DNA of 64,000 bases. It comes from Aequorivita viscosa. GTDB taxonomy: Bacteria; Bacteroidota; Bacteroidia; Flavobacteriales; Flavobacteriaceae. This document shows positions 1-64,000 of the stretch, in pieces. Where the stretch lies: positions 1 to 64,000 of the forward strand of contig NZ_FNNS01000015.1 in the NCBI RefSeq assembly GCF_900106795.1, given 5' to 3'. The notes beneath the pieces were generated by a model. It made no database searches and was not told the DNA's origin. It saw nothing but the letters and a program-made list of their open reading frames with translations. Positions within the stretch are counted from its first letter, which is position 1, and every line of letters begins with the position of its first letter. A program made the translations under genes and the position numbers.

Positions 1-350
1 GCGACTGTACGTTAATTGGCGATAGAGGTTATTTGTCTGCAAAAATACAGCTCAACCTTTTTGAAACCTGTAACATAACGCTCAACACACCAATGAGAAC
101 GAACCAAAAAGAATATAAGAGGCAACCCTATATATTTAGAAAAAAGAGAAAAAGAATAGAAACGTTGTTTTCACAATTATGTGACCAGTTTATGATAAGA
201 CGCAATTATGCAAAGTCCTTTAAGGGATTCAAAACAAGGATAATCTCAAAGATAACGGCACTTACAACTATTCAATATATCAACAAGTTTATCTTTGGCA
301 GAAACATCAACAATATTAAAATCAGCATTATTTAAAATGCACAACGGGTT
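1..350 (+). mobile_element. IS982-family insertion sequence, right part only (cut by window edge)
   Basis: The 3' part of a transposase gene is followed directly by the 15-base terminal repeat AATGCACAACGGGTT at 336-350. The same 15 bases end the complete element at 7151-8130, so this is a second copy of the same IS type in the opposite orientation. Its left end lies outside the window. The translated parts of the two copies differ at about 15 of 110 residues, so they are related but not a recent duplicate. Confidence 0.85.
3..335 (+). CDS. IS982-family transposase, C-terminal part (partial)
   Basis: The reading frame is open from the first bases of the window to TAA at 333-335, so the gene enters from the left edge; a TTG at 33 is not its real start. 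The visible 110 residues hold the second catalytic Asp (in LIGDRGYLS) and the catalytic Glu (in RIETLFSQL) of the DDE transposase fold, with the same order and spacing as in the full copy at 7166-8044. The first Asp would lie upstream. The visible part has no frameshift or stop. Whether the gene is whole cannot be judged here. Confidence 0.85.
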   Translation, partial: DCTLIGDRGYLSAKIQLNLFETCNITLNTPMRTNQKEYKRQPYIFRKKRKRIETLFSQLCDQFMIRRNYAKSFKGFKTRIISKITALTTIQYINKFIFGRNINNIKISII

Positions 351-365
351 TTTAACTATTCACTT

Positions 366-418
366 TGCGCCTTGATGGCTTTGCGAATGTTGGTATACTC
401 GCAAATCCGTAAGGCGCA
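366..418. other. Two-tier hairpin between the IS end and the rplM promoter
   Basis: TGCGCCTT (366-373) pairs with AAGGCGCA (411-418), and inside it TTTGCGA (380-386) pairs with TCGCAAA (399-405), leaving a 12-base loop. A short T-run follows on the + strand (TAGTTTTTA). It could act as a weak terminator that shields rplM from transcription out of the IS, or be a remnant of an older repeat. The function is inferred. Confidence 0.4.
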
Positions 419-524
419 TAGTTTTTACACGCTATAGTAAAGTGGCTTTGACTTTGCGTCAAAATGGTTTTAACATAAGTCTCTCCTATAAGTGGTGTTA
501 ACTTCAAAATTTTATTTTCATCCC

Positions 525-554
525 TTGTAATTCAAATAAATAACACTACATTTG
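525..554 (+). promoter_or_regulatory. Promoter of rplM-rpsI (Bacteroidota consensus)
   Basis: TTG at 525-527 and TACATTTG at 547-554 are separated by 19 bases, matching the Bacteroidota primary sigma factor consensus (TTG at -33, TAnnTTTG at -7). Transcription would begin around 560, giving an untranslated leader of roughly 65 bases before rplM. The leader starts with a C- and T-rich stretch and shows no clear ribosome binding site, as is usual in this phylum. Confidence 0.65.
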
Positions 555-627
555 CACCCCTCTTAGACAAATCCTATTTGTTTGAGGGTGAGAAAACAAT
601 GATTTATTAACAATTGACAAAAACTAA

Positions 628-1083
628 ATGGATACATTAAGTTACAAAACAGTATCTGCCAACAATCAAACCGTTGTAAAAGAATGGTTAGTGGTAGATG
701 CGGACGGCCAGGCATTGGGTCGTCTTGCTACCGAAATTGCAGTTTTACTGCGCGGTAAGCACAAGCCAAGTTTCACCCCTCACGTAGATTGTGGTGACAA
801 CGTAATCGTTATTAACGCCAGTAAAGTAAGCCTTTCTGGAAACAAATGGGATGACAAAACCTACATCCGCCACACAGGATACCCTGGAGGGCAACGTAGC
901 CTTACCGCTGCAGAGATGTACAAAAAAGATCCTACAAGGCTTGTTGAAAAAGCTGTAAAAGGAATGCTGCCTAAAAACAAATTAGGAGCAGTATTGTTCA
1001 GAAACTTAAAGGTTTATGCAGATGCCAATCACGGTCAAGAAGCACAAAAACCTAGAACTATTAACCTTAACTACGGCAAATAA
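628..1083 (+). CDS. rplM: 50S ribosomal protein L13
   Basis: A 151-residue protein that matches bacterial L13, an early-assembly protein of the large ribosomal subunit that binds 23S rRNA. Recognisable family stretches are VDADGQALGRLATEIA near residue 25, LRGKHKPSFTPHVDCGD near 42 and HTGYPGG near 85. The length is normal. The ATG at 628 is the first in frame after a good promoter at 525-554. The TAA stop overlaps the rpsI start by one base (TAATG), so the two genes are translationally coupled, the standard L13-S9 pair in bacteria. Confidence 0.97.
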   Translation: MDTLSYKTVSANNQTVVKEWLVVDADGQALGRLATEIAVLLRGKHKPSFTPHVDCGDNVIVINASKVSLSGNKWDDKTYIRHTGYPGGQRSLTAAEMYKKDPTRLVEKAVKGMLPKNKLGAVLFRNLKVYADANHGQEAQKPRTINLNYGK

Positions 1084-1469
1084 TGGAGACAATTCACAAA
1101 ATAGGCAGAAGAAAAACTGCAGTTGCAAGAGTTTACCTTAAAGAAGGAAAAGGAAATATTACTATTAATAAGCGCGAATTGGAGAATTATTTCCCAACAG
1201 GAACGCTTCAGTATAAAGTAAAACAACCTTTAGTACTTACAGAAAACGAAAATACTTTCGATATTACAGTAAATGTATTTGGTGGAGGAATTACAGGACA
1301 AGCAGAAGCAATTCGTCTTGCAATTTCACGCGCTATGTGTACGCTTAACGATGAAAACCGTGGCATCTTGAAACCAGAAGGTTTACTTACAAGAGACCCA
1401 AGAATGGTAGAGCGTAAGAAATTCGGACAGAAGAAAGCTCGTAAGAAATTCCAATTCTCGAAACGTTAA
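1083..1469 (+). CDS. rpsI: 30S ribosomal protein S9
   Basis: A 128-residue protein with the S9 signature: GRRKTAVARVYLKEGKG at the N-terminus, GGGITGQAEAIRLAISRA in the middle, and the basic C-terminal tail ending KFQFSKR that reaches toward P-site tRNA in the ribosome. It starts on the last base of the rplM stop codon and is co-transcribed with it. The next gene, rpsB, begins 226 bases further on with its own leader. Confidence 0.97.
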   Translation: METIHKIGRRKTAVARVYLKEGKGNITINKRELENYFPTGTLQYKVKQPLVLTENENTFDITVNVFGGGITGQAEAIRLAISRAMCTLNDENRGILKPEGLLTRDPRMVERKKFGQKKARKKFQFSKR

Positions 1470-1604
1470 TACTTCGGCTTGGCTCGATAACCTTGGTTAC
1501 GAGTACTTGTTGAAAATAAATTACTCAACTAGATTGGGTATCTCTTTGGAGGTGCCCAATTACAGTTGAAAGTTCATAATCATTATTAATTAAAAAAGCT
1601 GTTA

Positions 1605-1654
1605 TCCGCCACGGCGGAGTTAGTTTAGCATCTAAATCATATCCGCCTAGCGGA
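1605..1654 (+). repeat. Two short GC-rich palindromes in the rpsB leader
   Basis: TCCGCCACGGCGGA (1605-1618, 6-bp stem) and TCCGCCTAGCGGA (1642-1654, 5-bp stem) are near-copies of one another 23 bases apart, in otherwise AT-rich DNA before rpsB. They could be paired hairpins of an rpsB mRNA leader, since S2 regulates its own operon in other bacteria, or copies of a small dispersed palindrome common in flavobacterial intergenic DNA. No known leader motif was matched. Confidence 0.5.
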
Positions 1655-1695
1655 GAGGTTGGCTATCCTTTCACAGAACGTAAACTAAAACAAAA

Positions 1696-2580
1696 ATGGC
1701 AGAAAGAGTAGAAGTAAAAAAATTACTAGACGCAGGTGTACACTTTGGTCACCTTACGCGCAAATGGAATCCAAACATGGCACCGTATATCTATATGGAG
1801 CGTAATGGAATCCACATTATCAATCTTTACAAAACGGTTGCAAAAATCGACGAGGCGAACGAGGCTCTAAAGAAAATTGCAGCTAGTGGTCGCAAAATCC
1901 TTTTTGTAGCTACTAAAAAACAAGCAAAAGACATAGTTGCTGAAAAAGCAAAAGCTGCAAACATGCCCTACATCACTGAAAGATGGCCAGGTGGTATGCT
2001 TACTAACTTTGTAACTATCCGTAAAGCTGTTAAAAAAATGTCGTCTATAGACAGAATGAAGCAAGATGGAACTTTTATGACGCTTTCAAAGAAAGAGCGT
2101 TTGGCAGTAGATCGTCTTCGCGCTAAATTGGAAAAAAACTTAGGTTCTATTGCCGATATGAGCCGTCTTCCTGCTGCACTTTTCATTGTAGATACTACAC
2201 GTGAGCACATTGCAGTTGCAGAAGCAATGAAATTGAATATTCCAATCTTCGCAATGGTAGATACTAACAGTGATCCACGTCAGGTTGATTACGTAATACC
2301 AAGTAACGATGATGCTTCAAAATCTATTGAAGCTATTATGAGTGTTGTTTCTGAAGCGATTATTGAAGGACTTTCTGAAAGAAAATCTGGAGGTTCTGAG
2401 GATGGAGACGATGAGGTAAAAATGGAAAAAGCAGCCAAAAAAGACAAAGACGCAAAACCAGCTAAGAAAGAAAAAGCTGAGGTGCCATCTACTGATAAAG
2501 AAGATGTAGAAGCTATGAAAGAAGCAAAGCAGCCAGTGCGTCAAAAATCTAAGAAGGAAGTTCTTAACGAAGAAGAATAA
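1696..2580 (+). CDS. rpsB: 30S ribosomal protein S2
   Basis: A 294-residue S2 protein of the small ribosomal subunit. Family stretches include AGVHFGHLTRKWNPNM near residue 14, RWPGGMLTNF near 97 and VDTNSDPRQVDYVIPSNDDA near 190. The core ends near residue 230 and is followed by a Lys/Glu-rich low-complexity tail of about 65 residues, a common extension in Bacteroidota S2. The start ATG at 1696 gives the expected N-terminus. It forms the usual pair with tsf, with a terminator-like hairpin between the two genes. Confidence 0.97.
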   Translation: MAERVEVKKLLDAGVHFGHLTRKWNPNMAPYIYMERNGIHIINLYKTVAKIDEANEALKKIAASGRKILFVATKKQAKDIVAEKAKAANMPYITERWPGGMLTNFVTIRKAVKKMSSIDRMKQDGTFMTLSKKERLAVDRLRAKLEKNLGSIADMSRLPAALFIVDTTREHIAVAEAMKLNIPIFAMVDTNSDPRQVDYVIPSNDDASKSIEAIMSVVSEAIIEGLSERKSGGSEDGDDEVKMEKAAKKDKDAKPAKKEKAEVPSTDKEDVEAMKEAKQPVRQKSKKEVLNEEE

Positions 2581-2599
2581 TAACAACATTTTAAAGTTT

Positions 2600-2650
2600 A
2601 AAAGTCGTTTGGTTCTTTTCTTTGTTGAAAATTAATTGAACGACTTTTTT
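2600..2650 (+). terminator. Terminator-like hairpin (possible attenuator) between rpsB and tsf
   Basis: AAAAGTCGTT (2600-2609) pairs with AACGACTTTT (2639-2648) and a run of six T follows the stem. The loop is 29 bases. Sitting between rpsB and tsf, it could reduce readthrough into tsf, comparable to the partial terminator in the E. coli rpsB-tsf operon. The T-run ends only 28 bases before the tsf start. Confidence 0.6.
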
Positions 2651-2677
2651 AATATTAAACCTATAAAATTTAAAACA

Positions 2678-3643
2678 ATGGCAAAAATAACAGCCGCAGA
2701 AGTAAATAAACTAAGACAAGCTACAGGTGCCGGAATGATGGACTGTAAAAAAGCTTTAGTTGAGGCAGAAGGAAATATGGAAGAAGCAATTTCTATCCTT
2801 AGAAAAAAAGGTCAGAAAATTGCTGAAAAAAGAGCAGATCGCGATTCCAGTGAAGGTGTTGCAACAGCTAAATTAAACAGTGATAATACTAAGGGTGTTA
2901 TCATCTCTTTGAACTGTGAAACTGACTTTGTTGCTAAAAACGACTCATTTGTTGAAATGGCAAACAAAATGGCTGAGGTTGCATTAAATACATCTTCAAA
3001 AGAAGAATTTTTGGCTTCAGATTTTGGCGGAATGACTATTGCCGAAAAATTAACTGAGCAAACTGGTGTTATCGGTGAGAAAATTGAAATCGGTGGTTTT
3101 GAAATATTAGAAGCTCCATTCGTAGGGTCTTACGTACACGTTAACAAAATTGCTGCCTTAACAGGTTTGTCGAAAGCTGTTGATAATGCTGAAGAATTGG
3201 CAAAAGACATCTCTATGCAAGTTGCTTCAATGGGAGCTACTACGCTTTCTTACAAAGATTTTGATGCTGATTTTATCGCTTCAGAAACTGAGGCAAGAAT
3301 CGCCGTTATTGAAAAAGACAATATTGAGTTAGGTCGTTTGGGTAAAGCACTTAAAAATGTACCAAAATACATTTCTAGAGCGCAATTAACTCCAGAAGTA
3401 TTGGCACAAGCAGAAGAAGATGCAAAAGCCGAACTGAAAGCTGAAGGAAAGCCAGAACAAATCTGGGATAGAATCCTTCCTGGAAAAATTGAGCGTTTCA
3501 TCAGTGACAATACTACGTTAGATCACGAAAAAGCGTTACTTGACCAAAACTTTATTAAAGACGACAAAAAGAATGTTGCCGATCACGTAAAATCGTTTGG
3601 TGATGTAGAAGTAGTTGGATTTAAAAGAGTTTCTTTGGCATAA
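2678..3643 (+). CDS. tsf: Elongation factor Ts
   Basis: A 321-residue EF-Ts, the guanine nucleotide exchange factor for EF-Tu. The N-terminal UBA-like domain reads AAEVNKLRQATGAGMMDCKKAL, and the EF-Tu-contacting TDFVAKN motif (here CETDFVAKNDSF) follows. The frame is open further upstream to 2636, but that would place the start in the T-run of the preceding hairpin and add 14 residues not typical of the family, so ATG 2678 is chosen. The length agrees with Bacteroidota EF-Ts proteins. Confidence 0.96.
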   Translation: MAKITAAEVNKLRQATGAGMMDCKKALVEAEGNMEEAISILRKKGQKIAEKRADRDSSEGVATAKLNSDNTKGVIISLNCETDFVAKNDSFVEMANKMAEVALNTSSKEEFLASDFGGMTIAEKLTEQTGVIGEKIEIGGFEILEAPFVGSYVHVNKIAALTGLSKAVDNAEELAKDISMQVASMGATTLSYKDFDADFIASETEARIAVIEKDNIELGRLGKALKNVPKYISRAQLTPEVLAQAEEDAKAELKAEGKPEQIWDRILPGKIERFISDNTTLDHEKALLDQNFIKDDKKNVADHVKSFGDVEVVGFKRVSLA

Positions 3644-3667
3644 GCTTTAAGATACTTTTATAAAGCG

Positions 3668-3705
3668 AAGAAGCCGTCTCATTTTAGTTATTGAGACGGC
3701 TTCTT
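3668..3705. terminator. Strong hairpin terminator after tsf
   Basis: A perfect 14-bp stem, AAGAAGCCGTCTCA (3668-3681) with TGAGACGGCTTCTT (3692-3705), with a 10-base loop. GCTTTT follows on the + strand. It lies 24 bases after the tsf stop and also sits downstream of polA on the opposite strand, so it may serve both convergent transcripts. Confidence 0.8.
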
Positions 3706-3839
3706 GCTTTTCTGCAATTTATGTAGACGGCTTGTTAATTTATTTGAAATTGACAGTAATATTATGGTTTAGAGGGTCTCATCTAATCGGTCTTTTCTTC
3801 AACTAAAAGTACAACAGCCCCAGAAAACTACTTATTTGC

Positions 3840-6716
3840 TTAATGCGCCTCTAACCAATTTTCCCCAACGCCCAATTCAACATCTAATGGAACGGTAAGT
3901 TTATATGCGTTTTCCATTTCGTGTTTTACCATTGCTTTTAACTTATCTAATTCTGGTTTGTAAACATCAAAAACCAATTCATCATGAACCTGAAGTAGCA
4001 TTTTGCTTTGGTAATTTTCTCCTTCAAGTTTGTTGTAAATATTAATCATCGCAACTTTTATAATATCTGCCGCGCTACCTTGAATTGGTGCGTTTACAGC
4101 GTTTCTTTCTGCTGCGCCACGAACAACTTGGTTGCTGCCGTTTATGTCTTTTAAATAACGTCTGCGGCCTAAAACTGTTTGCACATATCCGTGTTCACGT
4201 GCAAAATCAATTTGGTCGCTTATGTAATTTCGAAGTTTTGGATACGTTTTGTAATAGGTGTCAATCAAATCTTTTGCCTCAGATCTTGAAAGGTCGGTTT
4301 GGTTGCTAAGTCCAAAAGCAGAAACTCCATAAATAATTCCGAAGTTCACAGTTTTGGCGTTGCTTCTTTGTTCACGGGTTACTTCATTTAAAGGAACATT
4401 AAAAACCTTTGCAGCCGTAGAAGCGTGAATATCTTCGCCATTTTTAAAAGCGTCGATCATATTTTCTTCTTCGCTTAATGCAGCAATAATCCGAAGTTCA
4501 ATTTGTGAATAATCCGCTGCCATCAAAACATAATCCTCATTTCGTGGTATGAAAGCCTTTCGCACTTGACGGCCGCGCTCGGTTCTAATCGGAATATTCT
4601 GAAGGTTTGGATTGTTACTGCTCAATCGACCTGTGGCGGCGACGGCTTGCATATAATCTGTATGAACCCGCCCTGTTGTAGGCTCTACTTGATTAGGTAG
4701 TGCATCAACATAGGTGCTTTTTAGTTTGGCAAGACCACGATATTCAAGTACATCTCTAATTATTTTATGATCTTTTGCTAGAAAAGAAAGCACATCTTCA
4801 GAGGTGGAATACTGTCCCGTTTTGGTTTTTTTCGGCTTGTCTATCAGTTTCATTTTTCCGAAGAGAATTTCGCCTAACTGTTTTGGAGAAGCGATGTTGA
4901 AGGTTTCACCCGCTTCTTCATAAATTTCTTTTTCCAGTCTAAGAATGTCGTTGTCTAAAGCTCCTGAAAGGCTCGCCAGGAACTCTTTGTCTAGGTTAAT
5001 TCCCTCCAATTCCATAGCGGCAAGAACACGAAGTAACGGCACTTCAATTTCGTCAAAAAGTTTTTGCGTATTGGCTTCACCTAACTCTTTTTCAAAATGT
5101 TCTTTTAGCTGAAAAGTAATATCGGCATCTTCAACAGCGTATTCGGTTTGTTTCGTAACATCAACATCGCGCATACTGCGTTGGTTTTTTCCTTTTTTGC
5201 CAATTAGTTCGCTAATGGAAACAGGTGTGTAATTGAGGTACGTTTCGCTCAAAACGTCCATATTATGACGCATATCTGGGTTTATGAGGTAATGGGCGAG
5301 CATTGTATCAAACAATTTTCCTTTTACCGATATATTATATTTGGCGAGGACCTTAATATCATATTTCAAGTTCTGGCCAATTTTTTGAATGGTTTGGTCT
5401 TCAAAAAACGGACGCAGTTCTTCCAGAAGTTGTTGTGCTTCTTCGCGATTTTCAGGAAAGGGAACGTAAAAACCTTTTCCCTTTTCCCACGAAAAAGCAA
5501 TTCCGACCAATTCTGCTTCTAACGGATTTAAACTTGTGGTTTCTGTATCAAAACATACGCTTTTCTGCTTCATCAAACTCTGAAGAAACAACTTGGTTCC
5601 TATTCCAGGTTGAACGGTTTGGTAGAAATGTTCGGTGTTTTCTATTGTAGCGCGGGTGTTGAAGCCTTTAGGGCCTACTGCGGCTTCACCGTCGCCACCA
5701 AATAACGAGAATTGTCCCTGACCCGCACTCGAACCACGTTCAGCTGATGTTGGTGCAGATTTCCTTGAAACATTAGATGTGGGGTTGGTATTGTTGTTGG
5801 GTTCACGGCTGGTACCGTTAGATGCCATTGCTTCTACCGAGAAGGATTTTAGGAAGTTGTCCTTAAGTCTTCTAAATTCTAAATCGTCAAAGATTTCCAA
5901 AACTTTTTCAGTATCGGGCGGACATACTTCAAAATCTTCTTCATTGAATTCTACAGGAACATCGAGCATTATAGTTGCTAATTGCTTGCTCAATAATCCT
6001 ATTTCTGCGTTGGCTTCTACCTTTTCCTTCATTTTACCTTTTAACTTATCGGTATTGGCAAGGAGCGCTTCCATAGAGCCGAATTCTTTTAAAAACTTTT
6101 TAGCAGTTTTTTCACCTACACCTGGAAGTCCGGGAATATTGTCGCTGCTATCGCCCATCATTCCTAGAAAATCGATTACTTGTAACGGATCTGAAACTTC
6201 AAATTTTTTCTGAACCTCAGGAATACCCCAAGTTTCGTAGCCACCACCAAAAACGGGGCGATACATAAAAATATTTTCTGAAACTAATTGGGCAAAATCC
6301 TTATCTGGCGTTACCATATAAGTTGTGTATCCTTCCTTTTCGGCTTTTTTTGCTAAGGTGCCAATAACATCATCTGCTTCGAAGCCTTCTTTTACCATAA
6401 TTGGAATTTTCATGGCCTCCAGAATATTATAAATATAAGGAATAGCAAACCTAATAGCGTCTGGAGTTTCGTCTCTATTAGCTTTATAATCTGGAAATAT
6501 ATCGTTTCGTGCTTCGCTGCCACCTTTGTCAAAACAAACGGCAAGATGGTCGGGACGCTCTCTTTTTACTACATCTATAAGTGAATTCATAAACCCCATA
6601 ATGGCTGAGGTATTTTGCCCTTTGCTGTTTATTTGTGGGTTTTTTATAAATGCGAAATATCCACGAAATATAAGCGCATAGGCATCAATAAGGAAAAGAC
6701 GTTTTTTTTCTGACAT
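3840..6716 (-). CDS. polA: DNA polymerase I
   Basis: A 958-residue family A DNA polymerase. The N-terminal 5'-3' exonuclease (about 1-290) has GFEADDVIGT and GDSSDNIPGLPGVGEKTA. A Ser/Asn/Gly-rich linker of about 55 residues follows (about 295-350). The 3'-5' proofreading domain keeps its acidic residues (D390 and E392 in FDTETTS). The polymerase domain has DYSQIELRI, the O-helix RSNAKTVNFGIIYG and QVHDELVFDV. All three activities therefore look intact. A TACTTTTG -7-like box lies on the minus strand at 6736-6743, just upstream of the start, though a clear TTG partner is missing. The gene converges with tsf. Confidence 0.97.
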   Translation of the reverse strand: MSEKKRLFLIDAYALIFRGYFAFIKNPQINSKGQNTSAIMGFMNSLIDVVKRERPDHLAVCFDKGGSEARNDIFPDYKANRDETPDAIRFAIPYIYNILEAMKIPIMVKEGFEADDVIGTLAKKAEKEGYTTYMVTPDKDFAQLVSENIFMYRPVFGGGYETWGIPEVQKKFEVSDPLQVIDFLGMMGDSSDNIPGLPGVGEKTAKKFLKEFGSMEALLANTDKLKGKMKEKVEANAEIGLLSKQLATIMLDVPVEFNEEDFEVCPPDTEKVLEIFDDLEFRRLKDNFLKSFSVEAMASNGTSREPNNNTNPTSNVSRKSAPTSAERGSSAGQGQFSLFGGDGEAAVGPKGFNTRATIENTEHFYQTVQPGIGTKLFLQSLMKQKSVCFDTETTSLNPLEAELVGIAFSWEKGKGFYVPFPENREEAQQLLEELRPFFEDQTIQKIGQNLKYDIKVLAKYNISVKGKLFDTMLAHYLINPDMRHNMDVLSETYLNYTPVSISELIGKKGKNQRSMRDVDVTKQTEYAVEDADITFQLKEHFEKELGEANTQKLFDEIEVPLLRVLAAMELEGINLDKEFLASLSGALDNDILRLEKEIYEEAGETFNIASPKQLGEILFGKMKLIDKPKKTKTGQYSTSEDVLSFLAKDHKIIRDVLEYRGLAKLKSTYVDALPNQVEPTTGRVHTDYMQAVAATGRLSSNNPNLQNIPIRTERGRQVRKAFIPRNEDYVLMAADYSQIELRIIAALSEEENMIDAFKNGEDIHASTAAKVFNVPLNEVTREQRSNAKTVNFGIIYGVSAFGLSNQTDLSRSEAKDLIDTYYKTYPKLRNYISDQIDFAREHGYVQTVLGRRRYLKDINGSNQVVRGAAERNAVNAPIQGSAADIIKVAMINIYNKLEGENYQSKMLLQVHDELVFDVYKPELDKLKAMVKHEMENAYKLTVPLDVELGVGENWLEAH

Positions 6717-6778
6717 AATAAAGAAGCTTATGCTTCAAAAGTAGAAAGAAGTATTTGGAATTTGGTCATTATACCAAT

Positions 6779-6922
6779 AAAAAAAAGCCGCCCCCACAGC
6801 GACTTTTTCTCTAAAACTAGTTGAATTATGAAAACAACACTAGCTCCTAACTAAAAGGAACTTTGTATTTCAAAAATATTATAAATGCTTATGAGCCTTC
6901 TCGCCTTTTTAGGTGATTTTTT
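6779..6922 (-). ncRNA. Candidate structured RNA, copy 1 of a tandem pair
   Basis: On the minus strand this 144-base unit ends in a terminator: a short stem around a TGTGGGG loop followed by eight T (6781-6808). It shares order and much sequence with 6999-7143, including the core ACTAGTTGAATTATGAAA and the outer TCACC hairpin. Read 5' to 3' on the minus strand it can form a TCACCT/AGGCGA hairpin with one mismatch, AGTTCCT/AGGAGCT, CTAGT/ACTAG, then the terminator. It has no ATG on the minus strand. The family is not recognised, and the promoter is not clear. Confidence 0.45.
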
Positions 6923-6998
6923 CTAATTGAAACGATCAAAGATGTTTTTAAAAAGTGGTGTAGAGTAAATATCAAACTGATTAGAACACTTTAATCCA

Positions 6999-7143
6999 TA
7001 AAAAAAAGTCGCCCCCACAGCGACTTTTCCCCCAAAACTAGTTGAATTATGAAATAAAAACTAGCTCTTATTTATAGGAAACTTTATACATCAAAACTAC
7101 GGATACAAGGCTTCCAAGTGCTCACCCCTTTTGGTGATTTTTA
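6999..7143 (-). ncRNA. Candidate structured RNA, copy 2 of a tandem pair
   Basis: Second copy of the element at 6779-6922, starting about 220 bases away. Its terminator hairpin is perfect (AAGTCGC/GCGACTT around TGTGGGG, then T8, at 7000-7028). The first hairpin, TCACC/GGTGA, is also perfect here where copy 1 has a mismatch. CTAGTT pairs with AACTAG. The insertion sequence at 7151 begins only 8 bases from its 5' side, so any promoter on that side may have been displaced. No coding potential is seen. Confidence 0.45.
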
Positions 7144-7150
7144 GTTATAT

Positions 7151-8130
7151 AACCCGTTGTGCATTTTAAATAATGCTGATTTTAATGTTGTTGATGTTTC
7201 TCCCGAAGATGAACTTATTGATATATTGAACAGTTGTCAGTGCAGCAATCTTGGATATTATTCTGGTTTTAAAACCTCTAAAGGTTTTGGCGTAATTACG
7301 TCTTATCATAAATTGGTCACATAGTTGCGAGAAAAGGGTTTCAATTCTTTTCCTTTTTTTCCTGAAGACATAAGGTTGTTTTTTATATTCTTTTTGGTTA
7401 CTCCTCATCGGCGTGCTCAATTTTATGTTATAGCTGTCAAAAAGGTTGAGCTGTATTTCTGCCGATAGGTAGCCCTTGTCGCCAATCAAGATGCAATCGC
7501 TGATCTGGGTTTGGATATCTTTTAAGTATTTAACATCGTGCACTGAAGCGGGACTCAAATCCATACTCTGGAAAACACCGTTTACCGAACAAACCGCGTG
7601 CAGCTTATAACCATAATAACTGGAACCTTGAGATGCACAATAACCTCTATCGGGATAAGCATAGGTAGCCTCTTTACATATTTTCGATCGGTAGCTTCGT
7701 GATAGTTTGCAAACTTCCAAGGGCATACTGTCAACGACAAAATAATCTTCAAATTCATTGAAATGCGATGCCAGTTTTAAGCGAATTTTATCAAGCTCAT
7801 TGGCGAGCCTTCGCCTTCGCCTGTTGTATACACTTCGCTCAATTTTTGAAGAAATCATTGCGGGAAGCTTTCTGAAAAGATCGTTTTCACTATCTATGCC
7901 CATAAACTCAGCCGTTAAACTCAAACTTATCAGTTCCAAGTCACAGAGCTTTGGTTCTCGCCTTTGATAGGGTAAAAGTTGATCTTTTGATATTTTTCTT
8001 AAAACTTCCAATATTCTTTCGTAATTTGCACTTAAGTTGTTCATATATAATGTTTTATAGCTAAAACAAGATGCTGATTATCAGTAATATGGACAACTTT
8101 TTTCTTTTAAATCATAATGCACAACGGGTT
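7151..8130 (-). mobile_element. Complete IS982-family insertion sequence
   Basis: A 980-bp element bounded by perfect 15-bp inverted repeats, AACCCGTTGTGCATT at 7151-7165 and its reverse complement at 8116-8130. It contains one intact transposase gene that nearly fills it. The flanking bases do not show a convincing target duplication. A related copy lies at 1-350 in inverse orientation, so the two bracket the ribosomal protein and polA genes. Confidence 0.9.
7166..8044 (-). CDS. IS982-family transposase
   Basis: A 292-residue DDE transposase that cuts and joins the ends of its own IS. Catalytic positions are visible: Asp in FVVDSMPLEVC near residue 104, Asp in LIGDKGYLS near 192, and Glu in KRIETLFSQL near 238. 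The length is normal for the family and there are no frameshifts, so the enzyme may be active. The stop codon is directly next to the terminal repeat at 7151-7165. The start ATG is 72 bases inside the other repeat. Confidence 0.93.
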   Translation of the reverse strand: MNNLSANYERILEVLRKISKDQLLPYQRREPKLCDLELISLSLTAEFMGIDSENDLFRKLPAMISSKIERSVYNRRRRRLANELDKIRLKLASHFNEFEDYFVVDSMPLEVCKLSRSYRSKICKEATYAYPDRGYCASQGSSYYGYKLHAVCSVNGVFQSMDLSPASVHDVKYLKDIQTQISDCILIGDKGYLSAEIQLNLFDSYNIKLSTPMRSNQKEYKKQPYVFRKKRKRIETLFSQLCDQFMIRRNYAKTFRGFKTRIISKIAALTTVQYINKFIFGRNINNIKISII

Positions 8131-8237
8131 AATGTTTTTTTAAAATAAATTAGAAAACATAATTGGGAAAAGATTTCATTTAAGCGTAATGCATTTAAAA
8201 TCAAAGCGTACTTTTGTTGAAATAAATTTAGGTAATA

Positions 8238-9170
8238 ATGAATAATAAATTTTCTTTGGCAATTCATGGCGGTGCTGGCACTTTGGTAAAAGGATTGATG
8301 ACACCCGAAAAAGAAGAAAAATACAAAACAGCTCTCGAAGAAGCTCTGGAAGTTGGTTATGCTATTCTCGAAAACAACGGAAAAGCAATCGACGCAGTTG
8401 AAGCAGCGGTTAAAAAACTGGAAGATTCTCCGTTATTCAACGCAGGAAAAGGAAGTGTTTTTACCAATAAAGGCACGCATGAAATGGATGCCGCTATTAT
8501 GGACGGAAAATCGTTGAATGCCGGTGCCGTCTCATTAATTACCGGAATAAAAAATCCAGTTTCGTTAGCTCGTGATGTGATGAATAAAAGCGACCATGTT
8601 TTTTTAGCAGGTGAAGGCGCTATGTTATTCGCAGATAGCTTGGGGTATGGTTTGGAATCGCCAGCGTATTTTTATGATGAACTTCGTTACCAACAATGGC
8701 AAGAAATAAAGGATAGCGATTCTTTTCAGCTAGACCATAGTTTAAAAAAAGACAGTAAGTTTGGAACCGTAGGCGCTGTTGCTTGTGATAAAGAAGGAAA
8801 TGTTGCCGCTGCCACTTCAACAGGAGGAATGACCAATAAACGTTGGGGACGCGTAGGCGACAGCCCAATGATTGGCGCTGGAAACTACGCAAACAACAAA
8901 ACCTGTGCAGTAAGTTGCACAGGTAGTGGTGAGTTTTTTATTCGTGGTGTTGTAGCGTACGATGTTTCTTGCTTAATGGAATACAAAGAAATGTCTCTGG
9001 AAGCCGCCGCAACAGAAGTAATAAATAAGCGTATTTTAGAAATAGGCGGTGATGGCGGCCTAATTGCAGTAGACGCCAAAGGTACTATAGCCATGCCTTT
9101 TAATACCGAAGGAATGTACCGCGCTTTTAAAACTTCCGAAAACGAAAAAGAGATTTTAATCTATAAATAA
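8238..9170 (+). CDS. iaaA: Isoaspartyl peptidase / L-asparaginase (Ntn hydrolase)
   Basis: A 310-residue plant-type asparaginase precursor. Such enzymes cleave themselves before a Thr that becomes the N-terminal nucleophile of the beta subunit and then split beta-aspartyl dipeptides. The expected nucleophile is T177 in KFGTVGAVACD; the motifs IHGGAG (residues 9-14), LFNAGKGSVF and GDSPMIGAGNYA agree. There is no signal peptide, so it is cytoplasmic. It lies next to cyanophycinase and cyanophycin synthetase: cyanophycinase releases beta-Asp-Arg dipeptides, which this enzyme can hydrolyse to Asp and Arg. A TACTTTTG -7-like box is at 8209-8216. Confidence 0.93.
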   Translation: MNNKFSLAIHGGAGTLVKGLMTPEKEEKYKTALEEALEVGYAILENNGKAIDAVEAAVKKLEDSPLFNAGKGSVFTNKGTHEMDAAIMDGKSLNAGAVSLITGIKNPVSLARDVMNKSDHVFLAGEGAMLFADSLGYGLESPAYFYDELRYQQWQEIKDSDSFQLDHSLKKDSKFGTVGAVACDKEGNVAAATSTGGMTNKRWGRVGDSPMIGAGNYANNKTCAVSCTGSGEFFIRGVVAYDVSCLMEYKEMSLEAAATEVINKRILEIGGDGGLIAVDAKGTIAMPFNTEGMYRAFKTSENEKEILIYK

Positions 9171-9269
9171 AACGTTCCCCTGGCCCCTTCCTACAATAGG
9201 CAGGCCCCAAAGGGAAAGTGAAACTACATACTGATTTATTGCCCACTGCTATTGCAACTGCCCACTAAT

Positions 9270-10142
9270 TCAAACTGTTTCAGCATCTGTTAATTTAAGG
9301 TGCATGGGTGAAAACTTCACCTTTCTCTTTTTAATATTCAGTAAATCGCCATTAGCAAGAATATGGATTTTCAGGTTGGTAATAGACATTGGGGAGCCTT
9401 CTTTTACTACCGCTTGATTATTGTGTATCAATCTTCTTGGGTCAAAAAGAATAACCATTCCGGAACCAATTACTTCACATTTATTTCCTTTTTTAATTAC
9501 TAGGCCAGTATCTTCAGCCAAACCAATACCTACTCTATTTGGAAACCTAGCTACGGCTTCTGCCAATCTTCCAAATCGTCCACGACGTATAAAGTGAGAG
9601 TCAATAATAAAGTTATGGATGTAGCCCATTCCTTTACCCATACTCGTAGCTCCTTTAGTAAAAGCTTCTTGAATGCCTCCACCTGTTATCATTTCTTCGC
9701 TCATGCACATGGCACCCGCACTGGTTCCTGCAATAACAAATTTCTCGTTTTTATACTTTTCTTTTATTATTTTATCTAAAGAGGTGTCGCCTATATATTT
9801 AACTATTTTAGATTGATCACCACCGCTAAACATTACGCAGTTAGCTCTTTTCATTAACTCCAGAAATTCAGGGTTTTCAGCATCTTCACGGCTCCTAATG
9901 TCCATTACGTGAACATTGGTGCACTCTAGTTTTTCAAAAGCTTTCTGGTAAGTTTCACTAACTTCTACAGGAATACTCGATGCTGTTGGAATTACAACAA
10001 TAGTTGCTTCAATTCCTCCGCTTTCTTTTACTACACGGGATAAAATACCTTCTTCGATATATTCTAATGTATGTCGTTCATTTTTCCCATTTCCTTTATC
10101 TTCATTTCCACCTATGGGGATTAAAATTCCTTTTATGCTCAT
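9270..10142 (-). CDS. cphB: Cyanophycinase (peptidase family S51)
   Basis: A 290-residue serine peptidase that degrades cyanophycin (multi-L-arginyl-poly-L-aspartate) to beta-Asp-Arg. The nucleophile elbow GTSAGAM gives S141; FSGGDQ (residues 105-110) and DSHFIRRGRFGRLAEA are characteristic of cyanophycinases. There is no signal peptide, so it acts on intracellular granules. It is divergent from cphA with 96 bases between the starts. That gap contains a minus-strand TATTTTTG box (10163-10170) with a weak -33 partner. With iaaA and cphA it makes a complete synthesis and breakdown set. Confidence 0.94.
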   Translation of the reverse strand: MSIKGILIPIGGNEDKGNGKNERHTLEYIEEGILSRVVKESGGIEATIVVIPTASSIPVEVSETYQKAFEKLECTNVHVMDIRSREDAENPEFLELMKRANCVMFSGGDQSKIVKYIGDTSLDKIIKEKYKNEKFVIAGTSAGAMCMSEEMITGGGIQEAFTKGATSMGKGMGYIHNFIIDSHFIRRGRFGRLAEAVARFPNRVGIGLAEDTGLVIKKGNKCEVIGSGMVILFDPRRLIHNNQAVVKEGSPMSITNLKIHILANGDLLNIKKRKVKFSPMHLKLTDAETV

Positions 10143-10238
10143 GGATAATTTTTGTTTGAAGGCAAAAATACGCTAAATGTTATAGAAATAAATTATATAT
10201 TTATCAATTCCGAAATAAACCAACTAAACTAACATCTT

Positions 10239-12875
10239 ATGCAAATTAGGGAAATCAATGCTATGCGAGGGCCAAATTACTGGTCTATACGCCGCCATAA
10301 ATTAATTGTAATGGTCTTAGACCTCGAAGAAATGGAAGAGCTTCCTACCAATAAAATCGATGGGTTTAATGATAGATTAAAAGCAATGTTTCCCAGCATG
10401 CATAGCCATCGATGTTCCGTTGGTGAGCCTGGAGGGTTTTTCCAAAGAATGGAAGAAGGAACTTGGATGGGGCACGTAATTGAGCATATTGCACTGGAAA
10501 TACAGACACTAGCAGGTATGGACACTGGTTTTGGTAGGACTAGAGGGTATGGCGAAAAAGGAGTCTATAATGTGGTTTTTAGCTATATAGAAGAAAACGT
10601 AGGTCGTTATGCCGCAAAAGCTTCGGTAGCTATTTGTGAGGCACTTATTGCTGGAGAAGATTATAATTTAGAAACCGACATTCAACGAATGCGTGAATTA
10701 CGCGAAAGTGAAAGACTTGGGCCAAGTACGGGTTCTATTGTAGAAGAAGCCCAAAGTAGAGGAATTCCTTGGATTCGATTAAATCAATATTCTCTTTGCC
10801 AACTAGGGTATGGTGCCAATCAAAAAAGAATACAAGCTACGGTAACTTCTGAAACTAGTAGCATTGGAGTAGAACTCGCTTGTGATAAAGAAGACACAAA
10901 ATATATACTAGAACAGGCCGAGGTATTAGTCCCTCGCGGCGATATTATTTCCCGTGAAAGCAGTTTAGAGGAAGCTTGTCGTTATGTTGGTTATCCATTG
11001 GTTGTTAAACCAATTGATGGTAACCACGGACGCGGAATTACAGTTAATATTAACAATTACGAAGACGCTTTAGTCGCATTTAAAGCAGCGAAAGAGGTTT
11101 CGCGGAAGGTTATAATTGAAAAGTATATTACGGGCGAAGACTATCGCTTATTAGTTATAAATAATGAATTGGTAGCAGCAGCTAAGCGCACACCGGCCCA
11201 CGTAATTGGCGATGGTAAATCTACAATTAAAGAACTGGTTGCCGAAGCGAATAAAGATCCAAGAAGGGGCTATGGCCATGAAAACGTACTAACCCAAATA
11301 ACGATTAACGATTTAACACGAACAATCCTGGCAGCCAGCGGTTATACCGAAGACTCAGTAGCGCCAGAAGGTGAAATGGTTATATTAAAAGATACTGCAA
11401 ACCTAAGTACGGGAGGAACCGCAGAGGATGTAACGGATATTGTCCACCCATCTAACGTTTCAATGGCAGAGCGAATTTCAAAAATTATTGATCTCGATAT
11501 CTGCGGAATTGACATCATGACAACAGATATTAGTCAGCCACTTGAAGAGACTGGTGGCGCTGTACTAGAAGTTAATGCAGGTCCTGGTTTTAGAATGCAC
11601 TTGGCGCCAACCAAAGGACTACCTCGAAATGTGGCAGCTCCTGTAGTTGATAAATTGTTTCCAAATCACGGTGATACTGGTCGCATTCCAATTATTTCGG
11701 TTACTGGAACCAACGGAAAAACAACAACTACACGACTTATAGCACATATTGCAAAAATGAAAGGGCATCGCGTTGGTTATACTACCAGCGATGGGGTTTA
11801 TATTCAAAACAGACTTTTGATGAAAGGTGATTGTACGGGTCCCGCAAGCGCTGAGTTTGTGTTAAAAGACCCTACAGTGAACTTTGCGGTACTTGAATGT
11901 GCTAGAGGCGGATTGCTCCGTGCCGGGCTTGGTTTTAAAAAATGCGATGTTGGTATAGTAACCAACGTAGCGGCAGATCATTTGGGCTTAAAAGGAATTC
12001 ACACTATCGAGCAATTGGCGAAAGTGAAAGGAGTAATTCCTGAAACAGTGCTTCCAGATGGCTATGCAATTTTGAATGCAGACGACGATCTAGTATACGA
12101 AATGCGACGGGCGATAAATTGTAATTTGGCACTTTTCTCAATGGATGAGGAAAATCCACGAATTAAAGCGCTACAAAAACTAGGGGGAATAACCGCTGTT
12201 TATGAAAATGGTTATGTAACCCTTTGCAGAGGAACTTGGAAAATGCGAGTGATGAAAGCTGAAGATATTCCGCTTACGTATGGAGGAAAAGCATTATTTA
12301 TGATTCAAAATATACTTCCGGCAATTATTGCAGCCAATGTTCGAGGCATTAGTATAGAAGATATGAAAGTTGCTTTAGAAACATTTATTCCTTCTGCATC
12401 CCAAACACCAGGAAGATTAAACCTCTTCAAGTTTGAAAACTTTAGTATTCTTTTAGATTATGCACATAACCCTGCGGGAATGAGAGCCTTGAAAAAGTTT
12501 ACCGATAATCTTGAAGCCACCGAAAAAATAGGAATAATTGCAGGAGTAGGTGATAGACGAGATGAAGATACAATGGAGTTGGGCAGTATAGCGGCGCAAA
12601 TGTTCGATGAAATTATAATTCGCCAGGATAAGAATTTACGTGGAAAATCGGAACAAGAAATTATCAAAATGCTTGATGATGGCATTAAAAAGCAAGATCC
12701 AAATATTAAAACAACCATTATACCGTCAGAAAAAGAAGCCATTACTCACGCCATTAAAAATGCTAAAAAAGGCACTTTAATCATTTGTTGTAGTGATGTA
12801 ATTCCTGACGCTTTAGACCTAGTTACCCACTTTAAAGAATTGGAAAACAAGGGTGAAATGATTTTTGCTGAATAA
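10239..12875 (+). CDS. cphA: Cyanophycin synthetase
   Basis: An 878-residue enzyme that adds Asp to the backbone and Arg to its side chains in two ATP-dependent steps. An N-terminal domain (about 1-160) is followed by an ATP-grasp module (about 200-480; VVKPIDGNHGRGITVNI, VLEVNAGPGFRMH) and a Mur-ligase-like module with the P-loop VTGTNGKTTTTRLIAH near residue 490 and DYAHNPAGM near 740. The length is typical for CphA. It is transcribed away from cphB. The downstream esterase gene is 90 bases away and may be separate. Confidence 0.96.
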   Translation: MQIREINAMRGPNYWSIRRHKLIVMVLDLEEMEELPTNKIDGFNDRLKAMFPSMHSHRCSVGEPGGFFQRMEEGTWMGHVIEHIALEIQTLAGMDTGFGRTRGYGEKGVYNVVFSYIEENVGRYAAKASVAICEALIAGEDYNLETDIQRMRELRESERLGPSTGSIVEEAQSRGIPWIRLNQYSLCQLGYGANQKRIQATVTSETSSIGVELACDKEDTKYILEQAEVLVPRGDIISRESSLEEACRYVGYPLVVKPIDGNHGRGITVNINNYEDALVAFKAAKEVSRKVIIEKYITGEDYRLLVINNELVAAAKRTPAHVIGDGKSTIKELVAEANKDPRRGYGHENVLTQITINDLTRTILAASGYTEDSVAPEGEMVILKDTANLSTGGTAEDVTDIVHPSNVSMAERISKIIDLDICGIDIMTTDISQPLEETGGAVLEVNAGPGFRMHLAPTKGLPRNVAAPVVDKLFPNHGDTGRIPIISVTGTNGKTTTTRLIAHIAKMKGHRVGYTTSDGVYIQNRLLMKGDCTGPASAEFVLKDPTVNFAVLECARGGLLRAGLGFKKCDVGIVTNVAADHLGLKGIHTIEQLAKVKGVIPETVLPDGYAILNADDDLVYEMRRAINCNLALFSMDEENPRIKALQKLGGITAVYENGYVTLCRGTWKMRVMKAEDIPLTYGGKALFMIQNILPAIIAANVRGISIEDMKVALETFIPSASQTPGRLNLFKFENFSILLDYAHNPAGMRALKKFTDNLEATEKIGIIAGVGDRRDEDTMELGSIAAQMFDEIIIRQDKNLRGKSEQEIIKMLDDGIKKQDPNIKTTIIPSEKEAITHAIKNAKKGTLIICCSDVIPDALDLVTHFKELENKGEMIFAE

Positions 12876-12965
12876 TTTATTTCAAAGTTTAAAGGGGTTA
12901 AAACACTTATTTATTGGTTGTTTATACGCTTGGTTTTTCGTTCTAGCAATAATTAATTTCTAAAA

Positions 12966-13787
12966 ATGAGTATAATGATAAAAACAGTGTTTGTAATTGT
13001 TATTACAGCTTTATTCGTGGGATGCGGGGGGCAAACTATAATTAGCGGCCCAATTCCTACACACGACGATTTTACTATTAATTCAGACTTAGTTAATGAA
13101 ACTAGGGTTATAAACGTGTGGACCCCGCCAAATTATGAGGAAGGAAATCACTCTCTCCCAGTTTTGTATATGGCCGATGGCGGAATAAAAGAGGATTTTC
13201 CACATATTGCAAACACGCTTTCTGAATTGATCGCCAAAAAAAGTATTCCGCCTATTATTCTTGTTGGCATTGAAAATACTGAAAGAGGAAGAGATTTAAC
13301 GGGTTTTTCTGAAGTAGAAGAAGATGCGGAATATTGTCCGTTAACAGATGGTGCCAAAAACTTCAGAGCCTTTATTACAGACGAATTGTTTTCAGAAATA
13401 GAAGAGAGATATAGAGTCACAGCCGAAAAAGGACTCATTGGCGAATCACTTTCTGGGCTTTTTGTGATGGAAACATTCTTTTTAACCCCCGAAGCATTCG
13501 ATTTTTATATTGCTATGGACCCTTCACTTTGGTGGAATAATCACTACTTAGAAAGAAATGCATCTAATTTATTAGTAACCTTTCCAAATAAGAAAACCAG
13601 ACTTTGGTTTGCCGGTTCTGGGGCAGAAGATATTTCAAAGCACACAAATAATTTAGCAAAAACGTTAGAAACAGAATCGCCAAATCAATTAACGTGGAAG
13701 TATTCCGACGAACCCAATGAAAAGCACAATACCATATTTAGAGCGACCAAAGAAAAAGCCTTGACTTGGGTTTTAAATGCGAGATAA
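12966..13787 (+). CDS. Lipoprotein esterase, alpha/beta hydrolase (esterase D / enterochelin esterase-like)
   Basis: A 273-residue protein with a lipoprotein signal (ITALFVGC, lipidation at C20), so probably anchored in the periplasm or outer membrane. The fold is that of the putative esterase family PF00756: VNVWTPPNYEEG-type opening (here INVWTPPNYEEG), the oxyanion region VLYMADGG, the nucleophile elbow GESLSG with S161, and a late His in EPNEKHNTIF. The substrate is unknown; relatives split acyl or siderophore esters. An alternative ATG three codons downstream is possible. It is the last + strand gene before the convergent glycosylasparaginase gene. Confidence 0.8.
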   Translation: MSIMIKTVFVIVITALFVGCGGQTIISGPIPTHDDFTINSDLVNETRVINVWTPPNYEEGNHSLPVLYMADGGIKEDFPHIANTLSELIAKKSIPPIILVGIENTERGRDLTGFSEVEEDAEYCPLTDGAKNFRAFITDELFSEIEERYRVTAEKGLIGESLSGLFVMETFFLTPEAFDFYIAMDPSLWWNNHYLERNASNLLVTFPNKKTRLWFAGSGAEDISKHTNNLAKTLETESPNQLTWKYSDEPNEKHNTIFRATKEKALTWVLNAR

Positions 13788-13873
13788 CCGTTTTTGTGGT
13801 TTTACTTCTATTAAGTAATTCAACATATAGGCTATAGCGCGTTAAAGTTAATTAGAGCTTAAATAAAAAGGTT

Positions 13874-14875
13874 TTACTTCTTCTCATAATAATCTGAAGG
13901 AATATTTTTATTTGTACCTTGATGATATTTTGTAACAGAGAAACCTTCGTGAATGGAATAATACCCAATTTCCCCTTTTTTATTTACAGCGACAAACCCA
14001 ACTTGAAAATCTTTATAATCTGGGCTTTTCTTTATAATTCTCGCAATGGCTTCCTCACAGGCCTCTTGCGGACTTTTTCCTTGGCGCATTAACTCGACAA
14101 TCAAAAAACTACCTACTGTTTTTAAAACTTCTTCTCCTAAACCAGAAGCTGTTGCACCGCCAATTTCATTATCAATATACAAACCTGAGCCTATAATTGC
14201 TGAATCACCCACGCGTCCAGCCATTTTGTATGCAAGTCCGCTTGTAGTGCATCCGCCAGCTATATTTCCATTTTTGTCAATGGCGAGCATTCCAATGGTA
14301 TCGTGGTTTTCCATATTTATGATGGGTTTGTATTCCGAAGTTTTTTTCCATTCCACCCATTCTTCTTTCGATTTTTCTGTTAACAAATCAATCAATTCAA
14401 AGCCTTGTTCAATAGCAAATGCTTCAGCTCCTTTTCCAGCTAAAATAACGTGTGGTGTTTCTTCCATCACTTTTCGTGCTACGGAAATAGGGTGAAGAAT
14501 ATTCTGTAAGTAAACCACAGCGCCATAATTCCCCTTACTGTCCATAATACAGGCGTCCAGGGTTACATTGCCGTTTCTATCGGGTAATCCTCCTATTCCT
14601 ACCGTTTGGTCATCTACATTTGCTTCTTCATACCTACACCCTTGCTCTACGGCATCCAAAGCCGAACTACCTTTAAGTAACACATCCCAAGCTGCTTCAG
14701 TACTAGCTTTTACGTCCCAAGTTGCTACAACCATCGGGTATCCTTCAGGGTTTTCAAATTCAGCTGTGTTCGCTTCAGTTTTATAATTATTTTTTTCCGA
14801 TGCCAAGACCGTGCTCCCAACTGCTATTCCTAAGGTGGAAAGCGAGAAGTTTTGAATGAATTTTCTACGTTTCAT
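13874..14875 (-). CDS. N4-(beta-N-acetylglucosaminyl)-L-asparaginase-type Ntn hydrolase, exported
   Basis: A 333-residue relative of bacterial glycosylasparaginase, which cleaves the GlcNAc-Asn link of glycopeptides. The N-terminus MKRRKFIQNFSLSTLGIAVG has paired Arg before a hydrophobic stretch, suggesting Tat-dependent export. The self-processing site is HDTIGM with nucleophile T193; GRVGDSAIIGSGLY and the following Gly-rich ATASGLGE stretch match substrate-binding regions of the family. It is a second Ntn asparaginase near iaaA, but exported, so a role in peptide or glycopeptide scavenging is more likely than cyanophycin breakdown. Confidence 0.85.
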   Translation of the reverse strand: MKRRKFIQNFSLSTLGIAVGSTVLASEKNNYKTEANTAEFENPEGYPMVVATWDVKASTEAAWDVLLKGSSALDAVEQGCRYEEANVDDQTVGIGGLPDRNGNVTLDACIMDSKGNYGAVVYLQNILHPISVARKVMEETPHVILAGKGAEAFAIEQGFELIDLLTEKSKEEWVEWKKTSEYKPIINMENHDTIGMLAIDKNGNIAGGCTTSGLAYKMAGRVGDSAIIGSGLYIDNEIGGATASGLGEEVLKTVGSFLIVELMRQGKSPQEACEEAIARIIKKSPDYKDFQVGFVAVNKKGEIGYYSIHEGFSVTKYHQGTNKNIPSDYYEKK

Positions 14876-15203
14876 TTCAATTTAATTTTCAGACCTAGAA
14901 AGTTTTAAAACCTATTAGATTTGGTTATGGTTCCGTGAATTCTAATTTATGGCTTTGCTGCTGGTCTTTTTATCTATAATCGGTGTCGATTTTATAGAAA
15001 CCAAATAGAATTAGCTTCAAAAAAAAAATCAAAACACGGTTTACAATTTGGCCAAGTTTACGCCTATAGCTGCGTTTTTAATATATTCTAATTACCCAAC
15101 TTAGGAAGCGACAAATTAATTAGGAAAGATACTAATATCGTTAAATAAAAGTGAAGCCAAGTTACTATAATTTCAATCTTGCTACCTTTAGCATTATTTT
15201 TCT
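14876..15203. other. 328-base divergent intergenic region
   Basis: This AT-rich gap separates two divergently transcribed genes, so both promoters should lie here, but no convincing TTG-N19-TAnnTTTG pair is visible. It contains an imperfect palindrome at 14973-14998 (TCTATAATCG against CGATTTTATAGA) that could be an operator or a small cruciform. No gene or RNA is supported. Confidence 0.35.
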
Positions 15204-16430
15204 ATGCGCTGGATCCTATTTATTCTCATTTACATTCTTGTTGATATTTACGCCTTTCAGGCTGTAAGAACGCTAACCAAAAGTCCGTGGGTACTTTGGT
15301 TTTATTTCCTGATTTCAATTGTTGTTTTGGCAGGCCTTTTCTATGAACTTTCGTTTGCAGGTTCAGGAAAAATGATGCAGCCACCCAAAATATATTTTTT
15401 CGGAATTTTCCTCGCTGTATTTGTTCCAAAACTCATTATTATCCTCTTTATGTTCGCAGAAGATATTGGTCGGTTTTTTGTCGGAATCTTTATGAAAGTT
15501 GCTGGAAGCGACGAAACTCCTTTTATGGCTTCACGAAGAAAATTTGTGAGCACACTTGCTTTGGGAATTGCAGCATTGCCTTTTGCTTCATTGATTTACG
15601 GAATGATTCACGGAAAATATAATTATAAAGTCCTTAAATATGCTATAGCGTTTGACGATCTGCCCGAAGCGTTCGATGGTTACAAAATCACACAACTAAG
15701 TGATATTCATAGTGGCAGTTTTGACAATCGTGAAAAAGTAGAATATGCAGTAAATCTTGCAAACGAACAGCAAAGCGATATGATTGTTTTTACAGGTGAT
15801 TTGGTTAACGATAAAGCCGATGAACTGCTTGCTTGGAAAGATTTATTCGCTACTTTAAAAGCGAAGGATGGTGTTTTTTCCGTGTTGGGAAATCACGATT
15901 ATGGCGATTATGTTCAGTGGGAAAGTAATGCTGCGAAGGCGAAAAATCTAGAGCGTTTAAAAGATATTCAGAAAGAAATGGGTTGGAGGCTGCTACTTAA
16001 TGAAAATAGCATTATAAAAAAGGATGACCAACGGCTTGCAGTGCTCGGAGTAGAGAATTGGGGCCTGAATGGTTTTAAGCAAGCGGGAGATTTAAACAAA
16101 GCCTGTGAAGGAATTTCTGATACCGATTTTAAAATAGTTTTAAGCCACGACCCTAGCCATTGGCAAGCACAGATAAAAGAAGATCCGCGTAATTTTCATT
16201 TAACCCTAAGTGGTCATACACACGGTATGCAATTTGGAATTGAAATACCGGGAATTATTAAATGGAGTCCAATTAAATACCGATATGAACACTGGGCTGG
16301 AATTTATGAAGCGAAGGGCAGGTATATCAACGTGAACCGCGGATTTGGATTTTTAGGATATCCAGGAAGGGTTGGAATTTGGCCAGAGATTACAGTAATT
16401 CAACTTAAAAGGAAACAGCGCACTGTATAA
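15204..16430 (+). CDS. Membrane-anchored metallophosphoesterase (YkuE/YaeI-like)
   Basis: A 408-residue calcineurin-type phosphoesterase. About 150 N-terminal residues hold four hydrophobic segments, with arginines before the last one (ASRRKFVSTLALGIAALPF). The metal-binding motifs follow in order: LSDIHSG (DxH), FTGDLVND (GDxxD), LGNHDYGDY (GNHD), VLSHDPSHW and LSGHTHGMQFG (GHxH). All metal ligands are present, so it should be active. Relatives act on phospholipid or UDP-sugar phosphoesters, but the substrate here is not known. The next gene, a thioredoxin-like protein, follows after 55 bases. Confidence 0.88.
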   Translation: MRWILFILIYILVDIYAFQAVRTLTKSPWVLWFYFLISIVVLAGLFYELSFAGSGKMMQPPKIYFFGIFLAVFVPKLIIILFMFAEDIGRFFVGIFMKVAGSDETPFMASRRKFVSTLALGIAALPFASLIYGMIHGKYNYKVLKYAIAFDDLPEAFDGYKITQLSDIHSGSFDNREKVEYAVNLANEQQSDMIVFTGDLVNDKADELLAWKDLFATLKAKDGVFSVLGNHDYGDYVQWESNAAKAKNLERLKDIQKEMGWRLLLNENSIIKKDDQRLAVLGVENWGLNGFKQAGDLNKACEGISDTDFKIVLSHDPSHWQAQIKEDPRNFHLTLSGHTHGMQFGIEIPGIIKWSPIKYRYEHWAGIYEAKGRYINVNRGFGFLGYPGRVGIWPEITVIQLKRKQRTV

Positions 16431-16485
16431 TTTTCGGGAAATGTTATATTTGTAATACTGATTTTAACCTAAATACCATAGGAAT

Positions 16486-16782
16486 ATGTCAAAATTTGGA
16501 GAATTAATTGAAGCCCGTACACCTGTATTGTTAGATTTTTATTCTGGCACCGATGCAGCCAGTAATGAAATGAACGCAGTACTTAGAGATATCGCTGCTA
16601 CACTTGGAGATAAGGCACGGGTAATAAAAATAGACGTTGATAAAAACAAAGAACTTTCTGATGCATTACGCATTAAGGAACTTCCTACTTTAATGATTTA
16701 TAAAAACGGCGAAATGAAATGGCGCCAAAGTGGGGAACAAGATGTAAAAACATTGATGGATCTTGTAAATGAATATATTTAA
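16486..16782 (+). CDS. Thioredoxin-fold protein lacking the CxxC active site
   Basis: A 98-residue protein that aligns along its whole length with thioredoxin (VLLDFYSG, KARVIKIDVDKNKEL, LRIKELPTLMIYKNGE with the cis-Pro, and the final helix). Where thioredoxin has WCGPC this protein has SGTDAAS, and there is no cysteine in the protein, so it cannot do disulfide exchange. It is cytoplasmic, with no signal peptide. It may be a binding or chaperone-type thioredoxin-like protein. A TATATTTG -7-like box lies at 16445-16452. Confidence 0.85.
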   Translation: MSKFGELIEARTPVLLDFYSGTDAASNEMNAVLRDIAATLGDKARVIKIDVDKNKELSDALRIKELPTLMIYKNGEMKWRQSGEQDVKTLMDLVNEYI

Positions 16783-16889
16783 ACATTCTTAGGTTTAAAC
16801 CAGTTTTAATCCTTAATGCGTCGTTAAACATTTTTATTTCAGTTAAATAGGTTGTATATTTATAATTAAACTTTCAAAACCCCTGAAAT

Positions 16890-18377
16890 ATGAATTTTTC
16901 CAAATTTAGCAACCTTCAGAAACCTTTTCACAGGCAACTAGTATATGTATGGTTGCTCCTTGTTAGTGTCAGTATCAACGCTCAAGTAGGAATTGGAACT
17001 ACAGATCCTCAACCTTCTTCTATATTAGAAATTAAGTCCAATTCGCAAGGACTATTGGTTCCAAGAATGACCACTGCAGAACGTACAGCTATAGTTGATG
17101 CTGCCAACAGCCTCCTTGTCTACGACACAGATTTAAAAACATATTTCTATTACGACGACGCACCTTCTAATTCTAAATGGATTAAGATTTCGTCCGAATT
17201 TCAAAAAAGGAATAATTTTAAACTTGTAAAATCTGTAGCAGATTTGGCTCCAGAGCTTGCTAGTGGTGGTGGTTCTAAATATTTGTTAGATACAAACACG
17301 TTCTATGAAATTAACGGAACTATAAATTTGGCATTTCCCATAGATTTAAATAACGCTTATATATCGGGGGTTAATACCAATAAAGACATATTGGTTAGAA
17401 CTTCTGGAAATGTTTTTACAGGAACCAATGGAGGAAGTATAAAAAACTTGACCATAACGGGTGGAGGTACCGTTTTTCAAATTACGGGTGGAACTACGCT
17501 AATTGTTCAAAATACCATTATTTCTAATATGGCTAGCGTCGGGACTATTTCTAACGTATGGATGTATTTTGGAAATATAATTCAATATTTGAACAACAAT
17601 GCTGGTATTACCTACAGCAATATTTCAAACCTTCTATTGAGCAATCAAGGTTGGTTTGACAGCAACAAAGGGACTTATGAAAAATTTACAGGTACGTTTG
17701 GCTTAATCGAAAAAGTAAGTGGTTTTAGTACTGCCAATGGATCTGCTGTCGCTATGGATTTCAGTTCTAATCCTACCGTAAGTAATGGTGTTATTTTAAA
17801 TGTCGCATTTTCAGGAACGAGTACTCAATATGTAAAAGGATATGCTCCTGCACCCTATGTTGGCTATAATTTTACAAATAAATGGACTGTAAACTGTCCT
17901 GGTATTCCTCACGAAAGTGATGGTGTAGCAACGGGCGATATAGTTTTGGATCTAGGTGTAGGGTCGAGTGTATCTACAACTTTCACCGGCACTGGTGCAA
18001 GTAGTAGAAAAAAACTTAGTGGTACAACAATCTCCAATAATTTGTTGCGCTTCGAAAAGTCTGGAGATAATAAAATTATCTATAGAGGATCGAAAAAGAG
18101 ATATTTTCAAGTCAATGCCTCGCTATCATTTCAATCAACTACTAATAACGCTACCATTTATATTTTTTATATAGCTAAAGGAAGTGGTTCAGGGGCCGCT
18201 AGTGTAGTTCTAGATTCAAAAGTTTATGGTCGAACAGCTTCAAGTACTACCTATTCGTCTGTTCCCATTGTAGCGACAATTGAGTTAGGAAAAGACGATT
18301 ATATAGAAGTATGGGCAGAACGCTATTCAGGGAGTGCCCAGATGAATGTTCATTCCCTAAGCCTTTCGGCACAATAG
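16890..18377 (+). CDS. Secreted surface protein with VGIGT/PRMT N-terminal motif, paralog 1
   Basis: A 495-residue protein with a signal peptide ending near SINAQ. Directly after it comes a pattern common in Bacteroidota surface proteins: VGIGTTDPQPSSILEI, then GLLVPRMTTAERTAI, then NSLLVYDTDLKTYFYY. The middle (about 110-340) is rich in Gly, Ser, Thr and Asn with repeated short strands, like a beta-solenoid. The last 120 residues contain a stretch (YRGSKKRYFQVNASLSF and DYIEVWAERYSG) like a jelly-roll beta-sandwich. Function is unknown. It is closely similar along its length to the next gene, so the pair arose by tandem duplication. Confidence 0.8.
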   Translation: MNFSKFSNLQKPFHRQLVYVWLLLVSVSINAQVGIGTTDPQPSSILEIKSNSQGLLVPRMTTAERTAIVDAANSLLVYDTDLKTYFYYDDAPSNSKWIKISSEFQKRNNFKLVKSVADLAPELASGGGSKYLLDTNTFYEINGTINLAFPIDLNNAYISGVNTNKDILVRTSGNVFTGTNGGSIKNLTITGGGTVFQITGGTTLIVQNTIISNMASVGTISNVWMYFGNIIQYLNNNAGITYSNISNLLLSNQGWFDSNKGTYEKFTGTFGLIEKVSGFSTANGSAVAMDFSSNPTVSNGVILNVAFSGTSTQYVKGYAPAPYVGYNFTNKWTVNCPGIPHESDGVATGDIVLDLGVGSSVSTTFTGTGASSRKKLSGTTISNNLLRFEKSGDNKIIYRGSKKRYFQVNASLSFQSTTNNATIYIFYIAKGSGSGAASVVLDSKVYGRTASSTTYSSVPIVATIELGKDDYIEVWAERYSGSAQMNVHSLSLSAQ

Positions 18378-18434
18378 ACTAAATAGTTGTCTACTTAGTT
18401 TTAATGGCATCGAACTATCTAAATTCTCAAGATT

Positions 18435-19934
18435 ATGAAATTCTTTCACCTATACATATCCTTTTTTATTAAAAAGAAAGCTTTATACGTGCTTCTTTTT
18501 ATCATAACCCTTCCTGCATTTTCCCAAGTTGGAATAGGAACTTCAAATCCATCTTCCTCTTCTGCATTGGAGGTTGCCTCTCAATCTCTAGGAGTTTTGT
18601 TCCCTAGAATGACAACTTTAAACCGTACAAATATTTCTCAACCAGCCAATAGTCTTTTGGTGTATGATACAGATGAACGTGCATTTTTTTATTACGATTC
18701 TATACCTCCAAGCCCAAAATGGATTAAAATTTCCTCTGATTTTGATGAAAGAAGTAAACGTGTCCTAGTGAAGAGTGAAGCTGATTTTCCAGCCCAATCT
18801 GGCGGTAAAATTACTTTAAATCCCGATTTTGTCTATGAAATAAATGGAACTGTAAATTTGACCAATTCTATTGATTTAAATAACGCTACTGTAGTGGGAA
18901 GAGATGGTTTTGAAGATATTATACAATACTCAGGTGGTACAGGAGGGATCATTTTTCAAGGAAACACTGGCGGAACTGTTAGAAATATTACATTAAAGGG
19001 CGGGGGTGCGTTTAATATTACAGGACCAGGCAGGAATACAAATACTTCTTTGATTGTTCAAAACACAGTAATTGACGGTATGACAACCAGTGTAGGAACA
19101 ATTTCTGGATTAGGTCTTTATTTTGGTAACATTATCCAATACAAAGGAAATGCAAATGGTATGACATATTTAAATATTGGAAATCTGTTGTTAATCAATC
19201 AGGGATGGTTCTCAGATAACCAAGGGGCTTTTGAAACATTTTCAGGTACTTTTGGATTAATTGGAAAAGTGAGTGGTTTTAGTACTGTTAGTGGCTCTTC
19301 GGTTGCCATGGACTTTAGTTCGAATCCTACTGTGAGCAATGGGGTTATTCAGAGTGTAACTTTTTCAGGCACCACGACAGCTCCTTCAGGATATGTTAAA
19401 GGATATACTACCGGAACCTATACAGGTTACAATTTTAATAATTTTTGGACAGTAGATGCTCCTGGTATTCCGAGAGAAAGTGATGCTGTGGCAACAGGCG
19501 ATATAAATTTCCCAGGAACTGTAACCGGTGCAGATGGATATACTACTTCTTTTAATGGGGGTAGTATGGAGAAAGTTTGGGGCGACACAAATTCAAAAAA
19601 CTTGTATCGTTTTACAAGGGATGGAAATAATAGAATAACCTACAGGGGTTCAAAAAAGAGAATTTTTCGCGTTAATGCTTCCCTTTCCTATCAGTTAACA
19701 AATACAAGCACTACCGTAGTCCTTTTTTTCGTAAAAGGAAAAGGTTCGGGGCCAGTAACATTATTGGAAGATACAAAAGTGTATGCTCGTGTAGGAAGTA
19801 CGAATGACATTGAAGCCACAAAAATTGTGGGAACGATAGCTTTGGAAAAAGATGAATATATTGAAATTTGGGCGGAGCGAACAGCGGGAAATGGAAAAAT
19901 GTTTACAGTTTCTTTGAACCTTACAGCACGATAG
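18435..19934 (+). CDS. Secreted surface protein with VGIGT/PRMT N-terminal motif, paralog 2
   Basis: A 499-residue paralog of the preceding gene, with a signal peptide (hydrophobic segment ending AFSQ) and the same architecture: VGIGTSNPSSSSALEV, LFPRMTTLNRTNI, NSLLVYDTDERAFFYY, a Gly/Thr/Asn-rich middle and a C-terminal YRGSKKRIFRVNASLSY...EYIEIWAERTAG module. The motif VSGFSTVSGSSVAMDFSSN is nearly unchanged between the two. The intergenic gap is 57 bases, so they may be co-transcribed. The N-terminal motif resembles tail-fibre attachment domains, but no phage gene is nearby. No T9SS tail domain is visible. Confidence 0.8.
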   Translation: MKFFHLYISFFIKKKALYVLLFIITLPAFSQVGIGTSNPSSSSALEVASQSLGVLFPRMTTLNRTNISQPANSLLVYDTDERAFFYYDSIPPSPKWIKISSDFDERSKRVLVKSEADFPAQSGGKITLNPDFVYEINGTVNLTNSIDLNNATVVGRDGFEDIIQYSGGTGGIIFQGNTGGTVRNITLKGGGAFNITGPGRNTNTSLIVQNTVIDGMTTSVGTISGLGLYFGNIIQYKGNANGMTYLNIGNLLLINQGWFSDNQGAFETFSGTFGLIGKVSGFSTVSGSSVAMDFSSNPTVSNGVIQSVTFSGTTTAPSGYVKGYTTGTYTGYNFNNFWTVDAPGIPRESDAVATGDINFPGTVTGADGYTTSFNGGSMEKVWGDTNSKNLYRFTRDGNNRITYRGSKKRIFRVNASLSYQLTNTSTTVVLFFVKGKGSGPVTLLEDTKVYARVGSTNDIEATKIVGTIALEKDEYIEIWAERTAGNGKMFTVSLNLTAR

Positions 19935-19935
19935 T

Positions 19936-20601
19936 TTAGGAATTTAAAATTATTGATTTACAAAACCACTTTTTTTCCGCAATAAATTCCAAAACCTTCG
20001 GCAATACATATCGAAGGTTTTTTTCTGCTTTTAAACTATCGTGAAATACAACCACACTTCCAGGTTCTAGATTTTCTAAAACATTTTGAAGACACTTTTC
20101 CTCAGAAACAGTTGCGTCATAATCATAACTTAGAATGTCCCACATAACTACTTTAAAGCCTTTTTTCTGAAGTATTTTAGCTTGTTTGGAAGTTATCTTG
20201 CCATATGGCGGCCGCAAAAGCGATTTATGATTTTCGATTTTCGATTGACGATTAACGATTTCAGAATTGAACAGTCTGCTATCTTCCATCTGCCTTCCCG
20301 CCTTTTCAACATTTTCAACATATTCAGAAGTTTTCGTTTTCCAACCGTTCAAATGGTTAAACGTATGATTGCCGACCGAATGTCCTTCTAGAATAATTCT
20401 TCTGAAAATACCTGGATGCTTTTGAATGTTTTCGCCAATACAGAAAAATGTGGCTTTGGCGTTGTGTTTTTTTAATTCATCAAGTACCCAAGGCGTAACT
20501 TCGGGGATTGGGCCATCGTCAAAAGTGATGTAAACGGAAGCTTTATCTTCAGAAAATGCCCAAATTCGCTCAGGGTAAAACCGCTGGACAAATTTGGGCA
20601 T
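19936..20601 (-). CDS. Polysaccharide deacetylase (NodB-like, CE4)
   Basis: A 221-residue NodB-homology enzyme. Metal and catalytic motifs are present: ITFDDGP, GNHTFNH (HxxxH) and RPPYG, plus the late VVFHDS. Such enzymes remove N-acetyl groups from cell-wall or extracellular sugars. There is no signal peptide. The frame extends to a TTG at 20622, but the ATG at 20601 is preferred because TTG starts are rare. It sits 23 bases after the DUF2723 gene, so the two are likely one operon. An insert of about 16 residues between the second and third motif is encoded by a 7-bp repeat. Confidence 0.87.
   Translation of the reverse strand: MPKFVQRFYPERIWAFSEDKASVYITFDDGPIPEVTPWVLDELKKHNAKATFFCIGENIQKHPGIFRRIILEGHSVGNHTFNHLNGWKTKTSEYVENVEKAGRQMEDSRLFNSEIVNRQSKIENHKSLLRPPYGKITSKQAKILQKKGFKVVMWDILSYDYDATVSEEKCLQNVLENLEPGSVVVFHDSLKAEKNLRYVLPKVLEFIAEKKWFCKSIILNS
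20221..20261. repeat. CGATTnn heptamer repeat inside the deacetylase gene
   Basis: CGATT occurs at 20221, 20235, 20242, 20249 and 20256, i.e. with a 7-base period and one skipped unit. Such CGATT-rich heptads resemble repeats seen in flavobacterial intergenic DNA. Here they are read in frame and encode the polar insert around EIVNRQSKIENHKS in the deacetylase, between the HxxxH and RPPYG motifs. Confidence 0.6.
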
Positions 20602-20624
20602 TTTGACTATTTTAAAACTCAAAT

Positions 20625-23600
20625 TTATTCAATTACAGGAGGTTGTTCTTCATTTTGTTGCGTCTGTTGTTCGAATTGTCTCAACAAATTAGAGTCTAAT
20701 GGAATTTCCATTGAAGGGCTTTCTTCCATATCTCGATCTAAATCCATCGCTTCATCTGGAGAGTAGAAATGACGGAAGCGCAATAAATATTCATTGAATT
20801 TATTAGCCTCTTCACGGCCATAAGCTTCTTCATCATAAACAGCAACAATCTGAACTAAGCTTCGGTAACGCTCCATGTCGCTAATAATTTCCTGAGCAAT
20901 GTTACGTTGCCTATTAAACTTTAAACTATTGTAATAAATCAAGTGCTCTTGATATATCTTTGAAACCTCTTCATAAACAGCCCGTGCTTTTTCAGGCTTG
21001 TCAAGTTCGTAATAGCCCAGGACAAATGGTTCTAAAAGCGAGTAATATTCAAAATACTTTATCGGCATTTTTTCCATTGCCAGATCGAGTATTTCTTCAG
21101 CTTTTTCATTTTCGCCTTCGTTTATAAGTGCTTCGGCTAAACGAGCGAGGTTGCTTCTATAGGTGATTCCATTTTTTCGAGTCTCGGTATCGTGATAGAT
21201 GTCTGGACTGCCATTATTACCCCAATCCCAGTTCATCACGATATTATACATTTTTTCAGTATCAATCCTGCCCATATCAAACGGACTGTTTTTGCTGAGC
21301 TTTGTTTTAATCGGCACAAGCTTATAGACCACACCATCAAGTTGTAAGTAGTCTTTCATCCATAAGTAGTCGTCATCGCCAAAACTACCACCACTGAAGT
21401 AAATAGGGCGTTTCCAGTCGTTATTGGCGATTATATCCAGCATCATCATTCGATTTTTGTAAATGATGTCGCTTTTTAATGTTATATAAATATCTGAAAC
21501 TATTTTATCAGCATCTTTCGGATCGACTATACCGTTTTTCAATACGGCTTCTTTATCCACAGGAATCCGAATTACTTTTGATGGAAAAGTATGTGCAACT
21601 TGTCCACTAGGAAGTTCAATTTGTGTCGCTGGTGATTCGTTAGCCACAAAGTTCATCCACGTTTTAATATCGACTGTGTCTCTAGAAGTTTGTTGATGAA
21701 CAATGAAATCACGGGTGCCATAACGATACTTTTCGTGCGTAAGTTGCGATGGAATTGGATCACTCGTAAACGCTTTTTTCTTCATATCGTCTATGTACCA
21801 GTCTGTTTGAAATAGACTCGTATTCACAATACGAACATCTTGGCGATATCCTTCCACGTTTTGGGCGTACCAAAGTGCAAACGTGTCATTGTCGCCTATG
21901 GTGAACAATATTCCGTTTTCGTCGCAAGAATCCAAGTACATTTTACCCATAGATTGGGCTGTGTATCGGTTGCTTCGGTCGTGGTCGTCCCAGTTTTGAG
22001 AAGCTAAAAGTATTGGTGCTGCCAAAGCAGTAGCTGTTAAAACAACGGGGAGTGCGACTTTTGGTTTCACATAATTCTTCAACAAATCGAAAAGTGCATA
22101 AACTCCATAACCAATCCACATAGCGTAAACATAGAAACTTCCAACAAGTGCGTAATCTCGTTCCCTAGGTTCAAAAGGTCGCTCGTTGAGGTATACTTTA
22201 AGGGCCAGACCTGTAAATAGGAATAGCACTAGTAAGACCCAAAAGCTCTTTTTGTCGTTTTTATAATGAAATACTATACCAATTATTCCCAAGATTAAAG
22301 GCAAGAAGAAGTAAGTATTTCGGCCTTTATTATTTTTCATATCGCTTGCCAGCATATCTTGGTTTCCGAGTCGCATTTCATCTATAAACTTAATACCGCT
22401 TATCCAGTTTCCGTGCAAATCGTCGTAGCGACCTTGAATATCGTCTTGCTTCCCTGTGAAATTCCACATAAGGTAACGCCAGTACATATATCCAAATTGG
22501 AATTCGAACATAAATTTCATATTCTGAATAAAGGAGGGTCTTTCAATATTTAGAAATTGCCCGAAATTCTTCAAAAATTTATCGTAATCTGAAGTATCCA
22601 CCAAGCCCTGTCTGTGAGCCATTTTAAATTTATTGACTTCTTCGACTAATCGTGGCTCGTCTAAATATTCGCTTTTAACAGAAATCTCAAGCCCTCCAGT
22701 AAATTCCATATAATTTGTAGCATGATCAATACTCCACATTCTGGGCAGGAATCCTTTTTGGGAATCATCTGTATTTTGACTGGCATTTTTGTAGTTGTTT
22801 ACAATTACATATTTACCTGTCTCGTAGTCTCTTTCATAATTGGGTTTGTCGTCTTTGTAAGGGTTTTTTTCATCTAAACCAACATATACTTCAGTGAATA
22901 ATGGGCCATACAAAAGATGGGTTTCTGGATACTGCTCTCGGTTGTAGTATGCTAATAATTCGCGAGCATTGTTTGGGTTGTTCTCATTTATAACCGTCCC
23001 TGCATTTGCACGAATTGGAAGCATTAACCAGCTTGAAAATCCAATAAAAATGAACAAAACACATAATACAAGGGTGTTGAGTTTTACGTAATGCTTGCTT
23101 CGGGTATATCGCAATAAATAATAGAAAACAGCGATAAAAATAAGGCCTGCGATAACCGTTCCGCTATTGAAAGGTAAACCGATACTATTGACAAAAAACA
23201 CTTCTGAAGCACTGAAAAACTTCATCGACATCGGTAACAAGAAAATAAAAATGAACATTAAAATCGCCACTGTAACGAAGTTTGCGACAATAAAGTTTTT
23301 GACGGTTACCTTCTCTGTGTGTTTAAAGAAATATAAAAAGCCAATTGCAGGAATAGTTAGCAAAGCCATAAAGTGAACTCCGAATGAAAGACCAATAATA
23401 AAAGCGATGAGCACTGCCCATCGGTTTCCTCTAGGTTCAAGCATTTCGCGTTCCCAGCGCAGGGCACTATAAAACAGTATGGACATTAAGCAAGCGGCCA
23501 TTGCATAAACCTCCGCTTCTACTGCATTAAACCAAAAACTGTCGGTAAACGTAAATGCCAAAGCACCAATGGCGGCACTTCCTAGAATTGCCACAGATTT

Positions 23601-23948
23601 AGTTTTATTGATTTCTTCATGTTGAGAAATCATTTTTGGCAGCAAAATTGTAAGCGACCAAAACATAAAAAGTATGGTGAAGGCACTTGCGAAAACAGAC
23701 ATCAAGTTAATGGTGAGTGCAATATAAGAAGCGTCTGGTGCAAAAATGGAGAAAAAGGCTCCAATTAATTGATAAAGCGGCGCTCCCGGAGGGTGTCCTA
23801 CTTCTAAGTTACTGGAGGTTGTAATGTATTCGCCCGCATCCCAGAAGCTAGCAGTTGGCTCTACTGTAAGCCAGTAAGTAGTCAATGCGATAGCAAAGAC
23901 AAGCCATCCTGTAATTTTATTCCATTTGGTAAAGTTAAAAGACCCCAT
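20625..23948 (-). CDS. DUF2723 membrane protein (TMEM260-like, predicted glycosyltransferase)
   Basis: A protein of about 1107 residues with a DUF2723 domain at the N-terminus: TTYWLTVEPTASFWDAGEYI, then EVGHPPGAPLYQL, followed by about a dozen membrane helices up to residue 680 and a large soluble C-terminal part with TPR-like helices (near 930-1040). The acidic DAGE site and the fold place it in the GT-C class; human TMEM260 in this family is a protein O-mannosyltransferase. Flavobacteria carry O-linked glycans on exported proteins, so a role there is plausible but not shown. The ATG at 23948 is preferred over the TTG four codons upstream. Confidence 0.85.
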   Translation of the reverse strand: MGSFNFTKWNKITGWLVFAIALTTYWLTVEPTASFWDAGEYITTSSNLEVGHPPGAPLYQLIGAFFSIFAPDASYIALTINLMSVFASAFTILFMFWSLTILLPKMISQHEEINKTKSVAILGSAAIGALAFTFTDSFWFNAVEAEVYAMAACLMSILFYSALRWEREMLEPRGNRWAVLIAFIIGLSFGVHFMALLTIPAIGFLYFFKHTEKVTVKNFIVANFVTVAILMFIFIFLLPMSMKFFSASEVFFVNSIGLPFNSGTVIAGLIFIAVFYYLLRYTRSKHYVKLNTLVLCVLFIFIGFSSWLMLPIRANAGTVINENNPNNARELLAYYNREQYPETHLLYGPLFTEVYVGLDEKNPYKDDKPNYERDYETGKYVIVNNYKNASQNTDDSQKGFLPRMWSIDHATNYMEFTGGLEISVKSEYLDEPRLVEEVNKFKMAHRQGLVDTSDYDKFLKNFGQFLNIERPSFIQNMKFMFEFQFGYMYWRYLMWNFTGKQDDIQGRYDDLHGNWISGIKFIDEMRLGNQDMLASDMKNNKGRNTYFFLPLILGIIGIVFHYKNDKKSFWVLLVLFLFTGLALKVYLNERPFEPRERDYALVGSFYVYAMWIGYGVYALFDLLKNYVKPKVALPVVLTATALAAPILLASQNWDDHDRSNRYTAQSMGKMYLDSCDENGILFTIGDNDTFALWYAQNVEGYRQDVRIVNTSLFQTDWYIDDMKKKAFTSDPIPSQLTHEKYRYGTRDFIVHQQTSRDTVDIKTWMNFVANESPATQIELPSGQVAHTFPSKVIRIPVDKEAVLKNGIVDPKDADKIVSDIYITLKSDIIYKNRMMMLDIIANNDWKRPIYFSGGSFGDDDYLWMKDYLQLDGVVYKLVPIKTKLSKNSPFDMGRIDTEKMYNIVMNWDWGNNGSPDIYHDTETRKNGITYRSNLARLAEALINEGENEKAEEILDLAMEKMPIKYFEYYSLLEPFVLGYYELDKPEKARAVYEEVSKIYQEHLIYYNSLKFNRQRNIAQEIISDMERYRSLVQIVAVYDEEAYGREEANKFNEYLLRFRHFYSPDEAMDLDRDMEESPSMEIPLDSNLLRQFEQQTQQNEEQPPVIE

Positions 23949-24098
23949 ATGTGCGTTCAAATTTTGTTCGTGCGAATTTAGTAATAAAATGCTTACTTAC
24001 GAAGCATGTTGTAAGGGGGTAACGCACAATAAACAACGTTATTTTTCAACTTGATTTTATAACTCGATGTAAGGAGGAAAAATTTTTGATAAAAATGT

Positions 24099-24128
24099 TT
24101 GTACAAGCCAAAGTTTATATTAAATTTG
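24099..24128 (+). promoter_or_regulatory. Promoter of tRNA-Gln (Bacteroidota consensus)
   Basis: TTTG at 24098-24101 and TAAATTTG at 24121-24128 are separated by 19 bases, an almost ideal match to the Bacteroidota housekeeping promoter. The predicted transcription start is about 50 bases before the tRNA. Confidence 0.7.
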
Positions 24129-24181
24129 CGCCACCTAAGCGGAAAGTAATTTACTGCTTACAGTTAATTCCAATTATAAAT

Positions 24182-24254
24182 TGGCCCATGGTGTAACTGG
24201 CAACACGTCTGGTTTTGGTCCAGAAGAGTCTAGGTTCGAGCCCTAGTGGGCCAA
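24182..24254 (+). tRNA. tRNA-Gln (anticodon TTG)
   Basis: Full cloverleaf: acceptor stem TGGCCCA/TGGGCCA, anticodon stem TCTGG/CCAGA with loop TTTTGGT (anticodon TTG), and T-arm CTAGG TTCGAGC CCTAG. The discriminator base is A at 24254, and CCA is not encoded. A strong promoter precedes it and a strong terminator follows 3 bases later, so it is a single-gene unit. Confidence 0.96.
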
Positions 24255-24257
24255 CAG

Positions 24258-24292
24258 AAATCCCGATCTTGAAAAAGGTCGGGATTTTTTAT
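24258..24292 (+). terminator. Intrinsic terminator of tRNA-Gln
   Basis: AAATCCCGATCTT (24258-24270) pairs with AAGGTCGGGATTT (24275-24287) around a GAAA loop, with one G-T wobble, followed by more T. The short stable loop and T-run make it a classic intrinsic terminator. Confidence 0.9.
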
Positions 24293-25109
24293 TTAATGAC
24301 ATAGGGATGAGAAGTGTAGAGTCAAGGGTTCAGTAACAAAAATGTAGTTAACCTAAAGAGTAATAATTCTACGTTTTAGCGCTGAATAGTTCGGTGGAAA
24401 CCGTTAGCTTCGATTGTCATAGTTACAGAGTTTATTCCTAGAATGGAATGTCATTGCTCATCATTTAGTGGCAAAGCGGCTAAATGCAACTTGACTTATT
24501 TTACCGTTCATAAAATCAGCACCTAAACTTTAAGCTCGTAATTTTTCAAATAAACTTGACATCACCTTCCAAATGATGTATATTAGAACACTCTTAACGA
24601 CTTACAATCAGAGAGAGTGCTAGGATCGTATATTTTGATCGATTAAATTAAGTAAACTGCTCCTTTATTTCTTCTCAAAGCCGACTCAAAGCCGACTCAA
24701 AGCCGACTGTAAGCCGACCTAAAGCCGACTCAAAGCCGACTCAAAGCCGACTATACTCCATAGATACTCCTAGATTACACCACTGCCAACCTATTATTCC
24801 GCCTTAATATTTCCGATACTCACATTCACTTTAAAATTTAATTATCGATTCACCTTAAGTTTCTAAATCAAGCCTTCTTGTGGGGCGATTACTGTCTTAT
24901 ACATAAATTAGTTTCCGCCTAAATAAAAAATTATTAGCTTAATAAACTAGTTTGCATTGAATGCTTATATAGCAAGAATCGCAGTGGTCTTTAAGGGTCA
25001 ATACAAAATAGGAATTAGTAGAATATAAATAATTAGAGTTTTGAGTTAAAAGCGCATTGAATTCCTTAAATTTAAAATTTCTTGTCTGTATATTTCTAAA
25101 ACACTAATC
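24293..25109. other. Gene-poor stretch between tRNA-Gln and the remnant gene
   Basis: About 800 bases of AT-rich DNA with many stops in all frames. The only structured item is the 11-bp tandem repeat at 24674-24750. No open frame with recognisable protein sequence, no RNA and no IS end were found. Confidence 0.6.
24674..24750. repeat. 11-bp tandem repeat, seven units
   Basis: Seven head-to-tail units of CTCAAAGCCGA run from 24674 to 24750. Units 1-3, 6 and 7 are identical; units 4 (CTGTAAGCCGA) and 5 (CCTAAAGCCGA) carry changes in the first bases only. The invariant part is AAGCCGA. The unit length is close to one DNA helical turn and is not a multiple of three. It lies in non-coding DNA. 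Confidence 0.9.
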
Positions 25110-25568
25110 AATGAATTCAAATTTTGAAAATCGAACAATGTCCTTTCAAGAATTCGTTGAGATGCTGATTGATCGTTGTAAAGAAATCGAGATTTTGAAA
25201 GCTTAAAATGGAAAGGTCCGTGGACTAATCAATTTTGGGTTAAACTTAACCTAATTTGGAGTGATAAATTTAGTAATTATGGACAAAGCTTTATTAAGCC
25301 GTTTTTATACTTGTTTGTTGGAAATTTTATTCTCTTTTCAGTAGTATTGTTTTTTGATGGATTTGATAATATATTTCTTTCTTTTTCCAATCCAACATCA
25401 GAAGGTTTTAGAAAGGGATTTGAAAATTTCTTCATATATATGAATCCATTTCGGGGTGCAAGCTATTCTCTAGAAGGGTATTTGATAATTGTAGATTATT
25501 TAATGAGAATTTGGTCTTCATATATGCTTTATAATTTAATTAGAGCGTCAAGAAGATTTATATCCTGA
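25110..25568 (+). pseudogene. Decayed membrane protein gene, C-terminal remnant with frameshift
   Basis: A 32-codon frame starting at ATG 25110 ends in TAA at 25204-25206. If the frame changes near 25190 the reading continues as RDFESLKWKGPWTN and then IWSDKFSNYGQSFIKPFLYL to TGA at 25566-25568. That tail has two hydrophobic segments and the ending IVDYLMRIWSSYMLYNLIRA. It resembles the two-helix C-terminus found on some flavobacterial pentapeptide-repeat membrane proteins, from memory of the family. The upstream repeat region is absent, so this is a truncated, frameshifted relic. Confidence 0.5.
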
Positions 25569-25678
25569 AAAAGTGGTCTTTATCCATAACCTGTAAGTTA
25601 CAATCGTTACGAGAAACAGCGAATGTTTAGGCTACAATAGGTTATTCGCCCTAATTTAATGCAACTTAAGGCGGCAAT

Positions 25679-27913
25679 CTATTTCCTGACTACCTTTCTT
25701 GTCATTACCGTCCCACTGCTTTCTATCGATAGAAAATAAATTCCTTGTGTCAATAAAGAAGCATCCCAGGTAAAAGATTTTTCACTTCGACTACTTGTGT
25801 GGATTGTTTTTCCAAGCATATCAGTAACTCTAAAAGTGTAATCGCCATAAATATTGTCTGGAAGTATAATGTTTACTTCATTTGAGAATGGATTTGGGTA
25901 TATAGCTAACGTCGAATTAGTTCCTGTTTCATCAACACTAAGGGAAGTGTCGTTTATCTTAAATGCTGGTGATATCAGTTGTTCCTGCTTGTTTCCACTG
26001 GCATCTGTACAAATTATCTTGGCGTCATACCAAACATCATCTTGGGTGTTCACTATAGATGAAAGCGATGCCTCGTAATAATCTCCGTATGCAGGCATTT
26101 GAAAGTTGGATGGATCTTCTGTGAGTTGCAGTTCTGTCCAGTTGTTTTCGTTGTGGATGCTGTAATACATTTCTACTGTATTCCCAGGATTATATACATA
26201 ACTGTATTGAGAAGAATTGAAGGTAAAATCTCCGGCAGCTAAACGCACAGTTCCTTCATCGGCTGTTGCAAATAATTCTGTAACATTTCCGTCGGTATCT
26301 CTAAATTGTAACATTTGAAGGGTGGGAGGGAAACGTTCACTTCCATCACTTACATAAGTTAACTTCGCTTCATTTTTTCCGTTAACCCCAAATGCATTTG
26401 TGTTTTCATTTGAAAAAGAAATCTCTAAAGAGCCGTAAGCTGGAATGTTATATGATGTAAAGTCTATATAATTACCTGTAAAAACATTGCTTCCGTTGTG
26501 TATAACAGATACATCTGTCGCAATGAAATCACTTTGCCTTAATTCTCCAAAGCGCCCTTTGTACAGCACGGTAAGTTCTCCTAAAAACGTTGAATACGTA
26601 AAAATTGGCACATTATTACCTTGAACTATTTCTGAAGATTGATTACTTGAAAATGTGAATTTTGGATGTAAGGGTAAAACCTTTGTTCCATTTATGGTTT
26701 TGTAATAATTAAGTCCGTCGAAATATCGGTTTCCGAAAGTTATATTTTGCGAAGCGTAGTTAATCTCACCATTATCACCCGAATGGAGTAGGTTGCCCAT
26801 TATAAAGAACCTTTCTTCTCCTCGTGCAGGGTCTATTTCGGTTTTATAGTCAATTAAGATAGGCGAAATTAGAAAATCGCTAGTGGATCCATCAAAAGAA
26901 TTATTTAACCATAAAGGCACTTGTTCAGTAGCATCAAAAGGGTCGTCCTGGTATGATCTAACTTCACTTTGAACATAGCCGTTCATCAGGGTTAATGTTG
27001 CATAGCCTTTATGTAAATCGTTGGTGGCGCCTAGCAAACTCGGTTCAAATTTTTCTTGATGAGAAGCCCATTTGTTCGGGTCATTGCTAATGTCCGCATC
27101 TCCAGAAATAGTAGTCAGCTCAGGAAATTTCGAAAAATAATATCCATCCTTATAATTTCGAATTGCTGCGTTATGAATGAAGGTGTATCGGTTGCTGACA
27201 TTATTGATGTAAAAATTCCAACGGTTGTCTCCAGAAACTGGGTCGTCACTAGCGTGAGTCTTCGTTAAAAACATGTTGTTTGTTGGATTGAAATAGTGAT
27301 AAGTATCTAATGAAACTTTGGAGATCGCTCCGTTTTGTGGGTTTGGAATTCCAGGCTTTATGGCAGTCCCAATTTCATCATAAATATCAAGGCTAATGTA
27401 GTTTTGAGCTTCTGTTACATTCGCATTAACGGTTGTGTTTCCTCCTACAGCAACCAATTCTTTTACAACAATATGTCTTTGATTGGTGATTTGATTATTA
27501 AAAGGAATGAACACATCATAACTTTCTCCATCGGGAACATTAAATACAAGAGGATTGGACCCTTGCCATACTCCAATGTCGTAATGTCCACTTTCATTTT
27601 GAACTATAATGTAGCTCGGGCTAAATATGCTGGAATCGAAAGTGAGATTTAGGTTTAAAGACACATTGCTTTCAATGCCAGTATTATTTTGGTTAGTGTT
27701 GGGGCTAAGAATTTCGGTAGCGATATAAACCCTTTCCGCATCTGTGTCTATAACATTGACGTATTCATTTTTATCAAAATCACTCCGATGTTCAAGCGTA
27801 TTCCAGTTTCTATTGGTGCTTTCTTCTACAATAACACCTTGAGCAAAAAGCCCAAAACTAAAAAAGAAACTAATAAAAAATAGTAAGGTTTGATGGGGGT
27901 AAGGGTTTTTCAT
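25679..27913 (-). CDS. Large secreted protein with T9SS C-terminal sorting domain
   Basis: A 744-residue protein with a signal peptide (hydrophobic stretch ending GLFAQG) and a Por-secretion tail of about 75 residues at the C-terminus: LAIYPNPFSNEVNI, a MLGKTI strand, then LTQGIYFLSIESSGTVMTRKVVRK-like ending. This is the type IX secretion signal, so it is exported across the outer membrane and released or surface-bound. The 640 residues between are beta-rich, with Asn, Ser and Thr, and match no enzyme family I recognise. It is a single-gene unit and converges with nothing; the bidirectional terminator at 27982-28050 lies upstream of it. Confidence 0.85.
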   Translation of the reverse strand: MKNPYPHQTLLFFISFFFSFGLFAQGVIVEESTNRNWNTLEHRSDFDKNEYVNVIDTDAERVYIATEILSPNTNQNNTGIESNVSLNLNLTFDSSIFSPSYIIVQNESGHYDIGVWQGSNPLVFNVPDGESYDVFIPFNNQITNQRHIVVKELVAVGGNTTVNANVTEAQNYISLDIYDEIGTAIKPGIPNPQNGAISKVSLDTYHYFNPTNNMFLTKTHASDDPVSGDNRWNFYINNVSNRYTFIHNAAIRNYKDGYYFSKFPELTTISGDADISNDPNKWASHQEKFEPSLLGATNDLHKGYATLTLMNGYVQSEVRSYQDDPFDATEQVPLWLNNSFDGSTSDFLISPILIDYKTEIDPARGEERFFIMGNLLHSGDNGEINYASQNITFGNRYFDGLNYYKTINGTKVLPLHPKFTFSSNQSSEIVQGNNVPIFTYSTFLGELTVLYKGRFGELRQSDFIATDVSVIHNGSNVFTGNYIDFTSYNIPAYGSLEISFSNENTNAFGVNGKNEAKLTYVSDGSERFPPTLQMLQFRDTDGNVTELFATADEGTVRLAAGDFTFNSSQYSYVYNPGNTVEMYYSIHNENNWTELQLTEDPSNFQMPAYGDYYEASLSSIVNTQDDVWYDAKIICTDASGNKQEQLISPAFKINDTSLSVDETGTNSTLAIYPNPFSNEVNIILPDNIYGDYTFRVTDMLGKTIHTSSRSEKSFTWDASLLTQGIYFLSIESSGTVMTRKVVRK

Positions 27914-27981
27914 AATAACAGGTTTTTTTGAATACCGTTACAAACGCATTTTGCGCGTACCTAACGATACGAGATGAAAAG

Positions 27982-28050
27982 AAAAAAGCTATCTTTTATC
28001 GATTGAAACAACTCAGGTTAATTAAAGAGAGTTTTAAAGATAGCTTTTTT
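27982..28050. terminator. Hairpin terminator downstream of the flavoprotein gene
   Basis: AAAAAAGCTATCTTT (27982-27996) pairs perfectly over 15 bases with AAAGATAGCTTTTTT (28036-28050). On the minus strand the stem ends in six T, 14 bases after the stop of the gene at 28064. The loop is 39 bases. Confidence 0.75.
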
Positions 28051-28063
28051 TCAGATATATCGG

Positions 28064-29308
28064 TTATTTCTTTTGTTCATTCTCCATATCAATAACCTTC
28101 GCAACCGTTTTTACTAAACGATTGTGGTTTTTCACAAAAGGGTTGGATTCATCCCAAACATAACCAGCGAGTACAGCGCAAATCTGCTCTTTTATCACAG
28201 GGTTTTCTGGTCGGTGGAAGAATATTTTTTGAAGATTACCTGTGTACCATTCCTTTACGTAGGTTCTAAATACATCTACACCTCTCATAATGTAACCAGT
28301 GTATTCTTCTTCCCAATCTACTGTTTCGCCTTTGAGCTCTTTCGTTATTAATTTAGCAGATTTTAATCCAGATTCAGTTGCAAAAGTTACTCCTGAAGAA
28401 AATACAGGGTCCAAAAATTCGGCGCTATTACCCGTTAATGCATACCCTTTTCCGTAAAGTTGCTTTACTGCTTTAGAGTAATTTTTAATAATATAAGGGT
28501 CAAAAAGGAAATCTTGATCTTTCAATCTATTATAATAGTAATCCGAAATCTTAAGCATTTCCTTCAGCTTTTCGGTGTTTGTTCCTTCGTAAGATTCTAT
28601 AAACTCAGTTGGTCCTACAAAGCCAATACTCGTAACGCCGTTAGAAAAAGGAATAACCCATAACCAAACATCATCCCTTACTACATCAAAAGTAATTAGT
28701 GTGCCTTCAACACCTTCGGGACGCTTGGTTTCCTTAACATGAGTGAATATCGCTGAATTTGCATCAAGTGACGAAGGCTTATCAAGATCGAGTAAGCGCG
28801 GTAAAACCCTTCCGTAGCCACTGCTGTCAATTATAAACTTAGCTTTTATTGTGTATTCAGTTCCATTTTCAGATTTTACCGAGGTTGTAGAATGTCCTTT
28901 TTCATCAAAAACTACATCGGTTACTTCTTGGCCAAACGATAGATCTACACCTTTCTTTTGAATTTCTTTGGCAAGCGTGTGGTCAAAATGGGCACGTGGC
29001 ACTTGCCAAGTATAATCCCAACCCGGCGTATGTTTTTTGCCGAAATCGAAGTTGCAAACTATATCATTTTTTAAAAATCGAGCCCCAGCTTTTATTTCAA
29101 ATCCTTGCTCCATTAAGCAATCTAATAATCCGGTTTCTTCAAAATGATCCATACATCTTGGCAAAAGACTTTCGCCTATTACAAACCGCGGAAATGTACT
29201 TTTTTCAACTACTTTACAGCTTATTCCGTTGTTATTTAAGTATGCAGCAGCTACACAGCCAGAAGGCCCAGCACCAATAATTAATACGTCGACAGTAATA
29301 TCATTCAT
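28064..29308 (-). CDS. FAD-dependent oxidoreductase, halogenase-like (flexirubin locus)
   Basis: A 414-residue class A flavoprotein. The FAD-binding GAGPSGC (residues 12-18), the ESLLPR stretch and the late GNSAEFLDPVFSSGV match the tryptophan-halogenase and geranylgeranyl-reductase superfamily. Two features point to halogenases: WLWVIP at 215-220 fits the WxWxIP signature, and K73 (EIKAGARF) is where halogenases carry the Lys that directs hypochlorous acid. Some flexirubins are chlorinated, so ring chlorination is plausible, but a monooxygenase or reductase cannot be excluded. It is divergent from the ammonia-lyase gene; a TAAATTTG box lies at 29340-29347 on the + strand in the 103-base gap. 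Confidence 0.82.
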   Translation of the reverse strand: MNDITVDVLIIGAGPSGCVAAAYLNNNGISCKVVEKSTFPRFVIGESLLPRCMDHFEETGLLDCLMEQGFEIKAGARFLKNDIVCNFDFGKKHTPGWDYTWQVPRAHFDHTLAKEIQKKGVDLSFGQEVTDVVFDEKGHSTTSVKSENGTEYTIKAKFIIDSSGYGRVLPRLLDLDKPSSLDANSAIFTHVKETKRPEGVEGTLITFDVVRDDVWLWVIPFSNGVTSIGFVGPTEFIESYEGTNTEKLKEMLKISDYYYNRLKDQDFLFDPYIIKNYSKAVKQLYGKGYALTGNSAEFLDPVFSSGVTFATESGLKSAKLITKELKGETVDWEEEYTGYIMRGVDVFRTYVKEWYTGNLQKIFFHRPENPVIKEQICAVLAGYVWDESNPFVKNHNRLVKTVAKVIDMENEQKK

Positions 29309-29411
29309 TGAATTAAGAAATAGATTGTTAAAAAAAATTTAAATTTGCAGTCGAAAGTTAGTAAATTATTTTCGCAGTAAACACTTAATCGAAAATTTGA
29401 TTCAACTATAG

Positions 29412-30938
29412 ATGCCAATATTAAACGGAAAACTGGAGACAGCCGATTTTGATAAAATAATCTTCAAAAACGAAGCAGTCCAACTTCACAAAGATATAAT
29501 AGAAAGAGTTCAAATCAGTTTTGATTTTCTGAAAGAATTCTCTGAAAACAAGATTATTTATGGTGTTAATACAGGCTTCGGCCCTATGGCGCAGTATAAA
29601 ATAAAGGATGAAGAGCGAATTCAGTTGCAATACAATCTTATTCGGAGCCATGCTTCGGGTACAGGAAATCCAATTCCAGCACAACACGTTCGAGCAGCGA
29701 TGCTTGCGCGATTAAACACCTTAAGTCTAGGAAATAGCGGAGTACATCCTTCGGTTATTAAACTGATGAGCGCATTGCTTAACAAGAACATTATTCCGCT
29801 TATTTATGAACATGGTGGCGTTGGAGCCAGTGGCGATTTGGTGCAACTGGCACACTTAGCATTGGTTTTAATAGGCGAAGGCGAAGTTTTTTACAAAGGC
29901 GAGCGAAAGAAAACCGAAGACGTTTTCAAAATCGAAAACCTTGAACCTATAAAAGTAGAGTTGCGCGAAGGTTTGGCATTAATGAACGGAACTTCTGTAA
30001 TGACAGGTATTGGCGTTGTTAATGTACTTTACACAAGACGAATTATGGATTGGATGATAAAAGCATCATCGGCCATAAACGAAATAGTAAAAGCGTATGA
30101 CGATCATCTTTCTTTTGAATTGAACCAAACAAAACGACACGACGGCCAGCGTAAAATTGCCAAAATGATGCGCACTCACTTAAAGGATAGTTCGCTTACT
30201 AGAAAGCGGGAGCACCATCTGTATAACGGAAATAAAGATGAAGATGTTTTTGTTGAAAAAGTACAAGAATATTACTCGTTGCGCTGCGTTCCTCAAATTT
30301 TAGGACCAGTTTTAGATACCTTGGACTCTGTTGAAAGTATATTGATTGAAGAGGTGAATTCTGCCAACGATAATCCTATTGTCGATGTAGAAAAAAGAAA
30401 TGTATATCACGGTGGAAACTTCCACGGCGATTATGTTTCCTTAGAAATGGATAAGCTGAAGATTGTAGTTGCGAAAATGACAATGCTTTCAGAAAGGCAA
30501 TTAAACTATTTGCTAAACTCCAAATTGAACGATATACTTCCGCCCTTTGTAAACCTAGGCAAACTTGGATTAAACTTCGGAATGCAAGGTGTTCAGTTTA
30601 CCGCAACTTCAACAACTGCAGAAAGTCAAATGCTCAGCAATCCAATGTATGTTCATAGTATTCCTAACAACAACGACAATCAGGATATTGTAAGTATGGG
30701 AACTAATGCCGCACTGATAACCAAAAAAGTAATTGAAAATGCTTTTGAAGTAGTTGCAATAGAGTTAATAACAATCGTTCAAGCAATCGAATATCTTAAA
30801 GTACAAGACCAAGTTTCTTCCGAAACCAAAAAAATGTACGATCAAATACGTGCCATAGTCCCTGTGTTTAAAGAAGACGTAGTTATGTATCCGTATGTAA
30901 ATAGCGTGAAGGAGTTTCTAATGGATATTACAGAATAA
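29412..30938 (+). CDS. Tyrosine ammonia-lyase (HAL/PAL/TAL family)
   Basis: A 508-residue aromatic amino acid ammonia-lyase. The internal Ala139-Ser140-Gly141 in GGVGASGDL cyclises to the MIO cofactor. His80 in LIRSHASGTG is the substrate-selectivity residue that favours tyrosine over phenylalanine, and GVNTGFGPMAQY, SANDNPI and SNPMYVHSIPNN are conserved. The protein closely resembles the characterised flavobacterial tyrosine ammonia-lyases. It turns L-tyrosine into 4-coumarate and ammonia in the cytoplasm, giving the aryl starter of flexirubin. It is the first + strand gene of the pigment locus. Confidence 0.93.
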   Translation: MPILNGKLETADFDKIIFKNEAVQLHKDIIERVQISFDFLKEFSENKIIYGVNTGFGPMAQYKIKDEERIQLQYNLIRSHASGTGNPIPAQHVRAAMLARLNTLSLGNSGVHPSVIKLMSALLNKNIIPLIYEHGGVGASGDLVQLAHLALVLIGEGEVFYKGERKKTEDVFKIENLEPIKVELREGLALMNGTSVMTGIGVVNVLYTRRIMDWMIKASSAINEIVKAYDDHLSFELNQTKRHDGQRKIAKMMRTHLKDSSLTRKREHHLYNGNKDEDVFVEKVQEYYSLRCVPQILGPVLDTLDSVESILIEEVNSANDNPIVDVEKRNVYHGGNFHGDYVSLEMDKLKIVVAKMTMLSERQLNYLLNSKLNDILPPFVNLGKLGLNFGMQGVQFTATSTTAESQMLSNPMYVHSIPNNNDNQDIVSMGTNAALITKKVIENAFEVVAIELITIVQAIEYLKVQDQVSSETKKMYDQIRAIVPVFKEDVVMYPYVNSVKEFLMDITE

Positions 30939-30999
30939 GCTTGTGTAGTTTCCTTGAAATTGCTTATTTTAACCTTAACTAACTTAAATTAAAAATATT

Positions 31000-32133
31000 A
31001 TGAAAGTAATTTACACATTAGTGTGTGTTCTTTTTATTGGAATCACTTCTATAACAGCTCAGGAACTAGCTTTGGTGCGAGACAATGGCAGCTTTGGCTA
31101 TATCAATAAATCAGGTGAATTTGTTATAAAGCCACAATACGACAAGGCCGATAGCTTTTCTGGTAAGTATGCAGCTGTAATGAAAGATAAAAAGTGGGGC
31201 GTGATTAATAATTCAGGTGAATGGGTTCTCCAGCCAGAATTTGACCGCATAAAACCATACAATTCAGGCTATTTTTTAGTGCTTCAAAATAAAGAATGGC
31301 GATATATTAACGCAAAAGGCGAAACCTTAAATACCCCTGCTACAGATAAGTATTATGATTTTGACAATGGCGTAGCTATTATTAGAAATGGCGATAAAGT
31401 TGGATTAATCGACACCAGCGGGAAAGCTATCCTAGAGCCAAAATACACAGAGATAAAGAGTTTTAACAACGGATATGCTAAATATAGAGATGGAGACAAT
31501 TGGGGATTGTTGAACGCTAAGGGCGAGGTATTCGTACCTGCAGATTATAACGAAATAGGAGATTTTAGTAAAAATGGCCTTTGGGCAAGAAAAGACGATA
31601 GTTTTGGTGTAATTAACAACGGAAAATTTACCCCAATTAGCAATGTAGAAAAAATATGGAACTTCACTAACGACTCTCCGTTAACCTACGCTAGAAGTGA
31701 TAAAAAAATGGGGTTCATTAACGGAAAAGGCGAATGGATAATCCAACCTACATACGATAAAGCACGTGCTTTTAATGCAGGTCTTGCTCCAGTTAATCTC
31801 GGAAAAGAATGGGGGTACATAAATGAAAAAGGCGAAAAAGTAATCGATTTTAAATACAGGGATGCCGAAATATTTTCAGACAATGGAATAGCTCCTGTAA
31901 AGGAAAAAAAGCTGTGGGGCTTCATTAATAAATCGGGCAAATTAGTGATCCCGATGGAGTATGATATTTCAATTGGAATGTTTGGCTTTTTACAAAAAGG
32001 AGCCGACAAAGGCTTTGTTAACGGACTTGCACGGGTAAAGAAAAAGAAAGAGTGGGGCTTTATAAATGAAGAAGGCGAAGTAGTAGGCAAATGGTTTCAA
32101 AATGCAGAAACGTTTGTAGATACTTCTAAATAA
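31000..32133 (+). CDS. Exported WG-repeat protein
   Basis: A 377-residue protein with a signal peptide ending near TSITAQ. The rest consists of about eight copies of a 35-40-residue WG repeat, each with a form of KWGVINNSGEWVLQPEFD (Trp-Gly or Phe-Gly, then Ile/Leu-Asn/Asp, Gly, Pro-Tyr-Asp). WG repeats form beta-rich protein-binding units; their function is poorly known. It lies between the ammonia-lyase and fabG in the same direction with gaps of about 60 bases, but nothing in its sequence links it to pigment chemistry, so it may be a passenger. Confidence 0.85.
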   Translation: MKVIYTLVCVLFIGITSITAQELALVRDNGSFGYINKSGEFVIKPQYDKADSFSGKYAAVMKDKKWGVINNSGEWVLQPEFDRIKPYNSGYFLVLQNKEWRYINAKGETLNTPATDKYYDFDNGVAIIRNGDKVGLIDTSGKAILEPKYTEIKSFNNGYAKYRDGDNWGLLNAKGEVFVPADYNEIGDFSKNGLWARKDDSFGVINNGKFTPISNVEKIWNFTNDSPLTYARSDKKMGFINGKGEWIIQPTYDKARAFNAGLAPVNLGKEWGYINEKGEKVIDFKYRDAEIFSDNGIAPVKEKKLWGFINKSGKLVIPMEYDISIGMFGFLQKGADKGFVNGLARVKKKKEWGFINEEGEVVGKWFQNAETFVDTSK

Positions 32134-32192
32134 AGCTAAGTATTTGATAAGCAGTATAAGTTTGAAGTAAAAACTTTGCTAGAAGAAAATAA

Positions 32193-32945
32193 ATGGAAGA
32201 AAAAAAGACAAAACAGAAATACGCTTTAATAACAGGAGGTTCACGCGGTATTGGTCGTGCAATCTGTATTCAATTAGCAAAAGATTTGGATTACGGCCTT
32301 CTCATTAATTATAATGGCAATAAAGAAGCCGCCCTACAAACGCTAAACGAAGTTGAAGCTCTTGGAGGAAAAGGCGAAATAATGCAGTTTGATGTAACAA
32401 ACGCAGAAGCAGTTAATAAGGCATTTGACGTATGGCACGAAGCAAATAAAGACGCTATTATTGAAGTAATTGTAAACAATGCGGGAATTACAAAAGATGG
32501 CTTGTTTATGTGGATGAAACCCGAAGACTGGAATAGCGTAATAAATACAAGCCTAAATGGTTTTTATAACGTTACTAATGCGTTAATCCAAAAACTACTC
32601 GTCAATAAATACGGCAGGGTTATTAATATGGTCTCCGTTTCCGGATTAAAAGGAACTCCAGGGCAGGTAAACTATTCAGCTGCAAAAGGTGCGGTTATTG
32701 GTGCCACAAAAGCGTTAGCCCAAGAAGTTGCAAAGCGAAATATCACCGTAAACGCAATAGCCCCAGGTTTCATAAAAAGTGATATGACAGCAGATTTAGA
32801 CGAAAAAGAACTTAAAAAAATGATCCCTGCCAATCGTTTTGGTGAAGCTGAAGAAGTGGCTCATGCGGTTAGTTTTTTAGCATCGCATAAGGCTTCGTAT
32901 ATAACTGGTGAAGTAATTAATATTAACGGAGGAATTTATTCTTAA
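32193..32945 (+). CDS. 3-oxoacyl-ACP reductase of the pigment pathway (FabG-type SDR)
   Basis: A 250-residue short-chain dehydrogenase. The NADPH-binding TGGSRGIG (residues 14-21), NNAG (95-98) and the catalytic Ser, Tyr161 and Lys165 (NYSAAKGAV) are intact. It closely follows FabG, which reduces 3-oxoacyl-ACP to 3-hydroxyacyl-ACP. Inside the pigment locus it should serve the polyene chain rather than housekeeping fatty acid synthesis. The next gene, a ketosynthase, starts 13 bases after its stop. Confidence 0.9.
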   Translation: MEEKKTKQKYALITGGSRGIGRAICIQLAKDLDYGLLINYNGNKEAALQTLNEVEALGGKGEIMQFDVTNAEAVNKAFDVWHEANKDAIIEVIVNNAGITKDGLFMWMKPEDWNSVINTSLNGFYNVTNALIQKLLVNKYGRVINMVSVSGLKGTPGQVNYSAAKGAVIGATKALAQEVAKRNITVNAIAPGFIKSDMTADLDEKELKKMIPANRFGEAEEVAHAVSFLASHKASYITGEVININGGIYS

Positions 32946-32957
32946 ATTGAATTAGAA

Positions 32958-34178
32958 GTGAGAAGAGTAGTTATAACCGGAATGGGAATCTATTCTTGCA
33001 TCGGTAAAAACCTGCAAGAAGTAAAGGAATCGTTATATAACGGCAAGTCTGGTATTATTTGCGATGGAAAACGCAAGGATTTTGGCTACCGTTCTTGTTT
33101 AACAGGATGGGTGGAAGAACCAGATTTGAAAAAACTTCTTTCTCGCCGCGAACGAGTTAGCTTGGGTGAAGAAGGTGCGTATGCGTATGCAGCAACAGTC
33201 GAAGCTCTTGAAAACGCCAAAATTGATCAAAAATTCCTCGATGAAAACGAAGTAGGGATTTTATACGGAAATGATAGTACTGCAAAATCTGTAATTGAGT
33301 CTGTAGATAAAATTCGCGAAAAGAAAGATACAACATTAGTGGGCTCGGGCGCTATTTTCAAGGCAATGAACTCATCTGTAACAATGAATCTTGCAACTAT
33401 CTTTAAATTGCGAGGTATCAACTTTACAATTAGTGCAGCTTGCGCCAGCGGATCACATTCTGTTGGAATGGCGTATTTCTTAATTAAAAATGGTTTACAG
33501 GATTGCATAATCTCGGGAGGTGCACAAGAAATTAATGAACTTGCTATGGGAAGCTTCGATGGCCTGGGTGTTTTTTCAACGCAATTAGATCCAGCAAAAG
33601 CAAGTCGCCCGTTCGATAAAGATAGAGATGGCTTAGTGCCAAGTGGCGGCGCTGCAACATTAGTAATTGAAAGTTACGAAAGTGCGGTAAAGCGTGGAGC
33701 ACCTATTTTAGGCGAAATTATTGGGTATGGTTTCTCTTCAAATGGCGACCATATTTCTACACCCAACGTAGATGGCCCCGCACGCGCAATGAAAATGGCA
33801 CTAAAACAAGCAAATATTGATGCTTCAGAAATAGACTATGTAAATGCTCACGCAACATCAACCCCAGTTGGTGATGCAAATGAAGCCCTTGCAATAGCCG
33901 ATGTTTTTGGAGAAAATGGCCCTTGCGTAAGTTCAACAAAATCAATGACTGGCCACGAATGTTGGATGGCAGGAGCTAGCGAAGTAATCTATTCAATGTT
34001 AATGATGGAACATTCCTTCGTTGCACCAAATATCAATCTTGAAACTCCCGATGAGGCTGCTTTAAAATTAAACCTTGTTAACAAAACGTTAACCAAAAAA
34101 ATTGATGTATTTTTGTCCAATTCTTTTGGATTTGGTGGAACCAATTCCGCATTAATTATAAAAAAATGCAAACGGTAG
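32958..34178 (+). CDS. Beta-ketoacyl-ACP synthase (FabF-type) of the pigment pathway
   Basis: A 406-residue ketosynthase with the complete Cys-His-His triad: C162 in SAACASGSHS, His in NAHATSTPVGD and His in SMTGHECWMAGA. It condenses malonyl-ACP with a growing acyl chain. The start is GTG at 32958, chosen because the first residues (RRVVITGMGIYS) are the conserved N-terminal strand and no ATG lies upstream in frame after the fabG stop. It ends 3 bases before the next gene, an acyl carrier protein. It is one of three complete ketosynthases in the locus. Confidence 0.9.
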   Translation: MRRVVITGMGIYSCIGKNLQEVKESLYNGKSGIICDGKRKDFGYRSCLTGWVEEPDLKKLLSRRERVSLGEEGAYAYAATVEALENAKIDQKFLDENEVGILYGNDSTAKSVIESVDKIREKKDTTLVGSGAIFKAMNSSVTMNLATIFKLRGINFTISAACASGSHSVGMAYFLIKNGLQDCIISGGAQEINELAMGSFDGLGVFSTQLDPAKASRPFDKDRDGLVPSGGAATLVIESYESAVKRGAPILGEIIGYGFSSNGDHISTPNVDGPARAMKMALKQANIDASEIDYVNAHATSTPVGDANEALAIADVFGENGPCVSSTKSMTGHECWMAGASEVIYSMLMMEHSFVAPNINLETPDEAALKLNLVNKTLTKKIDVFLSNSFGFGGTNSALIIKKCKR

Positions 34179-34180
34179 AA

Positions 34181-34423
34181 ATGAATAAAGAAATTATAGT
34201 CGAAAAGATAAACTACTTTTTGGTAGATGAGTTTGAGGTTGAGAGCGATGACATTGAGCCTAATGCAAACTTAAAAGAAACGCTTGAGTTAGATAGCCTG
34301 GATTTTGTAGATCTAGTTGTTGCTATTGAAGCTAACTTTGGCGTAAAACTAACCGGTGAAGATTTCCTTAATGTAATTACACTTCAAGATTTTTACGATC
34401 TTATTGAAACCAAAATTAGCTGA
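34181..34423 (+). CDS. Acyl carrier protein 1 of the pigment pathway
   Basis: An 80-residue acidic acyl carrier protein. The phosphopantetheine attachment site is S39 in ELDSLDFVDLV. The frame is also open from an ATG at 34166, inside the preceding ketosynthase gene, but the ATG at 34181 gives the usual ACP N-terminus and starts just after the ketosynthase stop. It lies next to an LpxL-like acyltransferase (18 bases further on), so it may present the chain to that enzyme. Confidence 0.9.
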   Translation: MNKEIIVEKINYFLVDEFEVESDDIEPNANLKETLELDSLDFVDLVVAIEANFGVKLTGEDFLNVITLQDFYDLIETKIS

Positions 34424-34441
34424 AATTTTCAGTAACTTATT

Positions 34442-35323
34442 ATGGCGGGCGAATGGGAAGGCAAAAGCAAAGGCACCGTTTTAGGATATAAAATCTTTAT
34501 TTTTTTTATTAGAAAATTAGGGGTGCGGGCAGCATACGTACTGCTTTATTTTGTAGCCCTATATTATGTGTTTTTCGCAGGAAAAAGCACACAATCAATC
34601 TATTATTATTGTCGTAAAAGACTGAAATACCCCACGTTTAAAAGTCTTTTCAGTATCTATAAAAGTTATTACACCTTCGGTAAAACTATTATCGATAAAG
34701 CAGCAATCTCCTCTGGCCTAAAAAATCAATTTACGTACGAGTGCGATGGAATCGAAAACATAACAAACCTGCTTGATAAACAACAAGGAGGTATTATGAT
34801 TAGCGCTCACGTTGGAAACTTCGAAATAGCTGAATTCTTTTTTGAAGAAATCGACACGCGTTCGCAGATAAGTCTCGTTACAACAGATGCCGAACATCAA
34901 AACATCAAGGAATATATGGAAAAAGTAACCGTACGTTCCAAAGTGAAATTCATACTGGTGAAAGAAGACCTATCGCATATATTCGAAATAAACAATGCCC
35001 TTAGTAATGGTGAATTGGTCTGCTTTACGGGTGATAGATATATGAAAGGCCAAAAGGTGTTAACCGAGTCGTTACTAGGCAAAGAAGCAAATTTTCCGGC
35101 AGGCCCTTTTCTATTAGCAAGTCGGTTAAAAGTACCAGTGCTCTTTGTTTATGTAATGAAAGAAACTAATAAGCACTACCATTTATACGCACGCCAAGCG
35201 AATGTGAAAAATCGTGACGCTCAAGGATTGCTAAAAAAATATACCGAAAGTGTTGAATGGATGTTAAAAAAATATCCTCTGCAATGGTTTAATTATTTTG
35301 ACTTTTGGGAAACGGATGACTAA
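34442..35323 (+). CDS. LpxL/HtrB-like acyltransferase
   Basis: A 293-residue membrane-associated acyltransferase of the lipid A late-acyltransferase family. There is one or two hydrophobic segments at the N-terminus (about 25-48), then the catalytic HxxxxE (H123-VGNF-E128) and a GDRYMKG motif. Such enzymes move an acyl group from ACP to a hydroxyl at the inner leaflet of the inner membrane. In this locus it is a good candidate for joining the aryl polyene acyl-ACP to the dialkylresorcinol hydroxyl, as it lies between an ACP gene and darA. That assignment is inferred. Confidence 0.82.
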   Translation: MAGEWEGKSKGTVLGYKIFIFFIRKLGVRAAYVLLYFVALYYVFFAGKSTQSIYYYCRKRLKYPTFKSLFSIYKSYYTFGKTIIDKAAISSGLKNQFTYECDGIENITNLLDKQQGGIMISAHVGNFEIAEFFFEEIDTRSQISLVTTDAEHQNIKEYMEKVTVRSKVKFILVKEDLSHIFEINNALSNGELVCFTGDRYMKGQKVLTESLLGKEANFPAGPFLLASRLKVPVLFVYVMKETNKHYHLYARQANVKNRDAQGLLKKYTESVEWMLKKYPLQWFNYFDFWETDD

Positions 35324-35345
35324 TTTTTAGATTTTGCTTGGTTTT

Positions 35346-35372
35346 CCTGCAAGGTCTCTAAGATCTTGTAGG
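35346..35372. repeat. Palindromic intergenic repeat, CCTGCAAGG family, copy A
   Basis: CCTGCAAGGTCT pairs with AGATCTTGTAGG around a CTA loop (12-bp stem, two wobbles). The same outer CCTGCAAGG...CCTTGTAGG arms occur at 45545-45603 and 59976-60016. All three copies sit in gaps between pigment genes. Copy A lies 14 bases before darA and has no T-run, so it is a weak terminator candidate or an mRNA processing or stability hairpin. Confidence 0.7.
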
Positions 35373-35386
35373 TATATCATTATTGT

Positions 35387-36304
35387 ATGAAAGAAGTATT
35401 AATAATATATTATTCACAAACGGGTCAGTTAACTGATGTCTTGAAGAATATTGCTTCATCACTTTCTGGTGAAGAAGTATCTATTTCTTATCACGAAATT
35501 GTTCCTAAAAAAAAGTTTCCGTTCCCCTGGAAACAAGAAGAGTTTTACGGTGCTTTCCCAGAAACCTTTTTGCAAATTCCCACTCCTTTAGAACCTGTTC
35601 CATCTCAAATTATTCAGAAAAAATATGACTTGGTGATTTTAGGGTATACCACCTGGTATTTAACACCATCTATCCCCGTGAATTCATTTTTAAAATCTGA
35701 AGAGGCTAACCAATTGCTCGCAAATACTCCGGTTATTACCGTTTCCGCTAGTCGAAATATGTGGATCATGGCACAGGAAAAAGTGAAGAAATTGCTAGTT
35801 CAAAACAAGGCAAAACTTGTTGGCAACATCGCGTTGGTTGATAGAAATATGAATCATATTAGCGTAATTACAATTGTGCATTGGTTAATGGGTGGAAAGA
35901 AAACCAGAATGCTTGGCATTTTTCCAAAGCCAGGAGTTTCGGATAACGATATAAACTCTGCTTCGCGCTTTGGAACATCTATTAAAAATTCATTGTTGCA
36001 GAACGAATATTCAAATCTGCAAGAAAATCTATTAAAAATCGGCGCCGTTAAAGTAGATCCTTCGTTAATTGCAACAGATATTCGAGGTAATGTTGTTTTT
36101 GCGAAATGGGCTAGTCATTTAATTAAGAAAAATGGCGAAGAAAGAAAAAAATGGCTCGTTTATTTTAAATATTATTTGTTATTTGCAATTTGGCTTATCG
36201 CCCCAATTGTATACATCGTGTATTTGCTCACATACATCCCCATGTATCGTAAAATACAAAAAGATAAAGCTTATTATTCATCAGTTGAATTAAAGAAGGA
36301 TTAA
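35387..36304 (+). CDS. darA: DarA-type dialkylresorcinol-forming enzyme (flavodoxin-like)
   Basis: A 305-residue protein of the family annotated as dialkylresorcinol condensing enzyme. The N-terminus is flavodoxin-like (LIIYYSQTGQLTDVL, an FMN-phosphate-loop type turn) and the C-terminus has a hydrophobic segment (about 258-285) that should anchor it in the membrane. In characterised flexirubin and dialkylresorcinol loci DarA aromatises the 1,3-cyclohexanedione made by DarB. It overlaps darB by one base (TAATG), so the two are coupled. Confidence 0.88.
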   Translation: MKEVLIIYYSQTGQLTDVLKNIASSLSGEEVSISYHEIVPKKKFPFPWKQEEFYGAFPETFLQIPTPLEPVPSQIIQKKYDLVILGYTTWYLTPSIPVNSFLKSEEANQLLANTPVITVSASRNMWIMAQEKVKKLLVQNKAKLVGNIALVDRNMNHISVITIVHWLMGGKKTRMLGIFPKPGVSDNDINSASRFGTSIKNSLLQNEYSNLQENLLKIGAVKVDPSLIATDIRGNVVFAKWASHLIKKNGEERKKWLVYFKYYLLFAIWLIAPIVYIVYLLTYIPMYRKIQKDKAYYSSVELKKD

Positions 36305-37437
36305 TGAAGAACGTTTACATCACTAGGATTGCGAAGTTTCTACCAAACGAGCCCGTCGAAAACGAGGAAATGGAAGAAAAACTCGGAATCATCAATGGAA
36401 AAGCATCCAAAGCTCGCCGAATTATACTTCGGAATAACCAAATTAAAACACGTTATTACGCCTTAGATAAAGAAGGCAATGTAACTCATAATAACGCACA
36501 ACTTGTAGCAAAAGCTGTAGAAGGCTTGTGTGATGATACTTTCAATAAAAGCGAAATTGAACTCCTGTCTTGTGGCACCTCAAGCCCAGATCAAATTCTG
36601 CCAAGCCATGCAGCTATGGTTCACGGCTTTTTAAAGAGCGGAAACCTTGAGGTAAACTCTCCTTCGGGTGCGTGTTGCGCAGGAATGAACGCTTTAAAAT
36701 ACGGCTATATGGCCGTAAAGTCAGATCAAGTTAAAAATGCAGTTTGTACAGGTTCAGAAAGAACTTCCTCTTGGATGAAATCTGATATTTTTGAAGATGA
36801 AGTGGCCCATTTAGAAGCAGTTGAACAACAACCAATTCTAGCTTTTAACAAAGAATTTTTACGTTGGATGCTTTCTGACGGTGCTGGAGCAGTGCTTCTA
36901 GAAAGTGAACCAAACGGAAAAACACCATTAAAAATTGAATGGATGGAAGGTTATAGCTACGCTTTTGAACTTGAAACCTGTATGTATGCGGGCGGAGAAA
37001 AATTAGAAGATGGCAACCTAAAACCGTGGAGCGAATATCCAGCAGATGTATGGGGGAAAATGTCACTTTTTGCCATGAAGCAAGATGTAAAATTACTAAG
37101 TGAAAACATCCTTAAAAAAGGTGTTGCTAGTATGAAATTGGCAATGGAGAAACACAACATCACCGAAGATGATATAGAGTACTACTTGCCTCATATTTCT
37201 TCGTATTATTTCAAAGAAAACTTATATAAAGAAATTGAAAATCAAGGACTCCATATGCCTTGGGAAAAATGGTTTTTAAATCTTCAAAAGGTTGGAAATG
37301 TTGGCGCTGGATCTATCTACCTGATGTTAGAAGAATTGATCAATTCTGGAAAACTTAAAAAAGGCGACAGAATATTCCTTCAAGTGCCCGAAAGTGCCCG
37401 ATTCGCATATTCGTACGCTTACTTAACGGTTGTTTAA
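36304..37437 (+). CDS. darB: DarB-type ketosynthase (KAS III-like)
   Basis: A 377-residue KAS III-like enzyme. The active-site Cys is C125 in SGACCAGMNALKYG; the His and Asn of the family lie in the C-terminal half (LPHISSYYF and GNVGAGSIYL). DarB joins two acyl thioesters to a cyclohexanedione, the precursor of the dialkylresorcinol half of flexirubin. It starts on the last base of the darA stop and is followed one base later by a hotdog gene. The darA-darB pair is the diagnostic marker that this is a flexirubin-type rather than a plain aryl polyene locus. Confidence 0.9.
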   Translation: MKNVYITRIAKFLPNEPVENEEMEEKLGIINGKASKARRIILRNNQIKTRYYALDKEGNVTHNNAQLVAKAVEGLCDDTFNKSEIELLSCGTSSPDQILPSHAAMVHGFLKSGNLEVNSPSGACCAGMNALKYGYMAVKSDQVKNAVCTGSERTSSWMKSDIFEDEVAHLEAVEQQPILAFNKEFLRWMLSDGAGAVLLESEPNGKTPLKIEWMEGYSYAFELETCMYAGGEKLEDGNLKPWSEYPADVWGKMSLFAMKQDVKLLSENILKKGVASMKLAMEKHNITEDDIEYYLPHISSYYFKENLYKEIENQGLHMPWEKWFLNLQKVGNVGAGSIYLMLEELINSGKLKKGDRIFLQVPESARFAYSYAYLTVV

Positions 37438-37438
37438 A

Positions 37439-37876
37439 ATGAAAGTGTTTACTGATAAAATAACGGATAAAAACTTCATCGGAAAACTAATTCCGCAAAG
37501 AACACCGTTCGTTATGGTCGATAAACTCCTTCATTTTGAAGAAAGCAAGGTGGTTGCAGGGCTAACCATTTCCGGAGATAATATATTTACGCTAAACAAT
37601 ATATTTACGGCGCCTGGCTTAATTGAACATATGGCGCAGACAGTGGCGCTTTATACGGGCTATCGGTTTTATTTAAAAGAAGAAGATGCCCCCGTAGGTT
37701 ATATAGGCGCCATAAAAAAAGCTGAAATCTTTGAGCTCCCATCAATTGGAAAAGAGCTAAAAACAACAGTAAATATACTTCACGATATAATGGGCGTTAC
37801 CTTGGTCACAGCCGAAACTGAGTGCGAAGGTAAAGTAATTGCTTCTAGTGAAATGAAAACGGTATTAGCGAACTAA
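37439..37876 (+). CDS. Hotdog-fold dehydratase-like protein 1 (Glu kept, His absent)
   Basis: A 145-residue protein resembling FabZ/FabA 3-hydroxyacyl-ACP dehydratases: IPQRTPFVMVDKL near residue 18 and APGLIEHMAQT near 58. In FabZ the active site is a His in GHFP and a Glu in the following helix. Here E63 is present but the GHFP stretch is replaced by NIFTLNN without His. The frame extends to a TTG at 37430; ATG 37439 is preferred. It overlaps the next, related gene by one base. It probably works as part of a mixed dimer. Confidence 0.8.
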   Translation: MKVFTDKITDKNFIGKLIPQRTPFVMVDKLLHFEESKVVAGLTISGDNIFTLNNIFTAPGLIEHMAQTVALYTGYRFYLKEEDAPVGYIGAIKKAEIFELPSIGKELKTTVNILHDIMGVTLVTAETECEGKVIASSEMKTVLAN

Positions 37877-38334
37877 TGAAGTCTTCCGATATTTCAAATA
37901 TTGACATTTCAAACTTTCTCCCGCACCGAAATCCGATGTTGATGGTTAGCTCGGTATTGGAAATAGATGAAAATTCCGTTGCCACAAACTTTCAAATCGC
38001 AGATACGTGTATTTTCTTAAAAAATAAAAACCTGTCGGAGGCTGGACTTATCGAAAATGCCGCTCAAACCGCTTCTGGAGTAGTTGGGCAGACTTTTTTT
38101 GATAAGAATGACGTGGAAGGAACAGGAAACAAATTAGTTGGTTACATAAGTGCAATTAAAAGAATTGAAATTTTTCAATTACCTAAAGTAGATGAAACTA
38201 TCGTAACAAAAGCAAAACTCCTTTCAAGGTTTGATACTGGCGAAATGACAATGTGTAGTTTTGAAACAGAAACATTTCTCGATGAAAAATTAATTGTATC
38301 TTCTACTATGAATTTTTTAATCCATGAGGTCTGA
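37876..38334 (+). CDS. Hotdog-fold dehydratase-like protein 2 (Glu kept, His absent)
   Basis: A 152-residue paralog of the preceding protein: FLPHRNPMLMVSSV near residue 14 and AGLIENAAQTASG near 56. E60 occupies the catalytic Glu position, but the GHFP His is again missing (TCIFLKN). It starts on the last A of the previous stop (TAATG), and the next gene follows after 2 bases. It is likely part of the dehydratase set for the polyene double bonds, with a partner that supplies the His. Confidence 0.8.
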   Translation: MKSSDISNIDISNFLPHRNPMLMVSSVLEIDENSVATNFQIADTCIFLKNKNLSEAGLIENAAQTASGVVGQTFFDKNDVEGTGNKLVGYISAIKRIEIFQLPKVDETIVTKAKLLSRFDTGEMTMCSFETETFLDEKLIVSSTMNFLIHEV

Positions 38335-38336
38335 TT

Positions 38337-38735
38337 ATGAAGAAGAAAGAAGTACCCCAAGATAAAAGTAATCTAGAATCGGCAAATTTCCGCGAACTCT
38401 GCTATGCAGTAGATGAAGACGGAAAATACACTACTGCAAATAGCAGTGGTTGGGAGCCAAAAACAGTTGCCTTAAACAATGCTATTGAGGAAATCAATGA
38501 GCGAATAGAAGATGCAAAAAACCGAGTGCAAAAAGGTGAAACGAGCCCAATTGAATATTGCATGGAACTCCATAAAATGGATGTTGGTATTTTAGCAAGC
38601 TATGTTGGCCTTTGGCAATGGCGGGTTAAAAGACATTTTAAACCTGCTGTTTTTAAAAAATTGAATAATAAAACCTTGCAGAAATACGCCGACGTTTTTG
38701 AGATATCAGTAGATAAATTAAAAAAGTTAGAATAA
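38337..38735 (+). CDS. Conserved hypothetical protein of the flexirubin locus
   Basis: A 132-residue soluble protein without signal or membrane segments. It has WEPKTVALNNAIEEINERIEDAKNRV, a coiled-coil-like helix, a central SYVGLWQWRVKRHF stretch and a C-terminal helix pair (LQKYADVFEISVDKLKKL) that resembles the end of a Cro/XRE-type helix-turn-helix. It contains no known catalytic motif. It follows the hotdog gene by two bases and so belongs to the same transcript. A regulatory or scaffold role is possible but unsupported. The 165-base gap after it contains no gene. Confidence 0.7.
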   Translation: MKKKEVPQDKSNLESANFRELCYAVDEDGKYTTANSSGWEPKTVALNNAIEEINERIEDAKNRVQKGETSPIEYCMELHKMDVGILASYVGLWQWRVKRHFKPAVFKKLNNKTLQKYADVFEISVDKLKKLE

Positions 38736-38900
38736 CTCACCTGCTGCTCGTTCGGAATTCACTAGTGATTCTAGTTGGAACCGGAATTACCTTTAAATCG
38801 AATAATTTAAAAGCCTTTTTAAAAAACTGAAAATAAATTATCCTAGTCCTAAAGTGCTCGAAACATATCATTTCAAGGGTTGGGGATAAAAAAATAAATC

Positions 38901-39908
38901 TTGAAAGAAGAAACCATAATTAACTTCACCCACCATCAAGCTGCCCACTGCGAAAACGGTGTAGTTTCAAATTTGATGAAACACAACGGTTTTAGCGTCA
39001 GCGAACCCATGGTTTTTGGTATCGGTAGCGGCTTGTTGTTTTGTTATATTCCATTTCTAAAAGTAAATCACGCGCCTGTATTTACATATCGTGCTATGCC
39101 TGGTTTAATTTTTAAAAAATTCGCCAAGCGTACAGGAGTAAAAATGAAGCGCGAAAAATTCAGCAACCCTAAAGATGCCAAAGCAAGGTTGGATGAAAAC
39201 CTTAAAAAGAACAATCCTGTTGGTTTGCAAGTTGGAGTTTATAATCTACTATACTTTCCTGATGAATATCGTTTCCACTTTAATGCCCACAACATGGTGG
39301 TTTACGGAAAACAAGGAGATCGTTATTTAATAAGCGACCCTGTAATGGAAGAAGTTACTTCGCTTTCAGATAAAGAGCTCGAAAAAGTGCGTTTTGCAAA
39401 AGGAGCGTTCGCCCCAAAAGGTCATATGTATTATCCAGTTTCATTTCCAGAAAAGCTTGAGTTTGAAAAAGCTATTGTAAAAGGAATTAAGGATACGTGT
39501 AAAACGATGTTGGCTCCCATTCCTATAGTTGGTGTAAACGGAATACACACAACAGCAGGAATGATACGCAAATGGCCAAAGAAAAAAGACGTTAAAACAG
39601 CAAACCATTATTTAGGTCAAGTAGTGCGAATGCAAGAAGAAATAGGAACTGGCGGCGGCGGATTCCGATATATTTATGCTGCTTTTCTTCAAGAGTCTGC
39701 CAAATTATTAAATAATGAAAAGCTGAATGAACTTTCAAAAGAAATGACCGAAATTGGCGATTTATGGCGCGATTTTGCCGTAGAAGCATCAAGAATTTAT
39801 AAAAATAGAAGTGCAAAAACTGATAGCTACAATAAAGTAGCTGACCAATTAGACTATATAGCCGATCTGGAAAAAGTGTTTTTTAAAAAGCTGAAAAAGG
39901 CAGTTTAA
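38901..39908 (+). CDS. BtrH N-terminal-domain protein (DUF4872 type)
   Basis: A 335-residue cytoplasmic protein with a BtrH-type domain: THHQAAHCENGVVSNLM at residues 10-26 with Cys17 as the likely nucleophile of a papain-like fold, and FNAHNMVVYGKQGDRYLISDP near 130-150 with the matching His and Asp. In butirosin synthesis BtrH transfers an acyl group from an acyl carrier protein to an amine. Here it could move an acyl chain from ACP to an acceptor. The start is TTG at 38901: a TAA codon two codons upstream closes the frame and the next ATG would remove the Cys motif. Confidence 0.75.
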   Translation: MKEETIINFTHHQAAHCENGVVSNLMKHNGFSVSEPMVFGIGSGLLFCYIPFLKVNHAPVFTYRAMPGLIFKKFAKRTGVKMKREKFSNPKDAKARLDENLKKNNPVGLQVGVYNLLYFPDEYRFHFNAHNMVVYGKQGDRYLISDPVMEEVTSLSDKELEKVRFAKGAFAPKGHMYYPVSFPEKLEFEKAIVKGIKDTCKTMLAPIPIVGVNGIHTTAGMIRKWPKKKDVKTANHYLGQVVRMQEEIGTGGGGFRYIYAAFLQESAKLLNNEKLNELSKEMTEIGDLWRDFAVEASRIYKNRSAKTDSYNKVADQLDYIADLEKVFFKKLKKAV

Positions 39909-39963
39909 AAAGTTAATTAGATATAATGGTATAAGTCCCCATTGGGGGGCTTTAGGGGGATAA

Positions 39964-40707
39964 ATGATACAGATAAACCAACTTTCAAAAAAATACAAAG
40001 GGGCCGAATTTTTTTCGGTTAAAGACCTTAGTTTGAAGATTGAAACTGGTGAAATTTATGGTTTGTTAGGCCCAAACGGAGCAGGAAAAACAACGCTTAT
40101 CTCGATGTTGACCTCACTGTTAAAACCAACTTCTGGATCTTTTACAATAAACGGACTTAATTTCAAAGAGAATAAAAATCAATTAAAACAATTAATCGGA
40201 ATTGTCCCGCAGGAATATGCGCTTTATCCAACACTTACTGCTTTTGAAAACTTAGAATATTTCGGAAGTATGTATGGATTAAAAGGCGAAATTTTAAAAA
40301 ATTCCATTCTTGAACATCTAGAAATTATGGGGCTTTCAAAATTCGCTACTAAGAAAACCGCAACATTTTCGGGAGGAATGAAGCGCCGTGTAAACCTAAT
40401 AGCTGGAATTCTTCATCAACCCAAAGTGTTATTCCTAGATGAACCTACCGTGGGCGTCGACGTACAATCCAAAAACGTTATTATTGACCACTTAAAGTTT
40501 TTAAACCAACAGGGAACTACAATTGTGTACACCTCTCATCATTTAATTGAAGCTGAGGTTTTCTGCACTCGCGTGGCAATAATCGACCAAGGTGAAATTA
40601 TAATAAAAGGCATCCCTTCAGAACTTATAAAAACTCAGGCAGGCGCCAATAATCTTGAAGACGTATTTTTAGCACAAACAGGAAAAGCCCTTCGCGATTA
40701 TGCATAA
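39964..40707 (+). CDS. ABC transporter ATP-binding protein
   Basis: A 247-residue ABC ATPase. Walker A GPNGAGKTT (about residues 38-46), Q-loop VPQEY, signature FSGGMKRR and Walker B VLFLDEPT are intact, followed by the switch His in YTSHHL. It pairs with the permease gene that starts 8 bases before its stop, forming an ABC-2 type exporter. Its position in the pigment locus suggests export of the pigment or a precursor across the inner membrane. Confidence 0.9.
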   Translation: MIQINQLSKKYKGAEFFSVKDLSLKIETGEIYGLLGPNGAGKTTLISMLTSLLKPTSGSFTINGLNFKENKNQLKQLIGIVPQEYALYPTLTAFENLEYFGSMYGLKGEILKNSILEHLEIMGLSKFATKKTATFSGGMKRRVNLIAGILHQPKVLFLDEPTVGVDVQSKNVIIDHLKFLNQQGTTIVYTSHHLIEAEVFCTRVAIIDQGEIIIKGIPSELIKTQAGANNLEDVFLAQTGKALRDYA

Positions 40708-41968
40708 ACTTTGGGCTTCAACATATAAGGAAATGCTCCTGTTAATCCGCGATTTGGGGGGGATAGCAATTCTTTTCATTATGCCCATGTTGTTGCTAAT
40801 CGTTATTACACTCGTTCAAGACAGCACGTTTAAAACGATAAACGATGTGAAGATTCCAGTTTTGTTAGTTGATAATGACAATGGCGAAGTTTCAAAAAAC
40901 ATTATTGATAACCTTTCAGAATCCAATTCATTCGAAATTCTTCAAAAAAACACCGAAGACGAAGCAAAAGAGGCTGTTTTTGCAGGAAAATATCAATTGG
41001 CAATTATAATTCCAGAAAACCTATCTGCATCACTTCAGAAAAAAGTAAATCAAAATGTAGAAGGGATTTTATCAAAATTCGGATTAGAAGAGGATAACTC
41101 ATTAGTTGAAAAAGAAGCAATCCCTGCAAAGGAAGTGAGATTGTACTTTGACCCCGCAACGCAACTAAGCTTTAAGTCGTCGGTTAAAAACGGAATCGAT
41201 AAAATGATTTCAAAAATCGAAACCCAAAGCATTTACAAAGCTTTTCAAACAGAATTAGGTGAAGAAGAAGCCGTGCCTATTTTCGATACAGAAAATTTCA
41301 TTTCTTTTAAAGAAGTTCGCCAAACAAAAGGTAACCAAGAAATTATTCCAAATTCAGCCCAGCACAATGTCCCGGCCTGGGCGCTTTTTGCTATTTTCTT
41401 TATTGTCGTGCCGCTCTCTATTAATTTGGTGAAAGAAAAAAATCAAGGAACCTTCGTTCGTCTGCGAACGCAACCAGTTAATTACGCAACTGTTTTGGGC
41501 GGAAAAACAATCGTTTATTTAGTGGTTTGCCTGATACAATTTACGTTAATGCTCCTTGTTGGAATCTTTCTTTTTCCAGCAATCGGACTCCCACAACTTG
41601 ATGTTTCCGGTAAATTACCGATGCTTTATGCTGTGGCTCTTTTTTCAGGATTGGCGGCAATTGGTCTGGGGTTACTTTTAGGAACAATTGCAAAAACTCA
41701 AGAGCAATCAGCGCCTTTTGGAGCAATAATGGTTGTTATTTTAGCAGCACTTGGCGGGGTTTGGGTGCCTGTTTTTGTAATGCCGAAATTAATGCAATCT
41801 ATTTCAAAAATATCACCAATGAATTGGGGATTGGAAGCGTTTTATGATGTGTTCTTAAGAAATGTGAATTTTGTTAAAATCCTTCCTGAAATTTCGTTAT
41901 TATTGTTATTCTTCATTATAACAATTTTAATAGCAATAATTTATAATCAAAAGAAGAATGCCGTCTAA
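40700..41968 (+). CDS. ABC-2 type transporter permease
   Basis: A 422-residue permease of the ABC-2 family. One N-terminal membrane helix (about 18-38) is followed by a long extracytoplasmic part (about 40-225) and five C-terminal helices (about 228-420), the usual YhhJ/NatB-like layout. It overlaps the ATPase gene by 8 bases and the thioesterase gene by 11 bases, so it is firmly part of the same transcript. The substrate is unknown. Confidence 0.88.
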   Translation: MHKLWASTYKEMLLLIRDLGGIAILFIMPMLLLIVITLVQDSTFKTINDVKIPVLLVDNDNGEVSKNIIDNLSESNSFEILQKNTEDEAKEAVFAGKYQLAIIIPENLSASLQKKVNQNVEGILSKFGLEEDNSLVEKEAIPAKEVRLYFDPATQLSFKSSVKNGIDKMISKIETQSIYKAFQTELGEEEAVPIFDTENFISFKEVRQTKGNQEIIPNSAQHNVPAWALFAIFFIVVPLSINLVKEKNQGTFVRLRTQPVNYATVLGGKTIVYLVVCLIQFTLMLLVGIFLFPAIGLPQLDVSGKLPMLYAVALFSGLAAIGLGLLLGTIAKTQEQSAPFGAIMVVILAALGGVWVPVFVMPKLMQSISKISPMNWGLEAFYDVFLRNVNFVKILPEISLLLLFFIITILIAIIYNQKKNAV

Positions 41969-42386
41969 TAACAATAATGAAATAAGCTTTACTTCCGAAA
42001 TACGTGTTCGCTTCACAGAAACCGATCCATTGGGAATTGTGTGGCATGGCAATTACATTCAATATTTTGAAGATGGTAGGGAAGCATTTGGGCGAGAGCA
42101 CGGCATTTCCTATTTAGAGCAGAAAGCAAATGGCTATACATCACCAATTGTAAGGTCTACCTGCGAACACAAACTGCCTCTGCGTTATGGCGATGTGGCA
42201 ACCATTAAAACTACTTTTATAGATTCCCCAGCGGCAAAATTGATATTCCGATATCGAATTTTTGATCCCAAAGGAAGAGTAGCCTGTTTGGGCGAAACCA
42301 TTCAAGTGTTTTTAAATGACGAAGGTGAACTTTCATTGACTCAACCAGAGTTTTTTGCAAAATGGAAACAGAAAATGGGATTGTAA
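41958..42386 (+). CDS. Acyl-ACP/CoA thioesterase (YbgC/4-hydroxybenzoyl-CoA thioesterase-like)
   Basis: A 142-residue hotdog thioesterase. The catalytic motif VRFTETDPLGIVWHGNYIQYFEDGR (read in two parts around residues 17-41) contains D23 and H30 of the family, so unlike the other hotdog proteins here it looks catalytically complete. It could release a polyene or aryl acid from its carrier or remove wrong intermediates. It overlaps the permease by 11 bases and ends 2 bases before the next ketosynthase start. Confidence 0.85.
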   Translation: MPSNNNNEISFTSEIRVRFTETDPLGIVWHGNYIQYFEDGREAFGREHGISYLEQKANGYTSPIVRSTCEHKLPLRYGDVATIKTTFIDSPAAKLIFRYRIFDPKGRVACLGETIQVFLNDEGELSLTQPEFFAKWKQKMGL

Positions 42387-42388
42387 AA

Positions 42389-43546
42389 ATGACTAAAACC
42401 TTCCTTTCATATAATAATATTTTCAGCAGCCTAGGCCTTGATAGCGAAACGGTAATTGAAAATATGTTACAAGGGAAAACAGGGCTTAAAAAATACGAAG
42501 ACACTTCACTTTTGCCCGTTCCATTTTGCGCTTCACGGGTTTCTTCCGAAACAGTAAACGAACAGTTCAACAAAATTGCAGGCGCTTCAAAGTTCACCAA
42601 GTTAGAGAAGATGCTGATTGCTTCGTTGAATGAGGTTGTTAAAGCTTCAAATATTTCTTTAAATGAAAAAGTTGGGCTTATTATCTCTACCACAAAAGGA
42701 AATATAGATGTGCTTGAAAAGAATAGCGGTTTCCCCGAAAGTCGCGCTTACTTAAGTGAATTAGGCAAAACAATTCAAAACTTTTTCGGTTTTAAAAATG
42801 AAGCCATTGTACTTTCAAACGCTTGTATTTCTGGTGTTTTAGCAATCTCTGTAGCAAAGCGGTTTATTTCGGAAGGAAAATACGATCACGTTTTTATTAC
42901 TAGTGGCGATTTGGTTTCAAAATTTATTCTTTCTGGTTTTAACTCTTTCCAAGCACTATCTGATGAACCTTGCAAACCGTATGACAAAAACCGAGTAGGA
43001 ATTAACCTGGGAGAAGTGGCGGCGAGCGTTTTGGTTACTTCAGAAGAAAATAAACTATCAACTGAAGCTATAGAAATTCTAGGTGATTCAACCTGTAATG
43101 ATGCAAATCATATTTCGGGCCCATCCCGAACTGGGGAAGGTCTTTATAGAAGTATAAAAGCTGCTTTAAATGAAGCAAATTTAACTGCCTCACAAATCGA
43201 TTATATTTCTGCCCATGGCACTGCCACCTTGTTTAATGATGAAATGGAAGCGATAGCCTTTAATCGATTGGGGATGGAAAAAGTTCCACTCAATAGTTTA
43301 AAAGGATATTTTGGGCATACTTTGGGCGCTTCAGGACTTTTGGAAACCATTGTGGGAATGCATTTTATGGAACGAAATGTTTTATTTTATTCAAAAGGAT
43401 TTTCCGACCTTGGTGTCTCAAAAGAAATTAATGTTATTAAAGAAAATGAGTCGAAAAAACTTCATATTTTTTTAAAAACTGCTTCAGGTTTTGGAGGCTG
43501 TAACTCGGCGGTTATTTTTAAAAAACAAACAACTAACCTAAAATAA
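42389..43546 (+). CDS. Beta-ketoacyl-ACP synthase (second ketosynthase of the locus)
   Basis: A 385-residue FabF/FabB-like ketosynthase with an intact triad: C146 in LSNACISGVLA, His in SAHGTATLFNDE and His in GYFGHTLGASG. The N-terminal strand is less conserved than in housekeeping FabF. ATG 42389 is chosen over an ATG at 42362 that lies inside the thioesterase gene. The methyltransferase starts directly after its stop. It may extend the chain or form a heterodimer with one of the ketosynthase-like proteins further on. Confidence 0.88.
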   Translation: MTKTFLSYNNIFSSLGLDSETVIENMLQGKTGLKKYEDTSLLPVPFCASRVSSETVNEQFNKIAGASKFTKLEKMLIASLNEVVKASNISLNEKVGLIISTTKGNIDVLEKNSGFPESRAYLSELGKTIQNFFGFKNEAIVLSNACISGVLAISVAKRFISEGKYDHVFITSGDLVSKFILSGFNSFQALSDEPCKPYDKNRVGINLGEVAASVLVTSEENKLSTEAIEILGDSTCNDANHISGPSRTGEGLYRSIKAALNEANLTASQIDYISAHGTATLFNDEMEAIAFNRLGMEKVPLNSLKGYFGHTLGASGLLETIVGMHFMERNVLFYSKGFSDLGVSKEINVIKENESKKLHIFLKTASGFGGCNSAVIFKKQTTNLK

Positions 43547-44614
43547 ATGCAAAAAATAACCAAAAATATAAACGCCATTGAAGCTCTGGAGGAAGCGCAT
43601 CGAATTGCTTTTGCGCCCTTTGTTTTTCAGGCTTCGGTAGCGCTCCGTAGACTCGGTATCCTCGATTATATTTTCGATAATCGCGATAATGGCGGGCCAA
43701 CTGTCGCAGAAATTTCCAAAGCACTTTCAGTGAGTGAATACGGCGTTGGAGTTTTATTGGAAATTGCGCAGACCTCAAATATTGTGAGCAAAAGCGAAGC
43801 TGAAAAATATGAACTAACTAAGGTTGGCTATTTTCTAAATTACAATAAAACCGCAAGCGTAAACCTTAATTTTACACACGATGTATGTTATAAAGGGCTG
43901 TTTCATTTAAACGACTCCATTAAAAATGGAAAACCAGAAGGCCTAAAAGAACTAGGCCAATGGTCTACTATTTATGAAGGTCTTTCGCAATTAAAACCAG
44001 ACGAACAAAAAGCTTGGTTCGACTTCGACCATCATTATTCCGATGATATTTTTGACGAAGCACTTGAACACATTTTTAAAAACAGACCGAAAACACTTTT
44101 TGATATTGGTGGCAACACAGGGAAGTTTTCTATAAAAGCCTGTAGTTTTAATGAAGATGTAAATGTGACCATAATCGATTTGCCTGGTCAACTTAAAATG
44201 GCATTGGAAAATGCAGATCAAAACGGTTTTAAAAATAGAATTAAAGCATATCCAATAAATTGGCTTTCCGAAAATCCAACAATTCCAGAGGGTGCAGATG
44301 TTATTTGGATGTGCCAATTTTTAGACTGTTTTTCTGAAGAAGAGATTTTGAAGGTTTTGACCACGTGTGCAGAATCTATGGACGAAAATGCCGAATTGAT
44401 TATAGTCGAAACCTTTACCGATAGACAGGCCTTTAAGGCTTCTCAGTTTATTTTAGAGGCAACATCGCTATATTTTACAGTCTTAGCCAACGGAAACAGT
44501 AAAATGTACCCTGCCAGTGTTTTTCTTAAACTTATCGATAAAGCTGGTTTGGAATTGAACAAAGACGTCCAATTAGGCGATTATCACACCATGTTGGTTT
44601 GTAAAAAGAAATAA
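43547..44614 (+). CDS. SAM-dependent O-methyltransferase
   Basis: A 355-residue methyltransferase of the plant-OMT / PF00891 type, with an N-terminal winged-helix dimerisation domain (about 15-100) and a Rossmann SAM-binding domain: LFDIGGNTGKFS near residue 188, IIDLPGQL near 207 and VIWMCQFLDCFS near 255. Members methylate phenolic or other hydroxyls of aromatic substrates. Candidate targets here are the aryl head group or the resorcinol. It starts immediately after the preceding ketosynthase stop, with no gap. Confidence 0.87.
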   Translation: MQKITKNINAIEALEEAHRIAFAPFVFQASVALRRLGILDYIFDNRDNGGPTVAEISKALSVSEYGVGVLLEIAQTSNIVSKSEAEKYELTKVGYFLNYNKTASVNLNFTHDVCYKGLFHLNDSIKNGKPEGLKELGQWSTIYEGLSQLKPDEQKAWFDFDHHYSDDIFDEALEHIFKNRPKTLFDIGGNTGKFSIKACSFNEDVNVTIIDLPGQLKMALENADQNGFKNRIKAYPINWLSENPTIPEGADVIWMCQFLDCFSEEEILKVLTTCAESMDENAELIIVETFTDRQAFKASQFILEATSLYFTVLANGNSKMYPASVFLKLIDKAGLELNKDVQLGDYHTMLVCKKK

Positions 44615-44664
44615 CGATTACCCGCGTATCAGATTTATAAAGAATTTCAATTTTATAATCGATT

Positions 44665-45282
44665 TTGAATAAAGAGTTTAAAATAAGTAGCTATTCCCAC
44701 ATTAAAAACCAAACTGTTTCAGTCAATGGTAATGTGCTTTTTACGGATGATTCCGAAGACTTCACAACATTTATAAAAGCTGCTTATAAGTTTTTAGACA
44801 CAGGTTATTCCAAGTTTTTTAAAATGGATAATCTTAGTAAATTGGCATTTTTAGCAGCCGACGTTTTGCTGAAACAAGAAGATTTAAATGAAGATGAAAA
44901 CAATATAGCCCTTATATTTTCAAACAAAGCATCTAGTCTCGATACAGATCGAAAGCATCAAGCCACTATTAAAAACGATGCCGAATATTTCCCCAGTCCG
45001 GCCATTTTTGTCTACACCTTGCCAAATATTTGTTTGGGTGAGATAAGTATTAAACACAAACTTTATTCTGAGAATAGTTTTTTTATCTTTGACCGCTTCA
45101 ATCCCGAGCATTTACAACTGTATGCCAACAGTTTATTGCGAAGTGAAAAATCCGAAAAAGTATTGTGCGGATGGGTCGATATAGAAGAAAATATTTACGA
45201 AGCTTTTCTTTATTTAGTTGAAAGCAATGGCGAGATTGAACATAACACGGAAGAAATAATTAGATTATATAAAATATTATGA
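44665..45282 (+). CDS. Ketosynthase N-terminal-like protein (PF13723 type), no catalytic residues
   Basis: A 205-residue protein similar to the short ketosynthase N-terminal-like family found in aryl polyene loci. It has NNIALIFSNKASSLDTD near residue 84 and FPSPAIFVYTLPNICLGEISI near 109, which match the core strands of a ketosynthase, but not the Cys or His motifs or the C-terminal half. It should be an accessory or structural subunit. The start is TTG at 44665: a TAA lies three codons upstream and the next ATG is deep in the protein. It overlaps the next ACP gene by four bases (ATGA). Confidence 0.75.
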   Translation: MNKEFKISSYSHIKNQTVSVNGNVLFTDDSEDFTTFIKAAYKFLDTGYSKFFKMDNLSKLAFLAADVLLKQEDLNEDENNIALIFSNKASSLDTDRKHQATIKNDAEYFPSPAIFVYTLPNICLGEISIKHKLYSENSFFIFDRFNPEHLQLYANSLLRSEKSEKVLCGWVDIEENIYEAFLYLVESNGEIEHNTEEIIRLYKIL

Positions 45283-45536
45283 GCGAATTAAAAGAAGAAC
45301 TAAAGGCAAAAATAATAGAACAACTAAATCTTGAAGACGTTTCAGTAGCAGAAATTGCTGACGACGACCCACTTTTTGGCGATGGTCTTGGCCTAGATTC
45401 TATTGATGCATTGGAGCTTATCGTAATGCTCGACAAAGATTACGGTATTCGTTTAAGCGACCCAAAAGAAGGACGTAAAATTTTTGAATCTGTAGAAGTA
45501 ATGGCGAGTTATATTGAAGAACATCGCACGAAGTAA
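45279..45536 (+). CDS. Acyl carrier protein 2 of the pigment pathway
   Basis: An 85-residue acidic acyl carrier protein, with the phosphopantetheine site S41 in GLDSIDALELI. It overlaps the preceding gene by the ATGA junction. Two distinct ACPs in the locus (the other at 34181) agree with two chemistries, polyene elongation and resorcinol acyl supply, though which ACP serves which is not visible. A hairpin of the CCTGCAAGG family follows it. Confidence 0.92.
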   Translation: MSELKEELKAKIIEQLNLEDVSVAEIADDDPLFGDGLGLDSIDALELIVMLDKDYGIRLSDPKEGRKIFESVEVMASYIEEHRTK

Positions 45537-45544
45537 TTTTTATC

Positions 45545-45603
45545 GACCTGCAAGGTGTCATTTTCTTTTTGCGGAACATAAAAAGAAAATCTCCTTGTAT
45601 GTC
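45545..45603. repeat. Palindromic intergenic repeat, CCTGCAAGG family, copy B
   Basis: Outer arms GACCTGCAAGG and CCTTGTATGTC pair with one mismatch, and inside them ATTTTCTTTTT pairs perfectly with AAAAAGAAAAT. The whole 59-base element folds into one long hairpin between the ACP gene and the next ketosynthase. It ends 17 bases before that start codon. Confidence 0.7.
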
Positions 45604-45620
45604 TTACTCCCAAATGTAAT

Positions 45621-46823
45621 ATGAACAAAGGCGTAGCCATAACCGGAATGGGTATTATTTCTGCCATTGGAAACAATGTGGCCGAAAACTATGATGCGCT
45701 CATAAACGAAAAGAAAGGAATTACTCGGGTAGATAATATTGAAACTATTCAGCGGGATGAAATAATGGTTGGTGAAATAAAGCACATTAATGCCGAATTA
45801 ATCGCGCAACTAAATCTTCCGCCAGAAAACAACTATTCCCGTACTGCGATGCTAGGGGTTATTGCGGCAAAAGAAGCCATAAATAGCGCGCACATTACCA
45901 ATATTAAAAAGTATAAAACAGGAATTGTTTCCGGGACTAGTGTTGGTGGAATGGATATGACCGAGAAATATTACTACGAATATCTTACCGAAAAAGAACC
46001 TCAAAAATATATAGAAAGTCACCACGCTGGCGATTCTACTCAAAAAATTGCCGAACAGTTGGGCATAGAAGAAAGTTTAGTAACTACCATAAGCACCGCT
46101 TGTTCTTCGGCAGCCAATGCAATCATGTTGGGTGCGCGACTAATTAAATCAGGAAAGCTCGATAGAGTAGTGGTGGGTGGAGCCGATTGCCTTTCAAAAT
46201 TCACCATCAACGGGTTTAAAACCTTGATGATTTTAAGCGATACCTATAACACACCTTTTGACGAAAATAGAAAGGGATTAAACCTTGGTGAAGCTGCAGC
46301 ATATCTTGTTCTAGAAAGTGATAAGGTAGTAAAAGCTGAAAACAAAAAAGTACTTGCCTACGTAAAAGGCTATGGAAATGCAAACGATGCTTTTCATCAA
46401 ACAGCTTCCTCAGAGAATGGTGATGGTGCAACATTGGCAATGGAAAAAGCCTTGAAGGTTGCTAATTTAAAACCTTCTGATATAGATTACATAAACGTCC
46501 ACGGAACAGCTACTGGCAATAACGACCTTTCAGAAGGAAGGGCAATACTTCGAATATTTGGTAATGAAATGCCAGAATTTAGTTCCACAAAGGCATACAC
46601 AGGTCACACTTTGGCAGCTGCAGGAGCGATTGAGGCGGTCTATTCAATTTTAGCCTTACAGCACAATGTAATTTTCCCAAATCTGAATTTTAAAACACCG
46701 ATGAAGGAATTTTCGATGATACCGCAAACAAAATTAAAGAAAAAGGAATTGAAAACTGTGCTTTCAAATTCACTTGGGTTTGGTGGAAATTGCTCAACCG
46801 TAATATTTTCAAAAGAAGCATAA
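45621..46823 (+). CDS. Beta-ketoacyl-ACP synthase (third ketosynthase of the locus)
   Basis: A 400-residue FabF-type ketosynthase with a complete triad: C161 in STACSSAANAIMLG, His in NVHGTATGNNDL and His in KAYTGHTLAAAGA. The N-terminal strand GVAITGMGIISAIGNN is typical. Its stop overlaps the start of the next gene (TAATG), which is a ketosynthase-like protein without catalytic residues. That arrangement is what is seen for a ketosynthase and chain-length-factor pair in type II polyketide systems, so the two probably form a heterodimer. Confidence 0.92.
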   Translation: MNKGVAITGMGIISAIGNNVAENYDALINEKKGITRVDNIETIQRDEIMVGEIKHINAELIAQLNLPPENNYSRTAMLGVIAAKEAINSAHITNIKKYKTGIVSGTSVGGMDMTEKYYYEYLTEKEPQKYIESHHAGDSTQKIAEQLGIEESLVTTISTACSSAANAIMLGARLIKSGKLDRVVVGGADCLSKFTINGFKTLMILSDTYNTPFDENRKGLNLGEAAAYLVLESDKVVKAENKKVLAYVKGYGNANDAFHQTASSENGDGATLAMEKALKVANLKPSDIDYINVHGTATGNNDLSEGRAILRIFGNEMPEFSSTKAYTGHTLAAAGAIEAVYSILALQHNVIFPNLNFKTPMKEFSMIPQTKLKKKELKTVLSNSLGFGGNCSTVIFSKEA

Positions 46824-47887
46824 TGAAAAGGGTTTACATAAATAGTATGGCTTCAATTTCGTCACAGAAAACCTTTGAGAATACTGAATTCTTAGATACA
46901 ATAATAGAATATAGTGAGCCTGTTATTTTTGCTCATGACCCAGACTATAAACAATATATTGCACCAGCCGCAGCGCGAAGAATGGCAAAAGGCATAAAAA
47001 TGGGCGTAGTAGCTTCCAAAATAGCTATGGATGAAGCCAAAATCGAAACCGTAGACGCTATTATCACCGGAACGGGGATGGGCTGTATGATAGATTCTGA
47101 AAAGTTCGTAAGTGCGATTATTGATAATAACGAACAATATTTAACGCCTACTTCTTTTATTCAAAGTACACACAACACAGTTGCAGGGCAAATAGCTTTA
47201 GGGATGGAGTGCAAGGCTTACAACTTTACTTACGTACATTCCGCAATTTCGTTTGAATCGGCGCTGCTAGACGCTAAAATGCAGTTAGAAAATGATGAGG
47301 CCAAAAATATTTTAGTAGGAGGGGTCGAGGAATTGGGCGAACATACCACAAAAGTCCACAAGGCTATTAACCATATAAAACCAACTTCCGTTTCACTTTC
47401 AGAAATGTTAAAATCAAACACACAAGGAGCTGTTTTTAGTGAAGGTGCTAATTTCTTTGTGGTTTCAAATGAAAAACTTCAAAATTGTTATGCAGAACTA
47501 ATCGCCGTTGAGACATTTAACACGCTTCAAAAAGAAAAAGTTTCTGAAACAATTGAAAGCTTTTTGCAGCAAAACAACGTACAATTAGCAGATATAGATT
47601 TAGTGGTTTTAGGAAATAATGGCGATGTGGATTTTGATGGTTTTTACAATCAACTTTCCGACGCTATTTTTAAAAACACCCAACAAGTTTATTACAAACA
47701 TTTGGTTGGAGAAAACAATACAGTCTCCGCATTTGGAGTTTGGTTAGCCTCTAAAATGTTAAAAACACAAACAATTCCTGAAATTGTAAAAATTAACGAT
47801 ACTAATCTTTCAGAGATAAAAACCATTTTGTGTTATAACCAATATCGCGGTCAAAATCACAGCTTTGTACTTCTGAAAAAATGTTGA
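46823..47887 (+). CDS. Catalytically inactive ketosynthase-like protein (chain-length-factor-like)
   Basis: A 354-residue protein with the ketosynthase fold in which all three active-site positions have changed. The Cys motif reads TYVHSAISFESALLDA, the first His region LVVLGNNGDVD, and the second HLVGENNTVSAFG, so no Cys-His-His triad remains. It starts on the last base of the preceding ketosynthase stop; ATG 46823 is preferred over an upstream ATG inside that gene. By analogy with type II polyketide systems, including the ApeO/ApeC pair of aryl polyene synthesis, it should set chain length in a heterodimer. Confidence 0.85.
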   Translation: MKRVYINSMASISSQKTFENTEFLDTIIEYSEPVIFAHDPDYKQYIAPAAARRMAKGIKMGVVASKIAMDEAKIETVDAIITGTGMGCMIDSEKFVSAIIDNNEQYLTPTSFIQSTHNTVAGQIALGMECKAYNFTYVHSAISFESALLDAKMQLENDEAKNILVGGVEELGEHTTKVHKAINHIKPTSVSLSEMLKSNTQGAVFSEGANFFVVSNEKLQNCYAELIAVETFNTLQKEKVSETIESFLQQNNVQLADIDLVVLGNNGDVDFDGFYNQLSDAIFKNTQQVYYKHLVGENNTVSAFGVWLASKMLKTQTIPEIVKINDTNLSEIKTILCYNQYRGQNHSFVLLKKC

Positions 47888-48657
47888 AATTCTACACCAT
47901 AAACGCCTTGGCATTAGTGGTTTTTTGCGGATTACTACTTACAGGTTTTTTGGGAAATGTTCCAGTTTGGCTATATGTGGTCTTTATAATTATTTGGATT
48001 GTAATTACCGCTATCGGCTCTTTTCAAATTAGGTTAAATTATCACCTTCAGTCTTTTAACCACAATTATAAAACATCAGGAAATTACATATCAATAACTT
48101 TTGACGACGGTCCAAATCCAGAATTTACGCCTAAAGTTTTATCACTTCTCAACGATCACAACGCAAAAGCCACCTTCTTTTTAATTGGTAAAAAAGCCGA
48201 AAAACACCCAAACCTAGTACAACAGATTATTGCAGAAGGTCACACAATCGGGAATCACTCATATTCTCACACCAATAATTTTGGTTTTTTTTCTTCTCAA
48301 AAAGTTACTGATGAGTTGAAGCAAACCAATTCAATTTTAAAACAAATTACAGGAAAAGAAATCAAAATGTTTCGTCCGCCTTTTGGAGTAACCAACCCAA
48401 ATATTAAAAAGGCATTGAAGAGTACAAGACATTTTTCAATCGGCTGGAGTAAACGTAGCCTAGACACGACAAACCTTTCTGGTGAAAAAATTTTAAAACG
48501 CATAACTTCTGAATTAAAAAGAGGTGATATTATTCTACTCCACGACAGCAGTGATAAATCCGTTGCTGTATTGGAACAGTTATTGTTAACTTTAACTCCG
48601 CACAAATTGCAGTCGGTTCCCGTAGATCGTTTGCTCGAAATTGAAGCTTATGCGTAA
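47881..48657 (+). CDS. Membrane-anchored polysaccharide deacetylase-like protein
   Basis: A 258-residue NodB-homology protein with two hydrophobic segments at the N-terminus (about 8-50), so anchored with its domain probably in the periplasm. Catalytic motifs are intact: ITFDDGPNPE, GNHSYSH, RPPFG and LLHDSS. In a pigment locus the substrate is unlikely to be a sugar with certainty; a hydrolase acting on an acetylated or acylated intermediate is an option. It overlaps the genes on both sides (7 bases upstream, 8 downstream). Confidence 0.83.
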   Translation: MLKFYTINALALVVFCGLLLTGFLGNVPVWLYVVFIIIWIVITAIGSFQIRLNYHLQSFNHNYKTSGNYISITFDDGPNPEFTPKVLSLLNDHNAKATFFLIGKKAEKHPNLVQQIIAEGHTIGNHSYSHTNNFGFFSSQKVTDELKQTNSILKQITGKEIKMFRPPFGVTNPNIKKALKSTRHFSIGWSKRSLDTTNLSGEKILKRITSELKRGDIILLHDSSDKSVAVLEQLLLTLTPHKLQSVPVDRLLEIEAYA

Positions 48658-49279
48658 TTACTTCTTATTGTTATTTCTTGTTTTCATTGGGAGCTCAATC
48701 CAAGCTCAGGATGCCGTAATGCATGCTTCCGAAACTGCTACTTTTAAAGAAAAAGTGATCACTTCAGCAAAAGCCACTCAAACCATTAAATCAGATTTTG
48801 TACAGTATAAACATTTAGATTTTTTGTCAGAAGATGTAAAAACATCAGGCAAAATGGTCGTTAAAGCACCAAATCTGGTAAAATGGGAATATACCAATCC
48901 GTACCAATACAGTGTGATTTTCAAGGAAGACAAATTGCTTATTAACGACGGAGGAACAAAAAGCAAGGTCGATATCGGTAACAGTGAACTCTTCAAAAAG
49001 CTAAATCAATTAATTGTAAATAGCGTGAAGGGGAATATGTTTAACGATGCCGATTTTACGGTTTCTTTTTACAAATCTTCAAAATATAACAAAGCGGTTT
49101 TTGTTCCGAAAGACCCGAAAATAGCGAAGTACATAGCATCTTTTGAACTGCTTTTTAACAAAGATGACGCACAAGTTTATGAGGTTAAAATGGTGGAGCC
49201 GTCGCAAGATTTTACAAGAATAATTTTTACCAATCGAATTTTAAACAGCACAATTAATGATTCGGTTTTTAATAATTAG
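48650..49279 (+). CDS. LolA-like outer-membrane lipoprotein carrier protein
   Basis: A 209-residue periplasmic protein with a signal peptide ending SSIQAQ. The body matches LolA-family carriers (IKSDFVQYKHLDFLSEDVKTSG, VKWEYTNPYQYSVIF, LINDGG), which form a half-barrel that binds acyl chains. Locus-specific LolA homologs are typical of aryl polyene clusters and may carry the lipid-like pigment from the inner to the outer membrane. The ATG at 48650 is chosen over a TTG at 48641. It overlaps the following lipoprotein gene by 23 bases. Confidence 0.85.
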   Translation: MRNYFLLLFLVFIGSSIQAQDAVMHASETATFKEKVITSAKATQTIKSDFVQYKHLDFLSEDVKTSGKMVVKAPNLVKWEYTNPYQYSVIFKEDKLLINDGGTKSKVDIGNSELFKKLNQLIVNSVKGNMFNDADFTVSFYKSSKYNKAVFVPKDPKIAKYIASFELLFNKDDAQVYEVKMVEPSQDFTRIIFTNRILNSTINDSVFNN

Positions 49280-49880
49280 TGCTCTCTCAATTGTTTTTCT
49301 AACTTCTTGCGCTTTAAAGACTACAGAAGGTCTAAGGCAGGTCGATTTCATTAAGGTTGAAGTTGAAAACCCTTATTTCTCAAACCCTGAAATTGACTAT
49401 GTTTACAAGGCAAAAATTGAAGTTTACAATAAAAACTTTGGCGGAATTCTTATCATAAAAAAAACGGGAATTAAAACCCACAGAGTTGTTTTTACTACTG
49501 AATTTGGAAGTAAATTATTCGATTTTAAGTTCGAAGGAGATGATTTTACGAAGAACTTCGTGGTTGAAGATTTAGACAGAAAGTTTATTATCAATATCTT
49601 AAGAGATGATTTTAAGTTATTGATAAATGAAAAAGCGAATGTTTTAATGGCTTATGAGTCTGACAATCAGAGCGTATTTAAAACCAAGTCTGATAAAAGA
49701 TATAATTTTTACTTTTTAGATAAAGAAACTGAAAAGCTGTCTAAAATTGTCAATACCTCAAAAACCAAAGAAAAGGTTGAAATTGCCTATACAGCAATCG
49801 AAGAAAATATTGCAGACATCATCAGCATTAAACACAACAATATCAAGTTAAGAATAGACTTGGAAAAATTCAAAAAATGA
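49257..49880 (+). CDS. Lipoprotein of the pigment locus
   Basis: A 207-residue protein with a lipobox (VFLTSC, lipidation at C18), so probably outer-membrane attached. The rest is beta-rich with many charged residues and matches no enzyme family I recognise. Aryl polyene loci often encode a small lipoprotein beside LolA, which could act like LolB as acceptor at the outer membrane. It overlaps the LolA-like gene by 23 bases and is followed 4 bases later by the third hotdog gene. Confidence 0.75.
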   Translation: MIRFLIISALSIVFLTSCALKTTEGLRQVDFIKVEVENPYFSNPEIDYVYKAKIEVYNKNFGGILIIKKTGIKTHRVVFTTEFGSKLFDFKFEGDDFTKNFVVEDLDRKFIINILRDDFKLLINEKANVLMAYESDNQSVFKTKSDKRYNFYFLDKETEKLSKIVNTSKTKEKVEIAYTAIEENIADIISIKHNNIKLRIDLEKFKK

Positions 49881-49884
49881 TAAT

Positions 49885-50253
49885 ATGCTCATAGAAGGAT
49901 TATATGAAGTTATCGCAAACGAAAACACCGAAAAAGGTATTTTGGCGAAAGTACATTTGCACAAGGATCACGAAATTTTTAAAGGCCACTTTCCTGGAAA
50001 CCCAGTAATGCCAGGTGTTTGTATGATTCAAATGATTAAGGAACTCACTGAGGAAGCCACTGGAAAGGATTTGTTTTTAGCAGTTTCATCTAACATAAAA
50101 TTTATGGCGATCATTAATCCTGAAAAAAATCCAGATTTGCAGCTAGCTATTGATATCACAGAAGAAAAGGGTGAAGTAAAAGTGAAGAACACAACATCTT
50201 TTGACGACACCGTTGCGCTGAAACTAAGTGCAACTTTTAAAGTAATTGATTAA
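49885..50253 (+). CDS. Hotdog-fold dehydratase-like protein 3 (His kept, Glu changed to Gln)
   Basis: A 122-residue FabZ-like protein. It has the full GHFPGNPVMPGV motif with the catalytic H35, but the helix position that carries Glu in FabZ is Q49 (CMIQMIKE). It is therefore the mirror image of the hotdog proteins at 37439 and 37876, which keep Glu and lack His. FabZ active sites combine residues of two subunits, so a mixed dimer could rebuild a complete site. It is the last gene before a strong hairpin. Confidence 0.82.
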   Translation: MLIEGLYEVIANENTEKGILAKVHLHKDHEIFKGHFPGNPVMPGVCMIQMIKELTEEATGKDLFLAVSSNIKFMAIINPEKNPDLQLAIDITEEKGEVKVKNTTSFDDTVALKLSATFKVID

Positions 50254-50256
50254 ATT

Positions 50257-50322
50257 AAACCCCAAAGGTCTCAGCCTGTCCGCCGAAGCTTTTTCAGCGT
50301 AGGAGGAAGACCTTTGGGGTTT
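50257..50322 (+). terminator. Hairpin terminator inside the pigment locus
   Basis: AAACCCCAAAGGTCT (50257-50271) pairs perfectly over 15 bases with AGACCTTTGGGGTTT (50308-50322), followed by T then GAC. The 36-base loop contains GTCCGCCGAAGC, a word that I associate with flavobacterial intergenic repeats. It separates the upstream long run of overlapping genes from the next gene by 15 bases and may end the first transcript. Confidence 0.65.
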
Positions 50323-50337
50323 TGACTTGCAACAAAT

Positions 50338-50835
50338 ATGAAGAAGAAATTATTAATTATCCTTGCACTTTTTGTTTCAGTCCTCGCTACTTCGCAGGAT
50401 TTAAGTAAGATACGTTCGCAATATCCAGAAGCTGTAAAAAGCGATGAGGTTTCTTCTAAACTCGACAAAGAACTTTCAAACATAAATTCCTCAAGTACCC
50501 CAGTTTTGCTGGCTTACAAGGGATCAATTTTAACACTGAAAGCAAAATTTGCAAAAGATAGAAAGATTAAAAAAGAGTTTTTCAAGGAGGGGGTTTCATT
50601 ACTCGAATCTGCTGTAAAAGCCAATCCTCAAAATATTGAAATCCGTTATATCCGCCTTTCGGTTCAAGAAAACGCGCCAAAAATTTTAAAGTATAATAAG
50701 GATATTGAAGCAGATAAAGGCTTTATTTTGAAGAATTATGAAACTACCTCTTCAAAAGAATTGAAAGGCATTATTAAAGAGTTTGCATTGAAGTCTGAAG
50801 CGTTTTCGGACCTTGAAAAATTAGAATTACTATGA
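50338..50835 (+). CDS. Exported conserved hypothetical protein of the pigment locus
   Basis: A 165-residue protein with a signal peptide ending LATSQD. The mature part is helical, Lys/Glu/Ser-rich, with a TPR-like stretch (LLESAVKANPQNIEIRYIRLSVQENAP) and no catalytic motif. It is probably periplasmic. It starts 15 bases after the internal terminator hairpin and is followed by a promoter-like sequence, so it may be read only by leakage or from an unseen promoter. Function is unknown. Confidence 0.72.
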   Translation: MKKKLLIILALFVSVLATSQDLSKIRSQYPEAVKSDEVSSKLDKELSNINSSSTPVLLAYKGSILTLKAKFAKDRKIKKEFFKEGVSLLESAVKANPQNIEIRYIRLSVQENAPKILKYNKDIEADKGFILKNYETTSSKELKGIIKEFALKSEAFSDLEKLELL

Positions 50836-50891
50836 TTTCCACCTTAATTAAACAATTCTAATTCTTCAATTCTAATTTAATTCCGAAACCC

Positions 50892-50943
50892 TATATTTGC
50901 TTTGCGTACTCGATGCCGCTGCGGTGTAAATTTAACCACAGCG
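50892..50943 (+). promoter_or_regulatory. Candidate internal promoter and leader hairpin before the GT2 gene
   Basis: TATATTTG at 50892-50899 fits the TAnnTTTG -7 box; the -33 position 19 bases upstream reads TTC instead of TTG. Downstream, CGCTGCGGT (50917-50925) pairs with ACCACAGCG (50935-50943) with one mismatch. The gap of 140 bases here is the longest in the second half of the locus, which supports a separate transcription start. Confidence 0.4.
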
Positions 50944-50975
50944 ACGCAAATGAATGCTGAGTGTAAAGCCTCCAC

Positions 50976-52169
50976 ATGAACCAAAATCTACTTTCAGAAA
51001 ACTTCGAAATCCTGAAGTGTTGTGTGATTATTCCTACTTACAATAATCACAAAACGTTGCGACAGGTTATTGAAGGTGTTTTGGTTTATACTAAAAATGT
51101 TATCGTTGTTAATGATGGCTCTTCGGATTCCACTTCAGAAATTTTATTGCAGTTTCCGCAAATACAGCAAATTCACATTTCAAAAAATAAAGGAAAGGGC
51201 AACGCACTCCGTCAGGGATTTAAACACGCTGAAAGTTTAGGCTATGATTACGCCATTACAATAGACAGCGATGGGCAGCACTTTCCAGAAGATATTCCAG
51301 TTTTTATTGAAGCGTTAGAAACCAGCGAAAATAAAAAACTCCTTCTTATTGGCGCGCGAAATATGGGACAAGAAGGAGTCCCGAAAAAAAGCAGCTTTGG
51401 AAATAAATTTTCAAACTTTTGGTTTTGGGTTGAAACAGGAACGCGTTTGCAGGATACCCAATCGGGCTTCAGGTTATATCCAATTGCAGCAATGAAAAAT
51501 TTGCGCTTTTACACCAATAAATTTGAATTTGAAATTGAAGCCATCGTAAAAGCAGCTTGGAGCGAAATCGAAGTGAAAAATATTCCAATTAAAATTCATT
51601 ACGAATTGGAAAACAGAGTGTCACATTTCCGGCCTTTTAAAGATTTCACCCGAATAAGTATCTTGAATACTTGGTTAGTTATTATCACATTTCTCTATAT
51701 AAAACCCAGAAACCTTTTCAGAAAACTAAAAAAAAAAGGACTTAAAAGGTTTTTAAAGGAAGATCTGCTTCACAGCAACGATTCTGCTGAAAAAAAAGCA
51801 TTTTCAATCGCTCTTGGAGTATTTATCGGCTTGTCTCCAATTTGGGGTTTTCATACGGTTTCTGTAATTTTTATGGCACTACTTTTCAGGTTGAATAAAG
51901 TCATTGCTTTCGCTTTTTCAAATGTTAGTTTGCCTCCATTTATACCTTTTATACTCTATTTCAGTTTAAAATTAGGAGGTTGGATTTTAGGCGAAAACTT
52001 CGTGCTTTCAATGAACGAAATAGATCCAAGTTTAGAGCTAGTGAAATATTTAAAATCTTATATTGTTGGCAGTTTGGCGCTTTCTGTTTCTGCAGCGATT
52101 ATTTGCGGACTTTCGGGCTACTTAATCTTAACGTTGTTTGAACGTAAAAAGATTTTCAACAATGGGTAA
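50976..52169 (+). CDS. Family 2 glycosyltransferase fused to DUF2062
   Basis: A 397-residue protein. The N-terminal GT2 domain (about 10-235) has CCVIIPTYNNHKTL, VVNDGSSDST and TIDSDGQHFPED with the DxD-type motif. The C-terminal DUF2062 domain (about 255-390) has three membrane helices: AFSIALGVFIGLSPIWGFHT, then two more. The same fusion occurs in aryl polyene loci, where it may glycosylate or otherwise modify the product or its lipid anchor at the inner membrane. It overlaps the next gene by 8 bases. Confidence 0.88.
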   Translation: MNQNLLSENFEILKCCVIIPTYNNHKTLRQVIEGVLVYTKNVIVVNDGSSDSTSEILLQFPQIQQIHISKNKGKGNALRQGFKHAESLGYDYAITIDSDGQHFPEDIPVFIEALETSENKKLLLIGARNMGQEGVPKKSSFGNKFSNFWFWVETGTRLQDTQSGFRLYPIAAMKNLRFYTNKFEFEIEAIVKAAWSEIEVKNIPIKIHYELENRVSHFRPFKDFTRISILNTWLVIITFLYIKPRNLFRKLKKKGLKRFLKEDLLHSNDSAEKKAFSIALGVFIGLSPIWGFHTVSVIFMALLFRLNKVIAFAFSNVSLPPFIPFILYFSLKLGGWILGENFVLSMNEIDPSLELVKYLKSYIVGSLALSVSAAIICGLSGYLILTLFERKKIFNNG

Positions 52170-55100
52170 ATGGTTTTATAAAACACATCAATTTCTTCAG
52201 AAGAATAAAATCGGGACGGCACTTGTCTTTCTTTTGTTGCTCTCGGGATTGGTGTTTCTTGTTACCAAAACCCGTTTTGAAGAAGACATTTCAAAGTTAA
52301 TTCCTATAAATGGCGAGTCGCAGAACCTTCAAAAAGTACTTAAAACAGTCAATTTTACCGATAAAATTATTGTTACGATTCGAAGGAATGATTCTGTTGA
52401 TGTTACCGAACTTACGCAATATGCAACTGAGTTTATCGACAGTCTTGAGACTCATTCATCACAATACATCAAGAATATCCGCGGAAAAGTAGATGATGAC
52501 GATTTACTTAGAACAATGGATTTTGTTTATGAAAATCTGCCGTTGTTTTTAGATAAAGCAGATTATAAAACTATCGCCAATAAGCTTGAAAAAGATAGTG
52601 TTTCCGCGTTAACCGAAGCGAATTACAAAACCCTTATTTCGCCTTCTGGAATTGTTTCAAAAGATGTTATTCTCAAAGATCCGCTCGGGCTTTCTTTTAT
52701 CGCTTTAAAGAAACTGAGACAGCTCGGTGTTGCAGACGAATTTGTTTTGAAAGATGGCTTTCTAGTAAGTAAGGATGAAAATAACCTGCTACTTTTTATC
52801 ACTCCAAAATTCGCGAGTAGTGAGACTTCTGAAAACAGCAAGTTTGCTGAAGATTTGTACTCGCTACAAAACACCTTAAATCAAAAATATTCGGGGCAAG
52901 TAAAGAGCGAATATTTTGGTGCAGCCTTAATTGCAGTCGCCAATGCACAACAGATAAAAAGTGATATTCAATTTACCGTAGGCATTGCGTTTACCGTGCT
53001 TATTTTAGTTTTCATGCTTTTCTACCGTAAGGTATATGTGCCTATAATCCTTTTTGTTCCTACACTTTTTGGAGGGCTATTAGCAGTTTCATTATTATAT
53101 TTATTACGAGATAATATTTCGGCTATATCACTCGGAATTGGTTCTGTTTTATTGGGTGTAACCTTAGATTATTCGCTTCATATTTTAACGCACATCCGAA
53201 ACAACGAAACGGTTGAAAGTCTATATAAAGATGTTGCAGAACCAATTTTAATGAGCAGCTTAACTACGGCCCTCGCATTTTTATGTCTTCTGTTTTTAGA
53301 CTCTCAAGCCTTGCAGGACTTAGGTGTTTTTGCCGCTATAAGTGTTTTGGGAGCTTCGGTTTTTGCACTGCTGTTTATCCCTTTAGTGTATAAAAATCCG
53401 CTTTCACCAAAACAACAAATTAATGTTCTGGATAGAGTAGCAGATTATCCTTTTCATAAAAATAAATGGTTGCTTATCGGGCTGGGAGCTGCCTTAATCG
53501 TCAGTTTCTTCACTTTTAATAAAGTTGAATTCAACAAAGATATTTCAAAACTGAATTACGAGTCAGAGGAAATAAAAGCAGCGATGCAACATTTGGATGA
53601 ATTGACCGATATTTCTTCAAAATCTGTCTATTTGGCAACGTATGGCAAATCTGTTGAAAGCACGCTTCAACTCAATGATTCCATTTACAAAACCTTAGAA
53701 CTTCTTGAAGAAGAAGGAAAAATAAGCAGTTTTAGTTCTATTGGAGCTTTAGTGCAATCACAGCGCGACCAACGAGATAAAATTGCCGAGTGGCAACAAT
53801 TCTGGAGCAAATCTCGAAAAGACAGCACCGAAAATAATTTGATTAGAAGTGGCGAGCAATTAGGCTTTAAACCGTCAACTTTTAATAGGTTTTATGCTTT
53901 TCTGAATACAGATTTCCAAACTTTGAAACCAGAAGATTATCAGCAGATTCCTTCTGTAATTTTAGAAGACTACATTAAAACTGAAGCCGATTTTACTACA
54001 ATTACAACCCTTGTAAAACTCAATGACGAAAATGATTTAGGCATAAAAAACATCTTTAATGAAACTCCCAACACCCTAGTTATTGACCGACAGGAAATGA
54101 ACGAAACCTTTTTGGGAAATCTCAAAAACGATTTCAATAGTCTCATTGGTTATTGTTTGTTAGCGGTTTTATTGATACTGTTTCTTTTCTTCAGAAGTCT
54201 TTCGCTCACTATCGTTACTGCAACGCCCATATTTTTAACCTGGTTTTTAACGCTAGGAATAATGGGACTTTTCAATATTCAATTTAATATATTCAATATA
54301 ATTATTTCCACCTTCATCTTTGGCTTGGGTATCGATTACAGCATTTTTATGACCAAAGGATTGCTCAAAGAACTTCGCACTGGCGAAAAGGTAATGGTGA
54401 CAAATAAAACATCGATAATGCTTTCGGTATTAACCACAATATTAGGTGTTGGCGTTTTGGTTTTTGCGAAACATCCCGCTTTATATTCAATTTCTATAGT
54501 TTCGATAATCGGAATATTTTCAGCAATGTTTACGGCTTTTACAGTGCAACCATTGCTTTTTAAATTATTTATCGGGAGTTCAAAAAAACGCCCCATAACC
54601 CCGAGAATGTTTGTACATTCTGTATTGTCATTCAGCTATTTTGGGCTTGGCGGAATCTGCCTGTCTATTTACAGCGTTACACTTATGCCAATTTTGCCGT
54701 TTAGTAAGAAAATGAAGATGGGATGGTTTCATATCGTAATTGCAAAATTCTTTAAATCGGTGCTTTATACCAATCCGTTTGTCAAGAAAAAAGTCATAAA
54801 TAGGGCAGGGGAACACTTCTCGAAACCGGCGGTAATAATTGCAAATCATACTTCATTCCTTGATATTGTTGCCGTTGGTATGTTACATCCAAAAATTTGC
54901 TTTTTGGTGAACGACTGGGTGTATAATTCGCCAATTTTCGGGAAAGCGGTGCAAAAAGCAGATTTCTATCCTGTTTCTAGCGGAATTGAAAACAGCTTGG
55001 AACCGCTTCAAAAGAAAATTGAACAAGGGTATTCTTTAATGGCTTTTCCTGAAGGAACCCGGAGTCACACCAATAAAATAAAGCGTTTCCACAAAGGCGC

Positions 55101-55860
55101 GTTTTACTTGGCAAATCAATTCAATCTGGATATTCTTCCAGTGCTAATTCACGGGAATAGCGAAGTAAACCCAAAGGGCAGTTTCATCATTAAAGATGGA
55201 AGTATATCCGTTATAATTTTACCACGAATAAAAGCAGAAGACAAGTCATTTGGAACAAACCATACGCAACAAGCAAAGAAAATAGGCGCCTATTTTAGAG
55301 ATGAGTTTTTGAATTTGCGAAATGAAATTGAAGACGAAACATACTTCCATCATATTGTTTTGGAAGAATACCGATATAAAGGCGATTCAATTTATAAAAC
55401 CGTCAAAAGGGATTTAATAGAAAATGCCGAAGTGTACTTCCAAGTAATACGTCAACTAGAAAAACGAGGAAGTATCGCACATATTTCGGAAGATTTTGGG
55501 CAACTCGATTTCCTTTTAACCCTCGATAGTCCCGATAGGAAAATCTATAGTTTAATTGAAGAGAGTGAAAGTAGAACAATCCTTCAAAATAGTTATATAA
55601 CGCATAAGTACGAAAAGCTCTTTTTTAAGGCTTCGGTTTCAGAAATATTAAATTCAGATATTGAGATGCTGATTCTTTCTTCAGAAAAACATCTTGCCGA
55701 AATAATGAACCAATTGTCAGATCTTTCTGTTCAAACTATTGTTTTGTTGAAACAGGCTTCACTTGCGGAGACTGAAAATATTATTACATTGGGCTTTCAA
55801 AGAATATATCAAAATTTGAATATTAGTATCTTTAAAAAATCGGGAAACAACGCAGAATGA
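52162..55860 (+). CDS. MMPL/RND-type exporter fused to PlsC-like acyltransferase and a C-terminal domain
   Basis: A 1232-residue fusion. Residues 1-780 are an MMPL (RND superfamily) transporter: a first helix, a large periplasmic loop, five helices with GVTLDYSLHILTH, a second loop and five more helices with GLGIDYSIFMTKG. Residues about 800-1020 are a lysophospholipid-type acyltransferase with NHTSFLD (HxxxxD, near 893) and FPEGTRS (near 962). The last 200 residues hold a further domain, possibly methyltransferase-like, which I cannot assign firmly. ATG 52162 is chosen over a TTG 24 bases upstream. One chain could acylate and export the pigment. Confidence 0.9.
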   Translation: MGKWFYKTHQFLQKNKIGTALVFLLLLSGLVFLVTKTRFEEDISKLIPINGESQNLQKVLKTVNFTDKIIVTIRRNDSVDVTELTQYATEFIDSLETHSSQYIKNIRGKVDDDDLLRTMDFVYENLPLFLDKADYKTIANKLEKDSVSALTEANYKTLISPSGIVSKDVILKDPLGLSFIALKKLRQLGVADEFVLKDGFLVSKDENNLLLFITPKFASSETSENSKFAEDLYSLQNTLNQKYSGQVKSEYFGAALIAVANAQQIKSDIQFTVGIAFTVLILVFMLFYRKVYVPIILFVPTLFGGLLAVSLLYLLRDNISAISLGIGSVLLGVTLDYSLHILTHIRNNETVESLYKDVAEPILMSSLTTALAFLCLLFLDSQALQDLGVFAAISVLGASVFALLFIPLVYKNPLSPKQQINVLDRVADYPFHKNKWLLIGLGAALIVSFFTFNKVEFNKDISKLNYESEEIKAAMQHLDELTDISSKSVYLATYGKSVESTLQLNDSIYKTLELLEEEGKISSFSSIGALVQSQRDQRDKIAEWQQFWSKSRKDSTENNLIRSGEQLGFKPSTFNRFYAFLNTDFQTLKPEDYQQIPSVILEDYIKTEADFTTITTLVKLNDENDLGIKNIFNETPNTLVIDRQEMNETFLGNLKNDFNSLIGYCLLAVLLILFLFFRSLSLTIVTATPIFLTWFLTLGIMGLFNIQFNIFNIIISTFIFGLGIDYSIFMTKGLLKELRTGEKVMVTNKTSIMLSVLTTILGVGVLVFAKHPALYSISIVSIIGIFSAMFTAFTVQPLLFKLFIGSSKKRPITPRMFVHSVLSFSYFGLGGICLSIYSVTLMPILPFSKKMKMGWFHIVIAKFFKSVLYTNPFVKKKVINRAGEHFSKPAVIIANHTSFLDIVAVGMLHPKICFLVNDWVYNSPIFGKAVQKADFYPVSSGIENSLEPLQKKIEQGYSLMAFPEGTRSHTNKIKRFHKGAFYLANQFNLDILPVLIHGNSEVNPKGSFIIKDGSISVIILPRIKAEDKSFGTNHTQQAKKIGAYFRDEFLNLRNEIEDETYFHHIVLEEYRYKGDSIYKTVKRDLIENAEVYFQVIRQLEKRGSIAHISEDFGQLDFLLTLDSPDRKIYSLIEESESRTILQNSYITHKYEKLFFKASVSEILNSDIEMLILSSEKHLAEIMNQLSDLSVQTIVLLKQASLAETENIITLGFQRIYQNLNISIFKKSGNNAE

Positions 55861-57395
55861 CAGAAAAATATGATGTAGTAATCGTTGGTAGTGGTCTTGG
55901 AGGACTAGTTTCGGCTATTATTCTTGCCAAAGAAGGCTATAGCGTATGTGTGCTCGAAAAGAACCAACAATTCGGCGGCAACCTACAAACTTTTGTGCGC
56001 GATAAAACCATTTTTGATACGGGAGTGCATTACATTGGTGGACTTTCGGAAGGCCAAAATCTATATCGATACTTTAAATATTTAGATATTCTGGATGACA
56101 TCACCCTTAAAAAAATGGATGAGGATGGTTTTGACAGAATCACCTTCGATAATGATCCAAAAGAATACAAACACGCTCAGGGATACGAAAACTTTAAAAA
56201 GACAATTCTAAACGAATTTCCAGAAGAAGAAAAAGCGCTAGATGCATATATCCAAAAAATGCAAGACACGTGTGGCTTTTTCCCGCTATACGGCTTAAAA
56301 CTTGGGAAACCTTATTATGAAAACACATCACTTTTTGAAGTTCGAGCAAAAGAATTTATAGATTCTATTACCGAAAACGAAAAGCTGCGAGCTGTTTTGG
56401 GAGGTAGTAATTTGCTCTATGCAGGAGAGGGTAACAGAACTCCTTTTTATATGCATGCGCTTTCGGTAAATTCGTATATAGAAAGCTCCTATCGCTGTGT
56501 GAATGGAGGGAGCCAGATTACGAAAGCCTTACTCGCAAGGTTCCGGGAACACGGCGGAAAAGCGTTTAAACGTCACGAAGTTGTTAAGTTTGAAACTGAA
56601 AACGGTTTGGTTGCTTCGGTGAAAACCGCCAATGGAAAAACCATACAGGGCAATATTTTTATATCAAACGTGGATCCTAAAATGACGTTGGATATGATTG
56701 GTAAAAACCATTTCAGAAAGTCGTATACAAGTCGTATCGAGAACATAGAAAGCACAATTGCAGCATTCAGTCTGTATCTTGTTTTAAAACCAAACAGCTT
56801 TAAATATTTAAATCATAATTATTACCATTTTAAAGATTACACTTCTATCTGGGACGTACATAATTACACCGAAGAAAGTTGGCCTGAAGCTTATATGGTT
56901 TCCATGGGAATAAAGAAAGGCGGTGATGAATATGGTGATAACATTACGGTTATGACCTATATGCGTTTTGAAGAAATGGAACCGTGGATAAACACTTTTA
57001 ATACTGCAGCAAATAAAAATGAACGCGGACAAACCTATGAGGAATTTAAAGCCTATAAAGCTCAAATAATTATAAAAGAATTAGAGAAGAAGTTTCCAAA
57101 TCTTCGCGAATCCATTGCAGCTGTATATTCGTCTACCCCTTTGTCTTATCGCGATTATATTGGATGTAACGAAGGTTCAATGTATGGTTATGTAAAGGAT
57201 GCAAACAATCCTTTAAAATCTTTTGTATCGCCTCGAACCAAAATTAAAAACTTGTATTTCACAGGGCAAAGTTTAAATATGCACGGCATTTTGGGTGTTA
57301 CCATCAGCGGCGTTGTAACGTGTTCCGAAATATTGGGCGGCGAATATTTATTGAATAAAATATTGGAAGCATCTAAACAAGAAAAAACCTCTTAA
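55857..57395 (+). CDS. Phytoene-desaturase-like FAD oxidoreductase (CrtI/CrtO family)
   Basis: A 512-residue flavoprotein. The N-terminal dinucleotide-binding fold is VVIVGSGLGGLVSAIILAKEGY, followed by VLEKNQQFGGNLQTF and DTGVHYIGG; the C-terminal FAD motif is NLYFTGQSLNMHGILGVTISG. The family desaturates, isomerises or oxidises polyene and carotenoid chains. In this locus it may oxidise or desaturate the aryl polyene chain or its end. It overlaps the MMPL gene by the ATGA junction and is followed 12 bases later by the cupin gene. Confidence 0.88.
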   Translation: MTEKYDVVIVGSGLGGLVSAIILAKEGYSVCVLEKNQQFGGNLQTFVRDKTIFDTGVHYIGGLSEGQNLYRYFKYLDILDDITLKKMDEDGFDRITFDNDPKEYKHAQGYENFKKTILNEFPEEEKALDAYIQKMQDTCGFFPLYGLKLGKPYYENTSLFEVRAKEFIDSITENEKLRAVLGGSNLLYAGEGNRTPFYMHALSVNSYIESSYRCVNGGSQITKALLARFREHGGKAFKRHEVVKFETENGLVASVKTANGKTIQGNIFISNVDPKMTLDMIGKNHFRKSYTSRIENIESTIAAFSLYLVLKPNSFKYLNHNYYHFKDYTSIWDVHNYTEESWPEAYMVSMGIKKGGDEYGDNITVMTYMRFEEMEPWINTFNTAANKNERGQTYEEFKAYKAQIIIKELEKKFPNLRESIAAVYSSTPLSYRDYIGCNEGSMYGYVKDANNPLKSFVSPRTKIKNLYFTGQSLNMHGILGVTISGVVTCSEILGGEYLLNKILEASKQEKTS

Positions 57396-57407
57396 CGTTT
57401 TTTAGAA

Positions 57408-58187
57408 ATGGGACATATCAAAACAATACCGGTTGAAAGGGTCCGAAATATTTCAAAAAAAGACTTTATTGAAAAATATTATAAACCACAGAAACCTGTT
57501 TTAATCGAAGGGTTAACACAAAACTGGGAGGCTTTTCAAAAATGGAATTTAGATTATATCCAGCAACATGCGGGCAATCAAATTGTACCACTTTACAACA
57601 ACAAACCTACCAAAGGGAAACAAAATTCTGCCGAACCAGCTACCGAAATGAAAATGGCAGATTATATTGAGCTTATTAAAACCAAGCCTACCGATTTGCG
57701 CATATTCTTTTACGACCTTAAAGTAAAACTGCCCGAACTTCTTCAAGATTTTGAATATCCAGATATTGGCTTGAAGTTTTTTAAACGACTGCCCGTCCTT
57801 TTCTTTGGTGGCGAAGGTTCTGAAGTGTTACCGCATTACGATATGGATCTTGCCGATTTGGTGCATTTTCATTTCCAAGGCACCAAAAGTGTAACTTTGT
57901 TCGCTCCAAATCAAACAAAGTACTTATATAAAATCCCCTTCGCTGTACACAACTTAGAAAGCATAGATTTAGACAATCCAGACTTTGGAAAACACCCTGC
58001 GCTTCAATATTTAGAAGGAATACAAGCCACAATGAAACACGGCGATGCACTCTATATGCCTAGTGGTTATTGGCACTATATAAAATATCTGGACGGTGGG
58101 TTTTCAATGACGCTTCGAGCCTTTCCAAGAAATTTTGGCCGGTTGGGGAATATGCTGTACAATGTGATTTTTTATGCGGCATTTTGA
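57408..58187 (+). CDS. Cupin-like (JmjC-type) Fe(II)/2-oxoglutarate hydroxylase, C-terminus frameshifted
   Basis: A 259-residue Cupin_8 protein of the family that hydroxylates with Fe(II) and 2-oxoglutarate. The iron ligands are H143 and D145 (PHYDMD) and H223 (GYWHYI); the start KTIPVERVRNISKKDF is typical. The frame stops at TGA 58185-58187. A shift of one base in the T6 tract at 58168-58173 opens a further 38 codons (to 58290) that look like the missing tail. The core is complete, so partial activity is possible. It could hydroxylate the pigment or be unrelated to it. Confidence 0.8.
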   Translation: MGHIKTIPVERVRNISKKDFIEKYYKPQKPVLIEGLTQNWEAFQKWNLDYIQQHAGNQIVPLYNNKPTKGKQNSAEPATEMKMADYIELIKTKPTDLRIFFYDLKVKLPELLQDFEYPDIGLKFFKRLPVLFFGGEGSEVLPHYDMDLADLVHFHFQGTKSVTLFAPNQTKYLYKIPFAVHNLESIDLDNPDFGKHPALQYLEGIQATMKHGDALYMPSGYWHYIKYLDGGFSMTLRAFPRNFGRLGNMLYNVIFYAAF

Positions 58188-58290
58188 AAATTTAATGCGT
58201 AAATCCTTCGGACAAAAATGGATCGATTATAAAGAAAATCTCACTTACACGAGAACCAACAAGCGTATTTCAAAGATGAGAAAAAACTAG
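58174..58290 (+). pseudogene. Displaced C-terminal tail of the cupin-like hydroxylase
   Basis: In the frame beginning at ATG 58174 the sequence reads MRHFENLMRKSFGQKWIDYK and on to TAG at 58288-58290. Its style (basic helix with QKWIDYK) fits the C-terminal helices of Cupin_8 proteins. Removing one T from the T6 tract at 58168-58173 joins it to the upstream gene to give a protein of about 293 residues. It ends one base before the start of the next gene, which also suggests that 58290 was the original gene end. Confidence 0.7.
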
Positions 58291-58291
58291 C

Positions 58292-59950
58292 ATGAAGGAT
58301 TTTTTAAAATATTTCGCATTTGTGGTTTTGTCAATTCTGCTGAGTTCTTGCGGAGTATCAAAATCTATAAAAAATCGGCCAGATGTTAGTGGCTACGATG
58401 CTTCAATTCCCGAAAAAGTAAAAATTAACGACTCTACTTTTGTAGCTGGGAATAATTTTTTTCTGAAGAACAAACAAGGTCAATGGGAGCTTTATGTTGA
58501 AGGTAATCCGTTGCAAATAGGCGAAATCACAGGAAGTCTTACCCAAGATGTAATGCAAAAGCAAGAGGCCATTTTTTTTAATAAAGTAGAAGAAATTGTG
58601 CCTTCAAAAATGCAGCAATATTTTCTAAGAAAGTTTTTGGCGTGGTACAACCGAAAAATGTACCAACACATTCCTGAAGAATATAAAGCTGAAATATATG
58701 GGCTGTCAAAATATTCAGCTTCAAATTTTAGTGAAATTGGCGAGCCGTATTTACGCTTACTCTATTTGCACGGCGCCCACGACATTGGTCACGCCTTGCA
58801 GGATTTAATGCTCGTTGGCTGCTCTTCTTTCGCAGTTTGGGGCGATAAAACGGAGGATAATGAGTTGCTCATTGCCAGAAACTTCGATTTTTATGCAGGT
58901 GATGATTTTGCCGAGGAAAAAATAATCGCATTCGTAAACCCTTCCGAAGGGCACAAGTTTATCTCGGTTACTTGGGGCGGAATGATAGGTGTGGTGTCAG
59001 GAATGAATGACCAAGGTTTAACGGTTACTATAAACGCTGGAAAATCTGAAATTCCGCTGGTTGCAAAAACTCCAATTTCAATTGTAACTCGCGAAATTCT
59101 CCAATACGCTTCAACTATTGATGAGGCTATAACCATTGCGAAAAAACGTGAAGTATTTGTTTCCGAAGCTATTTTTATAGGAAGCGCAAAGGAGAAAAAA
59201 GCAGCGATAATTGAGGTCGCACCTGATAATTTTGGCGTGTACAATGTTGAAAATACCGATGCGCTTATTTGTAGCAATCATTTTCAAAGTGAAGCCTATA
59301 AAAATGATACTCGAAATCTAAAATGGATTGCGGAAAGCCATTCGATGTACCGTTTTGAAAGAATGGAAGAATTGATTGCAGAAGAAGAAAAACTGAATGT
59401 TCCTGATGCTGTTGCCATCCTTCGGAATAAAAAAGGATTGGATAACAAGGAAATAGGTTTTGGAAATGAAAAAGCACTAAATCAACTTTTAGCACATCAC
59501 GGCATTGTTTTTAAACCCGAAAGCGGAAAAGTTTGGGTTTCTTCAAATCCGTATCAGTTAGGCGAGTTTGTGGAGTATGACTTAAATGAAGTTTTTAAAA
59601 ATAGAGATGGTAATCCGGCTATTGCTTCAGTTTCAAACACCCAAGGAAATATCCCTGAAGACGCTTTTATTCATTCAAAAAAATACACAGATTACGAAGA
59701 ATATCGAATTTTGGAACGTAAGGTTGAAAAAGCGATTTCAGAAAACGAATCTATTTCTCCTGAAACGATTTCAGCTTTGCAACAAAAAAACCCAGAGTAT
59801 TGGAAGGCTTATTATTTAACAGGAAAGTATTACTTTGGAAAAAATTATGATGCTGCGGCAAAACTAGCTTTTGAAAAAGCTTTAACCAAAGAAATCACAA
59901 CCGTTCCCGATAAAAAAAATATTGAGAAATACCTTCGGAAGCTGAAGTAA
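58292..59950 (+). CDS. Lipoprotein of the C45 / acyl-CoA:6-APA acyltransferase family (Ntn hydrolase)
   Basis: A 552-residue lipoprotein (lipobox LLSSC, C20). The central domain (about 150-420) matches the penicillin acyltransferase type Ntn hydrolases: LHGAHDIGHALQD, then LVGCSSFAVWGDKTEDNELLIARNFD with C177 as the nucleophile released by self-cleavage, and WGGMIGVVSGMNDQGLTVTINA. The last 100 residues are helical and TPR-like (WKAYYLTGKYYFGKNYDAAA). Members hydrolyse or form amide and ester bonds with acyl chains. Located at the membrane surface in this locus, it is one of the candidates for making or breaking the pigment ester. Confidence 0.85.
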   Translation: MKDFLKYFAFVVLSILLSSCGVSKSIKNRPDVSGYDASIPEKVKINDSTFVAGNNFFLKNKQGQWELYVEGNPLQIGEITGSLTQDVMQKQEAIFFNKVEEIVPSKMQQYFLRKFLAWYNRKMYQHIPEEYKAEIYGLSKYSASNFSEIGEPYLRLLYLHGAHDIGHALQDLMLVGCSSFAVWGDKTEDNELLIARNFDFYAGDDFAEEKIIAFVNPSEGHKFISVTWGGMIGVVSGMNDQGLTVTINAGKSEIPLVAKTPISIVTREILQYASTIDEAITIAKKREVFVSEAIFIGSAKEKKAAIIEVAPDNFGVYNVENTDALICSNHFQSEAYKNDTRNLKWIAESHSMYRFERMEELIAEEEKLNVPDAVAILRNKKGLDNKEIGFGNEKALNQLLAHHGIVFKPESGKVWVSSNPYQLGEFVEYDLNEVFKNRDGNPAIASVSNTQGNIPEDAFIHSKKYTDYEEYRILERKVEKAISENESISPETISALQQKNPEYWKAYYLTGKYYFGKNYDAAAKLAFEKALTKEITTVPDKKNIEKYLRKLK

Positions 59951-59975
59951 TAGAATTAAATAATTATCGAAATTA

Positions 59976-60016
59976 ACCTGCAAGGTGTTGCCGAGGCACG
60001 AGGTCTCCTTGTAGGT
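59976..60016. repeat. Palindromic intergenic repeat, CCTGCAAGG family, copy C
   Basis: ACCTGCAAGG (59976-59985) pairs with CCTTGTAGGT (60007-60016), one G-T wobble, around a 21-base spacer (TGTTGCCGAGGCACGAGGTCT) that itself contains GCC...GGC. It lies between the C45 protein gene and the ligase gene, 18 bases before the ligase start. Confidence 0.75.
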
Positions 60017-60034
60017 CTTGATGAAAAGCGAAAT

Positions 60035-61324
60035 ATGATTCCAAAAATAGAAAAAGCATCCAGAGAAGAAATTAAGGTCTTTCAAGAAGAAAAATTGAAA
60101 GAAACGCTTCAATATTTGAAAGAAAACTCTCCGTTTTACCAGCGCTTTTTCCAAGAAAACAATATTGATATTTCAACGATTTCTAGGATGGACGATCTTC
60201 ATAAAATTCCTGTAACCACGAAAGATCATCTGCAACAATTCAATGACGATTTTTTCTGTGTTCCACGAAGCGAAATAATTGATTACGTTACCACTTCTGG
60301 TACATTGGGTGATCCTGTGACGTTTGCACTATCAGACAAAGACCTAGATCGCTTGGCATACAACGAGGCTATTTCTTTTGAATGTGCAGGTGTTAAAAAG
60401 GAAGATGTTTTGCAATTAATGACCACCATAGATCGCAGGTTTATGGCTGGCTTGGCATATTTTTTAGGAGCCCGCAAATTGGGCGCAGGAATCATTCGCG
60501 TTGGATCTGGAATTCCAGAACTACAATGGGATTCCATTCTCAAGTTTAAACCTACATATTTAATTACTGTACCTTCATTTCTTTTAAAGTTAATAGAATC
60601 GGCACAGCAACGCGGTATCGACCCAAATAAATCTAGCCTTAAAGCTGCAATTTGCATCGGCGAACCCATTCGGGAGCAAGATTTTTCGTTGAATGTTTTG
60701 GCGAAAAAAATTAAAAAAGATTGGAACATTGAACTGTTTTCAACCTATGCTTCTACAGAAATGAGTACCGCTTTTAATGAGTGTGAATATCACCTTGGCG
60801 GTCATCATCACCCAGAGTTGATTATTGCTGAAATTTTGAATGAAAGCAATAAACCTGTTGCCGATGGTGAAGTTGGGGAGCTTACAATTACCACTTTGGG
60901 AGTTGAGGCAATGCCACTGCTTCGATTTAAAACCGGTGATATGGTTCAAGCGTACAATGATCCTTGTAATTGTGGTAGAAATACAATGCGCCTAGGCCCC
61001 GTGGTTGGTCGAAAAAAGCAAATGATAAAATACAAGGGGACAACGCTTTATCCGCCGGCGATGTACAATATTCTGAATGATTTTTCAGGAGTGGAAAACT
61101 ATGTTATTGAAATATTTCATAACGAATTGGGAACCGATGAAATATTGATAAAAATTGCTTCAGGAAATTGGTCGGAAGAATTTTTACTCGATATAAAAGA
61201 TCATTTTAGAGCAAAATTACGCGTGGCACCAAAAATAGAATTTGCTACTTCCGAAGAAATTCAAACACTTCGTTTTCCACCATTGAGTAGAAAGCCTGTT
61301 GATTTAATAGATCGACGTTCGTAG
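60035..61324 (+). CDS. Phenylacetate-CoA ligase-like adenylating enzyme
   Basis: A 429-residue member of the adenylate-forming superfamily close to phenylacetate-CoA ligase and coenzyme F390 synthetase. The phosphate-binding loop is TTSGTLGDPVTFAL near residue 87, the acceptor motif YASTEMSTAF near 240, and RFKTGDMVQAY plus CNCGRNTMRLG near 305-320 are typical. It should activate an aromatic acid with ATP and pass it to CoA or ACP. 4-Coumarate from the ammonia-lyase is the obvious substrate. It is the last gene that can be assigned to the pigment locus. Confidence 0.86.
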   Translation: MIPKIEKASREEIKVFQEEKLKETLQYLKENSPFYQRFFQENNIDISTISRMDDLHKIPVTTKDHLQQFNDDFFCVPRSEIIDYVTTSGTLGDPVTFALSDKDLDRLAYNEAISFECAGVKKEDVLQLMTTIDRRFMAGLAYFLGARKLGAGIIRVGSGIPELQWDSILKFKPTYLITVPSFLLKLIESAQQRGIDPNKSSLKAAICIGEPIREQDFSLNVLAKKIKKDWNIELFSTYASTEMSTAFNECEYHLGGHHHPELIIAEILNESNKPVADGEVGELTITTLGVEAMPLLRFKTGDMVQAYNDPCNCGRNTMRLGPVVGRKKQMIKYKGTTLYPPAMYNILNDFSGVENYVIEIFHNELGTDEILIKIASGNWSEEFLLDIKDHFRAKLRVAPKIEFATSEEIQTLRFPPLSRKPVDLIDRRS

Positions 61325-61383
61325 TTCGTGTTGTAAAATTGTAAAAAAACGGGACTCATTGTTCAACATAAAAAACTAATCTG

Positions 61384-62703
61384 ATGAAAAAATATTTCAT
61401 TCTTTTCGTATTCGCACTTCTCTTGTCGCAATTGAGCTTCTCTCAAGATTTCAACAATAATAAACTGGATAGTTATTTTGATGCACTTGAAGCGAACGAC
61501 AAGTTTATGGGCAGCGTTGCCGTATCACAAAATGGTAAAATTCTTTACACAAGAGCAGTAGGTTTTGCAGCTGTTGAAAATGAAATAAATGCAGATGTAA
61601 ACACAAAATACCGAATAGGATCTATCTCCAAAACCTTTACTGCCGTAATGATTTTAAAAGCTATAGAAGCTGGTAAATTAGAACTTACACAGACTATCGA
61701 TACCTTTTTCCCGGCAATAGCCAATGCTAGTAAAATAAACATAGCACAGTTGCTTTACCATAGAAGTGGGATTCATAGCTTTACAAATAATGAAGATTAT
61801 TTAACTTGGAATACTTAGGCGAAATCTGAACAAGAAATGATGGATATCATCATAAAAGGTGGCAGCGATTTTGAACCTGGAAGTAAATCAGAGTATAGTA
61901 ATTCTAATTATGTGCTTCTTTCCTATATCCTAGAAAAGACCTTTAAAAAACCGTTTGCTGAAATTTTTAAAAAATATATTACCCAACCATTGGGGTTAAA
62001 AAACACATATTTGGGTCGTAAAATTGATGTAAGCAATAATGAAAGTCAATCGTACAGATGGATGGGAAACTGGAGGCAAGAGCCCGAAACTGATACTTCA
62101 ATACCGCTGGGTGCTGGTGGAATAGTTTCAACACCGAGTGATCTTGTAAAATTTAGTGACGCTTTGTTTGGAGGAAAAGTTATTAAGGAAGAAAGCCTAA
62201 AGCATATGGAAACTTTAAAGGAAGATTATGGAATGGGGCTTTTTCAATTTCCATTTGGAACGAAACTTGGGTTTGGACACACTGGCGGTATAGACGGATT
62301 TACTTCAGTTTTAATTCATTTTAAAGATGAGAACATTTCGTATACTTTAACTTCAAATGGAACAAATTTTAGTAACAATGATATTTCAATTGCTGTATTA
62401 AGTGCTGTTTTCAATGAACCTTACAAATTGCCAGAATTCACTTCATTTGCACTTACTTCTGAAGATTTAGATAAGTATTTGGGCGTGTATTCATCTTCTC
62501 AAATTCCATTAAAAATTACGATTACGAAGGAAAATACTACTTTAATTGGGCAAGCTACAGGACAACCTTCTTTTCCGTTGGAGGCAACTGAAACAGACAT
62601 ATTTAAATTTGATGCCGCTGGTGTAGTTTTAGAGTTTAATCCTTCAGAAGAAATCATGGTGCTGAAACAAGGTGGAGGTGAATTTACCTTTAAAAAGGAT
62701 TAG
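61384..62703 (+). pseudogene. Serine beta-lactamase-like hydrolase interrupted by one in-frame TAG
   Basis: One continuous frame of 439 codons is broken only by TAG at 61816-61818 (codon 145). The first part has a signal peptide (ending SQLSFSQ) and the SxxK motif, S80 to K83 in GSISKTF. The second part has the YxN motif Y171-S-N173 (SEYSNSNY) and HTGG near residue 300, so every catalytic motif of the class C beta-lactamase/PBP-like family survives. The break is a single codon with no other decay, so the inactivation is recent, a sequencing error, or the codon is read through. Confidence 0.85.
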
Positions 62704-62912
62704 CTTTTAGAGGCTATAATGCTGTTTTTTCGCTTTATAACCTAGATAATATTTCGCTAAAACAAACCAAATAATATTCCTATTTTTGCGCTCGCAATAA
62801 GTAGCTGAATTAGAACAATTACCAATTGTTGAAGCAATTCGGCTTCTTAAATTATAATTAAACAGACATTCCATCAAATATTTTGTTGAGCGGAGTAGCA
62901 TGTAAAACTAAT

Positions 62913-63524
62913 ATGGGCCTAAAAAAAGCATCCGCAATTATTATTCTTATTTTATTGATAGACCAAATTTCAAAAGTCTACATCAAAACCCATTTTATGT
63001 TGGGTGAAGAAATTCGGGTTTTTGATTGGTTCCGTATTCTTTTCGTCGAAAATGAAGGAATGGCTTGGGGTGCTAAAATTCCGGGAACACACGGAAAACT
63101 TATTCTCACCCTTTTCAGGATTGTGGCCATTGGCGGAATAGGTTATTGGCTTTGGGATTCAATTAGAAACCAAGCTCCTCGAATTTTAGTTATCTCTATT
63201 GCCTTTATTTTCGCAGGTGCAATGGGAAATATTATCGATTCAGTTTTCTACGGAATTATTTTTGACGACAGCTATAGGCAAGTAGCTACATTGTTTCCAG
63301 AAGCTGGTGGATACGGTACTTTATTCCACGGAAAGGTAGTAGATATGCTGTATTTTCCATTGTATGGCGGTAAGTTACCAGAATGGATTCCATTTTGGGG
63401 CGGAGAGTATTTTACCTTTTTCGATCCTGTTTTTAATGTTGCAGATTCCGCAATTAGCGTGGGAGTAGGACTCTTATTACTCTTTAATAAGAAGGCATTT
63501 CCAAAAAAAGAACAGTCTGAATAA
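62913..63524 (+). CDS. lspA: Lipoprotein signal peptidase (signal peptidase II)
   Basis: A 204-residue aspartic protease of the inner membrane that removes lipoprotein signal peptides after lipidation. Four membrane helices and the conserved blocks are visible: LIDQISKVYIK, FVENEGMAWG, AMGNIIDSVFYG and VFNVADSAIS, the last two each giving one of the catalytic Asp residues. An insertion of about 40 residues between them (PEAGGYGTLF to GGEYFTFF) is usual in Bacteroidota. The frame extends to TTG 62883, but ATG 62913 gives the normal start. A TATTTTTG box at 62781-62788 could be part of its promoter. Confidence 0.94.
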   Translation: MGLKKASAIIILILLIDQISKVYIKTHFMLGEEIRVFDWFRILFVENEGMAWGAKIPGTHGKLILTLFRIVAIGGIGYWLWDSIRNQAPRILVISIAFIFAGAMGNIIDSVFYGIIFDDSYRQVATLFPEAGGYGTLFHGKVVDMLYFPLYGGKLPEWIPFWGGEYFTFFDPVFNVADSAISVGVGLLLLFNKKAFPKKEQSE

Positions 63525-63558
63525 TTGAATAAACTTCAATCCTGTTACTTACATCGAA

Positions 63559-63981
63559 TTAACCTGTAGGCGCAAGAAGATTGAATGGATAAAATGGCAA
63601 ATTCCGAAGTATCCAATATAGAATAGCCAATCCGAAATAACCGAAAATAAAAACTTTACTGTAAAAAAGGAGCAGTCTATAACTAGTGCCAAATATCCAA
63701 TTGGCGGCGGTAATTCCTACGCCATAAACCATAATTGGAATTGTTAAAACCATCAATGGGTTAAACCGAAAAGCTCCAATAATATCGCCGTGTAATAACA
63801 AATGAATCGCTCTTTGTGATCCACAACCTGGGCAATAAAACCCAGTGAAATAGTACATAGGACAGGGTATAAAGAAGCTTGTTGAGGGATTTATAAAATA
63901 ATAAACAAGAATAAACCCCCCAAGCAGTAATGCAATGAGGGCTATTTTCCAAAGCTTAGTTCTATCCTGCCACAGCTCCAC
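63559..63981 (-). CDS. DUF2752 membrane protein
   Basis: A 140-residue membrane protein with three or four hydrophobic segments and the DUF2752 signature CPMYYFTGFYCPGCGSQRA near residues 40-58, followed by HLLLHGDIIGAFRFNPLM. The cysteine-rich loop may bind a metal or thiol partner; the function of the family is not known. The start is GTG at 63981: a TAG lies directly upstream in frame and there is no ATG before the signature. It converges with lspA, with 34 bases between the stops. Confidence 0.8.
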   Translation of the reverse strand: MELWQDRTKLWKIALIALLLGGFILVYYFINPSTSFFIPCPMYYFTGFYCPGCGSQRAIHLLLHGDIIGAFRFNPLMVLTIPIMVYGVGITAANWIFGTSYRLLLFYSKVFIFGYFGLAILYWILRNLPFYPFNLLAPTG

Positions 63982-64000
63982 CTAAACTAAATATTACTGT

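Follow-up and report, generated by a model that had tools for sequence, protein, structure and literature searches.

Residues of a probable hotdog dehydratase are divided among three proteins of a flexirubin cluster, with a candidate second Glu-bearing partner beside the dialkylresorcinol genes

The window, meaning the whole 64,000-nt stretch of DNA that was analysed, is a flexirubin cluster, which joins aryl polyene and dialkylresorcinol (DAR) genes. FlxA, FlxB, DarB, DarG and DarH all scored above the curated NCBIfam cut-offs (Table 1). The ORF adjoining DarB had no match in Pfam or NCBIfam, and we take it to be DarA from its place. Three hotdog genes lie within this aryl polyene type II polyketide cluster, and all three ORFs named in a preliminary description of the sequence were found at the coordinates given in it; the ORFs of P0001 and P0002 share one base. 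The protein at 41958-42386 was also considered and rejected; it belongs to a 4HBT thioesterase-type family.

Table 1 Genes of the flexirubin cluster considered in this analysis
Feature	Coordinates	Strand	Remarks
FlxA, tyrosine ammonia-lyase of flexirubin biosynthesis	29412..30938	+	NF053541, 897.1 bits (cut-off 700)
FlxB, ketoreductase	32193..32945	+	NF053542, 416 bits (cut-off 340)
DarA (presumed)	35387..36304	+	label from position beside DarB
DarB, dialkylresorcinol ketosynthase	36304..37437	+	NF053539, 669.4 bits (cut-off 550)
P0001, ApeP1	37439..37876	+	putative Glu-bearing hotdog half (E63), without GHFP His
P0002, ApeP2	37876..38334	+	putative second Glu-bearing hotdog half (E60), without GHFP His; co-occurs with DarB
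DarG	38337..38735	+	NF053545, 215.1 bits (cut-off 170)
DarH, BtrH-related acyltransferase	38901..39908	+	NF053550, 517.2 bits (cut-off 300); PF14399
KS2, beta-ketoacyl synthase	42362..43546	+	query for fetching the 80 loci
KS3, beta-ketoacyl synthase	45621..46823	+	
Chain-length-factor-like protein	46814..47887	+	weak ketosynthase matches; active-site Cys absent by eye
LolA-like protein	48641..49279	+	PF03548
P0003, ApeI type	49885..50253	+	putative hotdog half with the His (H35) and with Gln (Q49) in the Glu column
MMPL exporter with acyltransferase domain	52138..55860	+	PF03176, PF01553

Alignment with the genome's own LpxC-FabZ protein, together with wider alignments, placed E63 of P0001, E60 of P0002 and Q49 of P0003 in the Glu column, as the preliminary description had read them. 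The His of the GHFP motif is H35 in P0003, and it is absent from P0001 and P0002, which have a shorter loop at this place in the alignment with LpxC-FabZ. The description had also claimed that no chain holds both residues, and this was borne out: P0003 has the GHFP His without the Glu, P0001 and P0002 have the Glu without the GHFP His, and none of the three carries both as the chain of a FabZ homodimer does. Supply of the missing residue from elsewhere in the same chain was rejected by alignment, with GHFP in 0 of 79 and 0 of 71 ApeP-type proteins and Glu at the column in 0 of 75 ApeI-type proteins. A PF07977 search of the window's genome returned three matches, which were LpxC-FabZ, a protein on contig C52 and P0003. 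The C52 hotdog protein is not the missing half, because it has both His and Glu and is located elsewhere.

Among related loci, the Glu was kept and the GHFP motif was absent in 79/79 P0001-type and 71/71 P0002-type proteins (window included; one P0002-type protein is a truncated copy), and His plus Gln was found in 75/75 P0003-type proteins (window included). These counts lean to close relatives, because the loci were the top 80 out of 524 when sorted by how similar they are to KS2 of the window. Only 16, 9 and 18 positions were invariant in the P0001, P0002 and P0003 families, and the conserved residue split exceeds what would be expected by chance, judging from these alignments. Three residues of the helix, E, A and Q (E81, A84 and Q85 of this genome's FabZ fragment), were invariant in 79 ApeP1, 70 ApeP2 and 35 single ApeP proteins. 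A class-wide sample of 198 genomes gave 47 extracted P0001/P0002-type ORFs, all of which kept the Glu and had no GHFP in that stretch, and 42 P0003-type ORFs, all of which kept the His. The Glu column of these 42 ORFs held Q in 33, E in 4, R in 2, K in 2 and H in 1, so 38 had no Glu, and the 4 that still have it count against a split site. A short-loop His outside a GHFP motif was seen in 2 of the 47 ApeP-type ORFs (in G030 and in the P0002-type protein of G194). Both ApeI and ApeP types occurred in 40 of the 44 sampled genomes that had either.

All three proteins are related in sequence to the chains of the solved ApeI:ApeP complex (PDB 6QSR), with modest E-values, and FabZ entries matched P0001 and P0003 equally well or better. 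P0003 matched 6qsr_A with E 0.0039 alone and 1.6e-6 as a profile; this chain has GHFP, with Asp at the position of the Gln of P0003. P0001 matched 6qsr_B, which keeps the Glu, with E 1.5e-4, and 6qsr_B was the best PDB match of the P0002 family profile (E 2.8e-5). Two results count against the ApeI:ApeP reading: with the P0001 profile 6qsr_B ranked 14 of 18, below several FabZ entries, and the short loop of 6qsr_B carries a His of its own, 8 residues before the Glu rather than 14 as in FabZ. The ApeI and ApeP1 family profiles did not match each other (E 0.39). AlphaFold models of P0003 (pLDDT 93.5) and P0002 (pLDDT 88.5) had FabZ chains as top fold matches, and 6QSR was absent among the 50 fold matches listed for each. 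P0003 scored 26.3 bits, below the ApeI-like (PF22818) cut-off of 28.5, and P0001 and P0002 passed no Pfam cut-off and had no ApeP-like (PF22817) match, where a cut-off is a detection threshold and not a biological feature. At lax thresholds, relatives did match the Pfam ApeI/ApeP families (19/38 ApeI types at E 0.001; 8/38 ApeP2 and 2/43 ApeP1 types at E 0.01), and we therefore call these proteins divergent homologues that would work like ApeI:ApeP. None reached either of the equivalog cut-offs that NCBIfam sets for FabZ (113 and 155.15 bits), with 41.9 bits for P0001, 24.5 for P0002 and 37.4 for P0003.

We consider it probable (about 0.8) that P0003 and P0001 form a heterodimer which acts as a 3-hydroxyacyl-ACP dehydratase in the flexirubin polyene synthase, with P0002 as a second Glu-bearing half. 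In this enzyme P0003, of the ApeI type, would contribute the His and P0001, of the ApeP type, the Glu. Of the two sites in each dimer, the one that pairs H35 of P0003 with E63 of P0001 would work, and the other, in which Q49 of P0003 faces a chain without the His, would be dead. P0002 would be the product of a tandem duplication, and a second site could be built with the same P0003, from H35 and E60 of P0002. The preliminary description had proposed a mixed dimer in which one complete His/Glu site is rebuilt, and homology supports this well, since P0003 resembles 6qsr_A, P0001 and P0002 resemble 6qsr_B, and an ApeI/ApeP heterodimer is reported. This proposal is correct in kind but not new to the ApeI/ApeP family: the available text of PMC8041823 describes the aryl polyene dehydratases ApeI/ApeP as heterodimers with a single active site. 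Physical pairing and dehydration by the window's proteins are what we infer from this relation. An uninformative mirror-tree analysis over 62 loci and 17 cluster genes ranked ApeP2-ApeI 9, ApeP1-ApeI 22 and ApeP1-ApeP2 39 of 136, with the controls KS3-CLF at 26 and ABC-ABCp at 28.

The novelty appears to lie in the second Glu partner, P0002 (ApeP2), a separate paralogue on which purifying selection acts (dN/dS about 0.07-0.12). Within 196 genomes of the order, 33 had ApeP2 and DarB, one had DarB alone and one had ApeP2 with a broken DarB. Intact ApeP2 was found in 0 of 9 DAR-less relatives, where independent events are few. A phylogenetic sign test of ApeP2 against DAR, which scored L151 (a 4-kb contig) and L152 (DAR genes elsewhere) as without both and the truncated copy of L159 as present, was not significant, with too few events. 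The earlier idea of two Glu partners for one His protein, which might give two chain-specific dehydratases, was sharpened because the second partner co-occurs with the dialkylresorcinol genes. The His-bearing ApeI might be common to two pathway-specific dehydratases, of which ApeI-ApeP1 would serve the aryl polyene and ApeI-ApeP2 the 2-enoyl thioester condensed by DarB; we put this separate role for the dialkylresorcinol half forward tentatively, as a possibility with the odds against it. If true, specificity would be set by exchanging the half of the divided site that lacks the His.

The same split site would also serve if ApeI-ApeP2 were a second polyene dehydratase, acting at another chain length or stage and required for making the polyene to which the resorcinol is attached. 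We regard this as rather unlikely. The Glu present in every ApeP2 would fit it, as would the fixed differences between ApeP2 and ApeP1 around the central helix, and co-occurrence with DarB would be expected if only esterified pigments need ApeP2, but the DAR clusters of four genomes (G193, G020, G030 and G114) have a single ApeP. ApeP2 might instead be mainly structural and join ApeP1 or a mixed oligomer without a catalytic role of its own, which its long tree stem (1.62) would allow, as would its having the fewest invariant positions, and by that measure the greatest divergence, of the three (9/152, one row truncated). The low dN/dS and the invariance of E60, A63 and Q64, the helix positions common with FabZ, in a 38-sequence alignment speak against this role, and we think it unlikely.

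Two further explanations were weighed. A P0003 homodimer might work with Gln in place of Glu, the ApeP proteins being accessory. The Gln shared by all 75 P0003-type proteins and the Glu of 4 class-wide relatives agree with this, but the invariant Glu of the ApeP proteins and the two chains in the entry of the solved relative make it very improbable. That none of the three is a dehydratase, and that they are for example hotdog decarboxylases or thioesterases, seems to us hardly credible. In its favour, AmcE, a hotdog protein with the conserved His, is given as a decarboxylase of cispentacin biosynthesis in the available text of PMC10698177, but the nearest solved relatives here are dehydratases, and the setting is a reducing polyene cluster, where dehydratases are expected (PMC3992019, available text).

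The ApeI:ApeP reading gives flexirubin dehydration a possible enzymatic basis, which the available text of PMC3992019 assigns only to "a dehydratase (FlxF, FlxS)". A split site together with a second, resorcinol-linked ApeP would be a testable assignment of this step. If one subunit is common to two specificity partners, a type II polyketide dehydratase could be retargeted simply by exchanging the partner.

The ApeI:ApeP dehydratase of aryl polyene clusters (PDB 6QSR) is reportedly from Grammbitter et al. 2019. The window resembles it in having the His on the ApeI chain, the Glu on the ApeP chain and a type II polyene cluster around them, and differs in that the homology is remote, the ApeI position has Gln instead of the Asp of 6QSR, and two ApeP genes accompany one ApeI. 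FlxF and FlxS of the Chitinophaga pinensis flexirubin cluster are presumably ApeP and ApeI types. They are the dehydratases named for polyene formation there, and the available text makes no mention of a split site or a second ApeP (PMC3992019). The arcuflavin clusters of Azoarcus have two dehydratase-annotated genes, arcI and arcS, in a polyene-resorcinol pathway and are likened to the window by annotation, but the dar genes as tabulated in the available text include no dehydratase, unlike those of the window (PMC3949708). FabZ and the Bacillus-type YcsD-FabZ complex (PDB 9a6k, whose title names two different proteins) likewise have the hotdog fold, and 9a6k_B was the top fold match of P0003. 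FabZ itself, as in this genome, holds His and Glu in one chain, unlike P0001, P0002 and P0003, which divide them.

The three open reading frames of the preliminary description were found where it had placed them, within a flexirubin cluster in which FlxA, FlxB and the dialkylresorcinol (DAR) proteins DarB, DarG and DarH all scored above curated NCBIfam cut-offs. The cluster also holds ketosynthases, a chain-length-factor-like protein, LolA, an AMP-binding protein, an MMPL exporter and two small ORFs assigned as ACPs on visual inspection. Among named relatives, Aequorivita contigs came nearest, with 81, 80 and 79% identity in the ketosynthase KS2 (the best three of 80 listed). A comparison of 13 sequences, one of them from the window, showed strongly conserved stretches throughout in a 205-residue protein, around SPA-FVYTLPNI--GEI.

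Coordinates of the features discussed
Feature	Location	Observation
WG-repeat-like protein (name presumed)	window 31000-32133	between FlxA and FlxB
P0001 (ApeP1)	window 37439-37876	
P0002 (ApeP2)	window 37876-38334	
205-residue protein	window 44665-45282	no Pfam match
P0003 (ApeI type)	window 49885-50253	
Resorcinol genes of locus L159	8465-9380	no DarB; DarA reduced to a short fragment; truncated ApeP2
Split cluster, genome of locus L152	G389 C1:606334-608344	DarB, ApeP1 and ApeP2 apart from KS2 and ApeI
DarB of genome G279	C1:3280889-3282020	two pieces with one in-frame TGA; adjoining ApeP2 open

Alignment to the genome's own FabZ bore out the proposed split of the dehydratase residues: P0001 (E63) and P0002 (E60) have the Glu and neither has the GHFP His, while P0003 has H35 and carries Q49 at the Glu position. 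The split was conserved in the named loci around KS2 (best 80 of at least 524 confirmed), where, with the window included, Glu was present in 79/79 P0001-type and 71/71 P0002-type proteins, and His and Gln in 75/75 of the P0003 type. In 198 genomes drawn from the class, with identical sequences counted once and matches to long LpxC-FabZ frames excluded, all 47 ApeP-type ORFs among the matches listed kept Glu and all 42 ApeI-type ORFs kept His, the Glu column of the latter being Q in 33, E in 4, R in 2, K in 2 and H in 1. Among the same matches, both types occurred in 40 of the 44 genomes having either; this count includes G146, which shares an identical ApeP with G176. ApeP alone was found in G054 and G196 (60% complete), and ApeI alone in G151 (78% complete) and G050, which has a fragment of an ApeP where a contig ends, outside the count. 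In loci L130 and L131 (genomes G107 and G139) the ApeP and ApeI genes adjoin, the ApeI type has both His and Glu, and no KS3 or CLF match lay within the fetched stretch; these loci may represent another type of cluster or an older state. The ApeI types of G131 and G162 also retain Glu.

A single site, with its His from P0003 and its Glu from P0001, would dehydrate 3-hydroxyacyl-ACP in every polyene cycle. P0002 shares 35% identity with P0001, and a tree of 47 ApeP-type proteins groups the five P0002 types in a single clade with 100/100 support and a long stem (1.62). Tandem ApeP genes were seen in 5 of 18 class-level loci (G194, G021, G024, G065, G101); in G024 the second gene has the same location, yet was not placed by the tree. 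All three genes are under purifying selection between the window and Aequorivita relatives, with dN/dS of 0.07-0.12 for ApeP2 (6/6 pairs), 0.03-0.07 for ApeP1 (5/6, the other saturated) and 0.04-0.06 for ApeI (4/5, the other saturated), all pairs being near saturation. Helix residues E, A and Q are common to ApeP1 (79), ApeP2 (70, the truncated copy removed) and single ApePs (35), and eight differences between ApeP1 and ApeP2 are fixed: Q20/H17, V25/L22, A70/S67, T73/V70, G90/S92, I113/L115, T121/C127 and K140/N146. No account of a split site in flexirubin, or of a second ApeP there, was recognised in the main text of open-licence literature, a scope that does not imply absence from print.

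ApeI-ApeP2 may serve the resorcinol half; that the polyene work is instead divided according to chain length is almost equally likely on present evidence. ApeP2 and DarB occurred together in 69 of the best 80 of at least 524 loci around KS2. One of the remaining 11 (L151) is an uninformative 4-kb contig, and whole-genome searches of the other 10 found neither DarB (at E 1e-30) nor an intact ApeP2 in nine; in the tenth (L152) DarB and an adjoining pair of ApeP1 and ApeP2 lie at a separate place in the genome. Among the nine is L159 (MAG Flavobacteriaceae SI039_bin41), where the resorcinol genes and ApeP2 have been lost together naturally and ApeP1, ApeI and the KS genes seem intact. L159 also encodes a 54% identical match to the WG-repeat-like protein, likewise between FlxA and FlxB. 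L211, titled Bifidobacterium breve MAG, carries a flavobacterial-type flexirubin cluster with DarB 61% identical to the window's, and is probably a mislabelled or contaminated bin. In an order sample of 196 genomes (ApeP2 matched to at least E 1e-30, DarB above cut-off), ApeP2 was found in 34, DarB in 34 and both in 33; the unpaired cases are G307, in which DarB and a single ApeP lie 0.36 Mb apart, and G279, in which ApeP2 accompanies the DarB in two pieces. The whole cluster may be missing from many genomes without DarB. Outside this sample, single ApePs occur in the DAR clusters of G193, G020, G030 and G114, and no dehydratase is among the dar genes that PMC3949708 lists for Azoarcus. Five independent pairs lay on well-supported branches, of which two or three agreed and none opposed; this was not significant, and as independent evolution the link is weak.

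The AlphaFold2 monomers of P0003 (pLDDT 93.5) and P0002 (pLDDT 88.5) both adopted the hotdog fold with FabZ chains as top listed matches, the first for P0003 being 9a6k_B, titled YcsD-FabZ model; the ApeI:ApeP structure 6QSR, reportedly from a 2019 paper, was absent from the 50 fold matches listed for each. Strict filing as ApeI:ApeP is also opposed by Pfam, with P0003 2.2 bits below the ApeI-like cut-off, P0001 having a sub-threshold FabA match only and P0002 none. By sequence, however, P0001 matched 6QSR chain B (E 1.5e-4), P0003 matched chain A (E 0.0039 as a single sequence, 1.6e-6 as a profile), and the best PDB match of the P0002 family profile was 6qsr_B (E 2.8e-5); for the P0001 profile it ranked 14 of 18 (E 7.6e-5), behind FabZ entries. 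Chain A has GHFP, with Asp where P0003 has Gln, and chain B keeps the Glu as ApeP does and has a His in its short loop, but at 8 residues before the Glu, compared with 14 in FabZ. Because of these chain matches and residues, the proposed mixed dimer is, judged by sequence, of the known ApeI:ApeP kind.
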